Source of the DNA: Methanofollis fontis
Lineage (GTDB): Archaea; Halobacteriota; Methanomicrobia; Methanomicrobiales; Methanofollaceae
Reading direction: 5' to 3'
Assembly: GCF_004297185.1 (NCBI RefSeq)
Contig: NZ_PGCL01000003.1
Span: forward strand, 310,001-374,000
Length of the DNA: 64,000 nucleotides
The notes under the pieces are model-generated. The model worked only from the letters and a program-made list of their open reading frames with translations, was not told where the DNA came from and searched no databases. Within the stretch, counting starts at the first letter, position 1. Each line of letters opens with the position of its first letter. This document shows positions 1 through 64,000 of this stretch, piece after piece. Made by a program: the position numbers and the translations under genes.

Positions 1-195
1 GGAATATGGCTCTCTTCAGGCACTGAAGAAAAACGGTTACCTTTCTGCCGGGAAGCGAGTCAGAATGCTCCAACATACTTCTCCGCTTCACGATCATCCA
101 CCGGGTCAATACGGCGGAGCGGGATCATCCCCGGTGTGGTCCGGAGAGATGACCATAGGCATACAAATACGTGATCCAAAACACAAGAACAATGG

Positions 196-942
196 ATGGT
201 TGTGCGGCAGGCCGACAGGATCACCTCTCTGATCGCATCCTATACCTCTGAACTCCAGGAGCTTGAAGCCTACCCTGAGGAAGAACTCATTGCCATTATA
301 ATGGATGTCGGATTCTCCTGCACCTGTTGCGGCAGGTGCTGCACCCGTGAATTCAATGATCACGTCTTTCTCCTTGATGATGATGCAGAGAGGGTGCTGG
401 CAATTGATGAGGGGGCACTGGTACCTGCACCGGATTTCGAGTTCTGCGATCAGAATGGTCGGTTTTACGCTCCGGGTTATGCTCTCAGGACCCGGGATGA
501 TGGTGGATGTGTTTTTTTACAGCACAACCGCTGCACCATCTATGAGAGGCGGATGAAGATCTGCAGGATCTATCCCTATATGCTCCACCGGGAGGCAGAT
601 GAAGAGGGGAACGTGGACTGGAGACAGATCAGCGGTCTGAACCTCCACGGAGAATATGAAAGAGAGATCGATGTCAGCGAGGCACGAACGATTGCCGACG
701 ACGTGATTGAATACGAAAAGGCATTTCTCGGTCAGGAGATCGCATTTCTTGAGAGACTCCGGTCATATTTCTCGGAGAACAATCTCAGGCATGTTCAGAA
801 GATATACGACCGGCAGAACCTGCGCTTTGGCAGGGGAGAGGAGGTCGAGGTGCAGGTGTATTATAAGGGCGGGTTCCACCCGATGACGGTCAGGTGCACG
901 GAATATGGGACTGTTCCGGCAGGTCGGGGGAAAAAGCGGTGA
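196..942 (+). CDS. YkgJ-family cysteine-cluster protein
   Basis: A 248-residue protein with the cysteine signature of the YkgJ/UPF0153 family: CTCCGRCC at about residues 43-49, then isolated cysteines at about 84, 105, 113 and 123 (KICRIYP). In this family the cysteines are thought to bind zinc or an Fe-S cluster; the biochemical role is unknown. The C-terminal third, rich in Arg, Glu and Tyr, is probably helical. I see no clear ribosome binding site before the ATG at 196, so a later in-frame start is possible, but it must lie before the first Cys motif. The gene stands alone upstream of tRNA-Thr. Confidence 0.8.
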   Translation: MVVRQADRITSLIASYTSELQELEAYPEEELIAIIMDVGFSCTCCGRCCTREFNDHVFLLDDDAERVLAIDEGALVPAPDFEFCDQNGRFYAPGYALRTRDDGGCVFLQHNRCTIYERRMKICRIYPYMLHREADEEGNVDWRQISGLNLHGEYEREIDVSEARTIADDVIEYEKAFLGQEIAFLERLRSYFSENNLRHVQKIYDRQNLRFGRGEEVEVQVYYKGGFHPMTVRCTEYGTVPAGRGKKR

Positions 943-1038
943 GGATTCTGGCGCCCATCCTTCCCGGCGGGTGTCGCAGAAGAAGAACACCATCGCCATA
1001 TTTTTTATGAGAAACAACCAACAGAGTGATGCAATCGC

Positions 1039-1110
1039 GCCCCAGTGGCTTAGAGGCATAGCGGCTGACTTGTAATCAGCAGGTCGCGAGTTCAAATCTC
1101 GCCTGGGGCT
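1039..1110 (+). tRNA. tRNA-Thr (anticodon TGT)
   Basis: The cloverleaf folds cleanly. The acceptor stem GCCCCAG pairs fully with CTGGGGC, and the anticodon stem GCTGA/TCAGC holds the loop CTTGTAA, giving anticodon TGT. The T stem is GCGAG/CTCGC around TTCAAAT, and the discriminator base is T. There is no intron and CCA is not encoded. A T-rich box about 45 bases upstream is a plausible TATA element. The gene marks the left edge of a region rich in mobile and decayed genes. Confidence 0.95.
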
Positions 1111-1411
1111 TAAAGAACCCTATTATTTAACCTATTTTTGAAAGTAAGTCCGAAAATGCGAGATATCCATACCCGCACGGTACCGATAACCTTCACAGAT
1201 TCGATTTGCGGCACTTTCTAAGAAAACTTATGGGAATATCGACAAAAAGGTGATCCTGCCTTAAATCGAATCTTCATGGCTTTCGTGAACAGTGGGGCGA
1301 TGGTAATCCACGGACGACAAGCCGTGGGCACACCACCTGCCCGGCACGGGATAGAGGATGTCCGAATTCCACTCTTTGTAAAACATATTCGAGTTCATGC
1401 TGAGTAGGGAT
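1111..1411. other. Intergenic stretch without recognisable gene
   Basis: About 300 bases between tRNA-Thr and the IS-disrupted membrane-protein gene. Short open frames exist on both strands but none has a ribosome binding site or protein-like composition. I see no second tRNA copy or obvious attachment-site repeat here. Confidence 0.4.
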
Positions 1412-1686
1412 TCAACATCCCTTATGCAAAAACTGCTGAAAAATTGGAACGATTTTCTTGTAGTTTTCCACATTCACAGACGCATTTTGATCGCCAATCG
1501 GTTTGGAAGACTCTGAAAGATAATAGACAGTTTGAAGATCTGAATTCCCTGAATCTGTAAGATTTACACTGTTCTCTTCGACGGAGGGACTGTCCAAAAG
1601 AAAGCCAAAAACACTCAAACCCATCACAATTATTGCTAGAGCATATCCCAAAAGTGAGTGCTGGGGTCTCATTCTATAATTATAAA

Positions 1687-2513
1687 ACATTTACAATGAA
1701 ACCTTTGTGTCGTGGCATTCAGCGAGATCGATGACGACCTCTGGGCGATCATCAGCAACCATCTGCCGCCTCAGAAACCTCATACCGGACGACCGCGATC
1801 CGATCTTCGTCAATTAATGAATGGAATTTTGTTTGTCCTTACAACAGGATGTACATGGAGCGATGTTCCGAAAAAATATGGAACAAAGTCCACGGTACAC
1901 AGATTTCATCACTATCTTAGCGAAAATGGGATCTACCAGGATATATTTCTAGAGCTCCTCCAAAAAGGATACGACCTAAGAAAAGTTGATCTCTCTCATT
2001 GTTTTGTTGATACAAAATCTATTCCTGCAAAAAAGGGGGGATCATCGGATTTGATGGCTATAAAAAAGTAAAAGGGAACAAACTGAGTGTGCTGGTCGAT
2101 CAAAACGGTACGCCCCTGTCGTGTGTTGTATCTCCAGCAAATATTCATGATTCCAGGCTCTATAAACCGACCATCGAAGCATTTGCTCCTTCTGAAAAAG
2201 AACTCAAGGTAAAAACGATAACAGCAGATGCTGCCTACGATACGCTGGAAATAAGGACATACAACAACCAGAACGGAATACAAACCAACATTCCCATTAA
2301 TAAAAGAAACACGAAAGATCCAGAGAACAGAAGAGCGGAACAGTTCGATTTGGATCTTTACAAGAAAAGGGGAGCTGTTGAACGATTTTTCAGTTGGATT
2401 GAAGCGTTTAAGAAAATAGTCCCCAGGCATGAGCGAAAAGAGGGATCATTCATCGGACTCGTCCTTTTTGCATGTGGCATCATGATCTACCGGGTTTTGG
2501 GATGACCTCCTAG
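1687..2513 (+). mobile_element. IS5-family insertion sequence, about 827 bp
   Basis: The element carries one transposase in two overlapping frames (1712-2071 and 2043-2505) and is flanked by a possible 5-bp duplication, ATAAA, at 1682-1686 and 2514-2518. Its size and frame layout fit the IS427 group of IS5. I could not find convincing terminal inverted repeats, so the exact ends may be off by a few bases. A related, internally deleted copy lies at 34,614-34,779. Confidence 0.8.
1712..2505 (+). CDS. IS5-family (IS427 group) transposase, -1 frameshift
   Basis: A DDE transposase made from two frames. The first (from GTG at 1712) has the N-terminal helix-turn-helix region and the first catalytic Asp in HCFVDTKSIPAKKG. 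It ends at 2071. A run of six A then six G at 2029-2040 allows a -1 slip, after which the reading gives IIGFDGYKKVKGNKLSVLVD, the conserved block of this group. The second Asp is in TADAAYD and the Glu in AVERFFSWIEAFKK. The protein would be about 264 residues, normal for the family. The slip site looks programmed rather than a random mutation, so the element may be active. Confidence 0.85.
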
Positions 2514-2912
2514 ATAAATGATTATTGCAACTGTCGTATGAATTCGTGTGTACCACGGATTTGTCAATTGTCCGGTTATTTGAAGGGTGCCTTCAAATGG
2601 GGGTTCCTTTTCGATGTCAAGTGCATGTTGAACGGCATGAACAAGCAGTTTATAGTGAACTATATCGAGAAGACATATCGGAAACAAATACAAGGCAGCC
2701 GCTAGAAATGGTAAACTGGATGCATTCCAACCGAGAAAGGGGACTGTTTCATTGCTCAAAAAAGGTAAAAGTAACGCCCCCAAGACCATTATGGATAATG
2801 CAATAGGGATTCCTTGAATTCTCAGCCGTATAATTACATCATCAAAATGGCTTATCCGGTCCTTTGTCATTTTCCAATCTTCTAATCGCAAAGCATCTTT
2901 ATCCATGTCCAT

Positions 2913-3272
2913 GATTTATCCCTTCCACGTTCGCAATCCAATTTCTTGCCAGACATATCAAATTTTATCACTGTAATTAAAAAGGGTGTCCAAACGGGGG
3001 GAATGAGGACCATTATCGTATTGGAGTGGCTCGTTTACCCAAAGAAGCCGCAAATTTTGTTGGAAACAATTCCATACCGAAAAGCCGAATTTCAAGATAC
3101 CCTGCTTGAGACTACGTGGGACATTTCACCGTGTTTATACAGAATGTTCCTGTACAGCTGAGTCGTCTTGAGGTTCGATTGACATAGATGTGATAAAAAA
3201 GGCGGAGTGTATGCAACTTCTCGGTGAGCACCGTAGCGGGCGCAACCTCACCCCCACTCACGGGCGGGCGGC
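2913..3272. other. AT-rich intergenic stretch
   Basis: About 360 bases between the disrupted membrane-protein gene and a decayed gene. A 71-codon frame on the plus strand (2946-3161) has no ribosome binding site and no recognisable composition, so I do not call it. Base composition changes sharply from AT-rich to GC-rich near 3,230. Confidence 0.4.
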
Positions 3273-3801
3273 CTACGCCCCACCGGAGGATAGCACCCGT
3301 GTTTGGGCCTGCCGGATTTCGGATAGTTCAGCCTGGATTTGTGCGAGGGGCTGGATGACTATGGGGGATGGGGCGGCGGATTGTGCGGGGGGAGGGTTGC
3401 CCCGGCCCCATTCCATGATGGTTTTGAGGCCATTGTCCAGGGCGGTAGCGGTGGCGGGATTGATTATCTCGACCTCGGCACATGGTTGGCCGTGTGCCTG
3501 GGGCGAGTTGTCGATCCAGAGGTCGGAGAGTGAGGTTTGCCCACTGGCGGCTTCGGCGGTGGCGGGGTTGATGGTAAAGCCGTAATGGGTCTTCGTGACC
3601 TGCCGCCCGGATATACCGGGCTCATGTCCGGCGACAGGTCGAAGTCAGACGCGCCCGGCTGCCGTTGGGCTGGAGGAAGTAATAGGACCGCCGAATTTTC
3701 GATGGGGCGCGGCGAGAGGTGCCCGGGTCCGAGATGCCGGACGTAGCGTTTGAGATGGACCCGGTTGACGGGGTCGAGGTTGGGTCGAGATATTGGTCCA
3801 T
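3273..3801 (-). pseudogene. Decayed gene of unknown function, at least two frameshifts
   Basis: An ATG at 3801 follows a strong GGAGGT ribosome site, but protein-like sequence then moves between frames: MDQYLDP, then NLDPVNRVHLKRYVRHLGPG up to about DFDLSPDMSPVYPGG, then a third stretch with TKTHYGFTINPATAEAASG and IINPATATALDNGLKTIMEW, ending at a stop at 3273. The shifts fall near 3,770 and 3,605. Joined, this would be about 175 residues with two copies of an NPAT motif. I do not recognise the family. Composition and neighbours suggest a former plasmid or virus gene. Confidence 0.45.
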
Positions 3802-3946
3802 GATACTACCTCCGCGCCGGATTGAATGGAAAACCGCGTCAGGTGAAGGTGTATTGCTTTCGATCCCGTCCCGAAGGGGTCTGTGGATCTGAATCCCACC
3901 CCTCGCCCTATTCTATTGAGACTGTTCAATTCGAAAAATGTCAGGT

Positions 3947-4372
3947 CTATTGATATTCCGGTGAGGGACGGGGCGTCCTCCGGTAGACCATACCCTGGAA
4001 GATGGCGATCTTTCTTCCTTCCTCATCGGTGATGGTGACGGTGTAAGAGGCAAGTTTCGGGTTGAGCCCGAACTCCTCTGCTTCGGCCGTAAGAACTCCG
4101 TCCTTTGCAGCGGTCATATATGTGATATGGGCATTTATCGCCGCAGCATCGATCCCGTGGGAGTTGGATGCAAGTGCAAACGCAACATCGGCAAGCGTGA
4201 AGAGGGCGCCGCCATGGACCGTCCCGTGGCTGTTCCTGTGACGGTCAGCGACCTGCATCGAGACCGTGGCCCGCCCGGAGGATACGGCGACAAGTTCAAG
4301 ACCGTTCTCCCTTGCGAATAAATCGGCGGCGAAGAACTCCCGACCTTTTTCTTCTATATCGGATGGTGCCAT
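3947..4372 (-). CDS. PaaI-family hotdog-fold thioesterase
   Basis: A 141-residue single hotdog domain. The key segment RNSHGTVHGGALFTLADVAF (about residues 66-85) is the catalytic HGG/HxGG-type motif of PaaI thioesterases, which hydrolyse aryl- or acyl-CoA thioesters in the cytosol. The C-terminal strands (AKDGVLTAEAEE, SYTVTITDEEGR) complete the fold. I chose the ATG at 4372 because the family usually begins just before the ISDIEEKGREFF-like helix; an upstream ATG at 4432 would add 20 residues that look non-homologous. Single gene with no evident operon partners. Confidence 0.85.
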   Translation of the reverse strand: MAPSDIEEKGREFFAADLFARENGLELVAVSSGRATVSMQVADRHRNSHGTVHGGALFTLADVAFALASNSHGIDAAAINAHITYMTAAKDGVLTAEAEEFGLNPKLASYTVTITDEEGRKIAIFQGMVYRRTPRPSPEYQ

Positions 4373-4438
4373 AGGGACACATTTCAGGCGGCGGATAAAA
4401 AAAAGGTATTCTGGATCTGCGCCCCGCACCATTCCATT

Positions 4439-4742
4439 TTACACCATGGAGGGGGGGTCTTGGCGGGGGATCAACCGGATCCTCCTGGTGGGGCACCTAC
4501 GACCAGGTGCGGCCGGGATGGTGGCCTTCTGGTCGATGGAGGAGTCCCGCCGGGAGGTGAACGAGCAGGGGGACCGATACGCCGCCGCTCCAGGAGAACC
4601 AGGCGGCCTGCCAACGCTGGGGTGGGTTGGGAGGCGACGGATGCGCAGCGGGGCGGCGGATTTCCTGACCGCTGAACGCTCTCCGTCAACACATCCCATA
4701 CACGAATACTCAGAGGGGTTCTACCGCTCAATCAACTCATAG
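4439..4742 (+). pseudogene. Probable remnant of ArdC-type gene, N-terminal half
   Basis: No intact reading frame, but fragments in two plus-strand frames match the conserved N-terminal block of ArdC/DUF1738 anti-restriction proteins. One frame gives SWRGINRILL (the YxGxN-L motif) and MVAFW; a neighbouring frame gives SWWGTYDQVR (the W-x-T-Y-x-Q motif). A matching C-terminal zincin fragment lies at 9,017-9,157. The assignment rests on short motifs and is an inference; a profile search of all three frames would settle it. Confidence 0.45.
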
Positions 4743-4868
4743 TGTTCCGAAGGATAACTGAGTAAAAATTGAAAAAAGCCTTCAATAATCTATTTTTTTG
4801 CTTCAGGGTCATTTACAGGCACTTTTCGGAGAATTAACTAATGATAACCGAGTATACCCACGTTAGAC

Positions 4869-5111
4869 ATGCAATACACTGACAAGGTATCCATTGCATG
4901 GTCCGAGCGCGTTCCTTCGAGCTCAATGCTCCGTGATGCACTCGGCTTATGGAGCCACCACATCTTCCTCGATGCCGAACATACCAGCGGTATAACATCG
5001 GTCACTCAGAGAGCCCGGTACTACACCATCTGGGCATATTACTATCAACACCTGTTCAAAGACAACTTCGATCCCTACGATTTTGAGAAGATATTCATCC
5101 TGGCAAGTTAA
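4869..5111 (+). CDS. N-terminal fragment of cassette protein 1 (frameshifted)
   Basis: An 80-codon frame ending in a TAA inside ILAS. It carries SVTQRARYYTIWAYYYQHLF, a segment that resembles the T-x-R-ARY-x-W-x-Y block near the start of DUF6361-type proteins encoded beside phospholipase-D-like proteins in other prokaryotes (recalled, not searched). Protein-like sequence continues without loss in another frame (LTQNNGDCNSPNIRHMYNN) directly into the 457-residue frame at 5153. A one-base deletion in the current sequence near 5,108-5,110 explains the break. Together the two parts would make about 552 residues. Confidence 0.6.
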   Translation: MQYTDKVSIAWSERVPSSSMLRDALGLWSHHIFLDAEHTSGITSVTQRARYYTIWAYYYQHLFKDNFDPYDFEKIFILAS

Positions 5112-5152
5112 CCCAAAACAACGGAGACTGCAATTCCCCAAATATCCGGCAC

Positions 5153-6526
5153 ATGTACAATAATCAGAAATTTGCCGACACATGGGATGATATCCAGACA
5201 TTCAATCTGAATTTTGATATCAATGGATTTGGACGGACATACTATAATCGGCAGCTGGAAGTGTTCAGATGCGCATGGACCGACGAACTTGACGTGATTC
5301 AGATATCACCCATAAATAAGAAGCTCGCTGGAACACTTTCTTTCCTGGATCCCAACGATTTCAAGCGGACCGAATTCCGAAAAGAAGACCTTCGAGAGTA
5401 TTTCGAGGGATTCGGTATCGACCAGATCGCTCATAACTCCGCCGAGCAGGAGATACTGTCCAAACTGCTCTTCGGGTTCTTTTCGGAGAAGGGGTGCTCA
5501 TGGGATATCGATGATGAAGAGTTTGCGGCATACGTGCAGGGCAATGGGGACCTTGCCTTCATTGATAGGTTGACAGAGGAGCCATCTCCAGAATATTACA
5601 CAATACGACAGCAGAACTTGCGGAGAAGAAACACCCTCTTACTCTTCCTAAAAATCATAGACGAAGCTTCTCCGCCTATGGGAGAGATGCGACGCTATCT
5701 CTGGGACGCAGTGTACTTTAACCAGGACCATGAAACAAAAGATGAGATTTCTTTTGGCAGACTCGACCAGATCCGGCACTGCTGGGAACAGCATCAACTC
5801 CGGGTGTACTTTGTTTTTGCTCTGGAAAAGCTCCTCGAGCATATTCATCTAATTGTAATTGAGAATGCGGGAATCCCGAAGAACCGACTCATTGATAGCC
5901 AGAATGTCCGCGGAATCCTTTCTTATATCAGCGATTGGCTGCACCTCCCGGTTGATGAAGAGACGACACTTGCAGAAGTCATTGATAGAACCGGCGAACT
6001 GAACGGGACGGGTGTAAAGTCCTCACTTCACTCCCCTATCAACGAATCAGATCTGTATAATCGTTTACGGACACAAGAGCATGATGAGTTCTTTGCAGAT
6101 TTCGTAGTGATGCTTTCGCTCCTCTTTCGTAGATACAGCCATACCCCGCCGTTAAACTCACATCTCAGCAGTGATGATGATTCAAATCCGGACCTAATCA
6201 ACATGGAGACATTGTTTGCTCACATTGAGGCAAATGGTTCAGATATTCATATCATTTCATTTCTGTCGCATGTCAGCCGTTTGATTGTGAACAGACACAT
6301 GCTGGAATCTGTCTCAAGGTTTGCATATGGGACAAAGAATTGGCTTTTCACCGAAGAAGAGGGCCGCCTCTATTCGACAAGAGATCCTGTTCACATGACT
6401 CCCAGAGATAACCGGTGGCAGAGTATACGAACGCTTCTCCAGGATCTTGCATTCATTGAGCAGACTGACGAAGGAAATCTGAGAGTGACGAAGAAGGGAT
6501 TGGAATGGCTCGAGAAGATACAATAA
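5153..6526 (+). CDS. Main part of cassette protein 1, unknown function
   Basis: 457 residues from an internal ATG; the true start is probably 4869, separated by a frameshift. The protein is soluble, acidic and rich in aromatic residues, with no transmembrane segment and no catalytic motif that I recognise. The C-terminal about 90 residues (from NRHMLESVSRF to VTKKGLEWLEKIQ) look like a winged-helix domain. It overlaps the PLD gene by 22 bases, so the two are translationally coupled. The pair layout (large protein plus PLD-fold nuclease) is typical of small defence cassettes, but the role is inferred only from context. Confidence 0.65.
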   Translation: MYNNQKFADTWDDIQTFNLNFDINGFGRTYYNRQLEVFRCAWTDELDVIQISPINKKLAGTLSFLDPNDFKRTEFRKEDLREYFEGFGIDQIAHNSAEQEILSKLLFGFFSEKGCSWDIDDEEFAAYVQGNGDLAFIDRLTEEPSPEYYTIRQQNLRRRNTLLLFLKIIDEASPPMGEMRRYLWDAVYFNQDHETKDEISFGRLDQIRHCWEQHQLRVYFVFALEKLLEHIHLIVIENAGIPKNRLIDSQNVRGILSYISDWLHLPVDEETTLAEVIDRTGELNGTGVKSSLHSPINESDLYNRLRTQEHDEFFADFVVMLSLLFRRYSHTPPLNSHLSSDDDSNPDLINMETLFAHIEANGSDIHIISFLSHVSRLIVNRHMLESVSRFAYGTKNWLFTEEEGRLYSTRDPVHMTPRDNRWQSIRTLLQDLAFIEQTDEGNLRVTKKGLEWLEKIQ

Positions 6527-8922
6527 ATCTCATTGCCGAATTCACTGAGCGGCAACGTCATAATGATATCATCGTTCTCACAACTTTCTGTTTCGACCCA
6601 TACTTTTTCGATAAGTTTCTCTTCCACAAAATCCGTTCAAACAATCCGTTTTCCGAGATTATCGTCCTCGTCGACGGACAACAGTATGTTCAGTCAATGG
6701 AAAGAAGCACCAATGATACGGGCCGGAACTATCATCTCATCCCTATATACCTTCCTCATGGTGTTTTCCATCCCAAGATCTTCCTCTTCGGTTCAACGGA
6801 GAAAAGTACAGCAACGGTATACATCGGAAGTGCCAATCTCACCATGACTGGTTTTACCAGAAATGCTGAGATGGTTGCAAAGGTGGAATACTCCCCTGAA
6901 AACGTTGATTCGACCATCGAATCTGTGAAGGATTTCTTCCAGCAACTTATTCACCAGAAATACATTCACGATCCCAGAGCAGTCAGCACGATTCAGCACC
7001 TGCTTGGTAGTCTGCCCTCACCCGCCGATGAGGCCTCCAATGCCGACTGCATTATTCTGCATAATATGCGGTCGCCGATTTTGCCATTGATGCTTGAAAA
7101 TCTTGATCAGGACTCCTTTTCTGAAGTGTTCCTATTGGCCCCCTTTTTTGCGCCTGATGCACGTGTTCTCCAGACGATTGCAGATCAGGCAACAATCAGT
7201 CGGATCCAGATAGCCCTTCAGAACGGCAACCACAACCTGATAGACCTCACACCGTATACCGAGTTTTCCACGAGGCGTGGGATACCCTACGAGGTCGTCG
7301 AAGCGGCATTCAAGGACAATTATTCGCGGACCTTCCACTCAAAGATACTCTCCCTGAAAGGCAAAGAACAGCATCTTTTGATCGGGTCGCCTAACATGAC
7401 CCAGAGCGCCCTCCTCGAACCAGCAGATCACGGAAATGTGGAATGTGCCATACTCTTTAAGGGAATCCAGGCGAAGAAGATCCTCGATCGGATCGAGAAG
7501 AAACCCGTCGCTGATATCGACACCCTTCTTGCATCTGGGGAGGGGTTCGAACCATCCCATAGTTTTCCCCCCGTGCTTCGGATCTACTCCGCTGCCTATA
7601 ACGATCTTTCACATTCAATTGAGGTCCATACCGAACCTCTCTCCGAACACACATCTGTACACTGTAGGGTTGAGGGAATCCCCAATCCGGTCGATTATAT
7701 GTCCGACCTGAGCAGCGGAACATGCACGATCACCTCGTTGCCCAAAGGAATTCCCACAGAACTTCTTATCTCATCAAACAGAAAATCCGGCCGAAGGAGG
7801 ATCTATTATGATCGGAAAGCTTACATCCGCGCGATTCCCGGATCGAAAGAACCTCTTAAAGAAATGGCGGACCGGTTAACCCATGATGCCACTCTGGACA
7901 CCACGGATATCCATGCAATCCTCATCGGGCTTTCGAAGCGGATTGATGGGAAATCCGAGGATGGAAAAACGAGTGAAGATGGCTCTCCTGCAAAGAAACG
8001 GGCATCAAGCAGCCATATCCCAAAACCGAGCAAGAGCACATCTGGCCTGGGGATGGCAGGTTCACTCGGCCAGTTACAACGGCTGTATCATTCAATGATT
8101 CTCCGGCGCTGGGAGGAACACGCCTCCGAGAGCACAACACCCGAAGAAATCGAAGAAAATCTTGTAGGGCATCACGCCAGAAAAACATTGATCTCCGAGG
8201 ATAAGAAGAGGAGGCGACTGTTTGAGAAGTGTATCAACCAGACGAATGACATTCTGCTCCATCTGGTCCATCAGTCTGATAAGGACAATCTCGATGATAT
8301 CCTCGTGGAGGCACAGTCAGCATTCATCAATCTGGCAATGAAATCATTCCCACAGCTCATCGGGAAACCGCAGCTGAACCAGGTCATGGATATTCTTGAG
8401 AATAACCTCCAGCATGTAAAGCGAGAGGATTGTTCACAATCTTCTACGGTCACATTATTCGCCCATATCTTGACGATAAACTACTGCTACGATATGCATT
8501 GCCTCCCCCAGTTTCTAAAAAATGTCTTCTCTTGCACCGATTTTACCGATCCCGATAGTTACTACTTGGTGAAGGATGTTGTTCAACAGTACCAGAGCCA
8601 CTATATGTCCGAGATAGCGGTATTTGATTTGAAGAAGTTCCATAATCACTTCTGCAGCCTGCTCTGTTTTGTTTTCAATAAGTATACCATTGGATGGGGT
8701 CCGGTAGAACTGGTACAGGCAATCATCGACACAGAGGATGAAGAGCATGCAGAGTTTCTGGGAAAAATCCTGAATACTTTAAAACATGGGGTGTGGGGTA
8801 GCACCACAAGACCTATCTCTCTAATAAGCCCTCAAAAATACATTCGAGGACTGCAGTTGGACTTCTCAACAATCTGCCCTGCACGGGCTGCGTATATCAA
8901 GGATTTCATCGAAGAACGGTGA
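6505..8922 (+). CDS. Phospholipase-D-fold protein, probable nuclease
   Basis: 805 residues. The N-terminal half holds two PLD half-sites: H89-P-K91 with GSAN at 108-111, and H278-S-K280 with GSPN at 294-297. This HxK...GSxN form, lacking the final Asp, occurs in PLD-fold nucleases such as those in DISARM-like and other defence loci. The middle (about 480-520) is a low-complexity Ser/Lys/Glu linker, and the C-terminal about 280 residues are helical and unassigned. The start ATG lies inside the end of the upstream gene. There is no signal peptide, so an intracellular role is likely. Substrate unknown; nuclease is the best inference. Confidence 0.75.
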   Translation: MAREDTINLIAEFTERQRHNDIIVLTTFCFDPYFFDKFLFHKIRSNNPFSEIIVLVDGQQYVQSMERSTNDTGRNYHLIPIYLPHGVFHPKIFLFGSTEKSTATVYIGSANLTMTGFTRNAEMVAKVEYSPENVDSTIESVKDFFQQLIHQKYIHDPRAVSTIQHLLGSLPSPADEASNADCIILHNMRSPILPLMLENLDQDSFSEVFLLAPFFAPDARVLQTIADQATISRIQIALQNGNHNLIDLTPYTEFSTRRGIPYEVVEAAFKDNYSRTFHSKILSLKGKEQHLLIGSPNMTQSALLEPADHGNVECAILFKGIQAKKILDRIEKKPVADIDTLLASGEGFEPSHSFPPVLRIYSAAYNDLSHSIEVHTEPLSEHTSVHCRVEGIPNPVDYMSDLSSGTCTITSLPKGIPTELLISSNRKSGRRRIYYDRKAYIRAIPGSKEPLKEMADRLTHDATLDTTDIHAILIGLSKRIDGKSEDGKTSEDGSPAKKRASSSHIPKPSKSTSGLGMAGSLGQLQRLYHSMILRRWEEHASESTTPEEIEENLVGHHARKTLISEDKKRRRLFEKCINQTNDILLHLVHQSDKDNLDDILVEAQSAFINLAMKSFPQLIGKPQLNQVMDILENNLQHVKREDCSQSSTVTLFAHILTINYCYDMHCLPQFLKNVFSCTDFTDPDSYYLVKDVVQQYQSHYMSEIAVFDLKKFHNHFCSLLCFVFNKYTIGWGPVELVQAIIDTEDEEHAEFLGKILNTLKHGVWGSTTRPISLISPQKYIRGLQLDFSTICPARAAYIKDFIEER

Positions 8923-9016
8923 AAGCGTATCACAATCGTTCAGGAGCCGGGATAGGGTACGTCATCAATAATCAAGCAACACTCTGGCAAGCACCCCCAC
9001 TGCCCGGTTGAGCATT

Positions 9017-9157
9017 GACCCCGGGATGTCCCCGGCGGAGCGCTTCACCTCCTGAGAGGCCTATTATGCCGCCCTCTTCCACGAACTCACCTGCTGGAGG
9101 GGGGCGGTCTTCCTGTGTGCGATGTGTGGGATCGATACAGATCGCTCCCGACTGTAG
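9017..9157 (+). pseudogene. Probable remnant of ArdC-type gene, zincin half
   Basis: In one plus-strand frame, with one in-frame stop, the sequence reads DPGMSPAERFTS, stop, EAYYAALFHELTCWRGA. This is close to the RF-x-S-x-x-YYATLFHELxHWTG zincin block of ArdC-type anti-restriction metalloproteins, with the third metal-ligand His replaced by Cys. It ends at a stop at 9157. Together with 4,439-4,742 it suggests one ArdC-type gene whose middle was replaced by the PLD cassette. Confidence 0.5.
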
Positions 9158-9301
9158 ATCTCAGATCTCTTGGAGCACAGTGCGTCAACACGGGTTTCGT
9201 GGTGAAAATTAATCAAAAATTGGATTTTATGCAGATCTGGAGATTTTGAGGTGTTATGTCCATCATTACTTTTAGGATCCGCATTTACTCAAATCATTGG
9301 G

Positions 9302-11317
9302 TTAATAGTGATCCATGCCCTCCTCTTTTAGCCAGTCATTTATTATCCCCCGGGTTTCTTCGATGAGGATGGCCATTGAGTGGGCAAAGGTCTCTGGCGC
9401 TTCAGAATCTGGAAAATAATACTGCAGCCGAAGCCACCCGCTGGTGGAGGTGTCCCAGTTCAATCTGGCAGGGGCGGTCAATTTCCCGAGGATTTCCAAT
9501 TTATGTGCCTGGACAATTTCTGCGATGTCCCTGAACGCATCAAGGCCGAAATGAACTTCGACCGAGATTTCTGGTGTTCCAAATTTGATCCAGTCGTCAA
9601 ACTCATAGCAGACATATTTTTTCGGTGTGCCCTCGATGCGATGCCACGCCGGGAAGGAGTAGCGACACTGATCCTTGCGGCAGAACACACGCTTTAAACC
9701 CCCGGGAAAATGATTTCCATCTTCAAATGCCACCAGGGCATTCGCAAATTCATCTCTCTTGTTTCGCTGAGGGGTGTTAACCCTATTCTTGGTTGGTTTC
9801 TGCGGATTTTTTTCTGTGTTAGCACGTACAGGAACTCGCATTGCGTCGATTGAATTCCAGATGTCGGTGAACAGCCTGACTTCAGCATGGCCCTCCGGTA
9901 CGGGAATATGACTGATGCTTCGATCCATCGGCAACGCGATATCATCATAGGTGCAGTGTGCCTGTTCCCCGAGTTTCCAGTAGATCCCTGTTGGCCAGGC
10001 AGAAGGTATGTCTCGACGATAGAAGATGCCGGTGCCGAAAATCGGGATTCCCCATGTCTTTGAAGCACCTGCAAACCCCTTCCTCGGGAAGTAATTTTCT
10101 TGAGTGGGGCCTTCGTTTGGAGGGCAGAACCTGTGGATAAGGTTGAGGCCGACGTCGACATCGGGATTGGGATATCTCTTGGGATCTGCTCTGGGACCAT
10201 AGACATCATAACAGACAAAGAGGAAATATCTGGTCCCGTTCAGATTGAAGATTCTAGGAAAACCATTCTCTTCCTTGATATAGGAATCTGCAAGCGTGAT
10301 GTGGTTTCGTTCATCATCGTTAGTGGGATGGAATTTTCGAGCGGCTGCGACGACGCCAGCCTTACCAATCGCGACCGCGATCTGATCCTTATCAAATGGG
10401 TTATCTGCCAGAGGCCGGTCGAACCTTCCATCGACACCGATACAGACGATAACGTTTCGATCATCCAGGTTGAGCACCGGTTGGATTTCATGCTCGATCA
10501 CCGAATAAATCGATTCAGCAGGTTCAAAGCCGGTGTGAATCCACCCCGCGGGGAAGAGGATGACACCATCTCCTTTAGTTTGAGCAAGTATTTCGCTGAT
10601 GATTGGTTTCAGTTCAGCGATTCTTACATCGTTGTATTTTGGGTCTTTTTCGTCCTGTAAGGTCCGGTCTGACTTGAGGATGACTGTCGCAATCCAGTCA
10701 TTGTTTCTGTTCCTGTTCATTGACTCAACTGCCTGAACCATCTTCAATGAGCCGCTTTTCTTCGCCATCAGGTCCTTGAACCTCTCCACATCTGCCGGGT
10801 CCTCCGGGTCGAGGTCGCACCAGGCCATCTCTCCCGCATACAGCCTCACAGTCGGCAGAAATCCTTTGATCTCGGGCAGGAAATCACGGAGCGTGTCATA
10901 CCAGGCACGCTGCTCGTCCCGGTAGGGCGGGTCGCTGTCGTGCGCATCGATCTCCTCACAGAGGGTCTTCCACCGGTGAACCGGATAGCCGACCTTCAGG
11001 TGGGGGGGATAGGCCTCCAGTGCGATGTGCCGCGGCCGGGTGAAGTGCTGCGACTCATCAAACTCGACGGCGAAACCCGGTTCCGGCACATAGAAGTCGA
11101 CATCCACATACCCCGCCCGTACAAAGTCCTCAGCATTCCGGTAGTGCTGAAGCGACCGGTAAATGCCAGAGAGGGCCGGGTAGAATGGCGTGTCCCGGTA
11201 TTCCTCCAGCAGGGTTGCACAATGCACCCGATGTTCTGATATGACCGTGCCGTAGATCCGTTCGAGCATTGCCCTCACGGTCTGTTTGCAGTCCCTGCAC
11301 CGCTCGTTATGGGCCAT
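9302..11317 (-). CDS. Fusion: DUF559/Vsr-like nuclease and nitrilase-like domain
   Basis: 671 residues. The N-terminal part has a CxxC (residues 7-10), then VDVDFYVPEPGFAVEFDESQ (71-90), which fits a PD-(D/E)xK nuclease of the DUF559/Vsr type: D74, E85 and D87 with H91 following. Residues about 190-400 resemble a nitrilase (CN-hydrolase) fold: ILFPAGW at 253-259, RKFHP around K328, and FVCYD with C369. The usual catalytic Glu after FP is Ala257, so the hydrolase site looks altered. The last about 170 residues are unassigned. GAGGGAGTGA precedes the ATG. It is last in a minus-strand operon. Function unknown; a defence sensor-effector is a reasonable guess. Confidence 0.65.
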   Translation of the reverse strand: MAHNERCRDCKQTVRAMLERIYGTVISEHRVHCATLLEEYRDTPFYPALSGIYRSLQHYRNAEDFVRAGYVDVDFYVPEPGFAVEFDESQHFTRPRHIALEAYPPHLKVGYPVHRWKTLCEEIDAHDSDPPYRDEQRAWYDTLRDFLPEIKGFLPTVRLYAGEMAWCDLDPEDPADVERFKDLMAKKSGSLKMVQAVESMNRNRNNDWIATVILKSDRTLQDEKDPKYNDVRIAELKPIISEILAQTKGDGVILFPAGWIHTGFEPAESIYSVIEHEIQPVLNLDDRNVIVCIGVDGRFDRPLADNPFDKDQIAVAIGKAGVVAAARKFHPTNDDERNHITLADSYIKEENGFPRIFNLNGTRYFLFVCYDVYGPRADPKRYPNPDVDVGLNLIHRFCPPNEGPTQENYFPRKGFAGASKTWGIPIFGTGIFYRRDIPSAWPTGIYWKLGEQAHCTYDDIALPMDRSISHIPVPEGHAEVRLFTDIWNSIDAMRVPVRANTEKNPQKPTKNRVNTPQRNKRDEFANALVAFEDGNHFPGGLKRVFCRKDQCRYSFPAWHRIEGTPKKYVCYEFDDWIKFGTPEISVEVHFGLDAFRDIAEIVQAHKLEILGKLTAPARLNWDTSTSGWLRLQYYFPDSEAPETFAHSMAILIEETRGIINDWLKEEGMDHY

Positions 11318-11321
11318 CGAA

Positions 11322-11543
11322 TCACTCCCTCAGTCTGCCCTCAATAGCTCCGGTCATTGTACCTGCAGCCGCCGTCATAGTTGGTGCAGCCCCGGTAGAG
11401 TTCTCCGGTTTGTTGTGCCACCCTCCATACGAGGTCGGAGCGGCATGAGGGCACACCCCGGCCTTCTTCCCCTGCATGGGGGCGTCTGTGCCGTGCTGGT
11501 TGTCTTCACGCCTGTTCCGGGGGTTTCCATTTTCATTCTTCAT
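11322..11543 (-). CDS. Small hypothetical protein, 73 residues
   Basis: A polar, low-complexity protein (Asn, Arg, Gly, Thr, Ala) with two Cys/His residues near the middle. Its stop codon lies four bases before the ATG of the 671-residue fusion, and the end of its coding sequence forms that gene's ribosome binding site, so coupling would be natural. It has no recognisable domain and could be a leader ORF or chance. Confidence rests on position only. Confidence 0.35.
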   Translation of the reverse strand: MKNENGNPRNRREDNQHGTDAPMQGKKAGVCPHAAPTSYGGWHNKPENSTGAAPTMTAAAGTMTGAIEGRLRE

Positions 11544-11653
11544 CGTGCATGCCTTCTGTCAGTATACGTTGCATTTCATATTCTGCAATTCATACATCTT
11601 CCGGTTTTTTCCTCTTCCCGAGGGCGGCAGGGCTCTTTCTGCTCTTCCATCGG

Positions 11654-12364
11654 TTACTTCCCTCCCGTTTGTGCCAGGGCATAGGAAAACATCGCCATTT
11701 CAACATCGGCCGGGAGCCAGACGCCGGGTTCACGCAGGCCCAGCCCGACCATCAGGGGCGGGTGCGGGCATGCGGTGCCCTCGCCATTCAGGCGGTCGGC
11801 GATCTGGTGGAGGGCCATTGTCCAGGTGCCGAAGTCGGCGGGCCAGGCCTCCTGGGCGGAGAGGATCGCCCACCTCGGGCCGGACCGGGTGGCCTGGAGG
11901 TCGAGGAGACGGTAGTGTTCGGCGTCGGCGCCGAAGACCCGGACAATCCGGGTGTCGATGGCTCCGAAGACCGAGGGGACAGCGAACCTCAGCATTTTGC
12001 TGCAATAGGTCGGCCCGAACCCCCGGATCTGGCCCTCCAGCATCCTCATCACATTCTCTGCCCCGTCCCGGAGCCAGGGGGCGGGCAGGCCGCGTTTGTA
12101 GAGCGGGAGGTTGAGTGGTTCTCTGCACTGGATCCCGGCGGTATTGGGGAGGCCGCCCCATGCCGCTACGTTGATGGCGTGGGACTGGCCGAGGCTGTTC
12201 TTCCGGGCCGCATCAGAGAGTCTCCGCTCCAGGGTGCAGATCTGCACAAACCCGTCTTTCCAGGAGTCGCCCTTCCAGCGGTAGGTCCGGTACTCCCTGG
12301 CCAGGTCCACCCCGGCGAGGAGACGGTCGATCCCGGCGATGGTCGCACCCGGGAGGCCTGCCAT
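11654..12364 (-). CDS. Helix-hairpin-helix DNA glycosylase-like protein
   Basis: 236 residues. The segment IRGFGPTYCSKMLRFAVP (about 113-130) followed by AIDTRIVRVFG (135-145) has the layout of an HhH-GPD glycosylase core: a glycine-rich hairpin that grips DNA, then the catalytic Asp (D137) before an Arg-containing helix. The hairpin has Thr where bifunctional glycosylase-lyases have Lys, as in MutY-type monofunctional enzymes. The protein lacks the C-terminal Fe-S cysteines of MutY/Nth. Its ATG overlaps the stop of the upstream gene by one base. A DNA-base-damage or modified-base role is inferred. Confidence 0.6.
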   Translation of the reverse strand: MAGLPGATIAGIDRLLAGVDLAREYRTYRWKGDSWKDGFVQICTLERRLSDAARKNSLGQSHAINVAAWGGLPNTAGIQCREPLNLPLYKRGLPAPWLRDGAENVMRMLEGQIRGFGPTYCSKMLRFAVPSVFGAIDTRIVRVFGADAEHYRLLDLQATRSGPRWAILSAQEAWPADFGTWTMALHQIADRLNGEGTACPHPPLMVGLGLREPGVWLPADVEMAMFSYALAQTGGK

Positions 12365-12735
12365 CAGGCCGGAACCTCCCTGATGTCGATGGTGCCGATC
12401 CGCCGCACATTCCGGGGATACTTCAGCCGGTAGTCGGTCCTGAGCGGTCGTGCCAGGCGGTCCTCGATCCTCGGCCCGAGATAGCCCCGCACATACTCGC
12501 CGACGGTGGCGGTGAACTGCACGATGTCACCCTGACGGAAGGTGCCGGCGGCGTCGAAGCCGGCGGTGTAGTTGATCCACGTGTGGTCGGCGAGGGGGTG
12601 GCCGTCCAGGCCGAGGAGGTCCCTGAGCAGGATGGTCTTCCCGGTGGTCCCGCCCCTCCGGAAGGTGCCATACGCCCAGAACACGGCGGTGAAGCCGGCC
12701 TTTCTACCATTCAAACCCTGGAGTGTTGTCCTCAT
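12364..12735 (-). CDS. Small beta-rich protein, first gene of the operon
   Basis: 123 residues. The sequence alternates short hydrophobic strands (FTAVFWAYGTF, TILLRDLLGLDG, TWINYTAGFDAAG, GDIVQFTATVGEYV) and ends with a basic segment, a pattern that fits an OB-like or SH3-like beta barrel. I recognise no family. It starts the operon that continues with the HhH protein, the 73-residue ORF and the nuclease-nitrilase fusion. The upstream region is shared with the divergent gene at 12911. Confidence 0.55.
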   Translation of the reverse strand: MRTTLQGLNGRKAGFTAVFWAYGTFRRGGTTGKTILLRDLLGLDGHPLADHTWINYTAGFDAAGTFRQGDIVQFTATVGEYVRGYLGPRIEDRLARPLRTDYRLKYPRNVRRIGTIDIREVPA

Positions 12736-12910
12736 GCATCTCTCTCCTAGTGCATGGATCAGTCTACCGATACAGATGTGAATATAATTGCGTGAATATT
12801 GTGAATGTCGTGATTAATGTGACTATTCGGCGGGCAGAACCGGGCCGTCCCTGAAACATCCGCACCACCAGAACGCAACCCTTATCCTCTCTCTCCCACC
12901 TCCCTCCTCT

Positions 12911-13465
12911 ATGGGAACGATCACCGCACAGATCCTGGTCGGGAGCCCCCACCCCTACCACGACGGGCTCATGCCGACGCACCAGGTCTTCCTCTCCGAG
13001 AATAGCCGCCCCGCATGGGTGCTCACCCGCCCGGGGCTCGCACCGCCCCTCCACACACGCCCGCCCAGGGGGGAGGAGGGGCCCCGCCGACACCCGCACC
13101 GCCGGATCACCTGGATCCCCGGCGGGCCCGGCCATATCCTGGAGGACGCCCTCGTCATGATCGCCTACCATGTCATCAGGGACCCGGGGGTGGTGGCGCT
13201 GGCCGACGACTCTATCGGCGGGATCGGCGGCGAACGCCTCTCCCTGGACGCTGCCAGTGACGATTGCCTGGAGGAGATCCGGGGGCGCTGCCGGCAGGTC
13301 GAGAACTGGCCCAAGCTCATCCTCTCGGCCTTCCAGGGCTCCTCGGTGCTCAGTCAGCTCCCGGTGATCGAGCGCTACCCGATGGAGGTCGAGGTCTGCT
13401 CCCCCTCCTTTGTCCGCCGCTATGGGCGGGACGGATCGGTGGAGACGGTGGGGAGGACGGGGTAG
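12911..13465 (+). CDS. Hypothetical protein divergent from the fusion operon
   Basis: 184 residues with an N-terminal segment AQILVGSPHPYHDGLMPTHQ and a basic, Pro/Arg-rich middle (about 45-70). A helical C-terminal half contains CLEEIRGRCRQVENWPKLIL. No signal peptide, membrane segment or known motif. It starts 175 bases from the divergent operon and may share its promoter region. It ends 12 bases before the CRISPR-like repeats. Function unknown. Confidence 0.6.
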   Translation: MGTITAQILVGSPHPYHDGLMPTHQVFLSENSRPAWVLTRPGLAPPLHTRPPRGEEGPRRHPHRRITWIPGGPGHILEDALVMIAYHVIRDPGVVALADDSIGGIGGERLSLDAASDDCLEEIRGRCRQVENWPKLILSAFQGSSVLSQLPVIERYPMEVEVCSPSFVRRYGRDGSVETVGRTG

Positions 13466-13477
13466 CGCCCGCCCCTG

Positions 13478-13658
13478 GTTGCAGAAAGGTTCCACGAAAA
13501 AAAGGATTGCAACGATACTATACTCCTCTTTCGCAGCCCTAATTGCCCTGGTTGCAGAAAGGTTCCACGAAAAAAGGATTGCAACACCAGTGCCCCGAAC
13601 TCCTTCGTCCGGGTTAAGTTTGGTTGCAGAACAGTTCCACCAAAACAAGGACGACAAC
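13478..13658 (+). CRISPR. Short CRISPR-like array: three repeats, two spacers
   Basis: Repeats at 13478-13513 (36 nt), 13551-13585 (35 nt) and 13623-13658 (36 nt) begin GTTGCAG and the first two end GGATTGCAAC. The second differs from the first by one A. The third has about seven substitutions, as expected of a terminal repeat. The two spacers (13514-13550 and 13586-13622) are both 37 nt and unrelated. The ATTGCAAC end matches the 5' handle of archaeal type I/III repeats and, with the degenerate right-hand repeat, places the leader on the left. No cas gene is in the window, so the array is either orphan or served in trans. Confidence 0.75.
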
Positions 13659-14004
13659 GCCAGAAACCCACCGAAGACCGTGACAACCATCAGGGGTGCA
13701 CACATCTTCCCGGAAACCCGGGCGCAAACGTCCTGATGCACCCCCTGATCCGGCCTATTTCCGCCCGATTTCCCGCCCTTTTCGTCCCCTCTCCCCACCA
13801 TTCCAACCCATCGATCCTGACACCAACTATCTGCCCCTAGAACTCCACATGAAATGCCCAAATTTCTCCTCAAATCCAAAAATATCGCCAGAACTCCCGG
13901 ATCCAAAAATCCGCCTGCACTGTCGAGATCAAAGCGCTCAAAATCGGAAAATACGCCCAAAATAGAGAGATTGCGGCACGGGAGAAGAAGGGGAAAGATC
14001 CCCC
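13659..14004. other. Intergenic stretch after the CRISPR-like array
   Basis: About 350 bases that turn AT-richer toward 13,960. Several short open frames exist, none with a ribosome binding site. I see no further repeat unit, tRNA or clear terminator. Confidence 0.35.
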
Positions 14005-14241
14005 TCAGTTCAGGGCCTCGACGGTGGCGAGGATGGCGTCGTCCTCATACGAGGTGATCCGCACGCTCTCGCGGGCGATCGTGTCCCTGGCGAAGTCGAA
14101 CCGCTGTGCCTGGTCCGAAAGGATCGATCCCGGCCTTCCGGCGGGCTCGCCGGTCCAGGGCGTTGGCGAGGGTGTGGGGCGGGCATTCTCCTGCACGCCG
14201 TTGTCCCTCATCGCTGTCGCACACGATTTTTTATGAGACAT
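14005..14241 (-). CDS. Small hypothetical protein, 78 residues
   Basis: Start taken at the ATG at 14241 (MSHKKSCATAM); an ATG ten codons later is also possible, and neither has a good ribosome site. The C-terminal half, FDFARDTIARESVRITSYED and onward, is protein-like and probably forms a helix-strand unit; the N-terminal half is Pro/Thr-rich. No family recognised. Confidence 0.45.
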   Translation of the reverse strand: MSHKKSCATAMRDNGVQENARPTPSPTPWTGEPAGRPGSILSDQAQRFDFARDTIARESVRITSYEDDAILATVEALN

Positions 14242-14361
14242 GGAGGTCTCACAACCGTTCCTCCAACCTCTTTTGTGCGGATGGTGGTATGCACAACATC
14301 TCTTGCACGTATTGGATAGGCATCCTGATACGCACAAACAGATTTACCTGTACCAGAATAC

Positions 14362-14736
14362 TCACAACCGCCCCCCCTCAGAGATAGCCATGAGCCGATA
14401 AAATGCGTAGATATTTGGTTTTCTCCCTTTTCCTTGTTGAAGTATATCCACAATGCCGTTGTCTGCCAGTTCCTTAAGGATCTTCGTCCCGCTCTCCTTT
14501 GGAATACCCGACACCCTGATGAAATCAGGCGTACTGAAGAAGATGGTTGCCGCACTTACTTTTGGGATATGCTCATTATGTGTCCCAGGTACACATTTTT
14601 CCAACGTATTTTGTGTACCAGTCACACATTTTTCTAACTTAATGATGTGTTCACGGGATATCTTGCCCGCATGCAGCATGCAAAAAACTCGATATTTCTC
14701 CTGAAGAACATCTGGACCGCCCTGCTCTGGATGCAT
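14362..14736 (-). CDS. Winged-helix protein resembling a Fic C-terminal domain
   Basis: 124 residues from an ATG with a GGAGAG site just upstream; a longer start at 14778 is less likely. The C-terminal part, STPDFIRVSGIPKESGTKIL followed by LADNGIVDILQQGKGRKPNI, is a winged helix-turn-helix of the kind that ends Fic-family proteins. The Fic catalytic HPFxxGNG motif is absent. The middle holds a direct repeat, LEKCVTGTQN/LEKCVPGTHN. It may be a free-standing regulator or the tail of a lost Fic gene. Confidence 0.5.
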   Translation of the reverse strand: MHPEQGGPDVLQEKYRVFCMLHAGKISREHIIKLEKCVTGTQNTLEKCVPGTHNEHIPKVSAATIFFSTPDFIRVSGIPKESGTKILKELADNGIVDILQQGKGRKPNIYAFYRLMAISEGGRL

Positions 14737-14813
14737 GTCTCTCCGGTGAGACCCGAGGGCGCGAACCATCATATTCACGCCTTCCGATTGGATTGCTGCT
14801 GTTCATGCTCCTG

Positions 14814-14968
14814 GCAACCGTTATCACTCCTGATACGCTACGTTTCCGTGAAACACGGGAGAGCCCTCACCATTGCGGCCACTCCTCTCATCACCATATT
14901 TTTTGCCGTTTCTGCAGGCTGCACCGGGCCCGTCCAGGAATCCACGGCTTCGCCGGCCCCCTCGCTCG
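14814..14968 (+). repeat. Left copy of hydrolase 5'-end duplication
   Basis: About 155 bases closely similar to 19,321-19,478, covering the upstream region and signal-peptide codons of the alpha/beta hydrolase at 19365. The right copy has a 10-base insertion at the start codon (ATGAACCATC). Similarity stops just after the lipobox region. The copies bracket a 4.35-kb AT-richer cassette. Confidence 0.75.
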
Positions 14969-15045
14969 CCACCCATGGGCCAGGCTCCGCCTCTCGCACC
15001 CATTTCACAGGTTATAGAAACCCCAAAAAATTGCCGCTCTACTAA
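14848..15045 (+). pseudogene. Truncated copy of lipoprotein hydrolase (signal peptide only)
   Basis: From a GTG at 14848 the frame encodes a 65-residue product whose first part, VSAGCTGPVQ preceded by a hydrophobic stretch, matches the signal peptide and lipobox of the hydrolase at 19365. After the lipobox, similarity ends and the frame runs into unrelated sequence and a stop. It is the broken left product of the duplication described at 14,814-14,968. Confidence 0.65.
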
Positions 15046-15215
15046 CCGGGCGTACACATATTCATCACAGGACTATGTGTCGCGGCACACTCGCCTGGAG
15101 GGAAAAAGTCAGTTGTTTAAGGTTGAGTTCAAAAAAAACGTGAAGGGACAATAAATTGATATTTAACATCAAATAATTATTATTTTGTTCAAGTCACCGC
15201 TGCATCTCAGGAATC

Positions 15216-17579
15216 TCAATTATTCTGCCTGAGAGAGTCCCCTGCTCGATTGAGGCTTCTATTTCCGATTAATTCATTTATCGACTCAAATAATGATATT
15301 GCGGCAGGCATTACAATAATTGCACCCATAATCGAAAACCCGACTGCAATAACAGTGACTATTCCAAAGTTCAGGATAATCGGGGACGAAGACAGAGTGA
15401 GTGCAGAGAAACCGCAGACTGTTGCAAGACCAGATACGGAAACTGCTGCTCCAATCTTCTGTACAGATGTCTGAATTGCTGTTATCGTATCCAGTCCCTT
15501 CTCTTTTTCCTCCAGGTACCTCTCCATCATAACAATCGTGTACTCTGACGCAACACCTATGGTCATCGCACCAAGACATGCCGTAAGAAGCGTGTATGTA
15601 AGTCCCAATGAGTACATGATAATCCCATTCCAGCCTACAATCATTATAATCGGAACAAGCGGCGTGACCGCGGTGAATCTCCTGTACAATAATATTAAAA
15701 ACAGGAGAATCAGGCCAAATCCAACAACTGTCATCGGGTTCTTGGTTTCTTCTATTCCATCGATAAGATCAGCAAACATCACCATCTGACCGGTATATGA
15801 GACGCTCATGCCTGGATGCTGAGTGTACCAATCCAGATCTTTCTGCATATTCGCGATGAGTGCCTGGGCTGCAGGGATGGAGATATCCTCCATCGAAAAT
15901 TCCATGACAGTCTCCATATTCCCGTTTACGTATCTTTCTCTTGTACTCTCGGGAATAAGATTCCAGACTCTTTCTATCTCAGTAACTTCTGTCGGGAGAA
16001 CCCCGTTGTTGTATAGTTTCAGATATGATGCAATACTTTTAACACCCGAAAGTTGATCCTGTTTCGACAGTTCATATTCTCCAAAATCATTTATCCAGCG
16101 CAACGTATCAGGGTCCAGCACAGAATCTGTCTTGACGAATGTTGTAATGGTATTTGTTGAACCTAAGAAACTTCTCAGCTTATTCATCGATATCATCGCG
16201 GGCATATCCTGCGGTACCATTGCATCCTCATCCGTATCGATGATAATCGTTTCATCAAGCTGTATTCCGACTGCAGTAAGCATCAGGAGAGCAACGAGAA
16301 GGGGGACCGGATTTCGTGCAATCTTCCCGGCAAGTTTCCCGATTGCGACATCATATTTCTCCATAAAAGAGCCTTTTGTTCCAGGCGTAACAACAGGCTC
16401 ATGATCACATCCCTTCCAGTCGAGCTGACAGGACTCTGCCTGATCAAGAGGATTCAACCCGCCCGTCTTGGGCTTATATTTAACGACTGTTGCAAAAGTA
16501 GGAATGACGACCATTGCCGAAAGATAACAGCATGCAATTCCAATGATACATGTTGTTCCAAAGCCTGAAATCATCGGTGACGGTGCAAGAATGATTAATG
16601 AAACAAACCCAAGGGCAGTTGCACACATGGCAAAAAATATTGCAGGCCCGGAATTCGTGACTGTTGTAAATACAGCCTCTTTCATTGAGGATTTTTTTAT
16701 CTCTTCATCAAATCTGGACTGGAACTGAATTGCATAGTCCACTCCTACACCTATCAGCACAGGAAATGCTGCAATGACAATCGAAGTGACAGGTATTCCT
16801 GCAAATCCCATTACCCCGAATGTTAAAAGAATACCGCAGAACACGATAAAAACAGGGAGGAGCCTGTATCTGACATGGCCAAACAGGAGAAACATTGCAA
16901 TCACCATAAAGATCATTGCAAGAGCGATGAGAGTCCCCATGCTGTTCTGCATGTCCTCCTCCATCTCTACACTGAATGCAGGACTCCCGGTAGCAGTCAC
17001 CTTGATTCCTGCCGGAGGATTCGAGGAAGTGATGATATTATCCACATTGTTGACAATTCCCTCCTGTGCCGCATCAGGAATACCTGCTTCAAGAGGAATA
17101 CTGACAAGAGTCATCATCTTTGAAGGAAGAAGAGCATCTAAATACTCAGAAGGCAGCGAATTAAGAATAGCATCGATCTCTGCCTGATTCTTCGGAATAA
17201 CTCCATTGTTAAACGCTTTTATAAGATCAACAATTCCCGAGGCACCTGTGACATATCTTTCATCGCTGAGATCTTCTTCAAGGGTCTCAAGATAATTCAA
17301 TACATCAGGTCGTGTTACATCTTCTCCTTCAACCATCAATACTACAGCATCTGATCCAAATACATCGCTGTAATGCATGAGAAGAGAACCGACCGGCTTA
17401 TCTGTATCAAGGTACGTCTCGGTTCCCGTCTCCATTGTTATCATCGTAGCGCCATATACTCCCAGCAATAACACTGTGATTATCAGACCTACAACGACAA
17501 ACGGCCTATTGTTTATCGATTCTGCAATATACTCAAGCGGTGATTTCAATGGTGTCATCCTCCAACCTGAATCGTACAT
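15216..17579 (-). CDS. HAE3-family RND exporter
   Basis: 787 residues with the tandem RND layout: a transmembrane helix near residues 28-48, a large extracytoplasmic domain, a block of five membrane helices (about 215-365), then a second loop and a second five-helix block (about 630-770). Motif-like segments FPVLIGVGVDYAIQF and TIGVASEYTIVMME carry the central Asp/Glu positions of the transmembrane relay. Archaeal HAE3 members are predicted to export lipids or hydrophobic compounds. ATG at 17579 is used; another at 17558 has a GGAGG too close to serve. The gene is AT-richer than its surroundings and faces a divergent TrmB regulator. Confidence 0.88.
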   Translation of the reverse strand: MYDSGWRMTPLKSPLEYIAESINNRPFVVVGLIITVLLLGVYGATMITMETGTETYLDTDKPVGSLLMHYSDVFGSDAVVLMVEGEDVTRPDVLNYLETLEEDLSDERYVTGASGIVDLIKAFNNGVIPKNQAEIDAILNSLPSEYLDALLPSKMMTLVSIPLEAGIPDAAQEGIVNNVDNIITSSNPPAGIKVTATGSPAFSVEMEEDMQNSMGTLIALAMIFMVIAMFLLFGHVRYRLLPVFIVFCGILLTFGVMGFAGIPVTSIVIAAFPVLIGVGVDYAIQFQSRFDEEIKKSSMKEAVFTTVTNSGPAIFFAMCATALGFVSLIILAPSPMISGFGTTCIIGIACCYLSAMVVIPTFATVVKYKPKTGGLNPLDQAESCQLDWKGCDHEPVVTPGTKGSFMEKYDVAIGKLAGKIARNPVPLLVALLMLTAVGIQLDETIIIDTDEDAMVPQDMPAMISMNKLRSFLGSTNTITTFVKTDSVLDPDTLRWINDFGEYELSKQDQLSGVKSIASYLKLYNNGVLPTEVTEIERVWNLIPESTRERYVNGNMETVMEFSMEDISIPAAQALIANMQKDLDWYTQHPGMSVSYTGQMVMFADLIDGIEETKNPMTVVGFGLILLFLILLYRRFTAVTPLVPIIMIVGWNGIIMYSLGLTYTLLTACLGAMTIGVASEYTIVMMERYLEEKEKGLDTITAIQTSVQKIGAAVSVSGLATVCGFSALTLSSSPIILNFGIVTVIAVGFSIMGAIIVMPAAISLFESINELIGNRSLNRAGDSLRQNN

Positions 17580-17635
17580 ATTCCGGCGTCATGTCTCAAA
17601 CCTTCAAAATAGAATATTCCCGTGTCATTCTGTCA

Positions 17636-18028
17636 TTAATTGGAAAAATTCATGCTCTCTGTGGCAGAGGGGATATCTCCGGGCAGAATATAATCAGAGA
17701 TTATGTTCAGGGTAATCCTGGCGGCAACAAGGTCATCATCGCCTTTGAAACCGTCAATACCCATACTTTCTGCAAAACGGAACATTCTTTTTCTGTCGTT
17801 GATTAGAAATAAGCCAGTATCAGTTTGTGAACCTTTATCCTCAAATGTCGCTTCGAAGCAAGAGAAAGGGACATATCCCCCATGTAAAAACGAAAGATGA
17901 AGGAACTCAATAAGCTGCACATAAAACTGCGGAGGTTTAAAGCCAGCATCATCCCAGATGCCTCTGGTCTCCAGATCTTTTTCATCTCTGTGACGGTGAC
18001 AGCTACAGACGCTCATTTCTGTGTTCAT
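17636..18028 (-). CDS. Hypothetical protein upstream of the RND exporter
   Basis: 130 residues from the ATG at 18028 (MNTEMSVCSC); an upstream ATG at 18115 would add a basic segment with little protein character. CSCHRHRDEKD near the start could bind a metal. The middle (FYVQLIEFLHLSFLHGGYVP) and FLINDRKRMFRFAESMGIDG suggest a compact alpha/beta domain. The gene lies 56 bases before the exporter on the same strand, so both are probably one transcript. No family recognised. Confidence 0.6.
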   Translation of the reverse strand: MNTEMSVCSCHRHRDEKDLETRGIWDDAGFKPPQFYVQLIEFLHLSFLHGGYVPFSCFEATFEDKGSQTDTGLFLINDRKRMFRFAESMGIDGFKGDDDLVAARITLNIISDYILPGDIPSATESMNFSN

Positions 18029-18431
18029 TACAAACCTCATTAAGCCAAAACGCAATTTTAGAAGCCGAAAACGTATCCGGTTTTCCAGAACCTGACAAAT
18101 AACCAGAATAAACATTCAACGTCATAATTGCGACATTAAATATATTCCAGTTGTAATCTAACAGATTTCTCTGGACTTCATCATAAAATCAACCCGTCAG
18201 ATGATAATAGATGTCCAACTCCTGAAGTTATGATCCAAAAATCGTAAAAAAGGGATTTTTTTAATAAAAGCAGGTATTGCAGTATAGTTCACCTCTGTAC
18301 TTCCCCGGGGAAATCAATTAAAAATCCAATCAAAGGGCCTATCGCAACGTTTCGCTTTTTCAAATGTCCTGCTGCTGAAATTATATATCAATACGGATCC
18401 AATACGATTATTAAAACTCTTGGAGTTGTAA
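18029..18431. promoter_or_regulatory. Divergent promoter region, RND operon and TrmB gene
   Basis: AT-rich and non-coding. For the regulator, a TATA box TTATATAT lies at 18381-18388, followed by two direct AATACG copies at 18390-18395 and 18401-18406, a likely protein-binding site between TATA box and start codon. On the minus strand an AT box near 18,133-18,145 could serve the exporter operon. The layout fits local control of the exporter by the TrmB-family protein; this is inferred. Confidence 0.45.
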
Positions 18432-19181
18432 ATGCGAGAGACGACAATTAAAACCCTTAGAAGGCTTGGATTTACCGAATATGAAGCAAGGGCGTACATA
18501 TCACTCGTGGGTTTTGGAATGGCAACCGCCCGTGAAATTCATGAAACCAGCGGTGTTCCGCAGGGACGAATTTATTCGGTATTACGAAGTCTCTCTGACA
18601 AAAATTATATCGAAATCCAGAACGGAAATCCTTCATATTTCTATGCCGATAATCCCGGCGCAATACTCAACAAACTAAAGACAGAGATGAATAACTCAAT
18701 AAATGAATCGATAGAATATCTTTCAAATCTTCATCTCAACTCGAAACCGCCCTCTCCCATATGGGCTATTTCCTCGGAATGGGGCATTAAAAACAGAATA
18801 AAGACACTTATCCAGGGTGCAGACCGAGAGATTATTATTCTTGTTTATGACCCTTCCCTTCTCGGATGGATCCTGCCGGAATTAAAAAAAATTAAACGGA
18901 GAGTAAATATCGAGATCTATGCGAAAAACAAAGATGATTTTGCAGGAACCAATTTGAGAGTGACCGAATATCCAGAAAAAATGTACTCCATGATGGAAAA
19001 GGTCACCTCTATGGAAAAAAATGTTTATGGTGTCCACGAAGCCAAGATGAATCTGTTAATAGATGAGTCAACGGGCTTTTTTATAGGAAAAACGCAGGGA
19101 ACGGTTACAGGAGTGATTGCGCAGTCACCGCAGCTCGTATACACAATAAGGGCCTTTATGAAAATGCTTGGTGACGAATGA
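18432..19181 (+). CDS. TrmB-family transcriptional regulator
   Basis: 249 residues. The N-terminal winged helix (residues 1-75, LRRLGFTEYEARAYISLVGF then SGVPQGRIYSVLRSLSDKNY) is typical of archaeal TrmB proteins. A short coiled linker (about 80-100) follows, then an effector-binding region containing IWAISSEWGIKNRIKTLIQG and DREIIILVYDP, similar to the PLD-like regulatory domain of the family. TrmB proteins usually sense a small ligand and repress neighbouring transport genes. Divergence from the RND exporter suggests that as target. Confidence 0.88.
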   Translation: MRETTIKTLRRLGFTEYEARAYISLVGFGMATAREIHETSGVPQGRIYSVLRSLSDKNYIEIQNGNPSYFYADNPGAILNKLKTEMNNSINESIEYLSNLHLNSKPPSPIWAISSEWGIKNRIKTLIQGADREIIILVYDPSLLGWILPELKKIKRRVNIEIYAKNKDDFAGTNLRVTEYPEKMYSMMEKVTSMEKNVYGVHEAKMNLLIDESTGFFIGKTQGTVTGVIAQSPQLVYTIRAFMKMLGDE

Positions 19182-19320
19182 TTATTCATGAAGGTTCAAA
19201 ACCAGAACCTAGATGGAATTATATGATGAGAAGAAGATTTTAAGAAAATTCCATCTCAGCCAACATATCTGGCACCTGGAATGAGTGCGTCCGATGAGAT
19301 AAAAATCCCCCGGGACTTCC

Positions 19321-19478
19321 GCAACCGTTATCATTCCTGTTACGCTACGTTTCCATGAACCATCATGAAACACGGGAGAGCCCTCACCATCACGATCACT
19401 CTTCTCATCACTGTTTTGTTTGCCGTTTCTGCAGGCTGCACCGGCCCTGTTCAGCAACCTTCGGCTTCCCCTGCCGTC
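19321..19478 (+). repeat. Right copy of hydrolase 5'-end duplication
   Basis: Partner of 14,814-14,968. It covers the upstream leader and signal-peptide codons of the intact hydrolase gene. The two copies differ at scattered bases and by a 10-base insertion, so the duplication is not recent. Confidence 0.75.
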
Positions 19479-20735
19479 ACCGCGCCTGCCGCTGACGGCT
19501 CTTCACTCGTGTTTACGGACCAGGAGTTCGCCTTCGAGCTCAGGCGGACGATCGGCGCCTCGTATGCGGGAGAGGCCGATATCGGCGAGTGCCTCGCCAC
19601 TGCATCCAGGATCCAGGAAGGAGACTTCGAGAGCTGGTACACCGAATGGAACAGGACGGCGGACGCCTTCAGGGCCGCGGGTGACGGGAGCCTCGCGGCC
19701 GGGCACAGGGTTTCCGCAATGGAGGCATACTACCGGGCCGCAACATATTACCGCACGGCCGAGTTCTTCCTGCACGGCAATCCCGCCGACCCCCGCATCG
19801 TGGAGACCTGGAGCAAGAGCCGGGACGCATTCCGAGACGCCATCGCCCTCGATGTCGTCCCGTACGAGATCGTCGCCATCCCGTACGAGAACACGACGCT
19901 GCCGGGTTACTTCTACACCGTCGACGACTCTGGCATTTCCAGGCCGCTCCTCATCGTCCAGACCGGCTTTGACGGCTGCCAGGAGGAGCTCCACCCATAT
20001 GCAATGGAAGGGATCAGACGCGGCTACAACGTCCTGACATTCGAGGGTCCGGGCCAGGGCGAAGTGATCCGGGTCCAGCACATCCCGTTCCGTGCCGACT
20101 GGGAGAACGTGATCGCCCCTGTCGTGGACTATGCGGCGGGTCGGCCCGACGTCGACGAGGACCGGATCGCACTCTGGGGAATATCGCTCGGGGGCTACCT
20201 CGCCCCCCGCGGTGCCGCATATGAGCCCCGGATCACGGCGCTAGTGGCGGACGGAGGCACCTACGACGTCGGACAGAACCTGCTTCAGAACCTGCAGGAA
20301 GGCGGCGGAGCGCCCGCGAACCTGACGGAAGACGACCTGCAGGAATGGCTGCAGACAGATCCGGCGGAGTTCAATGATGCCATCCTCGGTGCCATGGCGC
20401 ATGATACCGGCACCCGCTGGCTGAACGAGAACGGGATGTTCGTCTTCAGTGCCGCCTCGCCGGCAGAGTTCTGGGCGAAGTGGATGGAGTTTTCCCTCGC
20501 CGGAATCGCCGAAGAGATACGGTGCCCCACGCTGGTCTGCGCCGGTGCGGCCGATCACTTCGACCCGGACGGGGTGCAGGCACAGGCACTCTATGACCAC
20601 CTCACCTGCGAGCGCGACCTCATGGTATTCTCCGACGACTACGGTGCCGGATCGCACTGCCAGCTCGGGGCGTTTGCCCAATCGTTTGCCGCCAAGTTCG
20701 ATTGGCTCGACGACCGGATGGGAATGAGCGGGTGA
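19365..20735 (+). CDS. Alpha/beta hydrolase lipoprotein
   Basis: 456 residues. An N-terminal hydrophobic signal ends in the lipobox VSAGC, so the protein is probably lipid-anchored outside the membrane. A helical region (about 60-150) precedes the hydrolase fold. The nucleophile is the Ser of LWGISLGGYLAPRG, the acid is likely Asp in GAADHFDPDG, and the His is in GAGSHCQLGA. The layout resembles FrsA/DUF1100-type esterase-peptidases. Substrate unknown. A second ATG ten bases before 19365 is out of frame and part of the small insertion that distinguishes this leader from the broken copy at 14,848. Confidence 0.85.
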   Translation: MKHGRALTITITLLITVLFAVSAGCTGPVQQPSASPAVTAPAADGSSLVFTDQEFAFELRRTIGASYAGEADIGECLATASRIQEGDFESWYTEWNRTADAFRAAGDGSLAAGHRVSAMEAYYRAATYYRTAEFFLHGNPADPRIVETWSKSRDAFRDAIALDVVPYEIVAIPYENTTLPGYFYTVDDSGISRPLLIVQTGFDGCQEELHPYAMEGIRRGYNVLTFEGPGQGEVIRVQHIPFRADWENVIAPVVDYAAGRPDVDEDRIALWGISLGGYLAPRGAAYEPRITALVADGGTYDVGQNLLQNLQEGGGAPANLTEDDLQEWLQTDPAEFNDAILGAMAHDTGTRWLNENGMFVFSAASPAEFWAKWMEFSLAGIAEEIRCPTLVCAGAADHFDPDGVQAQALYDHLTCERDLMVFSDDYGAGSHCQLGAFAQSFAAKFDWLDDRMGMSG

Positions 20736-20839
20736 GGGGGCACCCCCTCCCGGCCCTGAAAAAAGGGCACATCAGTGTTCTTTTTTGATTTCAACCGATT
20801 TTTCCAGGGGCGGATTTCGGCCATGAAATAAAACGGAGA

Positions 20840-21016
20840 ATGTCGCTTCGATCACTGCAAAACGACAGGATCACGGGGCCATTGCGGCGATATGAGGGGC
20901 AGGAATTATACAGGATGTTCGTGCAGGCCCACCTCGAGATCGGCGGTCTGAGGGCATCTGTGGGGGTCGATGTATCGACTGATCGGGCGAAAATTACTGA
21001 TATAAGGATTGCTTAA
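20840..21016 (+). CDS. Possible 58-residue protein
   Basis: ATG at 20840 directly after CGGAGA, giving a basic N-terminus and a C-terminal strand pattern (GLRASVGVDVSTDRAKITDI). It lies in a 313-base gap between the hydrolase and the convergent arsR. No family recognised; composition is compatible with a real gene but the spacing of the ribosome site is tight. Confidence 0.3.
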   Translation: MSLRSLQNDRITGPLRRYEGQELYRMFVQAHLEIGGLRASVGVDVSTDRAKITDIRIA

Positions 21017-21048
21017 CCGGAAGGGGCGCCCCCATCCATCCTGCAGGG

Positions 21049-21420
21049 CTAATCCCGATTCTCCGACATCCACCGCTCCCCCTCAATAGTGAGGCGGTAG
21101 ATGATCCAGTTGCCCTGCTGCTCTCCCTGGATCAGCCCGGCCTTTTTCAGAACCGAGAGATGGTAGGAGAGCCTGGAGTCAGCGATTTCGAGCACGGCCT
21201 TGATCACGCAGACACAGAGGGGCTGGACGGCGAGCATGGAGAGGATCTTCTGCCGATTCGGATCGGCGAGCGCACGGTGGAGGATGCACCTCGCCTCGAT
21301 CTCCGCGTCGCCGGGCAGGCGCTCGACCAGCCCATCGATGCCGCCGCACCGGCAGAGCGACTCCTCGATCCCCTCGGGGAGGATCATGGCCTCCTCCCTG
21401 CATCTCGTGTACTCTTCCAA
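21049..21420 (-). CDS. arsR: ArsR-family metal(loid)-responsive repressor
   Basis: 123 residues from a TTG preceded by GGAGGT; an ATG at 21387 with GGGAGG upstream is an alternative start. The winged helix runs from about residue 45 (ALADPNRQKILSMLAV) through SRLSYHLSVLKKAGLI. LCVCVIK in the third helix has the paired Cys of As(III)-sensing ArsR proteins, and LCRCGG near the N-terminus could add ligands. It is divergent from the arsenic-type operon, with two matching inverted repeats between them. Confidence 0.88.
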   Translation of the reverse strand: MEEYTRCREEAMILPEGIEESLCRCGGIDGLVERLPGDAEIEARCILHRALADPNRQKILSMLAVQPLCVCVIKAVLEIADSRLSYHLSVLKKAGLIQGEQQGNWIIYRLTIEGERWMSENRD

Positions 21421-21439
21421 ACGGGACTGACCTCCTCTG

Positions 21440-21552
21440 TTTCATCCAGTCGTGAAATGGCTGTGGGTATATAAGCATCGGTCCGATGGCGTCTGCCTCC
21501 ACGACCGCACGGGAAGGGCATTTCAAAAAATGATGAAATGGAAACCTATATA
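21440..21552. promoter_or_regulatory. Divergent ars promoters with two operator repeats
   Basis: Two inverted repeats of identical design, TTTCA-N8-TGAAA, lie at 21440-21457 and 21521-21538 (extended to ATTTCA/TGAAAT at 21520-21539). Each is next to a TATA box: TATATAAG at about 21468-21475 for arsR on the minus strand, and CTATATATCC at about 21545-21554 for the plus-strand operon. Binding by ArsR would block both promoters. The repeats are seen directly; ArsR as the binder is inferred from position. Confidence 0.65.
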
Positions 21553-21605
21553 TCCGATTGCCGCTCACATTAGTTCAAATAAAGTTGAAACAATGCGGCA
21601 CGGTG

Positions 21606-21752
21606 ATGAAATTGACAGAAAAAGAGTGTGAGAAGAAAAAAGGCGGGTTCCTCTCCCGCCTGCGCGCGATGGGCGGAAAGGAATGCGAATGCGGCTGCTG
21701 CGGGGGCGTACGGATCGTCCCGAAAGAGAAGAAGCCTGAAGAGAAGGATTGA
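21606..21752 (+). CDS. Small cysteine-rich protein, first gene of ars-type operon
   Basis: 48 residues from the ATG at 21606 (MKLTEKECEKKKGG). A basic N-terminal half is followed by ECECGCCGG, a compact metal-binding motif, and a Lys/Glu tail. It probably binds a thiophilic metal or metalloid. It precedes the permease by 70 bases. I know of no characterised homologue. Confidence 0.6.
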   Translation: MKLTEKECEKKKGGFLSRLRAMGGKECECGCCGGVRIVPKEKKPEEKD

Positions 21753-21822
21753 GCGGACAACGCCCGGGTAATGGCAATGCGACGGCACACCGGCAGGGCG
21801 GGACCGGAGCGGAGGGAGGGCG

Positions 21823-22749
21823 ATGGCAATCACTGAGATGCTTCTCTCCGCCGGGCAGTTCTTCGCCGTGATCGCCGGCGAACTGCTCCTGCTCTTTGTG
21901 GGGATCAGTTTTCTCGTCGGACTGCTCCACGCCTACGTCCCGGAGGAACGGATCCGGCGGACCCTCGCCGGGCAGGGCGAGGGCACGGCCACCGTGCTCG
22001 GCGGGTTCTTCGGGGCGCTCACCCCGTTCTGCTCCTGCTCCACCATCCCGATCCTGGTGGGGCTGCTGAACGCCGGGATCCCCTTCGCCGCCTGCATGGC
22101 ATTCCTGCTCGCGTCCCCGCTCCTCAACCCGGTGATCCTCTCCCTCCTCGCCGCCCTCATCGGACCGGTGCCGACGGCGGTATATGCCGTCATCACCTTC
22201 TGTGCGGCCATACTGCTTGCCATCCTCCTCAGCAGGTTCGGCTTTGAGAAATATGTCAGAGAGGTAACCATAGAGGGTATGAAGGCGCCTTCTACCTGTG
22301 ATTGCGCCGGCGGAGGGTTCAGAGAGCGCCACGCCCCGCGGTTCCGGTCGGCCCTGCACTTCGCCATCTCCCTCTTCCGCCAGGTCCTGCCCTACCTCCT
22401 CCTGGGCGCCGGCATCGGTGCCTTCATCTACGGTTTCGTCCCCGCCAATCTCATCATATCGGTTGCCGGGCCGGAGAACCCCCTCGCCATCCCGGCAGCG
22501 GCGGCAATCGGTGTCCCCATGTACATCAGGGCAGAGACGATCATCCCGATCAGCGCCGTCCTCCTCCAGAAGGGGATGGGCGTCGGGGCGGTGATGGCCC
22601 TGATCATCGGCGGTGCCGGTGCGAGCATCCCTGAGATCACCCTGCTCTCGGCGATCTTCGAGCGGCGGCTGGTGGCGGCGTTCGTCGCCACTGTGCTCGG
22701 GATCGCCGTCATTGCGGGGTGTGCATTCGGGATCCTTCTCCCGGCATAA
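21823..22749 (+). CDS. Permease, DUF318/ArsP-like, first copy
   Basis: 308 residues, about eight membrane helices in two halves joined by a cytosolic linker (about 150-180) with a Cys pair (STCDCAGG). PFCSCSTIPILVGLLNAGIP near residue 67 is the conserved Cys motif of the DUF318 (SO_0444/ArsP) permease family; ArsP members export trivalent organoarsenicals. A second motif, GASIPEITLLS, lies in the C-terminal half. GGAGGG lies a few bases before the ATG. The substrate is probably an arsenic species, inferred from the operon. Confidence 0.82.
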   Translation: MAITEMLLSAGQFFAVIAGELLLLFVGISFLVGLLHAYVPEERIRRTLAGQGEGTATVLGGFFGALTPFCSCSTIPILVGLLNAGIPFAACMAFLLASPLLNPVILSLLAALIGPVPTAVYAVITFCAAILLAILLSRFGFEKYVREVTIEGMKAPSTCDCAGGGFRERHAPRFRSALHFAISLFRQVLPYLLLGAGIGAFIYGFVPANLIISVAGPENPLAIPAAAAIGVPMYIRAETIIPISAVLLQKGMGVGAVMALIIGGAGASIPEITLLSAIFERRLVAAFVATVLGIAVIAGCAFGILLPA

Positions 22750-22800
22750 CGATGAATAGAGAGACGAACAACGACCACCAGCAACACACGGAGAAAAAGC

Positions 22801-23874
22801 ATGATCGAGATGCTCATCGGATCCCTCCTCCTGGGCTGGGATACCCTGCTCGACTATCTCGCCGAGCACGTGCTCACCTGCCTGATCCCGGCGTTCTTCA
22901 TCGCCGGCGCCATTGCGGCGTTCATCCGGAAGGAAGCGATCCTCAAGTACTTCAGCCCTGATGCAAAGAAGAGCGTTGCCTATGGGCTCGCATCGGTCTC
23001 GGGAACAGTGCTCGCCGTCTGCTCCTGCACGATCCTCCCGATGTTCGCCGGGCTCTTCAAGCGGGGCAGCGGCATCGGGCCGGCCACGACCTTCCTCTAC
23101 GCCGGACCGGCGATCAACATCCTTGCGATCGTCTATACGGCAAAGGTGCTCGGCTTCGACCTCGGGCTCGCCAGGGCGCTGTTTGCGATCGTCCTGGCCA
23201 TCGTGATCGGTCTGGTCATGGCGACGCTCTTCCGCTCCCACGACGCCGAGACAAAACAGAAGATGGCGGCGATGCCGCAGACTCCTGCCGGGAGCGACGA
23301 GGAGCGGCCGCGCTGGGTCTTCCCGCTCTTCTTCGCTCTCCTGGTCGGCATCCTGATCGCCGGCACCGCCCAGGCCGACTGGATGATCAAGTTCCCGGTC
23401 ATCTACGCCCTCACCCTGGGGATCACCGTCCTGCTCATCTACTTCTTCGAGCGGGACGAGGTGACCGAGTGGGGATGGGAGACCTGGGACCTCACGAAGA
23501 AGATCTTCCCGATCCTCGTGGTCGGCACCTTCCTGCTCGGCATGCTCGCCTTCTTCCTCCCGCCCGAGACCTTCGGCCCCTTCTTCGGGACGAACTCTCT
23601 CCAGTCGGCCCTGCTCGCCTCGGTCGTCGGGACGGTCCTCTACATGCCCACCCTGCTGGAGGTGCCGGTGATCGGGACGACCTTCGGCTACACCTCGGGC
23701 GTGATGGCCGGTGGTCCGGCGCTCGCCCTCCTCCTCTCCGGGCCGAGCGTCAGCCTCCCCTCCCTGCTGGTGATATCGCGGGTGATGGGCCCGAAGAAGA
23801 CCGCCGTATATGCGGTGCTCGTGATCCTCTTCTCGGCCCTCGCCGGCTCTGTCTACGGCATGATTATCGGGTGA
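22801..23874 (+). CDS. Permease, DUF318/ArsP-like, second copy
   Basis: 357 residues with two blocks of membrane helices flanking a cytosolic linker (about 145-170). AVCSCTILPMFAGLFKRGSG (about 77-96) is the same Cys-containing motif as in the first permease, followed by FLYAGPAINILAIV. The second half has YMPTLLEVPVIGTTF. It is a separate branch of the family from the gene upstream, so the pair may handle two species or form a hetero-oligomer. The gene ends eight bases before the next ORF. Confidence 0.82.
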   Translation: MIEMLIGSLLLGWDTLLDYLAEHVLTCLIPAFFIAGAIAAFIRKEAILKYFSPDAKKSVAYGLASVSGTVLAVCSCTILPMFAGLFKRGSGIGPATTFLYAGPAINILAIVYTAKVLGFDLGLARALFAIVLAIVIGLVMATLFRSHDAETKQKMAAMPQTPAGSDEERPRWVFPLFFALLVGILIAGTAQADWMIKFPVIYALTLGITVLLIYFFERDEVTEWGWETWDLTKKIFPILVVGTFLLGMLAFFLPPETFGPFFGTNSLQSALLASVVGTVLYMPTLLEVPVIGTTFGYTSGVMAGGPALALLLSGPSVSLPSLLVISRVMGPKKTAVYAVLVILFSALAGSVYGMIIG

Positions 23875-23881
23875 TCAGATC

Positions 23882-24133
23882 ATGACAGAAAAGAACAGAC
23901 CATGCTGCGCCGCCGAAGCGATGCGGCGTATCAGGCAGATCGAGGTCGGCGGGATCGTCGTCGGCCTCGCCATGCTCGACGACACCATCGACGGGGTGCG
24001 GGAGATGGACCTCCACAGCGCCGATTCGATCGCCGACGAACTCCTGAAACAGATAAAAATCTACAATTACGTCCCTGGTGCGGCCGAAGCGGCCTACCGC
24101 GCGGCCCTGCTCAGGGAATATGAAATGAGGTGA
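23882..24133 (+). CDS. Small conserved-type protein in the ars operon
   Basis: 83 residues with a Cys pair at the start (RPCCAAEAMRRI) and a helical body (VGGIVVGLAMLDDTIDGVRE, SIADELLKQIKIYNYVPG). It resembles small proteins that accompany DUF318 permeases in anaerobes; the function is unknown. Its stop lies five bases before the start of the thioredoxin-like gene. Confidence 0.65.
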   Translation: MTEKNRPCCAAEAMRRIRQIEVGGIVVGLAMLDDTIDGVREMDLHSADSIADELLKQIKIYNYVPGAAEAAYRAALLREYEMR

Positions 24134-24138
24134 CTATC

Positions 24139-24372
24139 ATGAAGATTGAAGTGCTTGGAACAGGCTGCATGAAATGCAGGCGCCTGGCAAAGAACGTCGA
24201 GAAGGCAGTTGCTGAACTCGGGATCCCGGCCGAGATCGAGAAGGTGGAGGATATCACCGCCATCATGGACAGGGGCGTGATGCTGACGCCGGCGCTGATC
24301 GTCGACGGCGAGTTGAAGGTCTCGGGCCGCGTGGCCGACGTGAAGGAGATCAGGGAGATCCTGCAGGGGTGA
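24139..24372 (+). CDS. Thioredoxin-like small redox disulfide protein
   Basis: 77 residues from the ATG at 24139, which follows GAGGTGA at good spacing. VLGTGCMKCRRL near the N-terminus is the CxxC active site (C10, C13) of the archaeal MTH895-type glutaredoxin/thioredoxin family, and MLTPALIVDGELKVSG carries the cis-Pro loop. It probably reduces the arsenate reductase or a metal-bound partner. Such proteins are common beside DUF318 permeases. Confidence 0.85.
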   Translation: MKIEVLGTGCMKCRRLAKNVEKAVAELGIPAEIEKVEDITAIMDRGVMLTPALIVDGELKVSGRVADVKEIREILQG

Positions 24373-24377
24373 TGGGA

Positions 24378-24833
24378 ATGGCGGATACCTGCACCTGCAC
24401 CTGCAGCCAGATCGAGACCAGGCGGATCATCTTCGCCTGCTCTGGCGCCTCAAACGTCGGCGAACTCTCGAATGCTGCGGCGGTCGCCCTCACGGCGGAG
24501 GGCTTCGGGAGCAAGGCCTGCACCGCCTCCCTGGCCATCATAACCCCTTCCGTGATGAAGAAGGTCGGGGACGCCGACGAGATCGTCGTCATCGATGGAT
24601 GCCCGGTCGAATGCACCGGAAAGATCGCCGCGGAGGCGGGCATCGAACCCGACCAGCACATCGTGATCACCGACCTCGGGATCGAAAAGATCGGCGATAT
24701 GACCGTCGACGAGGACGACCTCGAGACGGTCGTCTCGGCGGCCTGGGAGGGGCAGGGCAGGAAAATGCCTGCTCCTGAGAGAAAGAAGCCGGGAACAGGC
24801 GGCTGTGGATGCGGATGCGGCGGGGGCTGCTGA
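24378..24833 (+). CDS. DGC-domain putative zinc-binding protein
   Basis: About 151 residues; GTG 24369 and ATG 24372 are alternative starts. The N-terminus has four alternating Cys (CTCTCS), then a DGC-type domain: IIFACSGASNVGELSN, later VVIDGCPVECTGKIAAE with the family DGC motif. The C-terminus is CGCGCGGGC. So three cysteine clusters could bind metal or metalloid. It lies in the arsenic operon. The DGC family is of unknown biochemistry; a carrier or sensor role is inferred. Confidence 0.75.
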   Translation: MADTCTCTCSQIETRRIIFACSGASNVGELSNAAAVALTAEGFGSKACTASLAIITPSVMKKVGDADEIVVIDGCPVECTGKIAAEAGIEPDQHIVITDLGIEKIGDMTVDEDDLETVVSAAWEGQGRKMPAPERKKPGTGGCGCGCGGGC

Positions 24834-24845
24834 AAGGAGGGGAGA

Positions 24846-25229
24846 ATGCCCGGTACCCTTGTTGTTGAATGGCGGCATATCGGCGAGAGCGTCGAGGCGA
24901 CCTGCGAGCGGTGCGCCGCCACCGGACGGACCCTTGCAGAGGTGGTGGAGGAGATCCGCCCCATGCTCTCGGCCCGGCGGATCCGGGTGCGGGTGACAGA
25001 GACGGTGCTCCCGCCTGAGCGGATCGATGAGTCCAACACCATCCTCTTCAACGGTGTGCCCATCGAGGACCTCCTCGACGAGGTGCGGGTGGAGATGACG
25101 CCCTGCGTCTCCTGCTCCTGCATCACCGGGACCGATGCAGAGTGCCGGGCGGTCGTCTGCGGGGAGGAGAGCCATGAGGCCGTGCCCGCCGACCTGATCA
25201 GGCGGGCGGCGCTGCGGGCGGTGGAGTGA
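24846..25229 (+). CDS. DUF2703 family protein
   Basis: 127 residues after a GGAGGGGAG site. VVEWRHIGESVEATCERCAA at the N-terminus and NTILFNGVPIEDLLDE in the middle are typical of DUF2703. TPCVSCSCITGTDAECRAVV adds several Cys for metal binding. The fold is probably thioredoxin-like. The gene sits immediately before arsC, in line with other arsenic clusters of anaerobes. Role unknown. Confidence 0.75.
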   Translation: MPGTLVVEWRHIGESVEATCERCAATGRTLAEVVEEIRPMLSARRIRVRVTETVLPPERIDESNTILFNGVPIEDLLDEVRVEMTPCVSCSCITGTDAECRAVVCGEESHEAVPADLIRRAALRAVE

Positions 25230-25235
25230 AGAGAC

Positions 25236-25646
25236 GTGAAAAAACGTGTGCTCTTTGTCTGCACCCACAATGCCGGCCGCTCCCAGATGGCGGAAGGCTA
25301 CCTGAACGCCCGCTACGGCGAGCGTTATGAGGCCTGTTCCGCCGGGACCGAACCGCGGGAAGGGCTGAACTCCTGCGCCGTCCGGGCAATGGCCGAGATC
25401 GGGATCGACATCTCCGCACAGCGCTCAAAGCACATCTCGACCTTTGCCGGAGAGGAGATGGACGTGCTGGTGGCGGTCTGCGAGGCCGGTACCTGCCCGC
25501 TCTTCCCCTGGGCGAAAGAAACGGTCCAACGGAGTTTCCCTGACCCCGCCCGCCTCAGCGGCAGCGAGGAGGAGATCATGGAGGGGGTGCGGCGGATCCG
25601 AGATGCAATCGCCGCCTGGATCGACGGCACCTTCGGGGCGGTGTAA
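25236..25646 (+). CDS. arsC: Arsenate reductase, low-MW phosphatase type
   Basis: 136 residues starting at GTG, six bases after the previous stop. VCTHNAGRSQMAEG (C9, R15) is the P-loop of the thioredoxin-coupled ArsC family. Later SAGTEP and the distal segment with AVCEAGTCPLFPWA supply the resolving cysteines, and SFPDPA the Asp-Pro acid. It reduces arsenate to arsenite for export by the permeases upstream, with electrons probably from the small CxxC protein in the operon. Confidence 0.9.
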   Translation: MKKRVLFVCTHNAGRSQMAEGYLNARYGERYEACSAGTEPREGLNSCAVRAMAEIGIDISAQRSKHISTFAGEEMDVLVAVCEAGTCPLFPWAKETVQRSFPDPARLSGSEEEIMEGVRRIRDAIAAWIDGTFGAV

Positions 25647-26005
25647 TGGGGTTCACCCTTGTCGTCTGTTCCGGGGTATCGAGCACCGGGCGACTGACGG
25701 CGCAGACCGGGGCGGTGCTCCTGCACCGTTGCGGCCGGATAATCGAGGCGTGCGTCCCGGCGACCCGACCTAAGGTGTCGCTGGAAGATAGCCTGCACAA
25801 CGCCGAAAAAATCTTTGTGCTGGACGGCTGCGGCGACTGTTGCGGGATGAAAAGGGTGCAGGCGCTCGGCGTTGAACCGGACCTGCATGTCGTCGCCACC
25901 TCGTGCGGGATCGAGAAACGGGGGATGGAAGAGCCGCATTATACGGAGATTGAGATGCTCCTTGCCGCGTGCAGGAGGCGGCTGGACGGCGATCCTGCCG
26001 GGTGA
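25646..26005 (+). CDS. Second DGC-domain putative zinc-binding protein
   Basis: 119 residues; its ATG shares a base with the arsC stop (TAATG). LVVCSGVSSTGRLTAQTGAV is the first Cys-containing strand-loop, and FVLDGCGDCCGMKRVQALGV carries the DGC motif and a CxxCC. It is a shorter paralogue of the protein at 24378 and lacks the terminal Cys clusters. It closes the arsenic-type operon. Confidence 0.75.
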   Translation: MGFTLVVCSGVSSTGRLTAQTGAVLLHRCGRIIEACVPATRPKVSLEDSLHNAEKIFVLDGCGDCCGMKRVQALGVEPDLHVVATSCGIEKRGMEEPHYTEIEMLLAACRRRLDGDPAG

Positions 26006-26071
26006 TGCCGTCTTTCGATGCATCAGGCAGGAGAGAATCGGATTTATTTTTCCTTCCGCCGATTCCTATCC

Positions 26072-26929
26072 ATGCACAGGATTCCCCACCTGTTTTTTAC
26101 CATCATGCTCATCCTCCTCTCCGCCGGATGCATCTCGGCGGATTCCCCTAAGGCAGAGGATACGGGCATCCGCCTGCTCACGCCTGCGGACCCATTTTCC
26201 ATCTTTGACGGTCAGGCGACCTGTGCCGAGATCATCGGGAAGGATAGCCCGGGCGCCCCGGCAAACTACAGCCTGGCAATCATCACCATTCAAGCGGGCA
26301 ATGCGACACCCCCGCACCGACTTCTGGGGAGCACGGAACTGCTCCACGTGATCGGCGGCGAGGCGACGATCCGGTGCGACAACAGCACGCTCACCGCCCG
26401 GATGGGCGAGACCGTGATCCTGCCCGAAGGGGCGCTCCAGTCGATCGCCGCCGCCGGCGATGACGACCTCCGGTACATCGATGTGGTCCAGCCCCCCTTC
26501 ACACCGGCGATCGAGGTGCCCGGGGACGATCTGGCGGCGACTGACGGCAGGCCGATTGTCATCCCCGATCCCGGGCAGGGGATCGAGTGGGACTATGGAA
26601 CGGTGATGATCTATACCCTGGCAAACCCGGTGCTGATGCCGGAGATGGACCTCCCGATCGGCTACAGCCTCGCATATGCAGAACTCCAGACCGATGGCTC
26701 GGTCGGATACAACCGCCTCAACGGTTCGTCAGAGGTGATCTATGTGATCCACGGCGAGGTCGAGGTGTTCTGGCCGGAGAACGGATCCATTCTGGTCCCG
26801 GCAGGGAGCGCCGCCTATATCCCATCCGATCAGGTCAAAAATTACCGGAATGCGGCAGAATCGACATCGGCCATCCTCTCCTTCGTCGATCCGGCATGGA
26901 CCGAGGAAAAAACAGAGATGCTGGAATAA
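26072..26929 (+). CDS. Bicupin lipoprotein
   Basis: 285 residues from the ATG at 26072; the signal MHRIPHLFFTIMLILLSAGC ends in a lipobox. Two cupin domains follow: the first around HRLLGSTELLHVIGGEATIR with PPHR and E/H metal ligands, the second around YNRLNGSSEVIYVIHGEVEV with ILVPAGSAAYIP. The second domain lacks the first His pair, so only the first may hold a metal. Extracellular, membrane-anchored. Substrate unknown. It stands alone, convergent with the PFL gene. Confidence 0.8.
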   Translation: MHRIPHLFFTIMLILLSAGCISADSPKAEDTGIRLLTPADPFSIFDGQATCAEIIGKDSPGAPANYSLAIITIQAGNATPPHRLLGSTELLHVIGGEATIRCDNSTLTARMGETVILPEGALQSIAAAGDDDLRYIDVVQPPFTPAIEVPGDDLAATDGRPIVIPDPGQGIEWDYGTVMIYTLANPVLMPEMDLPIGYSLAYAELQTDGSVGYNRLNGSSEVIYVIHGEVEVFWPENGSILVPAGSAAYIPSDQVKNYRNAAESTSAILSFVDPAWTEEKTEMLE

Positions 26930-26955
26930 GAGGGGCACCGGCCCGTCCCCTCTCA

Positions 26956-28320
26956 TCAGTTCTTGAAGCTGTGGATCGGCGCGGGGATCCTGCCGCCGCG
27001 GTTGACGAAATCCTCGCAGCCAAACGGGTTCACCCGCTGGACGGGCGCATGACCAAGCAGTCCGCCGAACTCCACCGTATCCCCGACATCTTTTCCGATC
27101 ACCGGGATCAGGCGGACGGCGGTGGTCTTCTGGTTCACCATGCCGATCGCCGCCTCATCGGCGATGATGCCGGAGATCGTGGCAGCGGACGTCGTGCCCG
27201 GGATGGCAATCATATCCAGCCCGACCGAGCAGACGCAGGTCATCGCCTCCAACTTCTCGATCGTCAGGGCGCCGCGGTTGACGGCATCGATCATCCCCTG
27301 GTCCTCGCTGACCGGGATAAAGGCGCCGCTGAGTCCGCCGACAAACGAACTTGCCATGACACCCCCCTTCTTGACCTGGTCGTTGAGCAGGGCGAGGGCG
27401 GCGGTGGTCCCGGGCGCTCCCGCGGACTCAAGCCCCATCTCCTCCAGGATCTCCGCCACGCTGTCGCCCACGGCAGGCGTCGGCGCCAGGGAGAGATCGA
27501 CGATGCCGAAGGGGACACCCAGCCGTTCCGAGGCCTCCTGCGCCACCAGCTGCCCGACCCGAGTGACCTTGAAGGCCGTTTTCTTAACGGTCTCGCAGAG
27601 CACCTCGAAGTTCTCCCCCCTGACCCCCTCGAGGGCATGCTTGACGACACCCGGACCGCTGACACCCACATTGATCACCGCATCCGCCTCAGTCACGCCA
27701 TGAAAGGCCCCGGCCATAAAGGGGTTGTCGTCCGGGGCGTTGCAGAAGACGACCAGTTTTGCACACCCCAGGGAATTGTTCTCCTGTGTCGCCTCTGCGG
27801 TCTCCCTGATGATCTCGCCCATCAATTTGACGGCATCCATGTTGATGCCGGTCCTGGTGGAACCGACATTCACCGAACTGCACACCCGTTCGGTGGACGA
27901 GAGGGCCCCCGGGATGGAGCGGATGAGGTCTCGATCGGCCTTCGTCATCCCCTTTGAGACGAGAGCGGAGTAGCCTCCGAGAAAATTCACCCCGGTGTCC
28001 CGTGCAGCCTCATCCAGCGTCCGTGCAATCGTCACGAAATCCTCCGGGCACCGGCAGGCCCGACCCCCCACCAGTGCTATCGGGGTGACGGAGATGCGTG
28101 TATTGACGATCGGGAGCCCATATTCGCATTCGATCTCGCGGCCGGTGGAGACGAGGTCATGTGCAAGGCGGGTGATCTTATCATAGATATTCCGGTTCAG
28201 GACGTCCAGGTCGGCGTCACAGCAGTCCAGCAGGCTGATGCCCAGGGTGATGGTGCGGACATCCAGGTTTTCCTGCTCGATCATCGTATTTGTCTCGTTC
28301 ACCTCAAAGATGTTGATCAT
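26956..28320 (-). CDS. PFL-family protein (UPF0210/DUF711)
   Basis: 454 residues, full length for the family, with [17 protein letters not shown] at the start, [15 protein letters not shown], and a central [16 protein letters not shown]. The fold is related to pyruvate formate-lyase but lacks the glycyl-radical motif; the role is unproven. A GAGAGGA site precedes the ATG. The gene follows an ACT-domain gene by 11 bases, a pair seen widely in bacteria and archaea, which suggests amino-acid-responsive regulation. Confidence 0.9.
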
Positions 28321-28331
28321 CCGGATTCCTC

Positions 28332-28604
28332 TCAGATACGGTGCATTTTTGTAAAAATGTCCTCATGCTGGCATCTGATCCGCACGCCGATCTCATCACC
28401 GAGTTCCTCGAGATCACGCACCATCTCACCGAACGGTCGGGGTGACCTGCCGGTGTCGACGATCATCATCATATTGAAGTAGCCCTGCACGATGGTCTGG
28501 GAGATGTCCTCGACATTGACCTGGTTGTCTGCAAGGTAGGTGCAGACCCTGGCGATGATCCCGACCGCATCCTTTCCCACGACAGTGATGATGGTTTTTT
28601 TCAT
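28332..28604 (-). CDS. ACT-domain protein (UPF0237)
   Basis: 90 residues: [20 protein letters not shown] then [11 protein letters not shown]-type strand and [12 protein letters not shown] form one ACT domain, a small regulatory fold that binds amino acids. The ATG at 28604 has GGATGAG upstream; a start four codons earlier is possible. It is the first gene of the operon with the PFL-family protein. Confidence 0.9.
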
Positions 28605-28830
28605 GCTCGAACTCATCCCTATACGAGTATGGCGGTAATGGGGATTAATCCCGCCCAAAGGGCAGGTGCCCGCGATTCCGTATGAAACCGCCCTGAATCT
28701 CAGCGGTCCGGGGAGAGGGGCGAAGAGCGCGAGGACCGGCACCAGGGCATATCCGCCTATCAGGAATCTTCCGGAGAACCTATTTATCAGGGGAGGAGAG
28801 AGGGGGACGCATCCCCCCCTGGAGGGAGAG

Positions 28831-29601
28831 ATGAGATCGGTACTGTGTATCGGCATGATCGTGCTGCTGGTCTGTCTGGCCGGATGTGTTAATTCAGGCG
28901 GTGCAGCAGGCGACGGCATGGAGGAGGGAGCGTCGGTGAATACATCAGTCAATATCACCAGCGGGGGCCAGACCTTCCCTGCGTATCTCGCTGCACCACA
29001 GGAAACCGGCCAAAATCCCGGCATCGTGCTCATCCATTCGTTCAACGGGCTTGAACCCGGCTACAGGGAGATGACGGACCGTTTTGCAGGCGAGGGATTT
29101 GTGGTGATCGCCCCGGAGTGGCAGACATTTGAGCAGTCGCCGTCCGACGATGTGGTGGAGCAGCTTGTCCGTGATTCTGTTGCCTACCTGGGCACTCGCA
29201 CGGATGTCGACACCGAACGTCTCGGATTGACCGGCTTCTGCGCCGGGGGCCGGTATACGATGCTCTTTCTACCGCAAATTGAGGAGTTTTCGTCGGGTGT
29301 CGCCTGGTACGGCTTTCCCTATTCCGGCGGGTTCAACAACGAGACCGTCCCCGCCACCCTCCTCAGCACGATCACCGACCCGATGCTGATCATCCACGGC
29401 ACACGCGACCAGCCAAGCCCGGTGGCGGAGATCTACCGGTATGCGACAGAACTGGATGCCGCAGACGTGTACTTTGAGCTGAAGGTCTACCAGGGTGAAC
29501 CGCACGGCTTCATGATCGAGGAGGGGATGCTTTCTGAGAGTGCCGTGGCGCACGATGCATACAGGGAGATGGTGGACTTCTTCACCCGGACGCTCGGGTG
29601 A
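28831..29601 (+). CDS. Dienelactone hydrolase-like lipoprotein
   Basis: 256 residues after GGAGGG. The signal MRSVLCIGMIVLLVCLAGC ends in a lipobox. The hydrolase fold has the Cys nucleophile of the dienelactone hydrolase family in TGFCAGGRYTML, Asp in IIHGTRDQPSP and His in GEPHGFMIEE. It is anchored outside the membrane. A TATA-like CTATTTAT lies about 48 bases upstream. It may hydrolyse an ester or lactone; substrate unknown. Confidence 0.85.
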   Translation: MRSVLCIGMIVLLVCLAGCVNSGGAAGDGMEEGASVNTSVNITSGGQTFPAYLAAPQETGQNPGIVLIHSFNGLEPGYREMTDRFAGEGFVVIAPEWQTFEQSPSDDVVEQLVRDSVAYLGTRTDVDTERLGLTGFCAGGRYTMLFLPQIEEFSSGVAWYGFPYSGGFNNETVPATLLSTITDPMLIIHGTRDQPSPVAEIYRYATELDAADVYFELKVYQGEPHGFMIEEGMLSESAVAHDAYREMVDFFTRTLG

Positions 29602-29754
29602 TCATCGCCCCTGAAATCTTCAGACCCCACCCGGATGGGGGTGGACCGGTGGACCTGTCTCCCCCCACCCTGGTGGCGCCGGCACCGATCACTTTAATGT
29701 CAGGGCCGCATCAATCGGGGGTGGAGGGGTAGACCGCATGCCGGGGAGGGGGGG

Positions 29755-31545
29755 ATGGAGACCGAGATCATTCTGATGCTCCTTGTGCTCGGGGTCACGG
29801 TCCTGCTCTTTATCACCGAAGCGATCAGGGTCGACGTCGTCGCCCTTCTCGTACTGGTTATGCTCTTCTGGTTCGGGCTTGTCACTCCCGTGGAGGCGTT
29901 CTCGGGGTTTGCCAGCAATGCGGTGATCGCCGTCATCTCGATCATGATACTCGGCCGCGGCATCGAACGCACGGGGATAATGGGGCGCCTGAGCAGGTCG
30001 ATCGTGGGTGTGGCCGGGACAGACGAAAAACGGCTGCTGGCAACATTTTCTGCTGTCGTGGGCGGTCTCTCCGCATTCATGCAGAACATCGGATCGGTCG
30101 CCCTGTTTCTTCCCGCCCTGATGCGGATATCAAAGAGGACAAAAATTCCGCCCTCGCGGCTCGTCATGCCGATGGGGTTTTCCGCCATCCTGGGCGGCAC
30201 CCTCACCATGATCGGCTCCAGCGCACTCATCATCCAGAACGACCTTCTGGCCGCCAGCGGTCTGGAACCGTTCGGGTTCTTTGCCGTGACGCCCGTGGGC
30301 CTCATCCTCCTGGTTTCGGGAATCCTGTATTTTCTCCTGCTCGGGGACTACGTCCTCCCCGGTGGCCGCCCGGAGGGGCGAAGGCCGGGAAGCCAGGAGG
30401 ACCTGGTGGAAACCTGGCAGCTCCCCACCGGCATGCACCACTACCATATCCCCCCTGACAGCTCCCTCAACGGAAAAGAACGTGAGGAAGTGCGCCTGAA
30501 GGCCGAATACGCCCTGCATCTCCTGGCCATCACCGACAAGAGGGATGTGTTCTATGCACCGTGGCGGCACACCCCCCTGCGTGCCGGACAGTCCATCACG
30601 CTCCTCGGAAAGACGGAGGATGCCGCCAGGTTTGCGTCCGACTTCTCCCTGGTGCGCAGACCCGACCAGGCCCGCCTCTCCGCAGAGGTGGGGGGAGAGA
30701 ACGCCGGTTTTGCCGAGGTGCTGGTGAGGCCGCACGCCCCGCTGGCCGGGAAAAGCCTCCGCGAGATCACCTTCAGGAAGACCTATGGCGTGGAACCCAT
30801 CCTGCTCTCCTCCCGGGACGCCGAGATGCGCATGGACTTCTTTGACGTCCCCCTCTCGGCCGGCGATATCATCGTGGTCTTCGGCCCGTGGAACAACATC
30901 CGTGCTCTGGCCGGCGACCCGAGTTTCGTGCTCTCCACCCCGGTCGATGAACCGGCGGTCCAGAAAGAGAAGGCGCCGATCGCCCTTCTCTGTTTTATCG
31001 GCGGGATCGCCCTCACCCTGACCGGGATACCCATCGCCATGGGGCTGCTTACCGGTGCCCTGGCGATGATTCTCACCGGTGTGCTCGGGATCGATGAGGC
31101 CTACCGCTCGATCGACTGGAAGACCGTGTTTTTGCTGGCCGGACTCATCCCGCTCGGGATTGCGATGATCAATACAGGCACGGCGTCACTGATCGCGGCC
31201 AGTCTGCTCTCGCTCATCGGGGGCGCCCACCCGGTCCTGCTCTTCATCGGCATCGGTGCACTGACGACCATATTTACCCTGTTCATGTCCAATATGGGGG
31301 CCGTCGTCATCCTGGTCCCGATCGTGCTGCTGGTCGGCGCCGAAACCGGGATCGATCCCAGAGGTCTGGCCCTTCTTGTGGGAATCTCCGCCTCGAACTC
31401 GTTCATTCTGCCAACCCACCAGGTGAACGCCTTTCTCATGTCTCCTGGGGGCTATCACAACCGGGATTATCTGAAGGCCGGCGGCATCCTGACGATCCTC
31501 TATCTCATCATCGTCTCAGGATGGATTTATCTGGTCTTCGTATGA
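29755..31545 (+). CDS. SLC13-type anion transporter with two TrkA-C domains
   Basis: 596 residues. Membrane helices occupy about 1-200 and 410-596, and two cytosolic TrkA-C (RCK-C) domains lie between (about 215-300 and 305-390; for example VLVRPHAPLAGKSLREITFR). Conserved helix ends MQNIGSVALFLPAL and MSNMGAVVILVPIVLL are the paired SNxxA-like hairpins of the SLC13/DASS family. Likely substrates are sulfate, thiosulfate or a dicarboxylate; the neighbouring sulfur genes favour a sulfur oxyanion, which is inference. Confidence 0.85.
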   Translation: METEIILMLLVLGVTVLLFITEAIRVDVVALLVLVMLFWFGLVTPVEAFSGFASNAVIAVISIMILGRGIERTGIMGRLSRSIVGVAGTDEKRLLATFSAVVGGLSAFMQNIGSVALFLPALMRISKRTKIPPSRLVMPMGFSAILGGTLTMIGSSALIIQNDLLAASGLEPFGFFAVTPVGLILLVSGILYFLLLGDYVLPGGRPEGRRPGSQEDLVETWQLPTGMHHYHIPPDSSLNGKEREEVRLKAEYALHLLAITDKRDVFYAPWRHTPLRAGQSITLLGKTEDAARFASDFSLVRRPDQARLSAEVGGENAGFAEVLVRPHAPLAGKSLREITFRKTYGVEPILLSSRDAEMRMDFFDVPLSAGDIIVVFGPWNNIRALAGDPSFVLSTPVDEPAVQKEKAPIALLCFIGGIALTLTGIPIAMGLLTGALAMILTGVLGIDEAYRSIDWKTVFLLAGLIPLGIAMINTGTASLIAASLLSLIGGAHPVLLFIGIGALTTIFTLFMSNMGAVVILVPIVLLVGAETGIDPRGLALLVGISASNSFILPTHQVNAFLMSPGGYHNRDYLKAGGILTILYLIIVSGWIYLVFV

Positions 31546-31582
31546 TTACCTGCTCCAGAGACAGATGGGGTGAAGGGGAAAA

Positions 31583-32947
31583 ATGGTTGTTCAGCAGTTT
31601 TTTATTCCGGGCATTGCGCACAGTTCGTATCTTATCGGCGCCGAGCAGACATGCGCCATTGTCGATCCCGCACGGGACGTCGGGCGCTATATCGATGCCG
31701 CATCAGACCTCGGTCTTGCGATCACGCATATCCTTGAGACGCATCTGCATGCAGATTTCGTCTCCGGCCACCTGGACCTTGCAGAAGCGACGGGTGCACG
31801 GATCTATGCACCGAAGGCCGGGGCCTGTGCGTTTGCGCACGAACCGGTGGCCGAAGGTGCACAATTCTCTATCGGGGGGATCAGGATGGATGTGCTCGAC
31901 ACCCCCGGGCATACGCCTGAGGGCGTGACCTATGTGGCCACCGACCTCTCCAGGGGCAATGAGCCCTTTGCCATCTTCCCGGGCGATACACTCTTCGTCG
32001 GCGATGTCGGTCGGCCCGACCTGTTCCCCGGGCGGGCGCAGGAACTCGCGGCACATCTCCACGAGAACCTGCACACAAAAATCCTCGCCCTGCCGGATCA
32101 CTGCATGGTCTTTCCCGCCCATGGCGCCGGATCGCTCTGCGGACGGTCGATGGGTTCGATGCGGTTCTCCACCATCGGCTATGAGCGCCGATATAACACC
32201 CCCCTGACGATCGCCGACCGTGAGGAGTTCATCCACTCGCTCACCGAGGATATGCCGCCGGCGCCCGACCATTTCGCCCGGTGCAGCGAGATCAACCGGC
32301 AGGGCCCGGCGCAGGTCAGCACCCTGCCGGTGATCCGGGGCATGAAACCCGCCGAGTTCAGGCGGCATGCAGAACAGGACGACACGATCGTGGTCTCGAT
32401 CAGGAATTACGCCACCTTCGGCGGGCAGCACATCCCCGGCAGTTACCACATCGACCTGGCCGGCAACTTTTCCACCTTTGCCGGATGGGTGCTCCCGCCC
32501 GATAAGGACATCCTGCTCGTCACCGACAGTCCGGCACAGGCGAGGGAGGCGGTGACGATGCTCCGCCGGGTGGGTCTGGACCGGACGATCGGCTACCTGG
32601 AGGGGGGCACCCATGCCTGGGTGATGGCCGGGTATCCGACCGACCATGTCCACCAGCTCTCGCCGGAGGAGACGCATGCGATGATCTTGGAGGGAAGGGC
32701 GACACTGGTGGACGTGCGGACACCTGAGGAGTATGCAGAGGATCATGTGGAGGGTGCGATCAATATCATGGCGATGGACCTGAGGACCAGGTATACAGAT
32801 CTCGCCCCCGATCAGCCGGTGATCATGATGTGCAGGACCGGACACCGCTCCAGCCTTGCCTGCAGCATCCTGAAGCAGAAGGGTTTTTCAGAGGTCTACA
32901 ACGCCGCGGGCGGCATCACCGGTTACCGTGCGGCAGGATACTCCTGA
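31583..32947 (+). CDS. MBL-fold hydrolase with two rhodanese domains
   Basis: 454 residues. The N-terminal metallo-beta-lactamase domain has THLHADFVSGH (H54, H56, D58), DTPGHTPEG and GDTLFVGDVGRPD, as in persulfide dioxygenase (ETHE1-type) proteins. Two rhodanese domains follow. The first (about 250-345) has LLVTDSPAQ where the active Cys should be, so it is probably inactive; the second has MMCRTGHRS with C417 intact. The enzyme likely oxidises or transfers sulfane sulfur in the cytosol. It is followed by two sulfur-transporter halves. Confidence 0.9.
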   Translation: MVVQQFFIPGIAHSSYLIGAEQTCAIVDPARDVGRYIDAASDLGLAITHILETHLHADFVSGHLDLAEATGARIYAPKAGACAFAHEPVAEGAQFSIGGIRMDVLDTPGHTPEGVTYVATDLSRGNEPFAIFPGDTLFVGDVGRPDLFPGRAQELAAHLHENLHTKILALPDHCMVFPAHGAGSLCGRSMGSMRFSTIGYERRYNTPLTIADREEFIHSLTEDMPPAPDHFARCSEINRQGPAQVSTLPVIRGMKPAEFRRHAEQDDTIVVSIRNYATFGGQHIPGSYHIDLAGNFSTFAGWVLPPDKDILLVTDSPAQAREAVTMLRRVGLDRTIGYLEGGTHAWVMAGYPTDHVHQLSPEETHAMILEGRATLVDVRTPEEYAEDHVEGAINIMAMDLRTRYTDLAPDQPVIMMCRTGHRSSLACSILKQKGFSEVYNAAGGITGYRAAGYS

Positions 32948-32957
32948 GGTGGTGGCA

Positions 32958-33458
32958 ATGGACCCGACACCCTATATTGCCGGGGTGGGGATCGGCATCA
33001 TCAGCTGGTTCGCATTCCTCCTCTCCGACCGCCCCCTCGGTTGTTCGACGGCCTATGCACGGACGAGCGGCATGATCGAGGCGGCCATCCGGGGGGATGC
33101 GGCGCGGGAGCGGCCCTATTACAGAAAATTCGCCCCGCAGATCGACTGGGAATGGATGCTGGTGCTCGGGGTCGTGATCGGCGCCTTCGTCACGGCGGTC
33201 GTCACCGGGGAGTTCGCCCTGATCTGGGTGCCGTCACGATTTGCGGCGGCGTTCGGACCTGATATCCCATTCAGGCTTGTGGTCGCCATCATCGGCGGCG
33301 TACTGATGGGGATCGGGTCGCGCTGGGCCGGCGGATGCACAAGCGGCCACGGCATATCAGGCACCCTGCAGCTGGCGATATCGAGCTGGGTGGCGGTCAT
33401 CATCTTCTTTGTCAGCGGGATCGTCTGTGCCTTCCTGATCTACGGGGTGGGGCCATGA
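32958..33458 (+). CDS. YeeE/YedE sulfur transporter, first half
   Basis: 166 residues from the ATG at 32958, which follows GAGGTGG. Four to five membrane helices. RPLGCSTAYARTSG near residue 30 and GGCTSGHGISGTLQLAIS near 130 carry the conserved Cys of the YeeE/YedE (TsuA) family, which passes thiosulfate or another sulfur anion across the membrane through thiol relays. Its stop overlaps the next gene by four bases. Confidence 0.85.
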   Translation: MDPTPYIAGVGIGIISWFAFLLSDRPLGCSTAYARTSGMIEAAIRGDAARERPYYRKFAPQIDWEWMLVLGVVIGAFVTAVVTGEFALIWVPSRFAAAFGPDIPFRLVVAIIGGVLMGIGSRWAGGCTSGHGISGTLQLAISSWVAVIIFFVSGIVCAFLIYGVGP

Positions 33459-34021
33459 CCGACGCCCTGCAGCGCCTCCGCCAGAACGCACCGCAGCAAC
33501 TCCTCCTCGGTCTGCTGATGGGGATCGCATTTGGCGCCTGCCTCCAGATCGGCGGCGTGACGCGCTACGATGTGATCCTCGGGCAGCTGCTGCTCACCGA
33601 CTTCACCGTGGTGAAGGTGATGCTCAGCGCCGTGGCGGTCGGCATGGTCGGGATCCATCTCATGCGGGGGGCCGGGCTTGCCGAACTGCACATCAAGCCC
33701 GGTTCGGTCGGCGCCACGGTGGTCGGCGGGATCATCTTCGGCGCCGGTTTTGCGGTGCTGGGGTATTGTCCGGGCACGGTGGCCGGCGCCGTCGGATCAG
33801 GCGCCCTCGATGCCCTGGTCGGCGGGGTGAGCGGGATCATCCTTGGGGCCGGGATCTTCGCTGTGCTCTACCCGCGCCTGGAGGCGTCGGTGCTCCACCG
33901 CGGGGAGTTTCCGACCATGAGCATACCCCAGCTGCTGAACCTCAACCCCTGGATGGTGGTGGTGCCGGTGGTGATCCTGATCGCCGCCGTGCTCGTCGGG
34001 CTGGAGTATGCAGGTCTCTGA
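33455..34021 (+). CDS. YeeE/YedE sulfur transporter, second half
   Basis: 188 residues. Membrane helices with LLMGIAFGACLQIGGVTRYD and FAVLGYCPGTVAGAVGSGAL carry the second set of Cys motifs. It is fused with the first half in many bacteria, so the two chains probably pair. The ATG overlaps the stop of the first half (ATGA). The hydrophilic C-terminal loop with HRGEFPTMSIP lies before a last helix. Confidence 0.85.
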   Translation: MTDALQRLRQNAPQQLLLGLLMGIAFGACLQIGGVTRYDVILGQLLLTDFTVVKVMLSAVAVGMVGIHLMRGAGLAELHIKPGSVGATVVGGIIFGAGFAVLGYCPGTVAGAVGSGALDALVGGVSGIILGAGIFAVLYPRLEASVLHRGEFPTMSIPQLLNLNPWMVVVPVVILIAAVLVGLEYAGL

Positions 34022-34105
34022 GGGGGGAGGCGGCAACCTATTTAATCGGGGGATTCCCTTACCCTCCGTCATACCTCCGGGAGGAGGGCGAAGGGAGGGG
34101 AGAAG

Positions 34106-34507
34106 ATGATTGAGATACTGCCGGAGAGCGCGGGGTGCGTCATCGGGTTTCAGATCAGCGGCGATGTCACGGATGAGGACTACATGGAGGTGTTCATACC
34201 GGCGATCGACCTGGCGGCCGAACGCTATGGCACGGTGCGGGTGCTGGTCGATATCGTTGATTTCAAGGGGGAGGATTTCGGAGCCATGACCGACGACCTG
34301 ATCCAGGATACCAAGGTCTCACTGGTCGAGCGTGAGGCGATCATCGGCGGCGAGGAGTGGGAAAAAAGGTTGCTCTCCGTTCAGCCGGCCTTCTTCCTCT
34401 TCTCCAGCACCGATGTGCGGTTCTTCAAACCCGAGCACCGCCAGGAGGCATGGCGATGGGTCAGCGAGGGCATGCGGGACCTGGTGCGGGCGCCGGAGCC
34501 TCGGTGA
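34106..34507 (+). CDS. SpoIIAA/STAS-like protein
   Basis: 133 residues with alternating strands and helices; GCVIGFQISGDVTDEDYMEV and GTVRVLVDIVDFKGEDFGAM match the SpoIIAA-like (DUF3478) branch of the STAS fold. These proteins often associate with membranes or lipids; the role is unknown. A possible TATA box CCTATTTAAT lies about 70 bases upstream. It is the last gene before the defence block. Confidence 0.8.
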   Translation: MIEILPESAGCVIGFQISGDVTDEDYMEVFIPAIDLAAERYGTVRVLVDIVDFKGEDFGAMTDDLIQDTKVSLVEREAIIGGEEWEKRLLSVQPAFFLFSSTDVRFFKPEHRQEAWRWVSEGMRDLVRAPEPR

Positions 34508-34613
34508 GGATACCGTGGCGATCAGAATAGAATCCCTTTTTTCCACCGAGCATATCCCAGGTGAATGCTGTTATCTTCATTCTAAAATTACAAAATGCCA
34601 ATAACGAATAATC

Positions 34614-34779
34614 TGTGACGTGGCATTCATCGAGATTGATGACGGCCTCTGGGCGATTATAAGCAACCACCTGCCGCCTCATAGACCTCATACCTGACGA
34701 CCGCGATCCGATCTTCGTTTTAATAAACGGAATTATGGTCGCCCTTACAACAGGATGTATGATCTACAGGATTTTGGGA
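34614..34779 (+). mobile_element. Internally deleted remnant of the IS5-family element
   Basis: The first 145 bases, starting TGTGACGTGGCATTC, match the 5' end of the element at 1,687-2,513. The sequence then jumps at about 34,757 to the very 3' end (TGATCTAC...TTTTGGGA), missing about 630 bases. The start codon and first 27 codons survive but a TGA interrupts them. Both element ends remain, so this is a MITE-like deletion derivative that could be moved in trans. It marks the left edge of the defence block. Confidence 0.75.
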
Positions 34780-35070
34780 GGGCAAATTACATTGAGTGGA
34801 ACATCCCCGGTGAAAAGAGTAAAAACACAATATTCTATCAAAAATATTCAATGAGCACACATCAATAGATGGCAAGTTTTATGGTGTCTAATATGAATAT
34901 TTTGATAAACAAACTAATATTATGGCCTATCTTTCAAATTAACTCATATCAAACGATTAAATCAATTCATCGTTATTTGCGAAGACGCCTGATTCAGACA
35001 GGAAAGCCAGACAACGCATCTCATGCAGATAAATCGTTGTCAGCGTTAAGCGAATAAAAGGGAATAAAAA
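34780..35070. promoter_or_regulatory. AT-rich leader of the restriction operon
   Basis: About 290 bases, much AT-richer than the surroundings, ending just before hsdM. It has several TATA-like stretches, for example around 34,838-34,852 and 34,915-34,925, but I cannot choose one. A 62-codon frame (34,869-35,057) has no ribosome site and I do not call it. Confidence 0.4.
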
Positions 35071-37185
35071 ATGGCTCAACTTGAACATATCGAAGCAATC
35101 GAAAAACGGCTCTGGAATGCGGCGGACACACTGCGGGCGAACTCGAATTATGCAAGCAACGAGTACTTCCTGCCCGTCATGGGTCTGATTTTTCTGCGGC
35201 ACGCCTACAGCCGGTTCCTTGCGGTCAAGGATCCCATTGAGGCAAATCTCCCCAAACGCGGTGGCAAGACGCGGGCACTGACCAAGGAAGACTTCTCCCA
35301 GAAGAGCGCGATCTTCCTGCAGCCCAGGGCGCAGTTTGACTATCTGGTCTCTCTCACGGACAGTGACGATCGCGCCAGGGCCATCATCGAGGCGATGGAG
35401 TCCATCGAGGGGGATTACGTCAACCTCAGGGGTGTTCTGCCCAAGAGCGAATACCAGGAACTGGACAACACCGTGCTCGGCCAGCTCCTCCGCACACTCA
35501 ATCCCGATGAGCTCAAGCGGGTCTCCGGTGATGTGTTCGGCCGCATCTACGAGTATTTCCTGACTCAGTTCGCCGATCAGAAAGCCCACGATGCCGGTGA
35601 GTTCTTCACGCCGGTCTCGCTCGTCTCGCTCATCGCAAACGTTCTCGAACCCGAAGCCGGCACTGTTCTGGACCCGGCCTGCGGGTCCGGCGGTATGTTC
35701 GTCCAGAGCGCCCGCTTCGTCGAGCGCCATCACCAAAACCCGGTCGACAGGCTCACCTTCTACGGGCTGGAAAAGAACGCCACCACCATCCGCCTGGCAA
35801 AGATGAATCTGGCCGTCCATGGTCTGGAAGGCGACATCCACAAGGCCATCACCTATTATGAAGACCCCCACGAACTGTTGGGCAGGGCCGACTTCGTGAT
35901 GGCCAATCCTCCCTTCAACGTCGACGAGATCGACGCAGACAAGGTCAAGACAGACCCGCGTCTTCCCTTCGGCCTGCCGGGGACCAACAAGAAGGGCAAG
36001 GTCTCAAACGGCAATTATGTCTGGATCAGTTATTTCTACAGTTACCTGAACGAACAGGGGCGGGCGGGCTTCGTGATGTCCTCCCAGGCATCGAGTGCCG
36101 GTCATGGCGAAGCGAAGGTCCGCCAGAAACTCGTCGAGACGGGTGATGTGGACCTGATGATCGCCATCCGCTCCAACTTCTTCTATACCCGTACGGTTCC
36201 CTGCGAGCTCTGGTTCCTCAACCGCGACAGGCCCGAACAGCACCGCGACAAGGTGCTGATGATCGATGCGAGGAATATCTACCGGAAGGTCACCCGCAAG
36301 ATCTACGACTTTTCGCCCGAGCAGGAGCAGAACATCCTCGCCATCGTCTGGCTCTACCGCGGCCACACCGAGAAGTACCTCGATCTCGTGGCAGGCTATT
36401 GCCATCGCATGCTGGATGAAACCGAGGGCTGTTTCGCCACCCTGAATGACGACGGTGAAACGATCGAGCCGCTTCCTTCGTTCATCAGTTCCCTTTCCAC
36501 GCTGCGGGAGGCACTGCAGCCGTTCCTTGCGACCCTGCCCGCAGATGGCCCCCACGCCGAGGCGCTCACGGAACTCGACGATGTGATGCCCCTGTTCGAA
36601 GCAGACGTGGCGGGCTTCCGGAAAGAGATTTCCGGGCAGCAGGCTGCGTGGCAGACACAGAAGACCACCAACGGAGAACTCAAGAAAGCGGTCGACCGCC
36701 TCGCCCCGCTGGTCGATAGCAGCCGCGACCTTGTCAAACAGACGGACCTCCTCTATAAACTCGCCTCCCGCCTCATCGACACCTGCGAGAACGAATGCGA
36801 CGCCCGCGGCAGCAATGCATGGTCAGGCCGCGATGTCACCCGCGCCCGCAAGGCCGCCGATGAAGCCCGCCAGGTAGCTGTGGAGCAGCTCAAGCAGGTG
36901 CGCTACTTCTGGCGGCAGGCCCACTGGCTGACCGAACGATTCCCCGATGCGAAGCTCTGCGATGTGGAAGGGCTGGTCAAGCTCGTGGACAGGGCCGAGA
37001 TCGAGGCCAACGACTGGTCCCTGACTCCCGGCCGCTATGTCGGCGTCGCCCCCGAGGAAGAGGACGAGGACTTCGACTTCGAGGAAGCGCTACGCGAGAT
37101 TCACGTGGAGCTGGAGAGTCTCAACGCCGAGGCGGTGCAGCTGGCGGCGACCATCAAGAAGAACTTTGAGGAGCTGGGGGTATGA
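35071..37185 (+). CDS. hsdM: Type I restriction-modification methyltransferase subunit
   Basis: 704 residues. The N-terminal HsdM helical domain (about 5-140) is followed by the N6-adenine methyltransferase domain: SAM motif DPACGSGGMF (D201-F210) and catalytic NPPF (N279-F282). The C-terminal 200 residues are a long helical region rich in Ala, Glu and Arg (about 490-700), longer than in basic HsdM. It methylates adenine in the target chosen by HsdS. The first gene of a long overlapping operon; its stop overlaps the next start (ATGA). Confidence 0.93.
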   Translation: MAQLEHIEAIEKRLWNAADTLRANSNYASNEYFLPVMGLIFLRHAYSRFLAVKDPIEANLPKRGGKTRALTKEDFSQKSAIFLQPRAQFDYLVSLTDSDDRARAIIEAMESIEGDYVNLRGVLPKSEYQELDNTVLGQLLRTLNPDELKRVSGDVFGRIYEYFLTQFADQKAHDAGEFFTPVSLVSLIANVLEPEAGTVLDPACGSGGMFVQSARFVERHHQNPVDRLTFYGLEKNATTIRLAKMNLAVHGLEGDIHKAITYYEDPHELLGRADFVMANPPFNVDEIDADKVKTDPRLPFGLPGTNKKGKVSNGNYVWISYFYSYLNEQGRAGFVMSSQASSAGHGEAKVRQKLVETGDVDLMIAIRSNFFYTRTVPCELWFLNRDRPEQHRDKVLMIDARNIYRKVTRKIYDFSPEQEQNILAIVWLYRGHTEKYLDLVAGYCHRMLDETEGCFATLNDDGETIEPLPSFISSLSTLREALQPFLATLPADGPHAEALTELDDVMPLFEADVAGFRKEISGQQAAWQTQKTTNGELKKAVDRLAPLVDSSRDLVKQTDLLYKLASRLIDTCENECDARGSNAWSGRDVTRARKAADEARQVAVEQLKQVRYFWRQAHWLTERFPDAKLCDVEGLVKLVDRAEIEANDWSLTPGRYVGVAPEEEDEDFDFEEALREIHVELESLNAEAVQLAATIKKNFEELGV

Positions 37186-38204
37186 CAGTTCCGGACCTGC
37201 CGGAAGGGTATGGCTCACTGCTCGTCGAGGTCAAAGAGCGGATTCTCACCGCCCGGTACCGGGCGCTCAGGGCGGTCAATACGGAACTGGTCGGGCTGTA
37301 CCGGGATATCGGCGAAATAATCGCCCGCCGGCAGGAGCACGAGGGATGGGGCAGGTCGGTCGTCGAGCGGCTGGCGACCGACCTGCAGCAGGAGTTTCCC
37401 GGGATCCGGGGTTTTTCCGTCCAGAATCTCTGGTATATGCGGCAGTTCTACCTGGAGTACCGCGACAGCGAAAAACTCCAACCACTGGTTGGAGAAGTCA
37501 GCTGGAGTCACAACCTCGTCATCATGGCGCGGTGCAAGGACCCCCTGGAGCGTGAGTTCTACCTCCGCATGACCCGCAAGTTCGGCTGGTCGAGGAACGT
37601 GCTGGTCCACCATATCGAGAACCAGAGCTACGAAAAGACGCTCCTCGGGCAGACCAACTTCGACCGGGCTCTCACGCCGGAGCTGCGGGCGCAGGCAAAA
37701 CTCGCGGTCAGGGACGAGTATACGTTCGATTTCCTGGAACTTGGGGAGGAGCACTCCGAGCGGGAGCTCGAACGCGCTCTCATCGCCCGGGTCGAGGAGT
37801 TCCTGCGGGTAATGGGCGGCATCTTCGCCTTCGTCGGCAGCCAGTTCCGACTGGAGGTCGGGGAGAAGGAGTACTTCATCGACCTGCTGCTCTTCCACCG
37901 GCGGCTCCGCTGCCTGGTGGCCGTCGAGCTGAAGATCGGCGAGTTCCAGCCCGAGTTCGTCGGGAAGATGCAGTTCTACCTCGCCGCCCTGGACCGGCAG
38001 GAGCGGCAGGAGGAGGAAAATCCCCCGATCGGGATCGTCCTCTGCAAGGAGAAGAGCCGCACCGTCGTCGAGTACGCCCTGCAGTCCTCGATAAGCCCCA
38101 TCGGCATCGCCACCTACCGGACGGTCAGGGAGCTGCCCCGGGAACTCCGGGACGAGCTGCCGGGCCCGGAGGAGATCGCGAGGCTTCTGGAGGACGGGGA
38201 ATGA
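37182..38204 (+). CDS. DUF1016 PDDEXK nuclease (YhcG-like)
   Basis: 340 residues. The N-terminal DUF1016 helical domain (about 15-150, with VNTELVGLYRDIGEIIARRQ and IRGFSVQNLWYMRQFY) is followed by a PD-(D/E)xK nuclease domain: D234 in EYFIDLLLFH and E249-L-K251 in AVELKIGEF. YhcG-like proteins are frequent guests in type I restriction loci and may act as accessory nucleases or recombination-related factors. It overlaps hsdM by four bases and a 49-codon ORF by four bases. Confidence 0.88.
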   Translation: MTVPDLPEGYGSLLVEVKERILTARYRALRAVNTELVGLYRDIGEIIARRQEHEGWGRSVVERLATDLQQEFPGIRGFSVQNLWYMRQFYLEYRDSEKLQPLVGEVSWSHNLVIMARCKDPLEREFYLRMTRKFGWSRNVLVHHIENQSYEKTLLGQTNFDRALTPELRAQAKLAVRDEYTFDFLELGEEHSERELERALIARVEEFLRVMGGIFAFVGSQFRLEVGEKEYFIDLLLFHRRLRCLVAVELKIGEFQPEFVGKMQFYLAALDRQERQEEENPPIGIVLCKEKSRTVVEYALQSSISPIGIATYRTVRELPRELRDELPGPEEIARLLEDGE

Positions 38205-38350
38205 GGGGCACTTGCAGCCGGGAGTTTGTGCAACGGTGCGTTGCACGGTTTCCGGAGAGCGGCGGTGGTGGCGTGGTCGGTGTCCGTGTCGGAGCGGAGC
38301 GGTCGCTGGCGGCGGCCGGTAAGGGGGATGTTGCGGGGGTGGCGGTGTGA
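38201..38350 (+). CDS. 49-residue ORF bridging DUF1016 gene and hsdS
   Basis: The ATG at 38201 overlaps the stop of the DUF1016 gene (ATGA), and its TGA at 38348-38350 overlaps the GTG start of hsdS (GTGA). It therefore fills exactly the only apparent gap in the operon. The product is basic and Gly/Val-rich (GGGGVVGVRVGAERSLAAAG) after a start with two Cys. It may be a real small protein or mainly a device that couples translation of hsdS to the upstream gene. No homologue known to me. Confidence 0.5.
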   Translation: MRGTCSREFVQRCVARFPESGGGGVVGVRVGAERSLAAAGKGDVAGVAV

Positions 38351-39555
38351 GCTGGAGCGAAATTGCCCTCGGGGATGCAATTCATGTGAAACACGGATTT
38401 GCATTTAAAGGTCAACACTTCTCTGATAGTGGCGAATTTATCGTCCTCACGCCTGGCAACTTCTATGAGGAAGGCGGCTTTCGAGTTCGTCCCGGCAAAG
38501 ACCGGTTCTATACTGGAGACATTCCTGAAGGCTACGTGCTCGAAGAGGATGACCTAATCGTTGCAATGACTGAGCAGGGCCCGGGTCTTCTCGGAAGTTC
38601 CGCCTTGATCCCTGAAGGTGGGAAATATCTTCACAACCAGCGATTAGGTCTCATTCAAGAGCGAAATGGTCTGATTGACAAGAAGTTCCTCTACTACCTG
38701 TTCAACACGAAAGCAGTACGAGGCCAAATAAGCGGCAGCGCTACTGGAACGAAGGTTCGGCATACTGCTCCTGAACGCATCTATCGTGTCAGAGTAACGG
38801 TTCCTGCAGATCTCAATGAACAGAAGAAAATTGCCTCCATCCTCTCCGCCTACGACGACCTCATCGAGAACAATCAGCGTCGGATTCAATTGCTCGAACA
38901 GGCGGCGAGGCTGCTCTACCGGGAATGGTTCGTCCACCTCCGCTTCCCTGGCCATGAACATGTCAGGGTCGTGGATGGCGTGCCGGAGGGGTGGGGGAGG
39001 AAGCGACTCTCTGAACTCTGCACGGATGTCCGCGACGCAACCGATCCGAAGACTCTACCGCCAGAAACTGTCTACATCGGGCTTGAGCACATTCCACGGC
39101 GTTCTATCACACTGAATGACTGGGGAAGTGCTGCAGATGTCGACAGCACCAAATACAAATTCGCGGAAGGGGACATACTCTTTGGAAAGATCCGGCCGTA
39201 CTTCCACAAAGTCGGCTTTGCTCTTGTCGACGGGATCACTTCTTCAGATGCAATTGTGATTCGCCCAAACGGGAATCAGCTCTATCACTACGTTCTGTTC
39301 CTGCTCTCAAGCGCTGAGTTTGTGGCTTTGGCATCAAAAACTGTTCGCGAAGGCTCGAAGATGCCGCGAGCCGACTGGAAATTCCTCCTCAAATCAGAGT
39401 TCTTGCTGCCGCCGCATACCCTGTTGACTTTGTTCAGTGATACAGTCGCTCCAATCTGCGATCAGTTACGAAATCTTGCCTTGATGAATCAACAACTTAC
39501 ACAAGCCCGCGATTTGCTCCTGCCTCGCTTAATGAACGGGGAGGTAGCAGTATGA
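38347..39555 (+). CDS. hsdS: Type I restriction specificity subunit
   Basis: 402 residues from a GTG that overlaps the upstream ORF. Two target-recognition domains (about 1-150 and 210-370) are separated by the conserved helical spacer KKIASILSAYDDLIENNQRR (about 160-180), and a matching helix ends the protein (LLLPRLMNGEVAV). The subunit sets the bipartite DNA target for both HsdM and HsdR. Its base composition is lower in GC than hsdM and hsdR, as is common for exchangeable specificity genes. Confidence 0.92.
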   Translation: MSWSEIALGDAIHVKHGFAFKGQHFSDSGEFIVLTPGNFYEEGGFRVRPGKDRFYTGDIPEGYVLEEDDLIVAMTEQGPGLLGSSALIPEGGKYLHNQRLGLIQERNGLIDKKFLYYLFNTKAVRGQISGSATGTKVRHTAPERIYRVRVTVPADLNEQKKIASILSAYDDLIENNQRRIQLLEQAARLLYREWFVHLRFPGHEHVRVVDGVPEGWGRKRLSELCTDVRDATDPKTLPPETVYIGLEHIPRRSITLNDWGSAADVDSTKYKFAEGDILFGKIRPYFHKVGFALVDGITSSDAIVIRPNGNQLYHYVLFLLSSAEFVALASKTVREGSKMPRADWKFLLKSEFLLPPHTLLTLFSDTVAPICDQLRNLALMNQQLTQARDLLLPRLMNGEVAV

Positions 39556-40325
39556 GCGCAACCTACGCAACCAAACTGCTGTTGGCCTTTAGAAGTGGCG
39601 ACACCTGCGCAATGCCTGGATGCAATTGTAAACTCACACCCGATAGCGATTCGGGTTATCCTATCAATGTCGGTGAAGCTGCCCATATCGCGGGAGAGCA
39701 TAATGGTGATGGTAAAAAAAAGAGGTCTGCACGATACGACCCCAGTATGACCGATGAGCAACGCAACCACTACAATAACCTGATCTATCTCTGCAGTACC
39801 TGTCACACCACCATCGACGCCATCCCGCATGGCGAGAACGCCTATCCGGTCGAAAGACTGCATAAAATCAAAGCGAAGCACGAGGAAAAGGTCCGCCAGG
39901 CAATGCTTGATGCATTCGCTGACGTTGGATTCCCGGAACTGGAGGAGGCAACGCGGTGGGCCACTACAATCCAGCCGTCTGTCGTCACCACCGATTATTC
40001 GCTGCTCGGGCTCGATGACAAAATCAAGAAGAACGATCTCGACGATGATGCACGTGGCGTCATCGCGATGGGGCTGGGCGTCGCAAGTGAAGTATCCCGG
40101 TACATTGAGAGCGTTGCTCAGACTGATGCTGAATTTCCAGAACGCCTAAAAGCTGGTTTCCTTGAGGAATACTGGTGTCTCAAGAAGGAAGGCATCAAAG
40201 GCGGTGACCTATTCGAGTTGATGTGCAGGTTTGCCCAGCGAGGTTTTACCCGCCAAGCCCAACGTTCAGCCGGGTTGGCTGTATTGATCCACCTGTTTGA
40301 AACATGTGAGGTGTTCGAGAAATGA
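39552..40325 (+). CDS. HNH-type protein, ABC-3C-like effector
   Basis: 257 residues. The N-terminal region is an HNH nuclease: DTCAMPGCNC, GEAAHIAGEH and NLIYLCSTCHTTID give the Cys pairs and the catalytic His. The C-terminal part (about 195-257, LEEYWCLKKEGIKGGDLFEL to AVLIHLFETCEVFEK) is a helical domain like those that end the effector of ABC-three-component systems. It is followed by a small middle component and a DUF2326-type ATPase, which supports that reading. ATGA overlaps at both ends. A DNA-cutting defence role is inferred. Confidence 0.78.
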   Translation: MSATYATKLLLAFRSGDTCAMPGCNCKLTPDSDSGYPINVGEAAHIAGEHNGDGKKKRSARYDPSMTDEQRNHYNNLIYLCSTCHTTIDAIPHGENAYPVERLHKIKAKHEEKVRQAMLDAFADVGFPELEEATRWATTIQPSVVTTDYSLLGLDDKIKKNDLDDDARGVIAMGLGVASEVSRYIESVAQTDAEFPERLKAGFLEEYWCLKKEGIKGGDLFELMCRFAQRGFTRQAQRSAGLAVLIHLFETCEVFEK

Positions 40326-40549
40326 TCTTGCCATCGAAGCACATCTCTGAAGAACAGTCCCTGCTTGGCGTCGGCGCCGTATTGTTGTATTGCTTGGAAC
40401 AGCCACAGACTGTCACCAGCCTCTGGGACAAGGTTCGGGATGACCCGTCTGTTGGAACCTACGAACGTTTTGTGCTGGCATTAGACCTTTTACACATTAC
40501 GGGAGTCATCAACCTCTCCCAAGGCATGATCCAGCGGGAGGCGTCATGA
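40322..40549 (+). CDS. ABC-3C-like middle component
   Basis: 75 residues, helical, with LLGVGAVLLYCLEQPQTVTS and RFVLALDLLHITGVINLSQG. The size, position and winged-helix-like pattern fit the small middle component that links effector and ATPase in ABC-three-component systems. It overlaps both neighbours by four bases, so equal translation of all three is likely. Family assignment is by context and general pattern. Confidence 0.65.
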   Translation: MILPSKHISEEQSLLGVGAVLLYCLEQPQTVTSLWDKVRDDPSVGTYERFVLALDLLHITGVINLSQGMIQREAS

Positions 40550-42309
40550 TTCACAGTGTATCTGCCAATCAGCCATCTTTCCATACGGTGAACTTCACCA
40601 CTGGACTCAATGTTATCCTTGCCGAGCGCTCTGAGGCTTCGACCGAGAAGGACACACGCAATGGCCTCGGTAAATCGACACTGATCGAGATCATTGACTT
40701 CTGTCTGGGCAGCCGTGCAAGGAAGGGCAAAGGGTTGGTGATCGAACCATTAGAGCAGTGGGCATTCACCCTCGAACTCACCCTCGGTGGTAACCGGGTC
40801 AAAGTGACGCGGGCGGTGACTGAACACAATCGTATCGTCGTTGAAGGGTCTACTAAGGGCTGGATCGAGCAACCTGATCGCGATGTAAAATCAGGTGAGA
40901 TGATTTATACGGTAGAACGTTGGCGAAAAATTCTCGGTTGGGCCCTTTTTAGTATCCCCATGTCTACTGGGTCAGTGAAATATAAGCCCAGCTTCCGGAG
41001 CCTTGTTTCCTACATGGTTCGTCGTGGACCATCCGCCTATCTCAGTCCATTTCAGCATACCGCAAGACAGCAGACCTGGGATGTGCAACTCCATACGGCC
41101 TATCTCTTGGGAATGAACTGGGAGTACCCATCCCGTTTGAAGAGCCTGAAGGATCGAGAGGAGGGCGTCAAGGCTATTGAGACAGCTATCAAGACAGGCG
41201 CGATGGAAGGCGCAATTGGTACCGTTGGCGAACTGGAGACCCAGCGTATCCAGTTGGAGCAACAGACCACCTCTGCTAAACAGGCTCTGGACACGTTCAA
41301 GGTCCATCCACAGTATGAATCCGTGCAACAGGACGCAGACCGTTTTACCCAAGAAATCCATGATTTGGCCAATCGTAACGTCACTTACAGGCGACGCTTG
41401 AGTCGCTACCAGGAATCCATTAAAGAAGAGAAGCCGCCTGCGGGTATGTCACTAGAGCGGTTATACGAAGAATCCGGTTTGTTGTTTCCCGACGCAGTCA
41501 AACGGTCATTAGATGATGTTCGAGTTTTTCACCAAAGGGTTGTATCCAATCGACGCGACTTCTTGGAAACCGAGATTACACGCATCCAGAAAGTTATCAG
41601 TGAGCGCGAAGAGCAAATTAAGGAGTTGACCGACCAGCGTGCCGAGGTGCTGGAAGTTCTCCAGACACATGGCGCGCTGCAAGAGATCACCAAACTCCAA
41701 GAACGCTATGTAGAATTACGGGGATCACTTGATCGGGTTCAGACTCGGTTGAGGGAGATGAAGAACCTCACCGCTACCAAGCGAGAAGTCAAGGCAGCAA
41801 AGGCGGAATTGGTTCAGACTGCTGAGCAGGATCATGAGCAGCGCGTGGGCGTTTGGTCCGAAGCTGTTCGTTTGTTCAACGAGCACTCCCAGGCGCTCTA
41901 TAAATCTCCTGGAAGACTGGTAATCGATGTTGGTGAAAAGGGCTACGAGTATCAGGTAGAAATCGAACGTAGCGGCAGCGAAGGCATCGGAAAAATGAAG
42001 ATTTTCTGCTTTGACCTCGCTGTTCTCCAAGTCCAAATGCAAATCCCTCATGGAATCGATTTCCTGATCCATGACACTCTGATGTATGACTCTGTGGACG
42101 GTCGTCAGCGGGCGCTGGCATTTGAGCGAGCTCACGAAGTAACAACCTCTCTTGGCGGCCAGTATATCTGCACTATCAATTCGGATATGGTCCCGATTGA
42201 AGACTTCAGCAAAGGCTTTGATTTTCAGCAACACGTGCAGCTTACTCTGTCAGATGCGACACCGTCCGATAGTTTACTTGGCATTCATTTCGAGAGGCCC
42301 GGTAAATGA
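40546..42309 (+). CDS. DUF2326-type ABC/SMC-like ATPase
   Basis: 587 residues. The Walker A loop TRNGLGKST lies at about 37-45 after an N-terminal FTTGLNVILAE strand, as in SMC/RecN/Rad50-like ATPases. Two long coiled-coil stretches (about 235-290 and 340-440) follow. The C-terminal lobe, with IGKMKIFCFDLAVLQVQMQ and GIDFLIHDTLMYDSVDGRQR, holds the signature and Walker B-like regions of the DUF2326 domain. With the two genes upstream it forms an ABC-3C-like module that probably senses DNA structure and triggers the HNH protein. Overlaps hsdR by four bases. Confidence 0.8.
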   Translation: MIHSVSANQPSFHTVNFTTGLNVILAERSEASTEKDTRNGLGKSTLIEIIDFCLGSRARKGKGLVIEPLEQWAFTLELTLGGNRVKVTRAVTEHNRIVVEGSTKGWIEQPDRDVKSGEMIYTVERWRKILGWALFSIPMSTGSVKYKPSFRSLVSYMVRRGPSAYLSPFQHTARQQTWDVQLHTAYLLGMNWEYPSRLKSLKDREEGVKAIETAIKTGAMEGAIGTVGELETQRIQLEQQTTSAKQALDTFKVHPQYESVQQDADRFTQEIHDLANRNVTYRRRLSRYQESIKEEKPPAGMSLERLYEESGLLFPDAVKRSLDDVRVFHQRVVSNRRDFLETEITRIQKVISEREEQIKELTDQRAEVLEVLQTHGALQEITKLQERYVELRGSLDRVQTRLREMKNLTATKREVKAAKAELVQTAEQDHEQRVGVWSEAVRLFNEHSQALYKSPGRLVIDVGEKGYEYQVEIERSGSEGIGKMKIFCFDLAVLQVQMQIPHGIDFLIHDTLMYDSVDGRQRALAFERAHEVTTSLGGQYICTINSDMVPIEDFSKGFDFQQHVQLTLSDATPSDSLLGIHFERPGK

Positions 42310-45300
42310 CCACCTACACCGAGGACACCCTCGTCCAGCAGACCACGGCCGAGTACCTGGAGCAGGAGCTGGGGTGGAACTCGGTGTACGCCTATAACAA
42401 CGAGGACTTCGGGCCGGACAGCCTGCTGGGCCGCGCTTCGGACCGGGACGTCGTCCTGACACGACCCCTCAGAACCAAGCTCGTCGAGCTGAACCCCGGA
42501 TTACCCGAGGAAGCCTATGACGACGCCGTGCGGCAGATCGTTTCGACAGGGGCGATGCAGTCGATGATCGCCACAAACCGCGAGAAGTACGATCTTGTCC
42601 GTGACGGCGTGCAGGTCACCTTCAGGAACGACAAGAACGAGCGGGTCCGCGAGCGGCTGCGGGTGTTTGACTTCACCGAACCCGCGAACAACCACTTCCT
42701 CTGCGTGCGGGAACTCTGGGTCCGGGGCGACCTGTACCGTCGACGGGCCGACATCGTGGGATTCGTCAACGGCCTGCCGCTGCTGTTCATGGAGCTGAAG
42801 AACGTCAGCAAGGATATCCGGGCGGCCTACGAGAAAAATTTCAAGGACTACAAGGACACGGTGCCGCACCTGTTCCATCACAACGCCTTCGTCGTGCTGG
42901 CCAATGGCGTAGACGCCAAGATCGGCTCGGTGACCAGCCGCTTCGAGCACTTCCATGAGTGGAAGCGTCTGGCTGAGGACCAGCCCGGCGTGGTGGACAT
43001 GGAGACGCTCCTGAAGGGAGTATGCGATAAGACCACCTTCATGGACTTGCTGGAGAACTTCATCGTCTTTGACGATTCGGCCGGCGAGCCGAGGAAAATT
43101 CTTGCCCGGAACCATCAGTTCCTCGGCGTGAACCGGGCCATCGAGGCCGTCCGGGATCGCAAGAATCGGCAGGGGAAGCTGGGAGTGTTCTGGCACACGC
43201 AGGGGGCGGGCAAGAGTTACTCGATGGTGTTGTTCACACGGAAGATCCACCGCAAACTCGGGGGGAACTTCACCTTCCTTGTGCTCACAGACCGCGACGA
43301 CCTCGACACCCAGATCTACAAGACCTTTGCCGGGTGCGGTGTGGCTGATAACGACCGCGACCCGTGCCGGGCATCCAGCGGCGATCACCTCAGTCACCTG
43401 CTCGCAGAGCATAAGTCGTACATTTTCTCGCTGATTCAGAAGTTCAATAGGGATGTGAATCCGGATGAGGGCTACACACAACGCGACGACATCATTGTCA
43501 TCACCGACGAGGCACATCGTACGCAGTCCGGAACTCTGGCGCTGAACATGCGAAACGCCCTCCCGAACGCCAGCTTCATCGGGTTTACCGGCACACCGCT
43601 GTTTAAGGACGAAGACGAAGTCACGCGTCGGGTGTTCGGAGACTACATCTCGACGTACGACTTCCAGCGGGCAGTCGATGACAAGGCCACCGTTCCGCTG
43701 TACTACGACGCCCGGGGCGAGAAGCTCGGCGTGGCCATCGGCGACGTGAACGAGCGGATTGCCAAGAAACTTGAAGAACTGCAGACGGATGACATCGATG
43801 TGGCACAGCGGCTGGAGCGGGAACTCAGGCGGGACTATCACATCATCACCGCCGACAAGCGGCTCGACCAGATTGCCAGCGACTTCGTCCAGCACTATTC
43901 GACGGCCTGGGAAACCGGCAAGGCGATGCTGGTGTGCATCGACAAGGTGACCTGCGTGCGGATGCACGGCCTGATCAGCAAATATTGGGACGAGCGCATC
44001 GCCGGACTGGAAGCTGAAACATCCCGGACAACCGACGAGCAGGAAGAGGCATTCCTGCAACGGCAGATCGACTGGATGCGTGAGACCCGCGCGGTTGTCG
44101 TAGTAAGCGAAGAACAGGGCGAGGTCGAAAAGTTCCGCAAGTGGGACCTGGACATTACCCCGCATCGCCGCCTGATCAAAGATGGGATCGACCTGCCAGA
44201 GTTCATGCGGGAGCAGCCTCAGTTCCACAACATGCAGAGACTGGCGCTGGACGACGCTTTTAAGGAGGGAGATCACCCGTTCCGGATTGCGATTGTCTGT
44301 GCCATGTGGCTGACCGGGTTCGACGTTCCGAGCCTCTCGACGCTGTATCTGGACAAACCTCTCAAGGCGCACACGCTGATGCAGGCCATTGCCCGTGCCA
44401 ACCGCGTGAACGAAGGCAAGAACAACGGGATGATCGTGGACTACTGCGGCATCCTTAAAAACCTGCGCAAAGCGCTGTCGACGTATGCCGGACGTGGGGA
44501 TGGTTCCCGGAGCGGCAAAGACGGACAAATCGAACCCGCGAAGCCTGAGGAGGATCTTCTGGCCGATCTGGCCGAAGCGATCGTGCTCGTCCGCTCATTC
44601 CTGACCGAACGCGGCGCATCGCTGGATGATATCATCTCAAAGAAGAGCTTCCAGCGGAACGCAGCCATCCTTGCTGCCAAGGAGGCGGCCAACGAGAACG
44701 ACGAGTCGCGTAAACGATTTGAGGTGATGTGCCGGGCAGTGTTCACGAAATTCAAGGCATGCATTAATGTGAAGGGGATCAACGCGCATCGAAGCGATTA
44801 CGACGCGATCAATGTCGTCTACAGAAGCCTGCAGAAGGATCGCGATATGGCGGACATCACCGACATTATCCGTGAGTTTCACCGGGTGGTTGATGGGGCG
44901 ATTGAGACCCGACCGGATGGTATTGCCGAAGATTCCGAACCATATGACATTAGTAAAATCGACTTTGACCGGCTCTGGCAGGAGTTCGAACGGAGTCCAG
45001 CGAAACGAACAACCGTCCAGAATCTCAAACAGGTTATCGATCAGCGCCTGTATCGGCTTCTGCAGCAGAATCCGTTGCGGACGGACTTCCAACGGCACTA
45101 TGAGGACATCGTAGTTGAATATAATCGCGAAAAGGATCGGGCAACCATCGAGAAGACATTCGAAGCCCTGCTGCGGTTCATAAACGAGATGGAAGAGGAG
45201 GAAAGCCGGGCTGTGCGGGAAGGCCTCGATGAGGAGTCACTGGCGGTTTTTGATCTTTTGAAGAAGCCGGACCTTTCTTCCACTGAAATCCAGCACATCA

Positions 45301-45557
45301 AGGAAGTCGCCGTTGAGCTCCTTAAGACCCTCAAGAGAGAGAGACTTCGAATCGATCACTGGCGTGACAAGGAAGCCACGCGAGACGCAGTCCGACTCAC
45401 CATCCACGATTTCCTCTGGAACGAATCAACCGGTCTGCCGGTGGATCACTACACAGAGGAAGATGTGGATGCAAGAGCGGATGAAGTCTATCGCCATGTA
45501 TACCGCGTGTATCCCATGCTCCCCTCGCCGTTTTATGAAAACTGGACAACGGCATGA
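42306..45557 (+). CDS. hsdR: Type I restriction endonuclease and translocase
   Basis: 1,083 residues. The N-terminal PD-(D/E)xK nuclease has D149 and E163-L-K165 (MELKNV). The SF2 motor follows: Walker A HTQGAGKS (297-304), DEAH box (401-404), and SFIGFTGTPLF. A second RecA-like domain holds MLVCIDKVTCVRMH, AIVCAMWLTGFDVPSLSTLY and QAIARANRVNEGK. The C-terminal helical domain (about 800-1,083) binds the methylase core. The motor pulls DNA through the complex and cuts unmodified DNA. Last gene of the operon. Confidence 0.93.
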   Translation: MTTYTEDTLVQQTTAEYLEQELGWNSVYAYNNEDFGPDSLLGRASDRDVVLTRPLRTKLVELNPGLPEEAYDDAVRQIVSTGAMQSMIATNREKYDLVRDGVQVTFRNDKNERVRERLRVFDFTEPANNHFLCVRELWVRGDLYRRRADIVGFVNGLPLLFMELKNVSKDIRAAYEKNFKDYKDTVPHLFHHNAFVVLANGVDAKIGSVTSRFEHFHEWKRLAEDQPGVVDMETLLKGVCDKTTFMDLLENFIVFDDSAGEPRKILARNHQFLGVNRAIEAVRDRKNRQGKLGVFWHTQGAGKSYSMVLFTRKIHRKLGGNFTFLVLTDRDDLDTQIYKTFAGCGVADNDRDPCRASSGDHLSHLLAEHKSYIFSLIQKFNRDVNPDEGYTQRDDIIVITDEAHRTQSGTLALNMRNALPNASFIGFTGTPLFKDEDEVTRRVFGDYISTYDFQRAVDDKATVPLYYDARGEKLGVAIGDVNERIAKKLEELQTDDIDVAQRLERELRRDYHIITADKRLDQIASDFVQHYSTAWETGKAMLVCIDKVTCVRMHGLISKYWDERIAGLEAETSRTTDEQEEAFLQRQIDWMRETRAVVVVSEEQGEVEKFRKWDLDITPHRRLIKDGIDLPEFMREQPQFHNMQRLALDDAFKEGDHPFRIAIVCAMWLTGFDVPSLSTLYLDKPLKAHTLMQAIARANRVNEGKNNGMIVDYCGILKNLRKALSTYAGRGDGSRSGKDGQIEPAKPEEDLLADLAEAIVLVRSFLTERGASLDDIISKKSFQRNAAILAAKEAANENDESRKRFEVMCRAVFTKFKACINVKGINAHRSDYDAINVVYRSLQKDRDMADITDIIREFHRVVDGAIETRPDGIAEDSEPYDISKIDFDRLWQEFERSPAKRTTVQNLKQVIDQRLYRLLQQNPLRTDFQRHYEDIVVEYNREKDRATIEKTFEALLRFINEMEEEESRAVREGLDEESLAVFDLLKKPDLSSTEIQHIKEVAVELLKTLKRERLRIDHWRDKEATRDAVRLTIHDFLWNESTGLPVDHYTEEDVDARADEVYRHVYRVYPMLPSPFYENWTTA

Positions 45558-45634
45558 TTCGGGTAATGAAGAATCAATGAGGCCTTGAACCCTCGAGCCG
45601 CTCTTCTATGGAGATGAACTGTGATTTTTGTCAC

Positions 45635-45680
45635 GGGCTATCTTACTCATAGCGCGCTCTGCCAACTGGGCAACTGAGAC
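45635..45680 (-). other. tRNA-like fragment (D arm and anticodon arm)
   Basis: On the minus strand the sequence reads a D-arm-like GCCCAGTTGGCAGAGC, then an arm GCTAT/ATAGC with a 7-base loop GAGTAAG. The loop lacks the universal T33 and no matching acceptor stem or T arm follows, so it cannot be a working tRNA. It lies between the end of hsdR and tRNA-Leu and may be a relic of integration at a tRNA gene. Could also be chance. Confidence 0.35.
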
Positions 45681-45790
45681 ACCCGCATTCATCTTAAAGA
45701 GAGGGTAAACCGCATAGCGTCGTTACCCGGGGCACGCGGTAAAGAATAGACCAACTGTATCTGAATTTTGAACCGGCAGAGAATTTGGAT

Positions 45791-45874
45791 GCGAGGGGAG
45801 CGATTCGAACGCTCGAACTCCTATAAGACAGGGTCCTAAGCCCTGCGCCTTTGACCAGGCTCGGCAACCCTCGC
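45791..45874 (-). tRNA. tRNA-Leu (anticodon TAG)
   Basis: On the minus strand the acceptor stem GCGAGGG pairs fully with CCCTCGC. The anticodon stem CAGGG/CCCTG holds the loop CTTAGGA (anticodon TAG), a long variable arm follows as expected for Leu, and the T arm is GAGCG-TTCGAAT-CGCTC. No intron, CCA not encoded. It stands between the defence block and core genes. Confidence 0.95.
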
Positions 45875-45983
45875 TTGAAAATGACGCCCAGATGATATGG
45901 CGCCATGGGTAAAAAAGATTCCCGACCGGGATTCATTCCGGCTCACATAAATACTCCCCGATTTCAGATCATCAGCCATACGC

Positions 45984-46409
45984 ATGCTCGAACTGCTGGA
46001 CACCTATGAGAAGTGGATCTACCGGATCCTGATTGCCCTCCTTGCCGTTGTGATCGCCTTCGCCGTCATCGAACTCGTGCTGCTGGTGATTTACGGCATC
46101 ATCGACGACCGGATGTTCAGGCTGGAAAACCACGAGATACTGGGCGTTTTCGGCGCCTTCCTGCTCATCCTCATCGGTGTCGAACTCCTCGAGACCATCA
46201 GGGCGTATGTGGAGCACCACGAGGTGCGCGTCGAGGTGATCCTGCTCGTTGCCATCATCGCCATCGCCCGCAAGATCATCCTCTTCGATTCGACCGATGT
46301 ATCCGACCTCCCCCTCATCGGTCTGGCCCTGCTGCTCACCTCCCTGGTCGGCGGCTACTATATCATCCTCAAGGCGAAGCGGCTGAAAAACGAAGATTCT
46401 GCCGTATAA
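45984..46409 (+). CDS. PsiE-family membrane protein
   Basis: 141 residues with four membrane helices, starting MLELLDTYEKWIYRILIALL, typical of the phosphate-starvation-inducible PsiE family. The charged loop with RAYVEHHEVRVEVILLV is the most conserved part. Function unknown. A single gene facing a hydrolase gene in opposite orientation. Confidence 0.85.
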   Translation: MLELLDTYEKWIYRILIALLAVVIAFAVIELVLLVIYGIIDDRMFRLENHEILGVFGAFLLILIGVELLETIRAYVEHHEVRVEVILLVAIIAIARKIILFDSTDVSDLPLIGLALLLTSLVGGYYIILKAKRLKNEDSAV

Positions 46410-46585
46410 AGGAGGGGATTTCAGGAGCGGCGGCCGTTCCGAAAAAACCCCTCGAACGCTTTTCGGACCCATTGCACCCCCATGAGCGCCGCCTGATGCC
46501 TGAAGAAAATCGCCCGCTCGACGTGTGGAGGCTATCCGGCGATCCCTTCAGTTCCTGAGAAATGTAAGCGTGCAAAAAAGAGGGG

Positions 46586-47431
46586 TCAGAGGGGGGACTC
46601 GTCCATCCCCAGGAAGGTCAGCACGATCTCCCCGTACTCCACCGGCGCATAATGGGACCCGGCATGGGGGACGCCCTTGAAGCGCACAAGCCACGAACCC
46701 TCGATCTCTCCGGCCATCTGTACGGCCACCGCATCGGGGGTGAGGACGTCGTCGGTCCCGACCAGGAGCATCACGTCATTGGTAATGCCTGAAAGACCGT
46801 CATAGGTGCCCTCCCAGACCAGGTTTGCCTCCGCCTCTTTTCGCTCCCCTGCGGGGGTGGAAGGGTCTTCCGCGCTCTCCACGATCAGACCGTAGAGCAC
46901 CGTCGTCTCGTTCAGCCCCACGCTGTAGGTGGGCGAGGAGAGCACGAGTTTCCTGACCTTTTCCGGATGGTCGATAACCAGTTGCTGCGAGACCGACGAC
47001 CCCATCGAGACGCCGTAGACATGCATGCTCTCATAACCGAGCGCCCCCATCAGCGCCGCCGCATCGTCGGCGAGTTGCGGGATCGTATAGGGGTCGTCAT
47101 TGTCGCCGCTGTAGCCCATGGCGCGGTGATCGTAGGTGTAGACATGGTAGTGCCCGGCAAGGATACCAATAAATGTCTCGTTCCACCCGTCCATCACCCC
47201 GCCGAACCCGGGGACCAGCAGCAGGGGATCGCCCTCCCCGAACTCCCGGTATGCCAGACTGACACCGTTCACCTCTGCATACTGGACCGGCGTATCATTG
47301 ATGGAGACGGGGGTCGGCGTCGCCTCAGGCACCGCTGCCGTTCTGTCTTCGACGGTGCCGGTGCACCCTGCCGTCACACACAGGCAGAGGCAGAGAAACG
47401 CCGTGAACAATGCGAGCATATCGATCTTCAT
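46586..47431 (-). CDS. Alpha/beta hydrolase lipoprotein
   Basis: 281 residues. The signal ends in the lipobox VTAGC. The hydrolase fold has the oxyanion motif LLLVPGFGGVMDGWNE, the nucleophile Ser in VYGVSMGSSVS, Asp in LLVGTDDVLTP and His in VPHAGSHYAP. It is anchored outside the membrane and is the third lipoprotein hydrolase of the window. Likely an esterase; substrate unknown. It starts about 75 bases from the end of the AI-2E-type gene on the same strand. Confidence 0.87.
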   Translation of the reverse strand: MKIDMLALFTAFLCLCLCVTAGCTGTVEDRTAAVPEATPTPVSINDTPVQYAEVNGVSLAYREFGEGDPLLLVPGFGGVMDGWNETFIGILAGHYHVYTYDHRAMGYSGDNDDPYTIPQLADDAAALMGALGYESMHVYGVSMGSSVSQQLVIDHPEKVRKLVLSSPTYSVGLNETTVLYGLIVESAEDPSTPAGERKEAEANLVWEGTYDGLSGITNDVMLLVGTDDVLTPDAVAVQMAGEIEGSWLVRFKGVPHAGSHYAPVEYGEIVLTFLGMDESPL

Positions 47432-47507
47432 CTGAATTCATACTCCTGAATACGTATGGAGATGGTTCTGCCGTATCAGCAAAAAAAGGGTTCTGTTACC
47501 AGTATGG

Positions 47508-48530
47508 TCAGGCATTCGCTGTCTTCTTCACACCCTCCATCTCCTCCACCAGGATATGGTATCCGGCGACCCCGAGTGCGAGGAAGAGGGGACCGAGCAC
47601 GAATCCGACGATACCCATCACCGCAAGACCGCCGAAAAACCCGATCCACATGATCACCGGGTGGATGCTTGCCCGCCGCCCCATCATCAGTGGCCTGAAA
47701 TACAGGTCCGGCAGGGCGCAGACGATCGGGTAGCCAATGAGGGCGACAAGGATCGCACCCCTGATATCGCCAAGGGAGAGGGCATAGGCGCCCAGGAAGA
47801 GCATGATGATCGAGGGGCCCAGGATCGGGATCAGCTGGAAGAGCGCCGCCATCAGCGCGTAGAAGAGGATGTGGTCGTAGCCGAGCACGTAGAAAAACGG
47901 TATAGCCAGGACGAAGGTGATCACCGAGGTCGCCACATGGACGACATAGATCGCATAGAGGGTGTCCACCGAGGTGACGGTCATCCGTTCAACGGCGGAA
48001 CGGAGGCGAACAGGCAGGGAGGCAGTGATCTCGGCTGCAAGTGCGTCCCCCCTGAAGACGAACATATAGAGGGAGAGGAAGAAGACGATCAGGTCGACGA
48101 TGAGCATCGGCACCTGTGTGGCAATCGCAGAGATCCATTCGCCAAGGTCGTCAAACTGGCCGGAAAACCATTCGGCGAGGTCAGGTGATGACACCCCGTT
48201 CGTCACGCCGGGCACCTGCGCAGAATCGATCCATGCCAGGATACCCTGAACGATCCCCGAGAGATACTCGGCATTCTGGGCCAGCACACCGATGGCAAAA
48301 CCGAGGGCACCGAACACCGCGAAAAATACTGCTATGGTGGAGATCAGGGCGGCGCTCGCCTCGCCGATGGAGCGGGAAAGCCAGCGTTGCAGGGGCATAA
48401 TCACAACAGCAATGGAAGCGGCCAGGATCACCACCCAGAGCAGGCCCCAGAAGGCGATGGCCCCGGCGGCGAAGATGCCCAGGACGAGATAGACGGTCAG
48501 GCGGTCAGGGAGGGGTAGATCGGGTGCCAT
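47508..48530 (-). CDS. AI-2E family transporter
   Basis: 340 residues from the ATG at 48530. About eight membrane helices with a central extramembrane region (about 130-200). IPILGPSIIMLFLGAYALSL near the C-terminus and the final block with GFVLGPLFLALGVAGYHILV are characteristic of the AI-2E/PerM family, whose members include Na+/H+ antiporters and exporters. Real substrate unknown. A much longer upstream extension is open but is not protein-like. Divergent from the Eha operon. Confidence 0.87.
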   Translation of the reverse strand: MAPDLPLPDRLTVYLVLGIFAAGAIAFWGLLWVVILAASIAVVIMPLQRWLSRSIGEASAALISTIAVFFAVFGALGFAIGVLAQNAEYLSGIVQGILAWIDSAQVPGVTNGVSSPDLAEWFSGQFDDLGEWISAIATQVPMLIVDLIVFFLSLYMFVFRGDALAAEITASLPVRLRSAVERMTVTSVDTLYAIYVVHVATSVITFVLAIPFFYVLGYDHILFYALMAALFQLIPILGPSIIMLFLGAYALSLGDIRGAILVALIGYPIVCALPDLYFRPLMMGRRASIHPVIMWIGFFGGLAVMGIVGFVLGPLFLALGVAGYHILVEEMEGVKKTANA

Positions 48531-48857
48531 GAGATATACAGAGATGGCGTTTCTCCGCTGATAAAGATAGCCGGACCTTCCGAAACGGTCCCGCCGCAAA
48601 AACCAGATCATTCCTGACCACCCCTTCCGGTGCACCGCACCTGAAAAACAAACAGATGCAGGCACAATGAGGACATTGAGGCATAAAGTCACCATTTTCT
48701 GCCAAATATGACAACATATCAATTTTCTTATATGATGGGGACCAAATACCAACCATATAGAGAAAATGCGGTTTATCTGCCCAGATAATGGCGGATAAAA
48801 ACATTTATGCTATAGATTGGGTTAAAGAGTTTTCATTATACGGACCGGAGACCTCCG
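48531..48857. promoter_or_regulatory. Divergent promoter region of the Eha operon
   Basis: AT-rich and non-coding. A TATA-like TTTATGCTATAG at about 48,803-48,814 could serve the plus-strand operon. Immediately before the first ATG, CGGAG-AC-CTCCG (48846-48857) is a perfect inverted repeat that contains the Shine-Dalgarno GGAG. It may bind a regulator or affect translation initiation. The AT box around 48,728-48,734 could serve the divergent transporter. Confidence 0.45.
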
Positions 48858-49343
48858 ATGCTCACCGATGTTCTGCAGATACCGGTTGCAGCCATTCTCT
48901 GCTGGCTGCTCTTCGTCGCCGTCGATATCTTCTTCAGACTGCCGGAAAGGGGTGGTGTGAAGGGAGCTTCGGCGATTGGACGCGCCATAGAGAAAGGGGG
49001 CGGATCACTCCCCGGCGGGACGATGATGGGCAACATCGTCTCCTCACCCGATGCTTCGGCCGGGACACTCCTCGCTGCCTGCGGCGTGTATGTTGCCGGA
49101 CTGCCAGGCGGGCTTGCAGCAGCGGTGCTCGTATTTATCGGGAACCGAATTTGCCATGATCCAGGATATGCCGGGACGACCGGCGCTGTTCTATCGAGCG
49201 TCATGGTCAGCGGTTTTGTGCTGCTCGGCTTCTCTGCTGAAAATTTCATCGCCGGGATGGTGATCGCCATTCTGACGATCCAGGGGCTTTCCCACCCGCA
49301 TGCAAGCAGAATCCTCGGGCGCATCTGGGGGTGGCGGAGTTGA
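48858..49343 (+). CDS. ehaB: Eha hydrogenase membrane subunit, EhaB-like
   Basis: 161 residues with four to five membrane helices and a glycine-rich loop GASAIGRAIEKGGGSLPGG. This loop and the position before EhaC fit EhaB, an integral membrane subunit of the energy-converting hydrogenase Eha. The complex uses ion motive force to drive ferredoxin reduction with H2. EhaA is not seen upstream, so the operon may start at EhaB or EhaA may be divergent in sequence. Confidence 0.7.
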   Translation: MLTDVLQIPVAAILCWLLFVAVDIFFRLPERGGVKGASAIGRAIEKGGGSLPGGTMMGNIVSSPDASAGTLLAACGVYVAGLPGGLAAAVLVFIGNRICHDPGYAGTTGAVLSSVMVSGFVLLGFSAENFIAGMVIAILTIQGLSHPHASRILGRIWGWRS

Positions 49344-49582
49344 TCGCCCTCTATGTCTGCGGTGCAATCGCACTCCTTGCCGCCGTGCGCACGATCATCG
49401 AGCCCGACACCTACCGGAAACTCCCGTACCTGAATGTGATGAACTTCGCGATCGCCGGACTGATCGTGCTGATCCTGAGCCATCCACTCTCCATTCTGGC
49501 TGCAGCGGCATATTTTGTCGGTTCGACCCTTGAGGCCAATGCGATCGCATCGGCGCGTGCGGAGGTGATGCAACATGATTGA
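49331..49582 (+). CDS. ehaC: Eha hydrogenase subunit EhaC (DUF2109)
   Basis: 83 residues with two to three membrane helices. RTIIEPDTYRKLPYLNVMNF is typical of the DUF2109 subunit. It begins at a GTG 12 bases inside the upstream gene; a TTG at 49340 is an alternative. The end overlaps ehaD by eight bases. Confidence 0.78.
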   Translation: MAELIALYVCGAIALLAAVRTIIEPDTYRKLPYLNVMNFAIAGLIVLILSHPLSILAAAAYFVGSTLEANAIASARAEVMQHD

Positions 49583-49811
49583 GTACCTACAGGTCGCGCT
49601 TGCCTTGATTACACTTATTGGAGCCCTTGGGACCGCTTTTTCACGTGATCCCTTCAGCAAACTGATCGCCCTCGGGGTGATGATCGGCGGCATCGTCCCC
49701 TTTATCGTGGGGCGGGGCTATCTCGACGTGGCCGTGGCCGTGGCCCTGATCGCACCGGTAACAACGATTTTTGTGCTCGCCATCACCGGGAGGTACGACA
49801 ATGCAGACTGA
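49575..49811 (+). CDS. ehaD: Eha hydrogenase subunit EhaD (DUF2108)
   Basis: 78 residues, two membrane helices with GTAFSRDPFSKLIALGVMIG between them, matching DUF2108, a small antiporter-related membrane subunit of Eha. It overlaps both neighbours, consistent with coupled translation of the membrane arm. Confidence 0.78.
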   Translation: MIEYLQVALALITLIGALGTAFSRDPFSKLIALGVMIGGIVPFIVGRGYLDVAVAVALIAPVTTIFVLAITGRYDNAD

Positions 49812-50037
49812 ACTCGCTCTCGGGCTCGCGGTGCTGATCATTGGGGCCGTCGCCGCCGCATTCCCGCGGCCGAAAAACTACCTCACCCGGATCATCAACC
49901 TCGAAATCCCGGCATGGGGACTGCTCCTGGTGATGCTCGCCTACGACGAAACACTGGCATTGCTCACCTTTATCGCCGTTACCGCGATATCGACCTTTGT
50001 CATGATCAGAGTGGTCGAACGGAGGAAAGCGGCATGA
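49801..50037 (+). CDS. ehaE: Eha hydrogenase subunit EhaE (DUF2107)
   Basis: 78 residues from the ATG at 49801. Two to three membrane helices with FPRPKNYLTRIINLEIPAWG, the signature segment of DUF2107. Starts inside the end of ehaD and its stop overlaps the start of ehaF by four bases. Confidence 0.78.
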   Translation: MQTELALGLAVLIIGAVAAAFPRPKNYLTRIINLEIPAWGLLLVMLAYDETLALLTFIAVTAISTFVMIRVVERRKAA

Positions 50038-50486
50038 TCATCAGCAGAATTTCAAAGATCCTTGCGGACTTCGATAACCTCTCGTTCCTGTATGCTACGC
50101 TCATCCTGGTCGGCATCGTCATCGGGCTCTTCACCCTCCCCGGTATCACCTACCACGGGGACGACCTCTACCCCAAGGCGATCGACCGCACGAGCAGCCT
50201 CGACCCCTATGACCGCGGGGGCGAACCCTTCGGGAACACAAGCGTTGCGGCGCAGTACCCCGAAAACTCACCGTACCTGGGCTATGTGACCGCCTACCTC
50301 ACGCCCTTCTCAGAGTTCCTTGCCGACACCACCCCACATCTCGGCACCACGATCGTCTCCCATCCTGGCGGCATCATCGACGAGATCCTGTACAACACAC
50401 GGGGGCTCGACACCGTCGTTGAAACCAGCATCCTCTTCACGGCATTTTCAATTGCCTCGTTCCTCTTCAGGAGGCGGGAGGGATGA
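50034..50486 (+). CDS. ehaF: Eha hydrogenase subunit EhaF (DUF2106)
   Basis: 150 residues: an N-terminal membrane helix, a large outward-facing segment (about 35-120) with TYHGDDLYPKAIDRTSSLDP, and a C-terminal helix ending in RRRE. This layout and the order after EhaE fit DUF2106. The soluble loop may cap the membrane arm. Overlaps the next gene by four bases. Confidence 0.78.
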   Translation: MIISRISKILADFDNLSFLYATLILVGIVIGLFTLPGITYHGDDLYPKAIDRTSSLDPYDRGGEPFGNTSVAAQYPENSPYLGYVTAYLTPFSEFLADTTPHLGTTIVSHPGGIIDEILYNTRGLDTVVETSILFTAFSIASFLFRRREG

Positions 50487-51079
50487 CGTCGTACTGGATC
50501 GTCCTCACGATCGTCCTGATCGCCACGGCAATCGCCTTTTCCGCCCTGCTCCGTGAGAATGACGATCTCCACCGGCTCCTGCTCACCGATCTCGCCGAGA
50601 TCGTCGGACTCACCATCATCGCCCTTGTAGCGACCGATCTCGCCGAGGCGCTGATCCTTCCGGGTCTTGTCGTCGGGATCTCTGAACTGATGGCCCTCTC
50701 AGAAGTGTATCTCGTCAAAGAAGGGCTGAAACAGGCACCAGAACGGCTGATGCACCTCGAGATCATGGACAGCGCTCCGGCAATCCTCGCGGCCGTGCTC
50801 GTTGTCTATGGGATCATCCTCTCTGGCTTCTCGGGCGGTGCGGTCGCAGGTACCGGCCTCCTCTTCTGGTTCTTCTGCAAGGGGCACGACGAGGCCTTCG
50901 CCTTGATTGAGACGGCAAGCGGTTACGCCTGGGTGCTCTGGATCGCGGCCTTCTTCATCTTCATGATCGCACCCTCATACTGGCTCTTTGCAGTGATGGT
51001 GGCAGGCGGTGCCATCCTCCTGAAGGTGATGGCCAAGATGGCCCTCGTGGGCACCATGCGGGGTGGAAAGCATGTTTGA
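50483..51079 (+). CDS. ehaG: Eha hydrogenase subunit EhaG (DUF2105)
   Basis: 198 residues with five to six membrane helices. LLTDLAEIVGLTIIALVATD and GISELMALSEVYLVKEGL carry acidic residues inside helices that could take part in ion transfer. Matches the DUF2105 membrane subunit by order and pattern. Its last codons overlap the start of ehaH. Confidence 0.78.
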   Translation: MTSYWIVLTIVLIATAIAFSALLRENDDLHRLLLTDLAEIVGLTIIALVATDLAEALILPGLVVGISELMALSEVYLVKEGLKQAPERLMHLEIMDSAPAILAAVLVVYGIILSGFSGGAVAGTGLLFWFFCKGHDEAFALIETASGYAWVLWIAAFFIFMIAPSYWLFAVMVAGGAILLKVMAKMALVGTMRGGKHV

Positions 51080-51728
51080 TCTTCCCGTCGAAGGGGTAGA
51101 ACTCCTGGCTATTGAGTTCGGCGACATTGTCAACTATTTCAGCATCTATACGGCGATGCTCTTCACCTTCGCCCTGCTTTTCACGCTACTGGCGATCATC
51201 AGTCTCCCGGAAAAACCGCTGGATATCGTCTTTGGAGGCGACGCCTATTATGCCAAGGAGATCCCGAAGGACCAGGTCAGGTTTCAGCGTTTCATGGCGA
51301 TCGCCTGCGGTCTTGCCACCCTCGGGGCGATGGTAAGCGGCGACATATTCAACTTCACTCTATTCAGCTCGATGATCGGGATCACAAACATCGGGATTGT
51401 CGCCGCAGTGCAGAACCGGCATGTCCTTGAAGCCGCCTACCAGTACGGGATTGTGGCGATGGTCGCTACCATCCCCCTCTTCGGCGGTGCGGCGATCGTG
51501 CTGGCGTCGACCGGCACCCTCTCCATCTGGGCGCTCGCCGGCGCAGCGGCCGTCCCCCTCATCGCAAAGATCTTTCTGGTGCTCGGGGTGATGGGCGAGG
51601 GGATGGCGCCGTTCTACATCGCAAAGGCGGAGATCACCCGTGCGCCCGGCGCACCCTATGTCCTCATGATCCATGTGAGTTCCCTGCTCCTGTTCCTGCG
51701 AATCGTGGAGATCGTACTGACGATATGA
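51072..51728 (+). CDS. ehaH: Eha hydrogenase subunit EhaH, antiporter-like
   Basis: 218 residues from the ATG at 51072; a GTG three codons earlier is possible. Six membrane helices resembling a shortened Mrp/complex I antiporter subunit, with GEGMAPFYIAKAEITRAPGA near the C-terminus as the charged loop-helix. It probably forms part of the ion path that powers ferredoxin reduction. Confidence 0.78.
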   Translation: MFDLPVEGVELLAIEFGDIVNYFSIYTAMLFTFALLFTLLAIISLPEKPLDIVFGGDAYYAKEIPKDQVRFQRFMAIACGLATLGAMVSGDIFNFTLFSSMIGITNIGIVAAVQNRHVLEAAYQYGIVAMVATIPLFGGAAIVLASTGTLSIWALAGAAAVPLIAKIFLVLGVMGEGMAPFYIAKAEITRAPGAPYVLMIHVSSLLLFLRIVEIVLTI

Positions 51729-51937
51729 TGCCTATGAAAAAACAAAATGTCCTGATGATGGCAGGTTGCTCCGGTGCGGCCAGTGTTGTAGCATCTGTTG
51801 CGGGGAGCCTTGGCTTTATCCCGTTGTGGGCCTCGGAAGTGCTGATTATCGTCATTTTCCCTATATTTCTTGTTTTACTTGGGCTCTGGTGGAATGCATC
51901 GAAAAAAGAGGGGGATACCCCGTTCATAGGGTTCTGA
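51725..51937 (+). CDS. ehaI: Small Eha membrane subunit, EhaI-like
   Basis: 70 residues with two membrane helices (MMAGCSGAASVVASVAGSLG and VLIIVIFPIFLVLLGLWW). The position between EhaH and EhaJ fits EhaI (DUF2104-type). Start ATG overlaps the preceding stop; an ATG three codons downstream is equally good. Confidence 0.68.
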   Translation: MMPMKKQNVLMMAGCSGAASVVASVAGSLGFIPLWASEVLIIVIFPIFLVLLGLWWNASKKEGDTPFIGF

Positions 51938-51942
51938 TCTAT

Positions 51943-52785
51943 ATGATAGAATACCTGATCTTTGCTATCTTTGCCGGCCTCCTCCTTCACGGCATCCACC
52001 GGAAAGCGATCGCACGGATTCAGGGACGGCCCGGACCACCGATCTGGCAGGAGATCCTTCATGTCCTGAAATTCTCCTTCAAACAGACCTGGATCCCGAA
52101 GACCGCAAGCCAGGTTCTCTTCGTCGCCGTAGTGCCAATCGCCATCGGCATATGGAGCACCGCCTTCTTCGTGCTCCTCTCAGGGGAGAGCCTGCTCCTC
52201 CTTTTCGGAGTCTACATGATCCACAAGATCGTCGAGCACGGTCTCGGTCTCTCGTCGGGTTCGCCCTACGGCAAGTTCGGCGCCATCAGGTCGGTGATGT
52301 CGGCGGCCTCCGAGATACCGCTCTTCGCCACGATCGCTGCGGTCTATCTGGTCACCGATTCCCTGATGATCTCCGATATCCTCGCCTGGCAGGAGGTGCA
52401 CGGCCCCCTCCTGCTGGCGATATGGCCGGCGGCCGCCGCCCTTTACATCGTCGTCCTGGCAAAGATGCATTACAGCCCCTTTGCCGTCATCGAGAGCAAG
52501 GAAATCGTAAGCGGGAACGTCACCGAGCACTTCGGCGTCTGGCGTGCAGGACTTGAGGCGGCCTTCGCCCTCAAGACCTTCGTGCTCATCTACGCCTTCA
52601 TCCTGATCTTCATCGGACCGTTGCCCCTGTTGGCGCTGGCCGTGGCCATGCTCCTTGTGCTGCTGTCCCTCTCGTTTATCTGTGCCATCACGCCGATGCT
52701 CTCGCCCTTTGATACTGTCACCATCCAGATCGGGGTGGCGGGCGTGATTGTGGTCTATGTCCTCGCCATGGGGGTGTTATTATGA
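51943..52785 (+). CDS. ehaJ: Eha hydrogenase subunit EhaJ (NuoH-like)
   Basis: 280 residues with about eight membrane helices. RKAIARIQGRPGPPIWQEIL after the first helix is the conserved cytosolic loop of the NuoH/HycD family, and ASEIPLFATIAAVYLV follows. This subunit connects the hydrogenase module to the ion-pumping arm. The ATG at 51943 lies six bases after the previous stop. Confidence 0.87.
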   Translation: MIEYLIFAIFAGLLLHGIHRKAIARIQGRPGPPIWQEILHVLKFSFKQTWIPKTASQVLFVAVVPIAIGIWSTAFFVLLSGESLLLLFGVYMIHKIVEHGLGLSSGSPYGKFGAIRSVMSAASEIPLFATIAAVYLVTDSLMISDILAWQEVHGPLLLAIWPAAAALYIVVLAKMHYSPFAVIESKEIVSGNVTEHFGVWRAGLEAAFALKTFVLIYAFILIFIGPLPLLALAVAMLLVLLSLSFICAITPMLSPFDTVTIQIGVAGVIVVYVLAMGVLL

Positions 52786-53030
52786 GTGTAATCCAGAATG
52801 CAATTGCCGGTGGAGCCGCAGTCTACGCCCTCATCCTGCTCATCCAGGCGTTAGAGCAGCCGTCTGTATCTGTCGGGGCGCTTGCGGCGGCACTGCTGCT
52901 GGCGGTTGCCGGAAGTCTGCTCTGGACGGGCAACGGGCACCGCCTCAAAACCATGGAGATGACACTGCTCTGGGGTTGTGTCGGGCTATTCGGGATCTAC
53001 GGACTGCTTTCCCTGGGAGGGATAGTATGA
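52782..53030 (+). CDS. Small Eha membrane subunit, EhaK/EhaL-like
   Basis: 82 residues, three short membrane helices separated by a GNGHRLKTMEM loop. It sits between EhaJ and EhaM and overlaps both by four bases. Size and place fit one of the minor subunits EhaK or EhaL; I cannot tell which. Confidence 0.62.
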   Translation: MSVIQNAIAGGAAVYALILLIQALEQPSVSVGALAAALLLAVAGSLLWTGNGHRLKTMEMTLLWGCVGLFGIYGLLSLGGIV

Positions 53031-53416
53031 CTGAATATCTCTATGAAAAGGATCTGCGCCCCCTGAAATACAACGTGATCATAGGAAAACGTCAGGACCA
53101 GACGGTCAGAGAAATGGCCGCCCTTCTTGGCATCAGAATTCAGAAACTCCGCCTCCTTCTCATCGAACGGCTTGACATGTCCAATCTTGAGAACATGCCT
53201 GCCCGGTTCGAGGCCGGACTCTCCGCCATGGACAGCAAAGACCCTATCGCGGATGCCCTCGGCAGAGACCTCTTCGTCCGCTATGTCCAGGTCTTTACCA
53301 AATCGGAGATGGAGGCCGCATATGCCAGGGCACGATCCCTTGCCGACGGCGGACTCGCCCATGATGATGCGGTCGGGGAAGGCAAGGCAATGCTCAGGGA
53401 AGTGATATCACCATGA
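53027..53416 (+). CDS. ehaM: Eha hydrogenase subunit EhaM (DUF1959)
   Basis: 129 residues, soluble and helical, without Cys motifs. [20 protein letters not shown] and [20 protein letters not shown] are typical of DUF1959. Likely a peripheral cytosolic subunit that bridges the catalytic subunits and the membrane part. Coupled by ATGA overlaps at both ends. Confidence 0.8.
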
Positions 53417-53871
53417 CTGGAATGCTCCAGAAATTTAAAAATGCCGTGCGTTCCCGCTCAATTCATGTCGCATACGTGGACACAGGTTCGTGCAACGGCT
53501 GCGACATCGAGGTGCTCGCCTGCCTCTCGCCGCGCTACGACCTTGAGCAGTACGGCATCTATGTCCACAACAACCCGCGGGAGGCAGACGTCCTGCTGGT
53601 GATCGGTTGCGTCACTCCCCAGTGGGAAGACAAACTCCCGGCGATCTGGGAGAAGATCCCCGAACCGAAGGTGGCGATCGCCATCGGCAACTGCCCGGTA
53701 TCGGGCTGTGTCTTCAACCGCGAGGGGAGTTATGTGAACCCGCCTGCATCCAAATATATCCCTATCGCCGCAAATGTGCCGGGATGCCCGCCAAGACCGA
53801 CCGAAATCATCAGAGCGGTCCTTTCGCTTGCGCCAACAGTATTCAAAGACTACGAGGAGAAAAAACCATGA
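53413..53871 (+). CDS. ehaN: Eha hydrogenase small subunit
   Basis: 152 residues of the [NiFe] small-subunit/NuoB family. [13 protein letters not shown] (C27, C30), GNCPVSGC (C94) and NVPGCPPRP (C125) provide the four ligands of the proximal [4Fe-4S] cluster. It passes electrons from the Ni-Fe site to ferredoxin-type subunits. Overlaps the large-subunit gene by four bases. Confidence 0.9.
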
Positions 53872-54953
53872 AAAGAACGGTCGATGTTGCAGTGCCCCTC
53901 GGACCGGTCCACCCCTGCTGGAAAGAGCCAATCAGGATCAAATGCGAAACAAAGGGGGAACTCGTCTATAACACCGAGGTGGAACTCGGCTACATGAAGA
54001 AAGGGATCGAACGGATCATGCAAGGTCGCCCCTGGCAGGAGGTGATGTTCCTTGCTGAACGGGTATGCGGCATCTGTTCCGTTGTCCACAATATGGTCTT
54101 CACCGAGACGATGGAGGCGATCAGCGGGATCGCACCGCCTGAACGTGCGGCCCTGCTGCGGGTGATCGTCAACGAACTCGACCGCATCCAGAGCCATCTC
54201 ATCGCCAACTTCTCATATTGCTATACCATCGAGCATGAGACCATTGGGATGTATCTCCTCAATGAACGCGAGCATGCCATGGACATGATCGAGATGATCA
54301 CCGGCAACCGGGTGAACACCGCCTACATGATCCCGGGCGGGGTCCGCTACGACCTGCAGCCAGAGGACGAGAACACTCTCAGGACGACCCTCGATCTGCT
54401 CGAACGGAACATCCGCCGGTATACTCAGATGTTTGAAGACGGACCGATGATCGGGCTGCGAAGCCGGGGCGTTGGTGTGCTCACCAGAGACGAAGCCCTC
54501 GAAGCCCATGCAGTCGGACCGACGGCGCGGGCAAGCGGGATCGATGTTGATATGCGCACATCTCACCCGACCTACCAGAAACTGGACTTCAAACCGATCA
54601 TCCGGACCGAGTGCGACAATTACGCCAGGATCATGGTCAGGTTCGAGGAGATCATCCAGTCCATCAATCTGATCAGGAAGGCGCTTTCAATGAAGTCCGA
54701 CGGGCTGGTGAGGGGTGGCGGCATCTGCCAGGGTGGTGAGATGCGATACTCGGGTGAGGCGCCCAGGGGAGAACTCACCTACTTTGTGAAGGCCGACCGC
54801 TACGGCAGGGTGGAGGAGATCGCCATTCAGACTCCATCCATCATGAACATTGACGCATGCTCACACTACATGCTGAAAAGGGCCAGATCCATCGCTGACG
54901 TGACCTCGTCCTTCATCAGTTCCGACCCCTGTGTGGCATGCACTGAGAGGTAA
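53868..54953 (+). CDS. ehaO: Eha hydrogenase large subunit
   Basis: 361 residues of the [NiFe] large-subunit/NuoD family. The four nickel ligands are in ERVCGIC (C67, C70) and near the end in [10 protein letters not shown] (C355, C358). No C-terminal extension follows, so no protease processing appears necessary, unlike classical [NiFe] hydrogenases. The protein oxidises H2 to feed low-potential ferredoxin. Internal motif [20 protein letters not shown] resembles the NuoD/HycE active-site loop. Confidence 0.92.
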
Positions 54954-54956
54954 AAG

Positions 54957-55562
54957 ATGGGTCTGTCAATCGTCTGGTACGTCAGAGAATTCCTGCGCGG
55001 GGAATGGATCAAGAAATTCTTCCTGGTAAAGACCGCTCCACTCGAAGATCCACCCTACTTCAGGGGATATCCGGCGCTGACCGGGAAGGAGTGCACCCAT
55101 TGCCTCTCCTGCATGATGATCTGCCCGACACCGGGAGCGATCGAGGTCGTCCGGGAGGGCGAGACATGGGTGCCGAAGATCTATCCGGGCCACTGCATCA
55201 GGTGCGGCCTCTGTGTCGAGGCCTGCCCTGAGGACGTGCTCGACGCCGGGCGCGTCCTCGACACCCAGCACACCGACGGCACCTCGATCTCGGTCCGCTA
55301 TCAGGTGACGGTCAACCCGGACACCTGCGTACGCTGCGGCAACTGCGTGGTCGCCTGCCCGGTGAACAAGGAGGCCGACCCGCAGCTCGGGGCGAGCGGC
55401 ACCTCGGCAAACGATGATGTGATCATGCGCATCCACCGCGGCAACCTCTGGGTGCTCCACGACGAGAAGTGCACCGGGTGCAAGACCTGTGAGAGCGTCT
55501 GCCCGACCAATGCGATCAGGATCGCCCGCGTCGCCGAGGGGCGGCAGGGGGTGGACGAATGA
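54957..55562 (+). CDS. Four-cluster ferredoxin between Eha and Fwd genes
   Basis: 201 residues with four CxxCxxCxxxCP motifs: CTHCLSCMMICP, CIRCGLCVEACP, CVRCGNCVVACP and CTGCKTCESVCP, each binding a [4Fe-4S] cluster. The N-terminal 30 residues resemble the NuoI-type lead that docks to a hydrogenase small subunit. It follows ehaO by three bases and overlaps fwdD by four bases, so it could be a shortened EhaP/Q or an FwdF/G-like wire between the two enzymes. Confidence 0.88.
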   Translation: MGLSIVWYVREFLRGEWIKKFFLVKTAPLEDPPYFRGYPALTGKECTHCLSCMMICPTPGAIEVVREGETWVPKIYPGHCIRCGLCVEACPEDVLDAGRVLDTQHTDGTSISVRYQVTVNPDTCVRCGNCVVACPVNKEADPQLGASGTSANDDVIMRIHRGNLWVLHDEKCTGCKTCESVCPTNAIRIARVAEGRQGVDE

Positions 55563-55954
55563 GGTTTGTCTTCAATACCGGGCGGACGGCCGCACAGGGT
55601 GCCGGGCTCGAGCGCAAGACCTCTGAGGAGTATCAGAAGGCGACCTCAGTCGCCAGGATGAACCCGGTGGACATGATGGACCTGGAGATCGAGGACGGCG
55701 AACGGCTACGCGTCAGCGGTCCGGCAGGAACGGTGGTGCTCAGGGTGGAGGCGAACGACGGCATCCCGCGGGGGACGGTGTTTGTCCCCCTCGGCCCCTA
55801 CGCCAATGCCGTTCTGGACGGCGAGACCCATGGCACCGGCATGCCCGACTACAAGTCGGTCAGTGTGGAGATCGAACCCACCGACGATCCGGTACCGACG
55901 ATCCCGGCACTGATGGAAGGGATCGGGGGCGTCGCCCTCAGGAGGGAGGAGTGA
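55559..55954 (+). CDS. fwdD: Formylmethanofuran dehydrogenase subunit D
   Basis: 131 residues, a molybdopterin-dinucleotide-binding beta barrel: TGRTAAQGAGLERKTSEEYQ at the start, VARMNPVDMMDLEIEDGERL and PRGTVFVPLGPYANAV. It completes the cofactor pocket of FwdB, which is separate here. Formylmethanofuran dehydrogenase carries out the first step of CO2 reduction to methane. Confidence 0.9.
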   Translation: MRFVFNTGRTAAQGAGLERKTSEEYQKATSVARMNPVDMMDLEIEDGERLRVSGPAGTVVLRVEANDGIPRGTVFVPLGPYANAVLDGETHGTGMPDYKSVSVEIEPTDDPVPTIPALMEGIGGVALRREE

Positions 55955-57249
55955 TGATCCACAGAGATATGGTCTGCCCGTTCTGCGGATGCCTCTGCGA
56001 CGACCTGGTGGTGGAGACCGAGGACGGACAGGTGGTGCAGGTGGACAACGCCTGCACACTCGGCAGCAACAAGATGATGGGGGCATGGCAGCACCGTCTA
56101 AAAAGCCCGGTGATGCGGGACGGCGGGGGGTGGCGGGACACCACCTATGAGGAGGCATGCGAGTATGCCGCCGGCGTGCTCCTGGACGCCGACCGACCCC
56201 TGATGTACGGCTGGTCGAGCACCCAGGGTGAGGCGCAGGGCATCGGCGTTTCCATGGCCGAACTGCTCGGCGGCGTTATCGATTCCACCACCTCGGTCTG
56301 CCACGGTCCCTCGATCCTGGCCATCCAGGAGGTCGGTCACCCGGGGTGCACCCTGGGACAGGTGAAAAACCGCGCAGACCTCGTCATCTACTGGGCATGC
56401 AACCCGACCGAGGCGCATCCCCGGCACATGAGCAGGTACACCACCTATGCCGACGGCTTTTTCATGGAAAACGCCTTCAGGGACAGAAAGCTCATCGTCG
56501 TCGATGTCAGGAAGAGCGATACCGCCTCGATCGCCGACGAGTTCATGCAGGTGAAACCGGGCGGCGATTATGCGGTGCTCTCGGCATTGCGGGCGATCGT
56601 GCGGGGCCGCGCCGATGTGGTGCCAAAGACGGTGGCCGGCGTCACGAAGGAGCAGCTGGTGCGGGTGGCGGCGCTGTGCAAGGAGGCCCGGTTCGGCGCC
56701 CTCTTCTTTGGCGTCGGGCTCACGATGGCCCCAGGCAAGTACAAGAATGTCAGGAACGCCATCGAACTGGTCGACGAACTCAACCGCCATACCAAATGGA
56801 CCCTGACACCCCTCCGCGGCCACTACAATGTCTATGGCTCAAACGAAGTCTTCACCTGGATGACCGGGTACCCGTATGCCGTCGATTTTTCCCGGCAGAT
56901 CGCCTTCTACAACCCGGGCGAGACAACGGCGGTGGACATCCTGGCGCGGCAGGAGTGCGATGCCTGCCTGATCGTGGCGTCTGATCCAGGCGCCCATTTC
57001 CCAAAACAATGCCTTGAACACCTTGCAGAGATCCCGACCGTGCTCATCGATCCGATGCAGACGGCCACCACGCCCCTCTGCCGGTGCCAGATACCGACGG
57101 CGGTGACCGGGATGGACGCCTCCGGCACCGCCTACCGGATGGATGGGGTGCCCATCCACCTGAAGAAGTTTCTGGACCTCGGCTATCCGACCGATACCGA
57201 GATCATCGGCCGGATCTTCAAGCAGGTGAAGGAGGTGAAACACCCATGA
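55954..57249 (+). CDS. fwdB: Formylmethanofuran dehydrogenase subunit B
   Basis: 431 residues from the ATG at 55954 (GTG at 55951 is possible). The N-terminal CPFCGCLCDD with a later Cys in DNACTLG binds a [4Fe-4S] cluster. STTSVCHGPSILA has the Cys that ligates molybdenum or tungsten, so this is the cysteine and not the selenocysteine form. The subunit reduces CO2 to formate, which passes to FwdA. It is separate from the FwdD barrel, as in other methanogens. Confidence 0.92.
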   Translation: MIHRDMVCPFCGCLCDDLVVETEDGQVVQVDNACTLGSNKMMGAWQHRLKSPVMRDGGGWRDTTYEEACEYAAGVLLDADRPLMYGWSSTQGEAQGIGVSMAELLGGVIDSTTSVCHGPSILAIQEVGHPGCTLGQVKNRADLVIYWACNPTEAHPRHMSRYTTYADGFFMENAFRDRKLIVVDVRKSDTASIADEFMQVKPGGDYAVLSALRAIVRGRADVVPKTVAGVTKEQLVRVAALCKEARFGALFFGVGLTMAPGKYKNVRNAIELVDELNRHTKWTLTPLRGHYNVYGSNEVFTWMTGYPYAVDFSRQIAFYNPGETTAVDILARQECDACLIVASDPGAHFPKQCLEHLAEIPTVLIDPMQTATTPLCRCQIPTAVTGMDASGTAYRMDGVPIHLKKFLDLGYPTDTEIIGRIFKQVKEVKHP

Positions 57250-58946
57250 ACGAACTGCTGATCAAAAACGCCTTTGTGATCGATCCGATCAACAACATCA
57301 CCGGCGAACAGATGGACCTCGCCGTCCGCGACGGCCGGATCGTGGAGGACGTCGGGGCGAACGCCGAGGTGATCGATGCCGGCGGGTGTCTCACCCTGCC
57401 GGGTGGCATCGATTCCCATACTCATGTCTGCGGCACCAAGGTGAACTTCGGGCGTTATATGAGCCCTGAGGACATGCGGGCCGGCAGGGAGGCGCGAAGG
57501 GGGGTGAAACACGCCACATCAGGCTATTCGGTCCCGACGACCTATGCAAACTCCTACCGCTATGCCATCATGGGCTACACCACCCTGCTGGAGGGGGCAA
57601 TGGCGCCCCTGGAGGCGCGGCACACCCATGAGGAGTTCTCGGCCACCCCGCTCCAGGACATGATGGCCAACACCCTCTTCGACGGCAACTGGGGGGTGAT
57701 GGAGGCGATCCGGGACGGCGATACCGAACGCGCCGCCGCCATCGTCGGATGGACCATCTCGGCCGTCAAGGGCTTCGGGATCAAGATCACCAATCCGGGC
57801 GGCACCGAGGCCTGGGGGTGGGGCAAGGACGTCACCTGCATCAGGGACCCGGTCCCCTATTTCGAGGTGACACCGGCCGAGATCATCGAGACGCTGATCC
57901 GCTCGTGCGAGATGCTCCGCCTCCCCCACTCGGTCCACCTCCACTGCAACAACCTGGGCAAACCGGGCAATTACGGCTGCACCATGGAGACCTTCAACCT
58001 GGTGCCTGACCTGAACGATAAACGCCAGACGCTGTATGCCACCCATGTCCAGTTCCACAGCTACGGGGGATCGGGCTGGAAGGACTTCTGCTCAAAGGCC
58101 GAACCGGTTGCCGGACTCGTGAACAACCGCCCGCAGATCGTCATCGATATGGGGCAGGTGATGTTCGGCAAGACCACGACGATGACCGCCGACGGCCCGA
58201 TGGAGTTCAACCTCTACCGCCTCCACCACAACAAGTGGTCCAACCACGATGTGGAGCTGGAGACCGGGTCCGGGATCATCCCGGTGCTCTACCGCAGGAA
58301 GAACCTGGTGAACTCGATCATGTGGGCGATCGGGCTTGAACTGGCGCTCCTTGTCGAGAACCCCTGGCAGTGCATGCTCACGACCGATAACCCGAACGGT
58401 GCCCCCTTCGTGAAGTATCCGGAGATCATCGCCCTGCTGATGAGCAAAAAGTATCGGGACGCGGAGTTTGCCACCGTCCACCCGGAAACCGGGTCGAGGA
58501 CGGTGCTCCCCTCCCTTGAGCGCGAACTGGACTGGAACGAGATCGCCGTCATGACGCGGGCCGGACAGGCGAAGGCGCTCGGGATCACCGATATCGGCAA
58601 GGGGCACCTCGGTCTGGGCGCCGAGGCCGACATCGCCGTCTATCCCCTCAAGGTCGGGGAGATCGATCCGGCAAAGGAGTATGAGCAGGTGATCGAGGGC
58701 TTCTCAAAGGCGAAGTGGACGATCAAGCGCGGCCGACCGATGGCGCGGGACGGCGAGATCCTGGTCCACGGCGAGAACACCACGATCTGGGCGGACCCGG
58801 TGATCCGCCCTGACCGCGACATTGCACAGGACCCCGATTTCTGCGAGATGTTCAACCACTGGTATTCGGTGCGGATGAGCAACTACCCGGTGCAGGACGA
58901 ATATCTCCAGAGAAACCTGCGTATGCAGAGCGAGGCAGACCTATGA
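57246..58946 (+). CDS. fwdA: Formylmethanofuran dehydrogenase subunit A
   Basis: 566 residues of the amidohydrolase superfamily. GGIDSHTHV (H58, H60), the Lys in KGFGIKITNPGG, HLHCNN and TTDNPNGAP supply the binuclear metal site. It condenses formate with methanofuran to formylmethanofuran. The start overlaps the fwdB stop by four bases and the end overlaps fwdC, so equal subunit synthesis is likely. Confidence 0.93.
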   Translation: MNELLIKNAFVIDPINNITGEQMDLAVRDGRIVEDVGANAEVIDAGGCLTLPGGIDSHTHVCGTKVNFGRYMSPEDMRAGREARRGVKHATSGYSVPTTYANSYRYAIMGYTTLLEGAMAPLEARHTHEEFSATPLQDMMANTLFDGNWGVMEAIRDGDTERAAAIVGWTISAVKGFGIKITNPGGTEAWGWGKDVTCIRDPVPYFEVTPAEIIETLIRSCEMLRLPHSVHLHCNNLGKPGNYGCTMETFNLVPDLNDKRQTLYATHVQFHSYGGSGWKDFCSKAEPVAGLVNNRPQIVIDMGQVMFGKTTTMTADGPMEFNLYRLHHNKWSNHDVELETGSGIIPVLYRRKNLVNSIMWAIGLELALLVENPWQCMLTTDNPNGAPFVKYPEIIALLMSKKYRDAEFATVHPETGSRTVLPSLERELDWNEIAVMTRAGQAKALGITDIGKGHLGLGAEADIAVYPLKVGEIDPAKEYEQVIEGFSKAKWTIKRGRPMARDGEILVHGENTTIWADPVIRPDRDIAQDPDFCEMFNHWYSVRMSNYPVQDEYLQRNLRMQSEADL

Positions 58947-59713
58947 GGATCATTCTGACAATGCGCCCGCGTAAAAACCCGAAGATACCGATCGAAGCCG
59001 AGATGATCGTCCCATCACTGCTGATGAAGGGGGATGACGTCACGGTATGGGAGGGAAACCGCGAACGGCGGCTGGACGAGGTCTTCGAGGTCGCCATCGA
59101 AGGGGAGGCGTCATCTCCGGCAGACGTGGAGGTGGTGCTGCGCGGTGACACCGCACGCGTGAAGCGTATCGGCGAGTACATGGACGGCGGGCAGATCACC
59201 GTCGAAGGCGACATCGGGATGCATTGCGGAAATTTCATGGAGGCCGGCACCATTGAGGTGATGGGCAATGCCGGCGGCTGGCTCGGGCGTGAGATGCGTG
59301 GCGGCACGATCATCTGTCGGGGCAATGCCGGTCACTACTGTGCATCCGGCTACCGCGGCGAGAAGAAGGGAATGACCGGCGGCAGAATAGAGGTCTTTGG
59401 AAATGCAGGCGATTTTGTCGCCGAATACCTCACCGGCGGCGAGGTGTTTGTGCACGGCAACTGCGGCGACATGCCGGGTGTGGAGATGCATGGCGGGACA
59501 CTCACCATCAGCGGCGACTGCTCCCGCCCCTGCGGAAATATGACCAGCGGCACCTGCACGGTATTCGGCTGCGCATACGGGATGATGCCGACCTTTGCCC
59601 TGCAAGGAGAAGAAATCGCCTCCGATGGAGAAAAGATTCATTCATTCACCGGAGATGTCGCAAACAGAGGAAAGGGAAACCTTTTCGTGAGGCGCTATCA
59701 ATATCTCGAGTAA
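58943..59713 (+). CDS. fwdC: Formylmethanofuran dehydrogenase subunit C
   Basis: 256 residues with a repeated G-x-x-x-x-x-x-G-N-A/C-G pattern, for example GTIEVMGNAGGWLGREMRGG and GRIEVFGNAGDFVAEYLTGG, which builds the right-handed beta helix typical of FwdC and of the glutamate synthase alpha C-terminal domain. It is a scaffold subunit that holds FwdA and FwdB together. Its TAA overlaps an ATG for a small zinc-ribbon protein. Confidence 0.92.
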   Translation: MRIILTMRPRKNPKIPIEAEMIVPSLLMKGDDVTVWEGNRERRLDEVFEVAIEGEASSPADVEVVLRGDTARVKRIGEYMDGGQITVEGDIGMHCGNFMEAGTIEVMGNAGGWLGREMRGGTIICRGNAGHYCASGYRGEKKGMTGGRIEVFGNAGDFVAEYLTGGEVFVHGNCGDMPGVEMHGGTLTISGDCSRPCGNMTSGTCTVFGCAYGMMPTFALQGEEIASDGEKIHSFTGDVANRGKGNLFVRRYQYLE

Positions 59714-59862
59714 TGATCAGGCACGAATGCGGTTACGAGGAACCCGCCTACTGCAGAAAATGTGGGCGCCCCCTCGAATACGATCCTCGCCGGGGCATAT
59801 ACTGTCCCCACTGCGGCCGTCAGGTCACAATGCTCTGCCCCCAATGCGGGAAGCGATGGTGA
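59713..59862 (+). CDS. 49-residue triple zinc-ribbon protein after fwdC
   Basis: ATG at 59713 overlaps the fwdC stop (TAATG). The product has YCRKCG, IYCPHCG and MLCPQCGKRW, three CxxC pairs, plus HECG near the start, so it could hold one or two zinc ions or an iron centre. The dense Cys spacing and coupling to fwdC make chance unlikely. I know of no described Fwd or Eha partner of this size; it could help metal insertion or assembly, which is speculation. Confidence 0.65.
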   Translation: MIRHECGYEEPAYCRKCGRPLEYDPRRGIYCPHCGRQVTMLCPQCGKRW

Positions 59863-59865
59863 AAA

Positions 59866-60135
59866 TCAGGCCATCCTGCTTCTGAGCCAGCGTGCATATT
59901 CAGAACGGAGCCTGGTCTTTTCTGCATCATCCAGATCCATTTTTCCGGTCTCATCCAGAAAGTCCTCGAGTTTCACGATGAGTCGCTCCGCATCGCGGTG
60001 ATCGGTCGCTTCCAGATAGACAGGTGCTCGTCCCGCATCGATCACCTCGCCGCAGACATGGCAGAGCTTCCAGTGCTGATAGGGGTCGACATAGGTGAAG
60101 GTCAGGCACCCGGGACAGCGGATGACGCGGTACAT
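59866..60135 (-). CDS. DUF1922-type zinc-ribbon protein
   Basis: 89 residues: VIRCPGC and KLCHVCGEVI form a zinc ribbon like that of MTH1184/DUF1922, followed by an acidic helix with LEDFLDETGKMDLDDAEKTR and an Arg-rich end. It is convergent with the zinc-ribbon gene after fwdC, with three bases between them. Role unknown; such proteins may bind nucleic acid or protein. Confidence 0.8.
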   Translation of the reverse strand: MYRVIRCPGCLTFTYVDPYQHWKLCHVCGEVIDAGRAPVYLEATDHRDAERLIVKLEDFLDETGKMDLDDAEKTRLRSEYARWLRSRMA

Positions 60136-60194
60136 CAGGGGGAGATGCGCGTTGCTCTGTAAAAAAGATTCCTCAATGAAACGGAAAAATATGA

Positions 60195-60551
60195 TTAGTG
60201 TTCGTGACCGCAGTCATGACCGTCATGGCTGCAGACATTGGCGCTGGTGACCAGTTCTCCCTTGAGGAAGAGAGCGATCGCCTCCTCGACACTGCCTGAA
60301 ACACCGAGGTAGACCTCGATGCCACGGGCACAGAAGAGATCGACCGCCTTCGGGCCCATGCCGCCGGCAATCACAACCGTCGCCCCGTTCTCCGCGAGCA
60401 GTGCCGGAAGAACACCCGGCGAATGACCGGGACTGGCGATGTCGGTCCGACCGACGACGGTGCCGTTCTCGACCTCAAAGATCGCATATCCCTCGCACTG
60501 TCCAAAATGCTGCGACACCTCGGTGCCGTCCCGTGCAACTCCAACTTTCAT
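60195..60551 (-). CDS. NifX/NifB-type iron-molybdenum cofactor-binding protein
   Basis: 118 residues from the ATG at 60551. VGVARDGTEVSQHFGQCEGY is the start of the dinitrogenase FeMo-cofactor family, and VVIAGGMGPKAVDLFCARGI its second conserved block. The tail CSHDGHDCGHEH is a Cys/His metal-binding extension. In non-diazotrophs such proteins carry Fe-S or Mo-Fe clusters. It may supply metal clusters to neighbouring redox enzymes; this is inference. Confidence 0.87.
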   Translation of the reverse strand: MKVGVARDGTEVSQHFGQCEGYAIFEVENGTVVGRTDIASPGHSPGVLPALLAENGATVVIAGGMGPKAVDLFCARGIEVYLGVSGSVEEAIALFLKGELVTSANVCSHDGHDCGHEH

Positions 60552-60619
60552 GGGTAAAACCTCGTATCTATACAATGGATCCGTTCGGTCTTGAACCTAT
60601 CATTTGAGACAAAAAAAAG

Positions 60620-60871
60620 TTACCAGCGCCCGCGGCCACCAAAACGCCCGCGGCCGCGGCCACCGCAGAAACCACATCCGCATCCCCATGGGATGCCGCC
60701 CCGTCCAACGCCATACATCATGTTCTGAGGCGGCGGGACAGCGGTCCCGGTAGTTTCCTGGGGCGTCTGTGCTGCTGTCGATACGACAGGCGCCGCCGGT
60801 CTGCACCGGCCAAGCCCCCGCCCGGTCATCGGGCCCATTCCACGCGGCCCGGTTCCATCAAATCCCGGCAT
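60620..60871 (-). CDS. DUF5320-type Gly-rich small protein
   Basis: 83 residues. MPGFDGTGPRGMGPMTGRGL at the start is the DUF5320 signature. The end is Gly/Arg-rich with CGCGFCGGRGRGRFGG, a likely metal or nucleic-acid site. Such genes accompany NifX/NifB-type cofactor proteins, as here. Function unknown. Confidence 0.8.
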   Translation of the reverse strand: MPGFDGTGPRGMGPMTGRGLGRCRPAAPVVSTAAQTPQETTGTAVPPPQNMMYGVGRGGIPWGCGCGFCGGRGRGRFGGRGRW

Positions 60872-60985
60872 AGTGTTTCACTCCTGAAGGCGGCATCAGG
60901 CCGTCCTCAATTATTACTCATATGCGCACAATTACATAAACCCCTCCCTCGGGGCAAGACGGAGTAATAAAAAAGGGTGATCCAT

Positions 60986-61147
60986 TTACCAGTGCCAGTG
61001 CCAGTGCCACCGACCCCGTCGCCCGCTCTCCGGAAGCCGGACAAGAGTCTCCATCTGGCCCCCTCCCGCCTCCTTCTGGCGCTCTCCTGTGGCAAATGAT
61101 GGACCGTACTTTCTCCCGGCACGTTCCTCTTTCCCGCGTGCACCCAC
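60986..61147 (-). CDS. Possible 53-residue protein with HWHWHW tail
   Basis: From a GTG at 61147 the frame gives a basic protein that ends GRRGRWHWHWHW, caused by a CCAGTG-type hexamer repeated three times in the DNA. It follows the DUF5320 gene region upstream on the same strand and may belong to the same metal-cofactor cluster. A different frame (60907-61143) is also open; the frame given here looks more protein-like. Weak start signal. Confidence 0.35.
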   Translation of the reverse strand: MGARGKEERAGRKYGPSFATGERQKEAGGGQMETLVRLPESGRRGRWHWHWHW

Positions 61148-61272
61148 GCTATACCATCCCCCCCGCGGACGGACCCCCGCCCGCGTGCATCTCCATCGAA
61201 GCAGGGCTATATTAAGGTTCAGGGAACGGACCGACCGATGGCTATTAGTCCGGAGGAGGCGGATCCTATGAT

Positions 61273-62013
61273 ATGCATATCGAGGTTATTCCGGTAGAAG
61301 GGCTGCCGATCATCCATCCGGGCGATAATCTTGCGGAAATGATCTCCACTCTGGTCTCCTTCGAGGACGGCGATATTCTCTGTCTCGCCTCCTCGGTCTA
61401 CTCCAAGGCGGCGGGTTATCTGAGACGGCTTGACGAGATCACACCGACGGAGGATGCCCTCAGGATCGCTTCAAAGACCCGCGAGGACCCGCGGTTTGTC
61501 CAGGCCGTCCTCGACGATTCGACTGACGTGATCCTTGAAGCACCCTTCATCCTCTCCGAGACCGTTACCGGCCATGTGGGGGTCAGGGCGGGCATCGACC
61601 ACTCCAATGTGGAGGACGGCATGATCATCCGTCTCCCCCCCGATCCGATGGGGGCTGCCGGGGAGATGCGGGAGAGGATTTCATCTGCCACCGGCAGGGA
61701 TGTGCGTGTGATCATCACCGACACCTGCGGTCGGTCCTTCCGTCGCGGGCAGGCGGGGGTCGCCATCGGATGGAGCGGGATGCAGGCAATCCGGGATTTC
61801 AGGGGGGATCACGACCTCTTCGGCCACATCCTCGAGATCACCGAGGAGGCGGTGGTCGACGAGATCGCCGGTTTTGCAAATTTTGTGATGGGGGAGAGCA
61901 ACAACGGTGTTCCGGCAGTCGTATTCAGGAACTGTCCGCAGTGGAGTGGTCACGACAGCCTGCATTTCAGCAGGGACGAGGATATCATCAGAACAGCACT
62001 GTGCAATAAATAA
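61273..62013 (+). CDS. cofE: Coenzyme F420-0:L-glutamate ligase
   Basis: 246 residues. EVIPVEGLPIIHPGDNLAEM at the start, ASSVYSKAAGYLRRL, and ITDTCGRSFRRGQAGVAIGW in the middle are conserved in CofE. The enzyme uses GTP to add glutamates to F420-0, giving the F420 used in methanogenesis. VVFRNCPQWSGHDSLHFSRD ends the protein. It is a single gene. Confidence 0.93.
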   Translation: MHIEVIPVEGLPIIHPGDNLAEMISTLVSFEDGDILCLASSVYSKAAGYLRRLDEITPTEDALRIASKTREDPRFVQAVLDDSTDVILEAPFILSETVTGHVGVRAGIDHSNVEDGMIIRLPPDPMGAAGEMRERISSATGRDVRVIITDTCGRSFRRGQAGVAIGWSGMQAIRDFRGDHDLFGHILEITEEAVVDEIAGFANFVMGESNNGVPAVVFRNCPQWSGHDSLHFSRDEDIIRTALCNK

Positions 62014-62130
62014 CCTTCAGAAGAGGGGGAACACCCCCTCCTCCCATAGGGATGCTGGCAACAGATGAAATATCGGCTGCTTACGTGCGTTCACTCACAT
62101 AAGGGCCCCTATCACTTCCGGAAAAAAAGG

Positions 62131-62289
62131 TTAATAGAACGTATTCATGAAGAAAATAATTACACCGACCACAGCAGCGACGGCCATCACATATTCGGGT
62201 TTGATGTGGACTGCCCTGCGGTCCTCACTATCATAATAGTTCACAAGACCCGCCGACGAGACGAGACGCCCGCCACTCTTCTTTGCCAT
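62131..62289 (-). CDS. secG: Protein translocase subunit Sec61-beta (SecG)
   Basis: 52 residues: MAKKSGGRLVSSAGLVNYYD is the cytosolic N-terminal segment and VMAVAAVVGVIIFFMNTF the single C-terminal membrane anchor of archaeal Sec61-beta. It is the small, non-essential part of the SecYE channel. The frame is open far upstream but only this final part is protein-like. Confidence 0.88.
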   Translation of the reverse strand: MAKKSGGRLVSSAGLVNYYDSEDRRAVHIKPEYVMAVAAVVGVIIFFMNTFY

Positions 62290-62340
62290 GTACAGAAATT
62301 TCTCATTCACTATATATAAAATCGGTGCCAACCCTCCAGC

Positions 62341-63390
62341 ATGCCAGAACAGGTCTACAGGGGAACCGTTCTTGCAGGTGAGAATTTCGAGCCCATTCAG
62401 GCGGCTGTAATTGTGGAAAACGGCATTATCACCGGCATCGAGGAGGAGACAGCAGTGCCGCCGGTCTGGATCTCTCCGGCGTTCTTTAACGCCCACACGC
62501 ACCTTGGCGACACCGTGGCAATGGACTGCGCCTCCAATGGCGGGGACCTGGCGGCGCTCGTCACCCCTCCGAATGGTCTCAAACACCGAATCCTGGCAGC
62601 AACACCCGTCGAACAACTGATCGCCGGGATGAAGGCAAGCATCAGGACCATGCGGGAGTCCGGCACGGCAGGATTCGCCGATTTCAGGGAGGGGGGGATA
62701 GAGGGAGTTCGCGCCCTTCAAGAGGCGCTCGAGGACGAACCTTGCCTGCCGATCATTTTCGGACGCGAGGGAGGCGAGAGAGAGGCGCACGGTATCGGCA
62801 TCAGCAGTGTGCGGGATGTGACAGATGCAGAAGAGCAGGTGCGCCGCGCACGGGCGTCAGGAAAACTGGTGGCCTTCCATGCCGGCGAAAAGGACCCGGA
62901 CGATATCGATGGAGCACTCGCCTATGATCCCGACCTGCTGGTGCACTGCACCCATGCGACGCGGGATCAACTCCGCCGGATCGCCGACGCCGGCATAGCG
63001 ATCGCCGTCTGCGTACGCTCGAACTGGATCCTGGGCGTCACCCGCGGCGCCGAGCACCCGCCCCTGCAGACGATGGCGGATCTGGGGTGTACGGTCTATC
63101 TCGGCACCGACAACGTGATGTTTGTTCAGCCAGACATGCTCAGGGAGATGTGTTTCTGTGATGCGGTCTCGCCTCTTCCCCCAGAGTGGATCCTGCGCGC
63201 TGCCGTCGGCGGCGCCTCGCTTGGTGGCGGCAGATCATTTGATATACAAATCGGCAACCCCGCACATTTTGTCCTGATAGACGCCCGGAGATCCGCCCTT
63301 CAATATTCAACCAATCCAATCGCCTCAATCGTTCGCCGGGTTGGGGGGAAAGAGATTCTAGAAACTGTTATATGCCGAGACTGCGAATAA
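62341..63390 (+). CDS. Amidohydrolase-family protein
   Basis: 349 residues. ISPAFFNAHTHLGDTVAMD gives the HxH metal motif, FHAGEKDPDD and LVHCTHATRD the later His ligands, and YLGTDNVMFVQPD the Asp. This matches cytosine/adenosine-deaminase-like amidohydrolases. Residues for the N-terminal beta sandwich are present. Substrate is unknown; a deaminase of a base or pterin-like compound is possible. It is divergent from Sec61-beta. Confidence 0.83.
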   Translation: MPEQVYRGTVLAGENFEPIQAAVIVENGIITGIEEETAVPPVWISPAFFNAHTHLGDTVAMDCASNGGDLAALVTPPNGLKHRILAATPVEQLIAGMKASIRTMRESGTAGFADFREGGIEGVRALQEALEDEPCLPIIFGREGGEREAHGIGISSVRDVTDAEEQVRRARASGKLVAFHAGEKDPDDIDGALAYDPDLLVHCTHATRDQLRRIADAGIAIAVCVRSNWILGVTRGAEHPPLQTMADLGCTVYLGTDNVMFVQPDMLREMCFCDAVSPLPPEWILRAAVGGASLGGGRSFDIQIGNPAHFVLIDARRSALQYSTNPIASIVRRVGGKEILETVICRDCE

Positions 63391-63422
63391 AATAGCAGAT
63401 TCCGTTTTTGTGAGGTGCAGGA

Positions 63423-63848
63423 ATGTTCCATAAAATCGTCGTTGCCATCGACGGCTCAGAGATCAGCATGAAGGCGCTGGAAGTTGCGCTCTCAGAGGCC
63501 AGAATCTGGAATGCAGAACTTCATGTGATCTATGTCGTCGAAACCAGTATGTTCTCCTCCATCCCCATGGACAACACATGGGAGATCATCTACTCGCTCC
63601 TGGAGAAGGAGGGGCAGGACGTCTTCCAGAAGAGCAAGGATCTCGCCGCACAGGACGGGATTTCGCTCATCACCCACCTGAAAGATGGCCATGCAGGGAA
63701 TGAGATCCTCTCCCTTGCCGAAGAGTTGAACGCCGATCTGATCGCAATCGGATCCCGCGGAAAGAGCAATATCGATCGCCTGCTCCTCGGGAGCGTATCG
63801 GAGCATGTCGTCAGAAACAGCCACTGCACGACAATGGTGGTGAGATAA
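63423..63848 (+). CDS. Universal stress protein (UspA fold)
   Basis: 141 residues: KIVVAIDGSEISMKALEVAL at the start and IGSRGKSNIDRLLLGSVSEH near the end form the ATP-binding GxxG-x9-GS/T motif of the ATP-binding UspA subfamily. A GAGGTG site lies just before the ATG. It is followed within 7-22 bases by a CBS-domain gene, a common pairing for adenylate-sensing proteins. Confidence 0.9.
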   Translation: MFHKIVVAIDGSEISMKALEVALSEARIWNAELHVIYVVETSMFSSIPMDNTWEIIYSLLEKEGQDVFQKSKDLAAQDGISLITHLKDGHAGNEILSLAEELNADLIAIGSRGKSNIDRLLLGSVSEHVVRNSHCTTMVVR

Positions 63849-63854
63849 TTCCAT

Positions 63855-64000
63855 TGACCCCCTCAGAGATGCTGGTCTCCGACTATATGACAAAGGATGT
63901 CGTAGGAGTCGAGATTCCAAGCAACAGAGATGACATCCTCAAGATCCTCAAACATACCGGCATTTCAGGTGTGCCGGTGACGGAGAAGGGGCGTGTTGTG
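63855..64000 (+). CDS. CBS-domain protein, 5' part only
   Basis: The gene runs off the window. It starts at TTG 63855, with GGTGAG just upstream, or at ATG 63870. MLVSDYMTKDVVGVEIPS followed by LKILKHTGISGVPVTEKGR is the first half of a CBS domain, which binds adenosyl ligands. The frame is open to the last base. Probably in one transcript with the stress protein. Confidence 0.75.

What the first reader, a model, noticed from the sequence alone, without database searches (positions are those of the whole stretch)
4439..9157. PLD-fold two-gene cassette lodged inside a decayed ArdC-like gene
Fragments upstream (WRGIN, W-G-T-Y-x-Q) and downstream (RFTS...YYAALFHEL) of the cassette look like the two ends of one ArdC-type anti-restriction gene. 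Between them lie an about 552-residue protein and an 805-residue PLD-fold protein overlapping by 22 bases. Such an arrangement implies that a defence cassette replaced the core of an anti-defence gene carried by a former mobile element.
Basis: partly seen in the sequence, partly recalled or inferred. Interest (0 to 1): 0.68.

Follow-up and report, generated by a model that had tools for sequence, protein, structure and literature searches.

The report
Helicase-free Azaca-like gene pair between ArdC relics
A two-gene cassette found across archaea and bacteria, one gene encoding a predicted DNA-cutting enzyme and the other a partner of unknown fold, looks like a so far unnamed antiviral system; here it sits between wrecks of an anti-restriction gene, and its first gene carries a frameshift.

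Summary
Partly right. Both flanks are decayed ArdC, but not the two ends of one gene. The left relic (about 4455-4685) holds both the N-terminal and the C-terminal part of ArdC. The right relic (about 9011-9139) is the middle, HExxH, part. The cassette therefore lies between two relics, or in one rearranged gene; it did not simply replace an ArdC core. Gene B (6505-8922, 805 aa) is an intact two-lobed PLD/Tdp1-fold enzyme. Gene A (4869-6526) is not one open frame here: a relative 83% identical in B has an intact 552-aa A, and the window copy lacks one T near 5108. A and B occur as an adjacent pair in all 37 loci examined, in archaea and several bacterial phyla, on plasmids and in virus contigs. 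They are co-inherited and often lie beside or inside restriction, Zorya or Hma loci. Profile comparison ties A to the N-terminus of ZacA and B to ZacB of the three-gene Azaca defence system, but the helicase ZacC is absent. Best reading: a helicase-free, two-gene relative of Azaca, with B a PLD nuclease effector and A its sensor/regulator. Function is inferred, not shown. ArdC linkage is local, not conserved.

The parts
4455..4573 (+). left ArdC relic, N-terminal part (about residues 43-91 of ArdC)
   Evidence: 93% identity over 59 bp and 85% over 39 bp to the G006 ArdC gene; frameshift-aware score 83 vs shuffled 36.7 +/- 5.6
4557..4685 (+). left ArdC relic, C-terminal part (about residues 227-281); joined to the N-terminal part across a 384-bp internal deletion at 17 bp of microhomology
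   Evidence: blastn to the genome's own ArdC, E 4.9e-6 genome-wide, and to G006 ArdC; score 80 vs 42.7 +/- 6.5
4754..4868 (+). left edge of the cassette and leader of gene A; DNA homology to the relative L034 begins here
   Evidence: blastn window vs L034: 4754-9000 at 87% only; the L034 contig ends at the right side, so the right edge is not fixed
4869..6526 (+). gene A (ZacA-like partner), broken by a 1-base deletion near 5108; ORFs 4869-5111 and 5153-6526
   Evidence: intact 552-aa orthologue L034:6364-8022; lesion alignment and dN/dS 0.06-0.21; profile match of the family in both frames
6505..8922 (+). gene B (ZacB-like), 805 aa, two HxK...GSxN half-sites (H89/K91/S109/N111 and H278/K280/S295/N297, plus N311/E313), beta-sandwich 360-433, helical C-terminus
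   Evidence: PF13091 3.9e-13; ZacB 8.5e-17, PDC-M27B 4.3e-13; AlphaFold model pLDDT 75, PLD part about 90; PDB fold matches PLD 7e0m and Tdp1, E 1e-10 to 1e-8; motifs conserved in 34 homologues
9011..9139 (+). right ArdC relic: middle of ArdC (about residues 165-194 and 225-235, with the FHEL zincin motif), in-frame stop, 69-bp internal deletion
   Evidence: tblastn 5e-6; 75-81% DNA identity to G006 ArdC, E 1.8e-13; score 109 vs 41.2 +/- 5.6

Best explanation
The cassette is a two-gene module, A then B, distantly related to the ZacA-ZacB part of the Azaca antiphage system but without Azaca's helicase ZacC. B is most likely the effector: a two-lobed PLD-superfamily phosphodiesterase that forms one active site from two HxK/GSxN half-sites and cuts nucleic acid through a phosphohistidine intermediate. 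A is most likely its obligate partner, which recognises the invading DNA or an infection signal and holds or guides B (its short C-terminal element looks like a winged helix, weak evidence). Shown: the gene pair, its conservation and co-inheritance, the catalytic residues, the predicted fold of B, homology to ZacA/ZacB, defence-locus neighbourhoods. Inferred: nuclease activity, the sensor role of A, antiviral function. In this genome the cassette landed among ArdC debris and its gene A now has a frameshift, so the local copy is probably inactive or the assembly has an error there.
For: A lies immediately upstream of B in all 37 loci examined, with overlaps from -2 to 28 nt where measured. A and B identity matrices correlate, r = 0.82 over 25 divergent loci, 0 of 5000 permutations. 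B hits ZacB at 8.5e-17 and A homologues hit ZacA at 2.5e-5 to 3e-3. In 393 archaeal genomes the ZacA model rings only in two canonical Azaca loci and one A gene of this family. hhalign A vs canonical ZacA: probability 86%, E 4.8e-6 over 80 N-terminal columns; B vs ZacB: 97%, E 2.5e-11 over 296 columns. Neighbours include type I REase (L021, nested between hsdS and hsdR; L041), type III REase (L050), Zorya ZorD (L029), HmaA (L034), PDC-S41 (L035) and a type II methylase on a virus contig (L100). B fold = Tdp1/PLD. dN/dS about 0.2 between window and L034.
Against: No function has been tested. A shares only its first 80 or so columns with ZacA and has no DUF6361 hit. Defence neighbours were read from chosen loci without a formal background rate; several loci show no recognised defence gene. 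B's PLD fold is also used by lipid enzymes. The local gene A is broken.
Confidence: 0.7

Rival explanations
1. The pair is simply Azaca (or PDC-M27) whose helicase gene is lost or encoded elsewhere.
For: Homology and order of A/B to ZacA/ZacB; B also hits PDC-M27B. Twelve of 34 scanned loci have some ATPase/helicase-like ORF nearby: 11 by motif scan plus the annotated SNF2 gene of L023.
Against: The helicases identified belong to other systems (HsdR, REase_III, HmaA, ZorD). ZacC-model hits in 27 records are short and scattered, the best at E 5.6e-15, against 1106 bits for true ZacC. A (about 500-630 aa) and B (about 740-890 aa) differ in length, and A in most of its sequence, from canonical ZacA (415 aa) and ZacB (631 aa).
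Confidence: 0.15
2. The cassette interrupted a single ArdC gene and the pieces were then shuffled, rather than lying between two ArdC copies. (This concerns the setting only and is compatible with the best explanation of the cassette.)
For: Left and right relics are nearly complementary: the right piece falls inside the left relic's deletion except for about 24 bp.
Against: All pieces are in the same orientation, yet the C-terminal part lies upstream of the cassette and the middle downstream; one insertion cannot give that order. Each relic's internal gap sits at short direct repeats, as expected of independent deletions in two copies.
Confidence: 0.2
3. B is a lipid- or repair-type PLD enzyme (Tdp1-like) and the pair is a housekeeping or mobile-element maintenance module, not immunity.
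For: Best fold match is a phospholipase D, then Tdp1; many copies are on plasmids.
Against: Patchy distribution (1 of 100 genomes of the relatives set, 8 of 393 genomes of the phylum, two of these only partial PLD hits), ZacB and other defence-PLD profile hits, placement inside or beside restriction loci.
Confidence: 0.12

Closest known systems
Azaca (ZacA-ZacB-ZacC)
   Same: Gene order A then PLD gene B; N-terminal 80 columns of A match ZacA, PLD half of B matches ZacB
   Different: No ZacC helicase; A longer, without DUF6361 match; B longer with a different C-terminal half
PDC-M27 (PADLOC phage defence candidate, with A?, B and C models)
   Same: B matches PDC-M27B, 4.3e-13
   Different: No PDC-M27C helicase beside the pair; A hits no PDC-M27 model
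DISARM DrmC / NgoFVII-type PLD nucleases
   Same: Same PLD catalytic motifs (DrmC 3.5e-7, RE_NgoFVII 2.3e-7)
   Different: Only short motif-level matches; no DISARM genes found among the neighbouring proteins scanned
Tdp1 / phospholipase D fold
   Same: Two-lobed fold with one composite active site
   Different: Extra beta-sandwich and helical C-terminus; 11-14% identity

Membership tests
Azaca | ZacA (DUF6361, about 400 aa) | tested here: inconclusive
   N-terminal profile match only (E 4.8e-6, 80 columns); no DUF6361 hit to intact A
Azaca | ZacB PLD protein | tested here: met
   8.5e-17; hhalign 97%, 2.5e-11 over 296 columns; partial, the C-terminal half differs
Azaca | ZacC helicase next to ZacA/ZacB | tested here: not met
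   Own genome: one partial helicase hit 86 kb away; 27 other records: only short partial hits; no helicase-like ORF in window 1-18000
PDC-M27 | other PDC-M27 genes beside B | tested here: not met
   A homologues hit no PDC-M27 model; no M27C hit in the neighbours scanned except a weak cross-hit in a ZorD
DISARM | DrmA/DrmB plus methylase with DrmC | tested here: not met
   Adjacent window proteins 9302-11317 and 11654-12364 give no PADLOC hit; no helicase-like ORF nearby; DrmB was not searched genome-wide
PLD superfamily | two HxK...GSxN half-sites | tested here: met
   H89, K91, N111, H278, K280, S295 in 34/34 homologues; N297 in 33/34
ArdC (flanks) | ArdcN and MPTase-PolyVal domains as intact or profile-detectable domains | tested here: not met
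   No PF08401 hit in the flanks; both flanks are nevertheless relics of such a gene by DNA and frameshift-aware alignment

The most novel reading that the evidence does not exclude
A broadly distributed two-gene immune system in which A, a protein with a confidently predicted fold that matches no solved structure, senses the invader and switches on a PLD nuclease, either alone or by borrowing the helicase of whichever defence system it sits in (HsdR, REase III, ZorD, HmaA).
Probability: 0.2. Interest if true: 0.72.

Novelty: new variant of a known kind. Interest (0 to 1): 0.5.

Why it matters
It adds a compact, testable two-gene candidate to the PLD-based defence systems, present in archaea and several bacterial phyla and not named by the annotation libraries used here (PADLOC 2023, NCBIfam 2026, Pfam). 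It separates the ZacA/ZacB-like core from the helicase, so one can ask what the helicase contributes in Azaca. The ArdC setting is a decayed local arrangement and should not be read as a rule.

Tried and rejected
Simple insertion into one ArdC gene: rejected because the ArdC C-terminus lies upstream. Conserved ArdC linkage: rejected. Empty site in relatives: not available; synteny stops at the thioesterase. Phage carriage: no match in INPHARED; one weak and two strong loci in IMG/VR. Solved-structure sequence search for A and B: nothing significant. Fold search for A in PDB and viral libraries: nothing. My first two helicase motif scans used too strict a pattern and were replaced, which still missed the annotated SNF2 gene of L023. 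In one search the ArdC residue numbers printed are wrong (antisense ORF chosen); only its DNA coordinates are used. The literature library holds no paper on PDC-M27, no mechanism paper on Azaca was found, and the original Azaca paper was not read; whether the two-gene form has been named in papers outside the library is unknown.

Full report
Where it lies. The window is part of a 2.36-Mb archaeal genome. The sample of its phylum includes Archaeoglobi, whose loci L014 and L015 reappear as L036 and L037 under organism names.

The cassette. Gene B is one open frame of 805 codons at 6505-8922, with PLD-like domains (PF13091, 3.9e-13). Its upstream neighbour overlaps it by 22 bases. The upstream gene is not one frame: 4869-5111 reads into a stop, and the rest is read in another frame, 5153-6526. 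A relative in a Euryarchaeota MAG (L034) is 83% identical in B and has gene A intact at 552 aa. The window has GTT where L034 has GTTT, so one T is missing. dN/dS is about 0.2 in B and in A after the lesion, and 0.06 in A before it, so the lesion is recent or an assembly error. DNA homology with L034 covers only 4754-9000; beyond the left edge L034 carries an Hma helicase, HmaA. The right edge cannot be fixed because the L034 contig ends there.

The flanks. The genome has one intact ArdC, on contig C4. It and the ArdC of a congener, G006, match both flanks at the DNA level. The left flank holds ArdC N-terminal DNA (4475-4573) followed directly by C-terminal DNA (4557-4666). The right flank holds the middle (9025-9107 and 9083-9138). 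Frameshift-aware scores exceed shuffled sequence by about 6 to 12 standard deviations. Both relics have an internal deletion at short repeated sequence. Because the C-terminal end is upstream, the cassette does not occupy the place of an ArdC core. Two decayed ArdC copies flanking the cassette is the simplest reading; a rearranged single copy is possible, since the pieces overlap by only 24 bp. Two close relatives carry the same thioesterase (3947-4432) but no ArdC and no cassette beside it, and none of the 99 other genomes of the relatives set has B.

Relatives of the pair. Genome, plasmid and virus searches gave 37 loci whose neighbourhoods I read. In every one a protein of about 500-630 aa precedes a PLD protein of about 740-890 aa, with overlaps from -2 to 28 nt in the 34 where this was measured (a few called starts or ends are off, e.g. 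L044 and L046). The identities within the A set and within the B set rise and fall together (r = 0.82 in 25 divergent loci). All 34 B sequences aligned keep H89, K91, N111, H278, K280 and S295. The neighbours examined include type I and type III restriction enzymes, Zorya ZorD, HmaA, PDC-S41 and a type II methylase. In Myroides the pair lies between hsdS and hsdR.

What it resembles. PADLOC models give ZacB for B (8.5e-17) and, weakly, ZacA for A homologues. I found two canonical archaeal Azaca loci (L119, L120) in order ZacA (DUF6361, 415 aa), ZacB (631 aa), ZacC (1111-aa helicase). Profile comparison supports homology of A with ZacA over 80 N-terminal columns and of B with ZacB over 296 columns. 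ZacC is a helicase (PMC12278908 lists it among SF1/SF2 defence helicases). No ZacC lies beside these pairs. So this is a relative of Azaca without its helicase, not a member as defined.

Structure. The model of A (intact L034 copy) is confident, pLDDT 85 and pTM 0.86, and matches nothing in the PDB or the viral library. No library of predicted cellular proteins was available. The model of B has a well-predicted two-lobed PLD region (about residues 1-335), a beta-sandwich and a less certain helical half, and matches phospholipase D and Tdp1.

Mechanism. Shown: pairing, conservation, catalytic residues, predicted fold and defence context. Inferred: B cuts nucleic acid; A senses and gates it. I give this about 0.7. 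The local copy is probably inactive because the frameshift cuts off the conserved N-terminal part of A that is shared with ZacA.

Noticed in passing
window 3862-3909 and G000:C3:202510-202607: A decayed 3' copy of tRNA-Leu(TAA) abuts the thioesterase, while the intact tRNA-Leu with the ppk2-like neighbour lies 111 kb away in the same orientation; in G004 the two are adjacent. This looks like a 111-kb tRNA-integrated island ending at window 3862.
   Followed up: partly
window 1712-2505: IS4/5-family transposase in two ORFs (DUF4096 and DDE_Tnp_1), probably a frameshifted or programmed-frameshift IS element.
   Followed up: no
window 9302-11317, strand -: 671-aa protein with a weak DUF7255 match at its N-terminus and no defence or NCBIfam match of note, right after the right ArdC relic.
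   Followed up: no
window 11654-12735, strand -: Two ORFs, the first with a weak OGG-like DNA glycosylase match.
   Followed up: no
L004 2131-6794 and 9085-10287: The genome's intact ArdC lies near a type II methylase and restriction enzyme and an integrase-like ORF, with inverted repeats of about 97-120 bp around it.
   Followed up: partly

Follow-up and report, generated by a model that had tools for sequence, protein, structure and literature searches.

The methanogenic archaeon Methanofollis fontis carries a gene cluster that is considered somewhat likely to encode an Eha-family hydrogenase with its own formylmethanofuran dehydrogenase (Fwd), the two joined by a ferredoxin (the wire) and topping up CO2 reduction beside a main Fwd that is linked to heterodisulfide reductase (Hdr). 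The cluster lies in a stretch of 64,000 nt, hereafter the window (GCF_004297185.1, NZ_PGCL01000003.1, positions 310,001 to 374,000, forward strand), where 19 open genes run head to tail on the + strand from the start of ehaB at 48858 to the end of a 49-aa zinc-ribbon gene at 59862, comprising ehaB to ehaO, a ferredoxin with 16 cysteines in four CxxCxxCxxxC motifs, fwdDBAC, and the zinc-ribbon gene:

48797..48809 (+), TATA-like box, about 50 bases upstream of ehaB
48858..49343 (+), ehaB, named by position only; first cluster gene in relatives
49331..49582 (+), ehaC, PF09882 2e-29
49575..49811 (+), ehaD, PF09881 8e-21
49801..50037 (+), ehaE, PF09880 4e-29
50034..50486 (+), ehaF, PF09879 2e-57
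50483..51079 (+), ehaG, PF09878 3e-71
51063..51728 (+), ehaH, antiporter-like subunit, PF10125 6.5e-97
51725..51937 (+), ehaI, named by position only; position conserved in relatives
51934..52785 (+), ehaJ, NuoH-like membrane subunit, PF00146 8e-29; start CTG 51934 or ATG 51943
52782..53030 (+), ehaK, named by position only; position conserved in relatives
53027..53416 (+), ehaM, 45-row profile against 1NXH (MTH396) E 7e-19; as a single sequence PF09218 2e-4, below cut-off
53413..53871 (+), ehaN, [NiFe] small subunit, NuoB-like, PF01058 2e-27
53868..54953 (+), ehaO, [NiFe] large subunit, PF00346 and PF00374; RVCGIC at 65, DPCVAC at 353
54957..55562 (+), joint ferredoxin (wire)
54957..55286 (+), N half of the wire, clusters 1-2, residues 1 to ~110, NuoI/MbhN/HycF-type module
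55281..55562 (+), C half of the wire, clusters 3-4, residues ~109-201, FwdG-type module, FwdG likeness to residue ~193
55559..55954 (+), fwdD, NF042908 7e-33 with 113 of 175 bits (under cut-off); PF01568 over cut-off
55951..57249 (+), fwdB, W/Mo CO2-reducing subunit, TIGR03129 594 bits (cut-off 328); Cys117-His
57246..58946 (+), fwdA, amidohydrolase making formylmethanofuran, TIGR03121 792 bits (cut-off 393)
58943..59713 (+), fwdC, TIGR03122 245 bits (cut-off 131)
59713..59862 (+), 49-aa zinc-ribbon gene, last of the run; one-base overlap with the fwdC stop

A sequence-only reading of this DNA had described Eha subunits, a four-cluster ferredoxin and fwdDBAC as contiguous, with overlaps or gaps of a few bases and the ferredoxin gene exactly at the joint. 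Both points are borne out, as the 18 junctions between the 19 genes span -17 to +5 bases (+5 with the ehaJ start at ATG 51943, not CTG 51934), and the ferredoxin gene starts 3 bases behind ehaO and overlaps fwdD by 4 bases. When the region before ehaB was compared across seven aligned genomes of the genus, the TATA-like box (AAAnnTTTAT) aligned in all seven, window included, and may serve as a promoter.

The hydrogenase can be assigned to the membrane [NiFe]-hydrogenases of the Eha family by EhaC to EhaH in conserved order and by the two Ni-binding CxxC motifs of EhaO, which are present here and in 56 of 56 relatives. The families PF09882, PF09881, PF09880, PF09879, PF09878 and PF10125 are taken, by their order, to correspond to the letters C to H. 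Family searches gave no match for ehaB and ehaI and no convincing match for ehaK, and no gene for EhaA, EhaL or EhaP to EhaT was recognised within the cluster, though small divergent membrane proteins such as EhaA and EhaL may escape recognition. FwdDBAC can be assigned as a formylmethanofuran dehydrogenase, with FwdA, FwdB and FwdC over their NCBIfam cut-offs and the FwdD domain over that of PF01568. The active-site Cys117-His of FwdB, in SVCHGPS, aligns with the tungsten FwdB 5t5i_B. A special tungsten likeness of the eha-linked FwdB (498 bits to 5T5I, 400 to 7BKB) was considered and rejected, because a FwdB from the hdr-type clade of Methanospirillum hungatei scores 544 bits to 5T5I and the bit scores are thus uninformative on tungsten.

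The joint protein consists of two modules, a hydrogenase-type N half and a Fwd-type C half, as profiles, fold and a one-module outgroup homologue show. The profiles were drawn from alignments that combine the window with relatives, 50 of the 56 in A1 and 44 of the 56 in A2; A3 and A4 take only the first 26 rows from A1. The N-half profile (A3) matches HycF at 2e-9, MBS subunit N at 4e-9, NuoI chains, and MbhN at 8e-7, with multi-cluster polyferredoxins ranking higher, while the C-half profile (A4) matches 9sfi_U at 2e-21 without gaps and FwdG (5t5i_G) at 9e-17, although its top PDB score belongs to FwdF, whose repeats outscore FwdG by sequence. In the predicted model, residues 114-193 superpose on FwdG of 5t5i with Z 12.1 over 80 of 81 residues, the next unrelated fold reaching Z 9.7 (VIA-align). 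For the N half, NuoI is listed by Foldseek; VIA-align places it on HdrA and further ferredoxin domains at Z ~8, with no NuoI among the 50 matches listed. The homologue in one outgroup genome (G303) corresponds to the N half only and has MbhN as its best match (2e-11). Dicluster ferredoxins generally look alike, which counts against exact family calls for either half, and 17 of 51 alignment rows have another residue at Cys49 of cluster 1. Compared with FmdG of 7BKB, the FwdG of the hdr operon of M. fontis scores 3e-41 and the FwdG half of the wire only 6e-9. The two-module make-up was not met in the literature searched. The wire appears naturally split in one locus (L082); this is probably a frameshift, because the gene is whole in six congeners.

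The arrangement of ehaO, ferredoxin and fwd recurs in relatives far beyond chance. Fifty-seven loci were fetched, one of them on a contig that was too short, and in 56 of the 56 counted the gene behind ehaO is the joint ferredoxin, followed by fwdD in 45 and fwdA in four (49 of 56 together). The junction between wire and fwdD measures 20 bases or fewer in 44 of 46 loci, the window being one of them. In the remaining 7 of 56 relatives the wire lies beside eha with no fwd behind it, the fwd genes being located elsewhere, so that neither linkage nor a tight operon is required. Among the outgroups, family f26 has a wire with both halves and no adjoining fwd, and G303 has a FwdB although its wire homologue is without the FwdG half. 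Unlinked FwdBs, and those fused as BD, fall inside the eha-type FwdB clade.

Within the class, Eha and eha-type FwdB are kept or lost together, even where they are unlinked. The survey covered 232 genomes, with Eha counted by ehaH below E 1e-50 (165 genomes; 173 at 0.001 and 169 over the cut-off without this stricter limit, eight at E 1e-8 to 3e-5 being dropped) and FwdB types separated at E 1e-150, a divide chosen after seeing the data, with no genome between 1e-143 and 1e-150 and one 79%-complete genome exactly at it. At 90% completeness or more (135 genomes), 107 have both, 27 have neither (including G164 and G192, both from the eight dropped), one has Eha only, its contig ending inside the wire gene, and none has the FwdB only. 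Across all 232, both occur in 153 (G128 doubtfully, its FwdB at 1e-158 being long-branched and its fetched eha locus holding only B-H), neither occurs in 52 that have another FwdB and in 10 with no FwdB, 12 have Eha without eha-type FwdB (two of them without any FwdB), and five have eha-type FwdB without Eha; every discordant genome except G199 is less than 90% complete. The wire itself is absent from 27 of 27 Eha-less genomes and present in 5 of 5 controls. Where the genes are neighbours, a single deletion can produce such co-loss. Eha-type FwdB was rejected as a phylum-wide marker of Eha: outside the class, genomes without Eha at E 1e-30 contain FwdBs with as much as 55% identity, and the co-occurrence is therefore claimed inside the class only.

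The gene linkage and the idea of an Eha-to-Fwd route are already published: the same neighbourhood, with the same proposed role, has been described for Methanocorpusculum labreanum, Methanoculleus marisnigri and M. hungatei (PMC2686161, 2009) and for Methanocorpusculum parvum (PMC5563889, 2017). In the sections of these two papers available to us, the two modules of the ferredoxin are not described, and EhaM, found here, is given as absent in the former and listed for M. parvum in the latter. What appears to be new, judging by the literature searched, is the two-module joint protein, which suggests a built-in electron wire. At its eha site M. labreanum carries fwdA and fwdC alone, with an eha-type FwdB fused to D elsewhere. 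The cluster shares families EhaC-H, J, M, N and O with Methanothermobacter EhaA-T (PMC3087415), and its gene order resembles the Methanothermobacter order as given in the available part of PMC2686161; that operon, however, encodes two polyferredoxins, EhaP and EhaQ, with 6 and 10 clusters, and fwdHFGDACB is given as a separate entry (PMC3087415), whereas here a four-cluster wire and a linked fwd are found.

The cluster also resembles formate hydrogenlyase of Escherichia coli (7Z0S), in which a membrane [NiFe]-hydrogenase and a molybdopterin CO2/formate enzyme are joined via fixed FeS subunits, fixed joining being a proposal for the present case. By sequence, EhaO resembles HycE (5e-42) and the N half of the wire HycF (2e-9). 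In place of FdhF, however, the cluster has FwdBD with FwdA and FwdC, and the expected direction is CO2 reduction. No FdhF-type formate dehydrogenase or HycB-type subunit is found among the cluster genes, so the unit would work like formate hydrogenlyase without being a member of that family. Like the Fdh-Hdr-Fmd complex of M. hungatei (7BKB) and Mvh-Hdr-Fwd, it is proposed to hand low-potential electrons directly to Fwd through FwdF/FwdG-type subunits; those complexes run on bifurcation by soluble Hdr and are built on another fwd paralogue, whereas the M. fontis unit would be ion-driven at the membrane.

The sequence-only reading had claimed direct delivery of electrons from H2 through Eha to CO2. 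An Eha-to-Fwd route with the ferredoxin as joint is supported, given the two-module protein, the co-retention and the one TATA-like box, while docking, electron direction, the dedication of this Fwd and its physiological role are what we infer. The ferredoxin is probably a fixed wire rather than a free carrier. Its N half would contact EhaN/EhaJ in the manner of NuoI, MbhN and HycF in their own complexes, and its C half would take the place of FwdG on FwdB/FwdD. Ion inflow via the membrane subunits would bring H2 electrons to a potential low enough for CO2 reduction on FwdB, and FwdA would then produce formylmethanofuran. An anaplerotic, ion-driven CO2 reduction fits best as the role, the set supplementing the first step at times of insufficient bifurcation. 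The fuller proposal, in which the fused NuoI-FwdG wire joins Eha and FwdDBAC in a permanent membrane complex that works as an ion-driven, reverse formate-hydrogenlyase-like unit with no diffusible ferredoxin, beside the Hdr-bound Fwd, is put forward tentatively, as a possibility that falls somewhat short of an even chance.

A looser coupling is regarded as rather unlikely. In it, Eha with its NuoI-type subunit would pass electrons to the general ferredoxin pool, from which the linked Fwd would be supplied, and linkage would serve matched expression only. The unlinked fwd of the seven relatives and the full wire without adjoining fwd in f26 speak for this coupling, as does the description of Eha in obligate CO2 reducers, in the available part of PMC6019823, as an anaplerotic source of reduced ferredoxin. 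It accounts poorly for a C half that matches FwdG end to end, for Eha and eha-type Fwd staying together even when unlinked, and for a cluster without a separate fwdF or fwdG, both of which occur in the hdr-linked set.

Fwd and energy-converting hydrogenases can work in either direction, and formate hydrogenlyase, kin of EhaO and the wire's N half, makes H2; yet a reverse run, with formylmethanofuran oxidation feeding the wire and Eha so that H2 is made and ions are pumped, is very improbable, as no sequence feature favours that direction and no net supply of formylmethanofuran is known for obligate CO2 reducers.

The sequence-only reading had offered an anaplerotic or a replacement route; that the Eha-Fwd route replaces ferredoxin reduction by Hdr is not borne out. 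Another contig of this genome carries an operon fwdG-fwdF-hdrCBA-mvhD-fwdDBAC, and the solved M. hungatei complex (7BKB) uses a FwdB other than the eha type, so that replacement of bifurcation is unlikely. The M. hungatei FwdB with 544 bits to 5T5I was also considered as the 7BKB subunit and rejected, since that subunit is a different non-eha copy. Fwd paralogues elsewhere that carry the main flux had been named as evidence against the coupled unit: the paralogue is present, and the second Fwd set with FwdFG, HdrABC and MvhD would carry that flux. With Eha-Fwd as the main route, ions would be spent on each CO2. That Eha-Fwd, not Hdr bifurcation, is the main formylmethanofuran supplier (proposed in 2009, PMC2686161, where the available part reports two of three Methanomicrobiales studied without F420-non-reducing hydrogenase) is very improbable, given this ion cost, the hdr-mvhD-fwd operon, the VhuA/MvhA-like hydrogenase, Frh and FdhA of this genome, the solved complex coupling Hdr to a non-eha Fmd, and the 27 of 135 near-complete genomes with no Eha.

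If the supplementary, wired role is true, each cell would have two separately driven CO2 entry points, the ion gradient paying for one and bifurcation for the other, and an archaeal, CO2-fixing counterpart of formate hydrogenlyase; it would also account for some lineages losing the whole eha-wire-fwd set at once. Being one small protein, the wire has two halves that can be examined separately.

The zinc-ribbon gene lies inside the fetched stretch in 31 of 57 relatives and was rejected as a member of the unit, because in two genomes without Eha (G089 and G134) its homologue is still found close to cofE.

In a single head-to-tail run whose 18 junctions range from −17 to +5 bases, the window joins the genes of the Eha hydrogenase to those of formylmethanofuran dehydrogenase (Fwd), bearing out the arrangement described in the sequence-only reading. 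The host genome (2.36 Mb, 22 contigs, 98.5% complete; the window spans 310001-374000 of contig C3) carries them in the order ehaB-K, M, N, O, ferredoxin, fwdDBAC and a 49-aa zinc-ribbon gene:

48858-59862, the whole run
53027-53416, putative ehaM
54957-55562 (+), four-cluster ferredoxin with 16 cysteines
59713-59862, 49-aa Cys-rich, zinc-ribbon-like protein

Family matches (Pfam, NCBIfam) back EhaC-H, J, N, O and FwdA-D, and EhaB, EhaI and EhaK are assigned from position alone. The product of 53027-53416 matches MTH396 (1NXH; 7e-19 with a 45-row profile) and is predicted to be EhaM, as MTH396 itself would be from counting along the MTH384-404 range in PMC3087415. The zinc-ribbon-like protein is found near cofE with or without eha-fwd (also at fetched loci L121 and L123).

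The protein at the joint is more than a plain ferredoxin. Its whole-length profile (51 rows) matches FwdF, FwdG and complex-I-type chains. The C half (residues 110-193) has a gap-free match (2e-21) to the 80-aa chain 9sfi_U, annotated "4Fe-4S binding protein" and probably the FwdG of that complex, and also matches FwdG of 5t5i (9e-17) and, via several repeats, FwdF of 7BKB (4e-27), the solved Fdh-Hdr-Fmd complex of Methanospirillum hungatei. As a single-sequence yardstick, the C half reaches 7e-13 against 5t5i_G and the FwdG of the same genome's hdr operon 1e-11; FmdG of 7BKB matches this hdr-operon FwdG at 3e-41 and the C half at 6e-9. In an AlphaFold2 model (pLDDT 86, pTM 0.65), residues 114-193 superpose on 5T5I FwdG over 80 of 81 residues (VIA-align Z 12.1; next unrelated fold 9.7), and the likeness of this half to FwdG rests on sequence and predicted fold together. 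The N-half profile (residues 1-108) matches HycF (2e-9), an MBS subunit (4e-9), many NuoI chains and MbhN (8e-7), with multi-cluster polyferredoxins scoring better (e.g., MvhB 7e-15, FwdF 1e-11); its likeness to NuoI rests chiefly on sequence and context. Across the 51 aligned rows, 14 of the 16 cysteines never vary and one more is replaced once. Cys49, second in the motif of cluster 1, is kept in the window but gives way to A, E, S, Q or H in 17 of the 51. Replacement of a motif cysteine is known from [3Fe-4S] or non-Cys-ligated clusters.

In gene content and module resemblance, the run sets a hydrogenase beside Fwd with a two-part ferredoxin between them. In the reading that we favor, with some reserve, this ferredoxin is a fixed wire: EhaO would oxidize H2, electrons would pass from EhaN through the two halves of the wire, NuoI-like first and FwdG-like second, and reach the cluster of FwdB, the driving force would come from ions flowing in via the membrane subunits, and FwdA would trap the product as formylmethanofuran; docking of the wire and electron direction are inferred. 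A less probable alternative is that Eha reduces a common ferredoxin pool, from which the linked Fwd draws. Foldseek places FwdF, FwdG and NuoI in its top rows for the wire model, but no NuoI chain occurs among the 50 best VIA-align rows, where the N half aligns to HdrA and other ferredoxin domains (Z ~8); because these rows fail to support the NuoI half, a little weight shifts from the fixed wire toward the shared pool. The eha-fwd linkage and its role were already proposed in a 2009 paper (PMC2686161), a model with two Fwd and two ferredoxins appears in a 2017 one (PMC5563889), and for Eha clusters PMC9635834 mentions the "use of different ferredoxins". No title or abstract opening among the matches listed describes a NuoI-FwdG fusion, in a literature set that includes few subscription journals.

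The position of the ferredoxin at the joint, also claimed from sequence, holds in most relatives. Of 57 loci fetched around ehaH, 56 extend to the joint, and all 56 have ehaO followed by the wire. The next gene is fwdD in 45, fwdA in four (all Methanocorpusculum) and no fwd gene in seven, which span four genera of one family. In five of these seven, an eha-type fwdDBAC block elsewhere (the FwdB clade of the eha-linked gene) and an hdr-type set lie tail to tail; in another, G111, eha-type fwdD and fwdB stand in tandem after an hdr-type set and a copy with FwdB and FwdD fused adjoins fwdA elsewhere, as the fused copy does in G118. The six unfused eha-type FwdB copies of the unlinked relatives form one clade (support 100/100), and the fused form is a further FwdB kind within the eha-type clade. 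Such single frames, of 576-598 codons, occur in several genera (L104, L107, L108, L109, L116; also L041, L042).

Across 135 genomes at least 90% complete, Eha (ehaH E <1e-50) and FwdB of the eha type are present or absent together in 134 (107 with both, 27 with neither); in the single exception, G199, the contig stops within the wire gene. The wire profile (1e-20) found no wire in any of the 27 Eha-less genomes and was positive in five of five controls. Since these 27 include members of five genera (g1, g2, g30, g34, g36) that otherwise keep Eha, at least five independent losses are likely. Co-loss by itself is weak evidence because linked genes are easily deleted together, and the retention of both Eha and eha-type Fwd in unlinked lineages is the stronger part. 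One genome, G128, has ehaB-H only, with J-O not found in the next 11 kb (L125), and the same contig encodes a FwdB that sits on a long branch; the Eha of this genome is possibly decaying or rearranged.

In G303, of outgroup family f19, ehaO is followed by a protein of 103 aa with eight cysteines that comprises the N half only and has MbhN as top PDB match (2e-11); in family f26 (G355, G484), the wire has both halves and no fwd adjoins it. Each of the four outgroup genomes has a single FwdB above cut-off, so the FwdG half does not simply track Fwd presence. G303 also has another [NiFe]-hydrogenase-like large subunit, encoded at 2189-4003 (+) of L119 and convergent with its eha cluster.

The host has two FwdBs above cut-off, the second on contig C1 in the order fwdG-fwdF-hdrC-hdrB-hdrA-mvhD-fwdDBAC (hdrB and hdrC named from position and size). 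M. hungatei JF-1 has three non-eha FwdB copies, and one of them is the FwdB of 7BKB, three of whose chain peptides are present, among fetched loci, in that single reading frame only. Together, the host's hdr-mvhD-fwd operon and the non-eha copy in 7BKB indicate that CO2 reduction probably runs mainly through the Hdr-bound Fwd, with Eha-Fwd as a supplement driven by ions. Of the "anaplerotic or replacement" role first suggested, the supplement is retained and replacement is disfavored; the fwd paralogue raised there as a possible carrier of the main flux does exist, and that it carries this flux is probable. In M. hungatei JF-1 (L115), the three non-eha fwdB genes, each with fwdD, lie inside 20 kb, and the eha-linked copy brings the total to four. 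Host FrhA, FrhG and FdhA are all above cut-offs, the VhuA/MvhA-like large subunit scores 402 bits, below the 800-bit cut-off (next best, FrhA, 202), and a third energy-converting-type set is taken to be Ech.

The G+C content of window 1-20000 is mostly 0.43-0.51 (0.56-0.62 at 10001-14000) versus 0.52-0.65 beyond, and this low-G+C DNA is possibly foreign.
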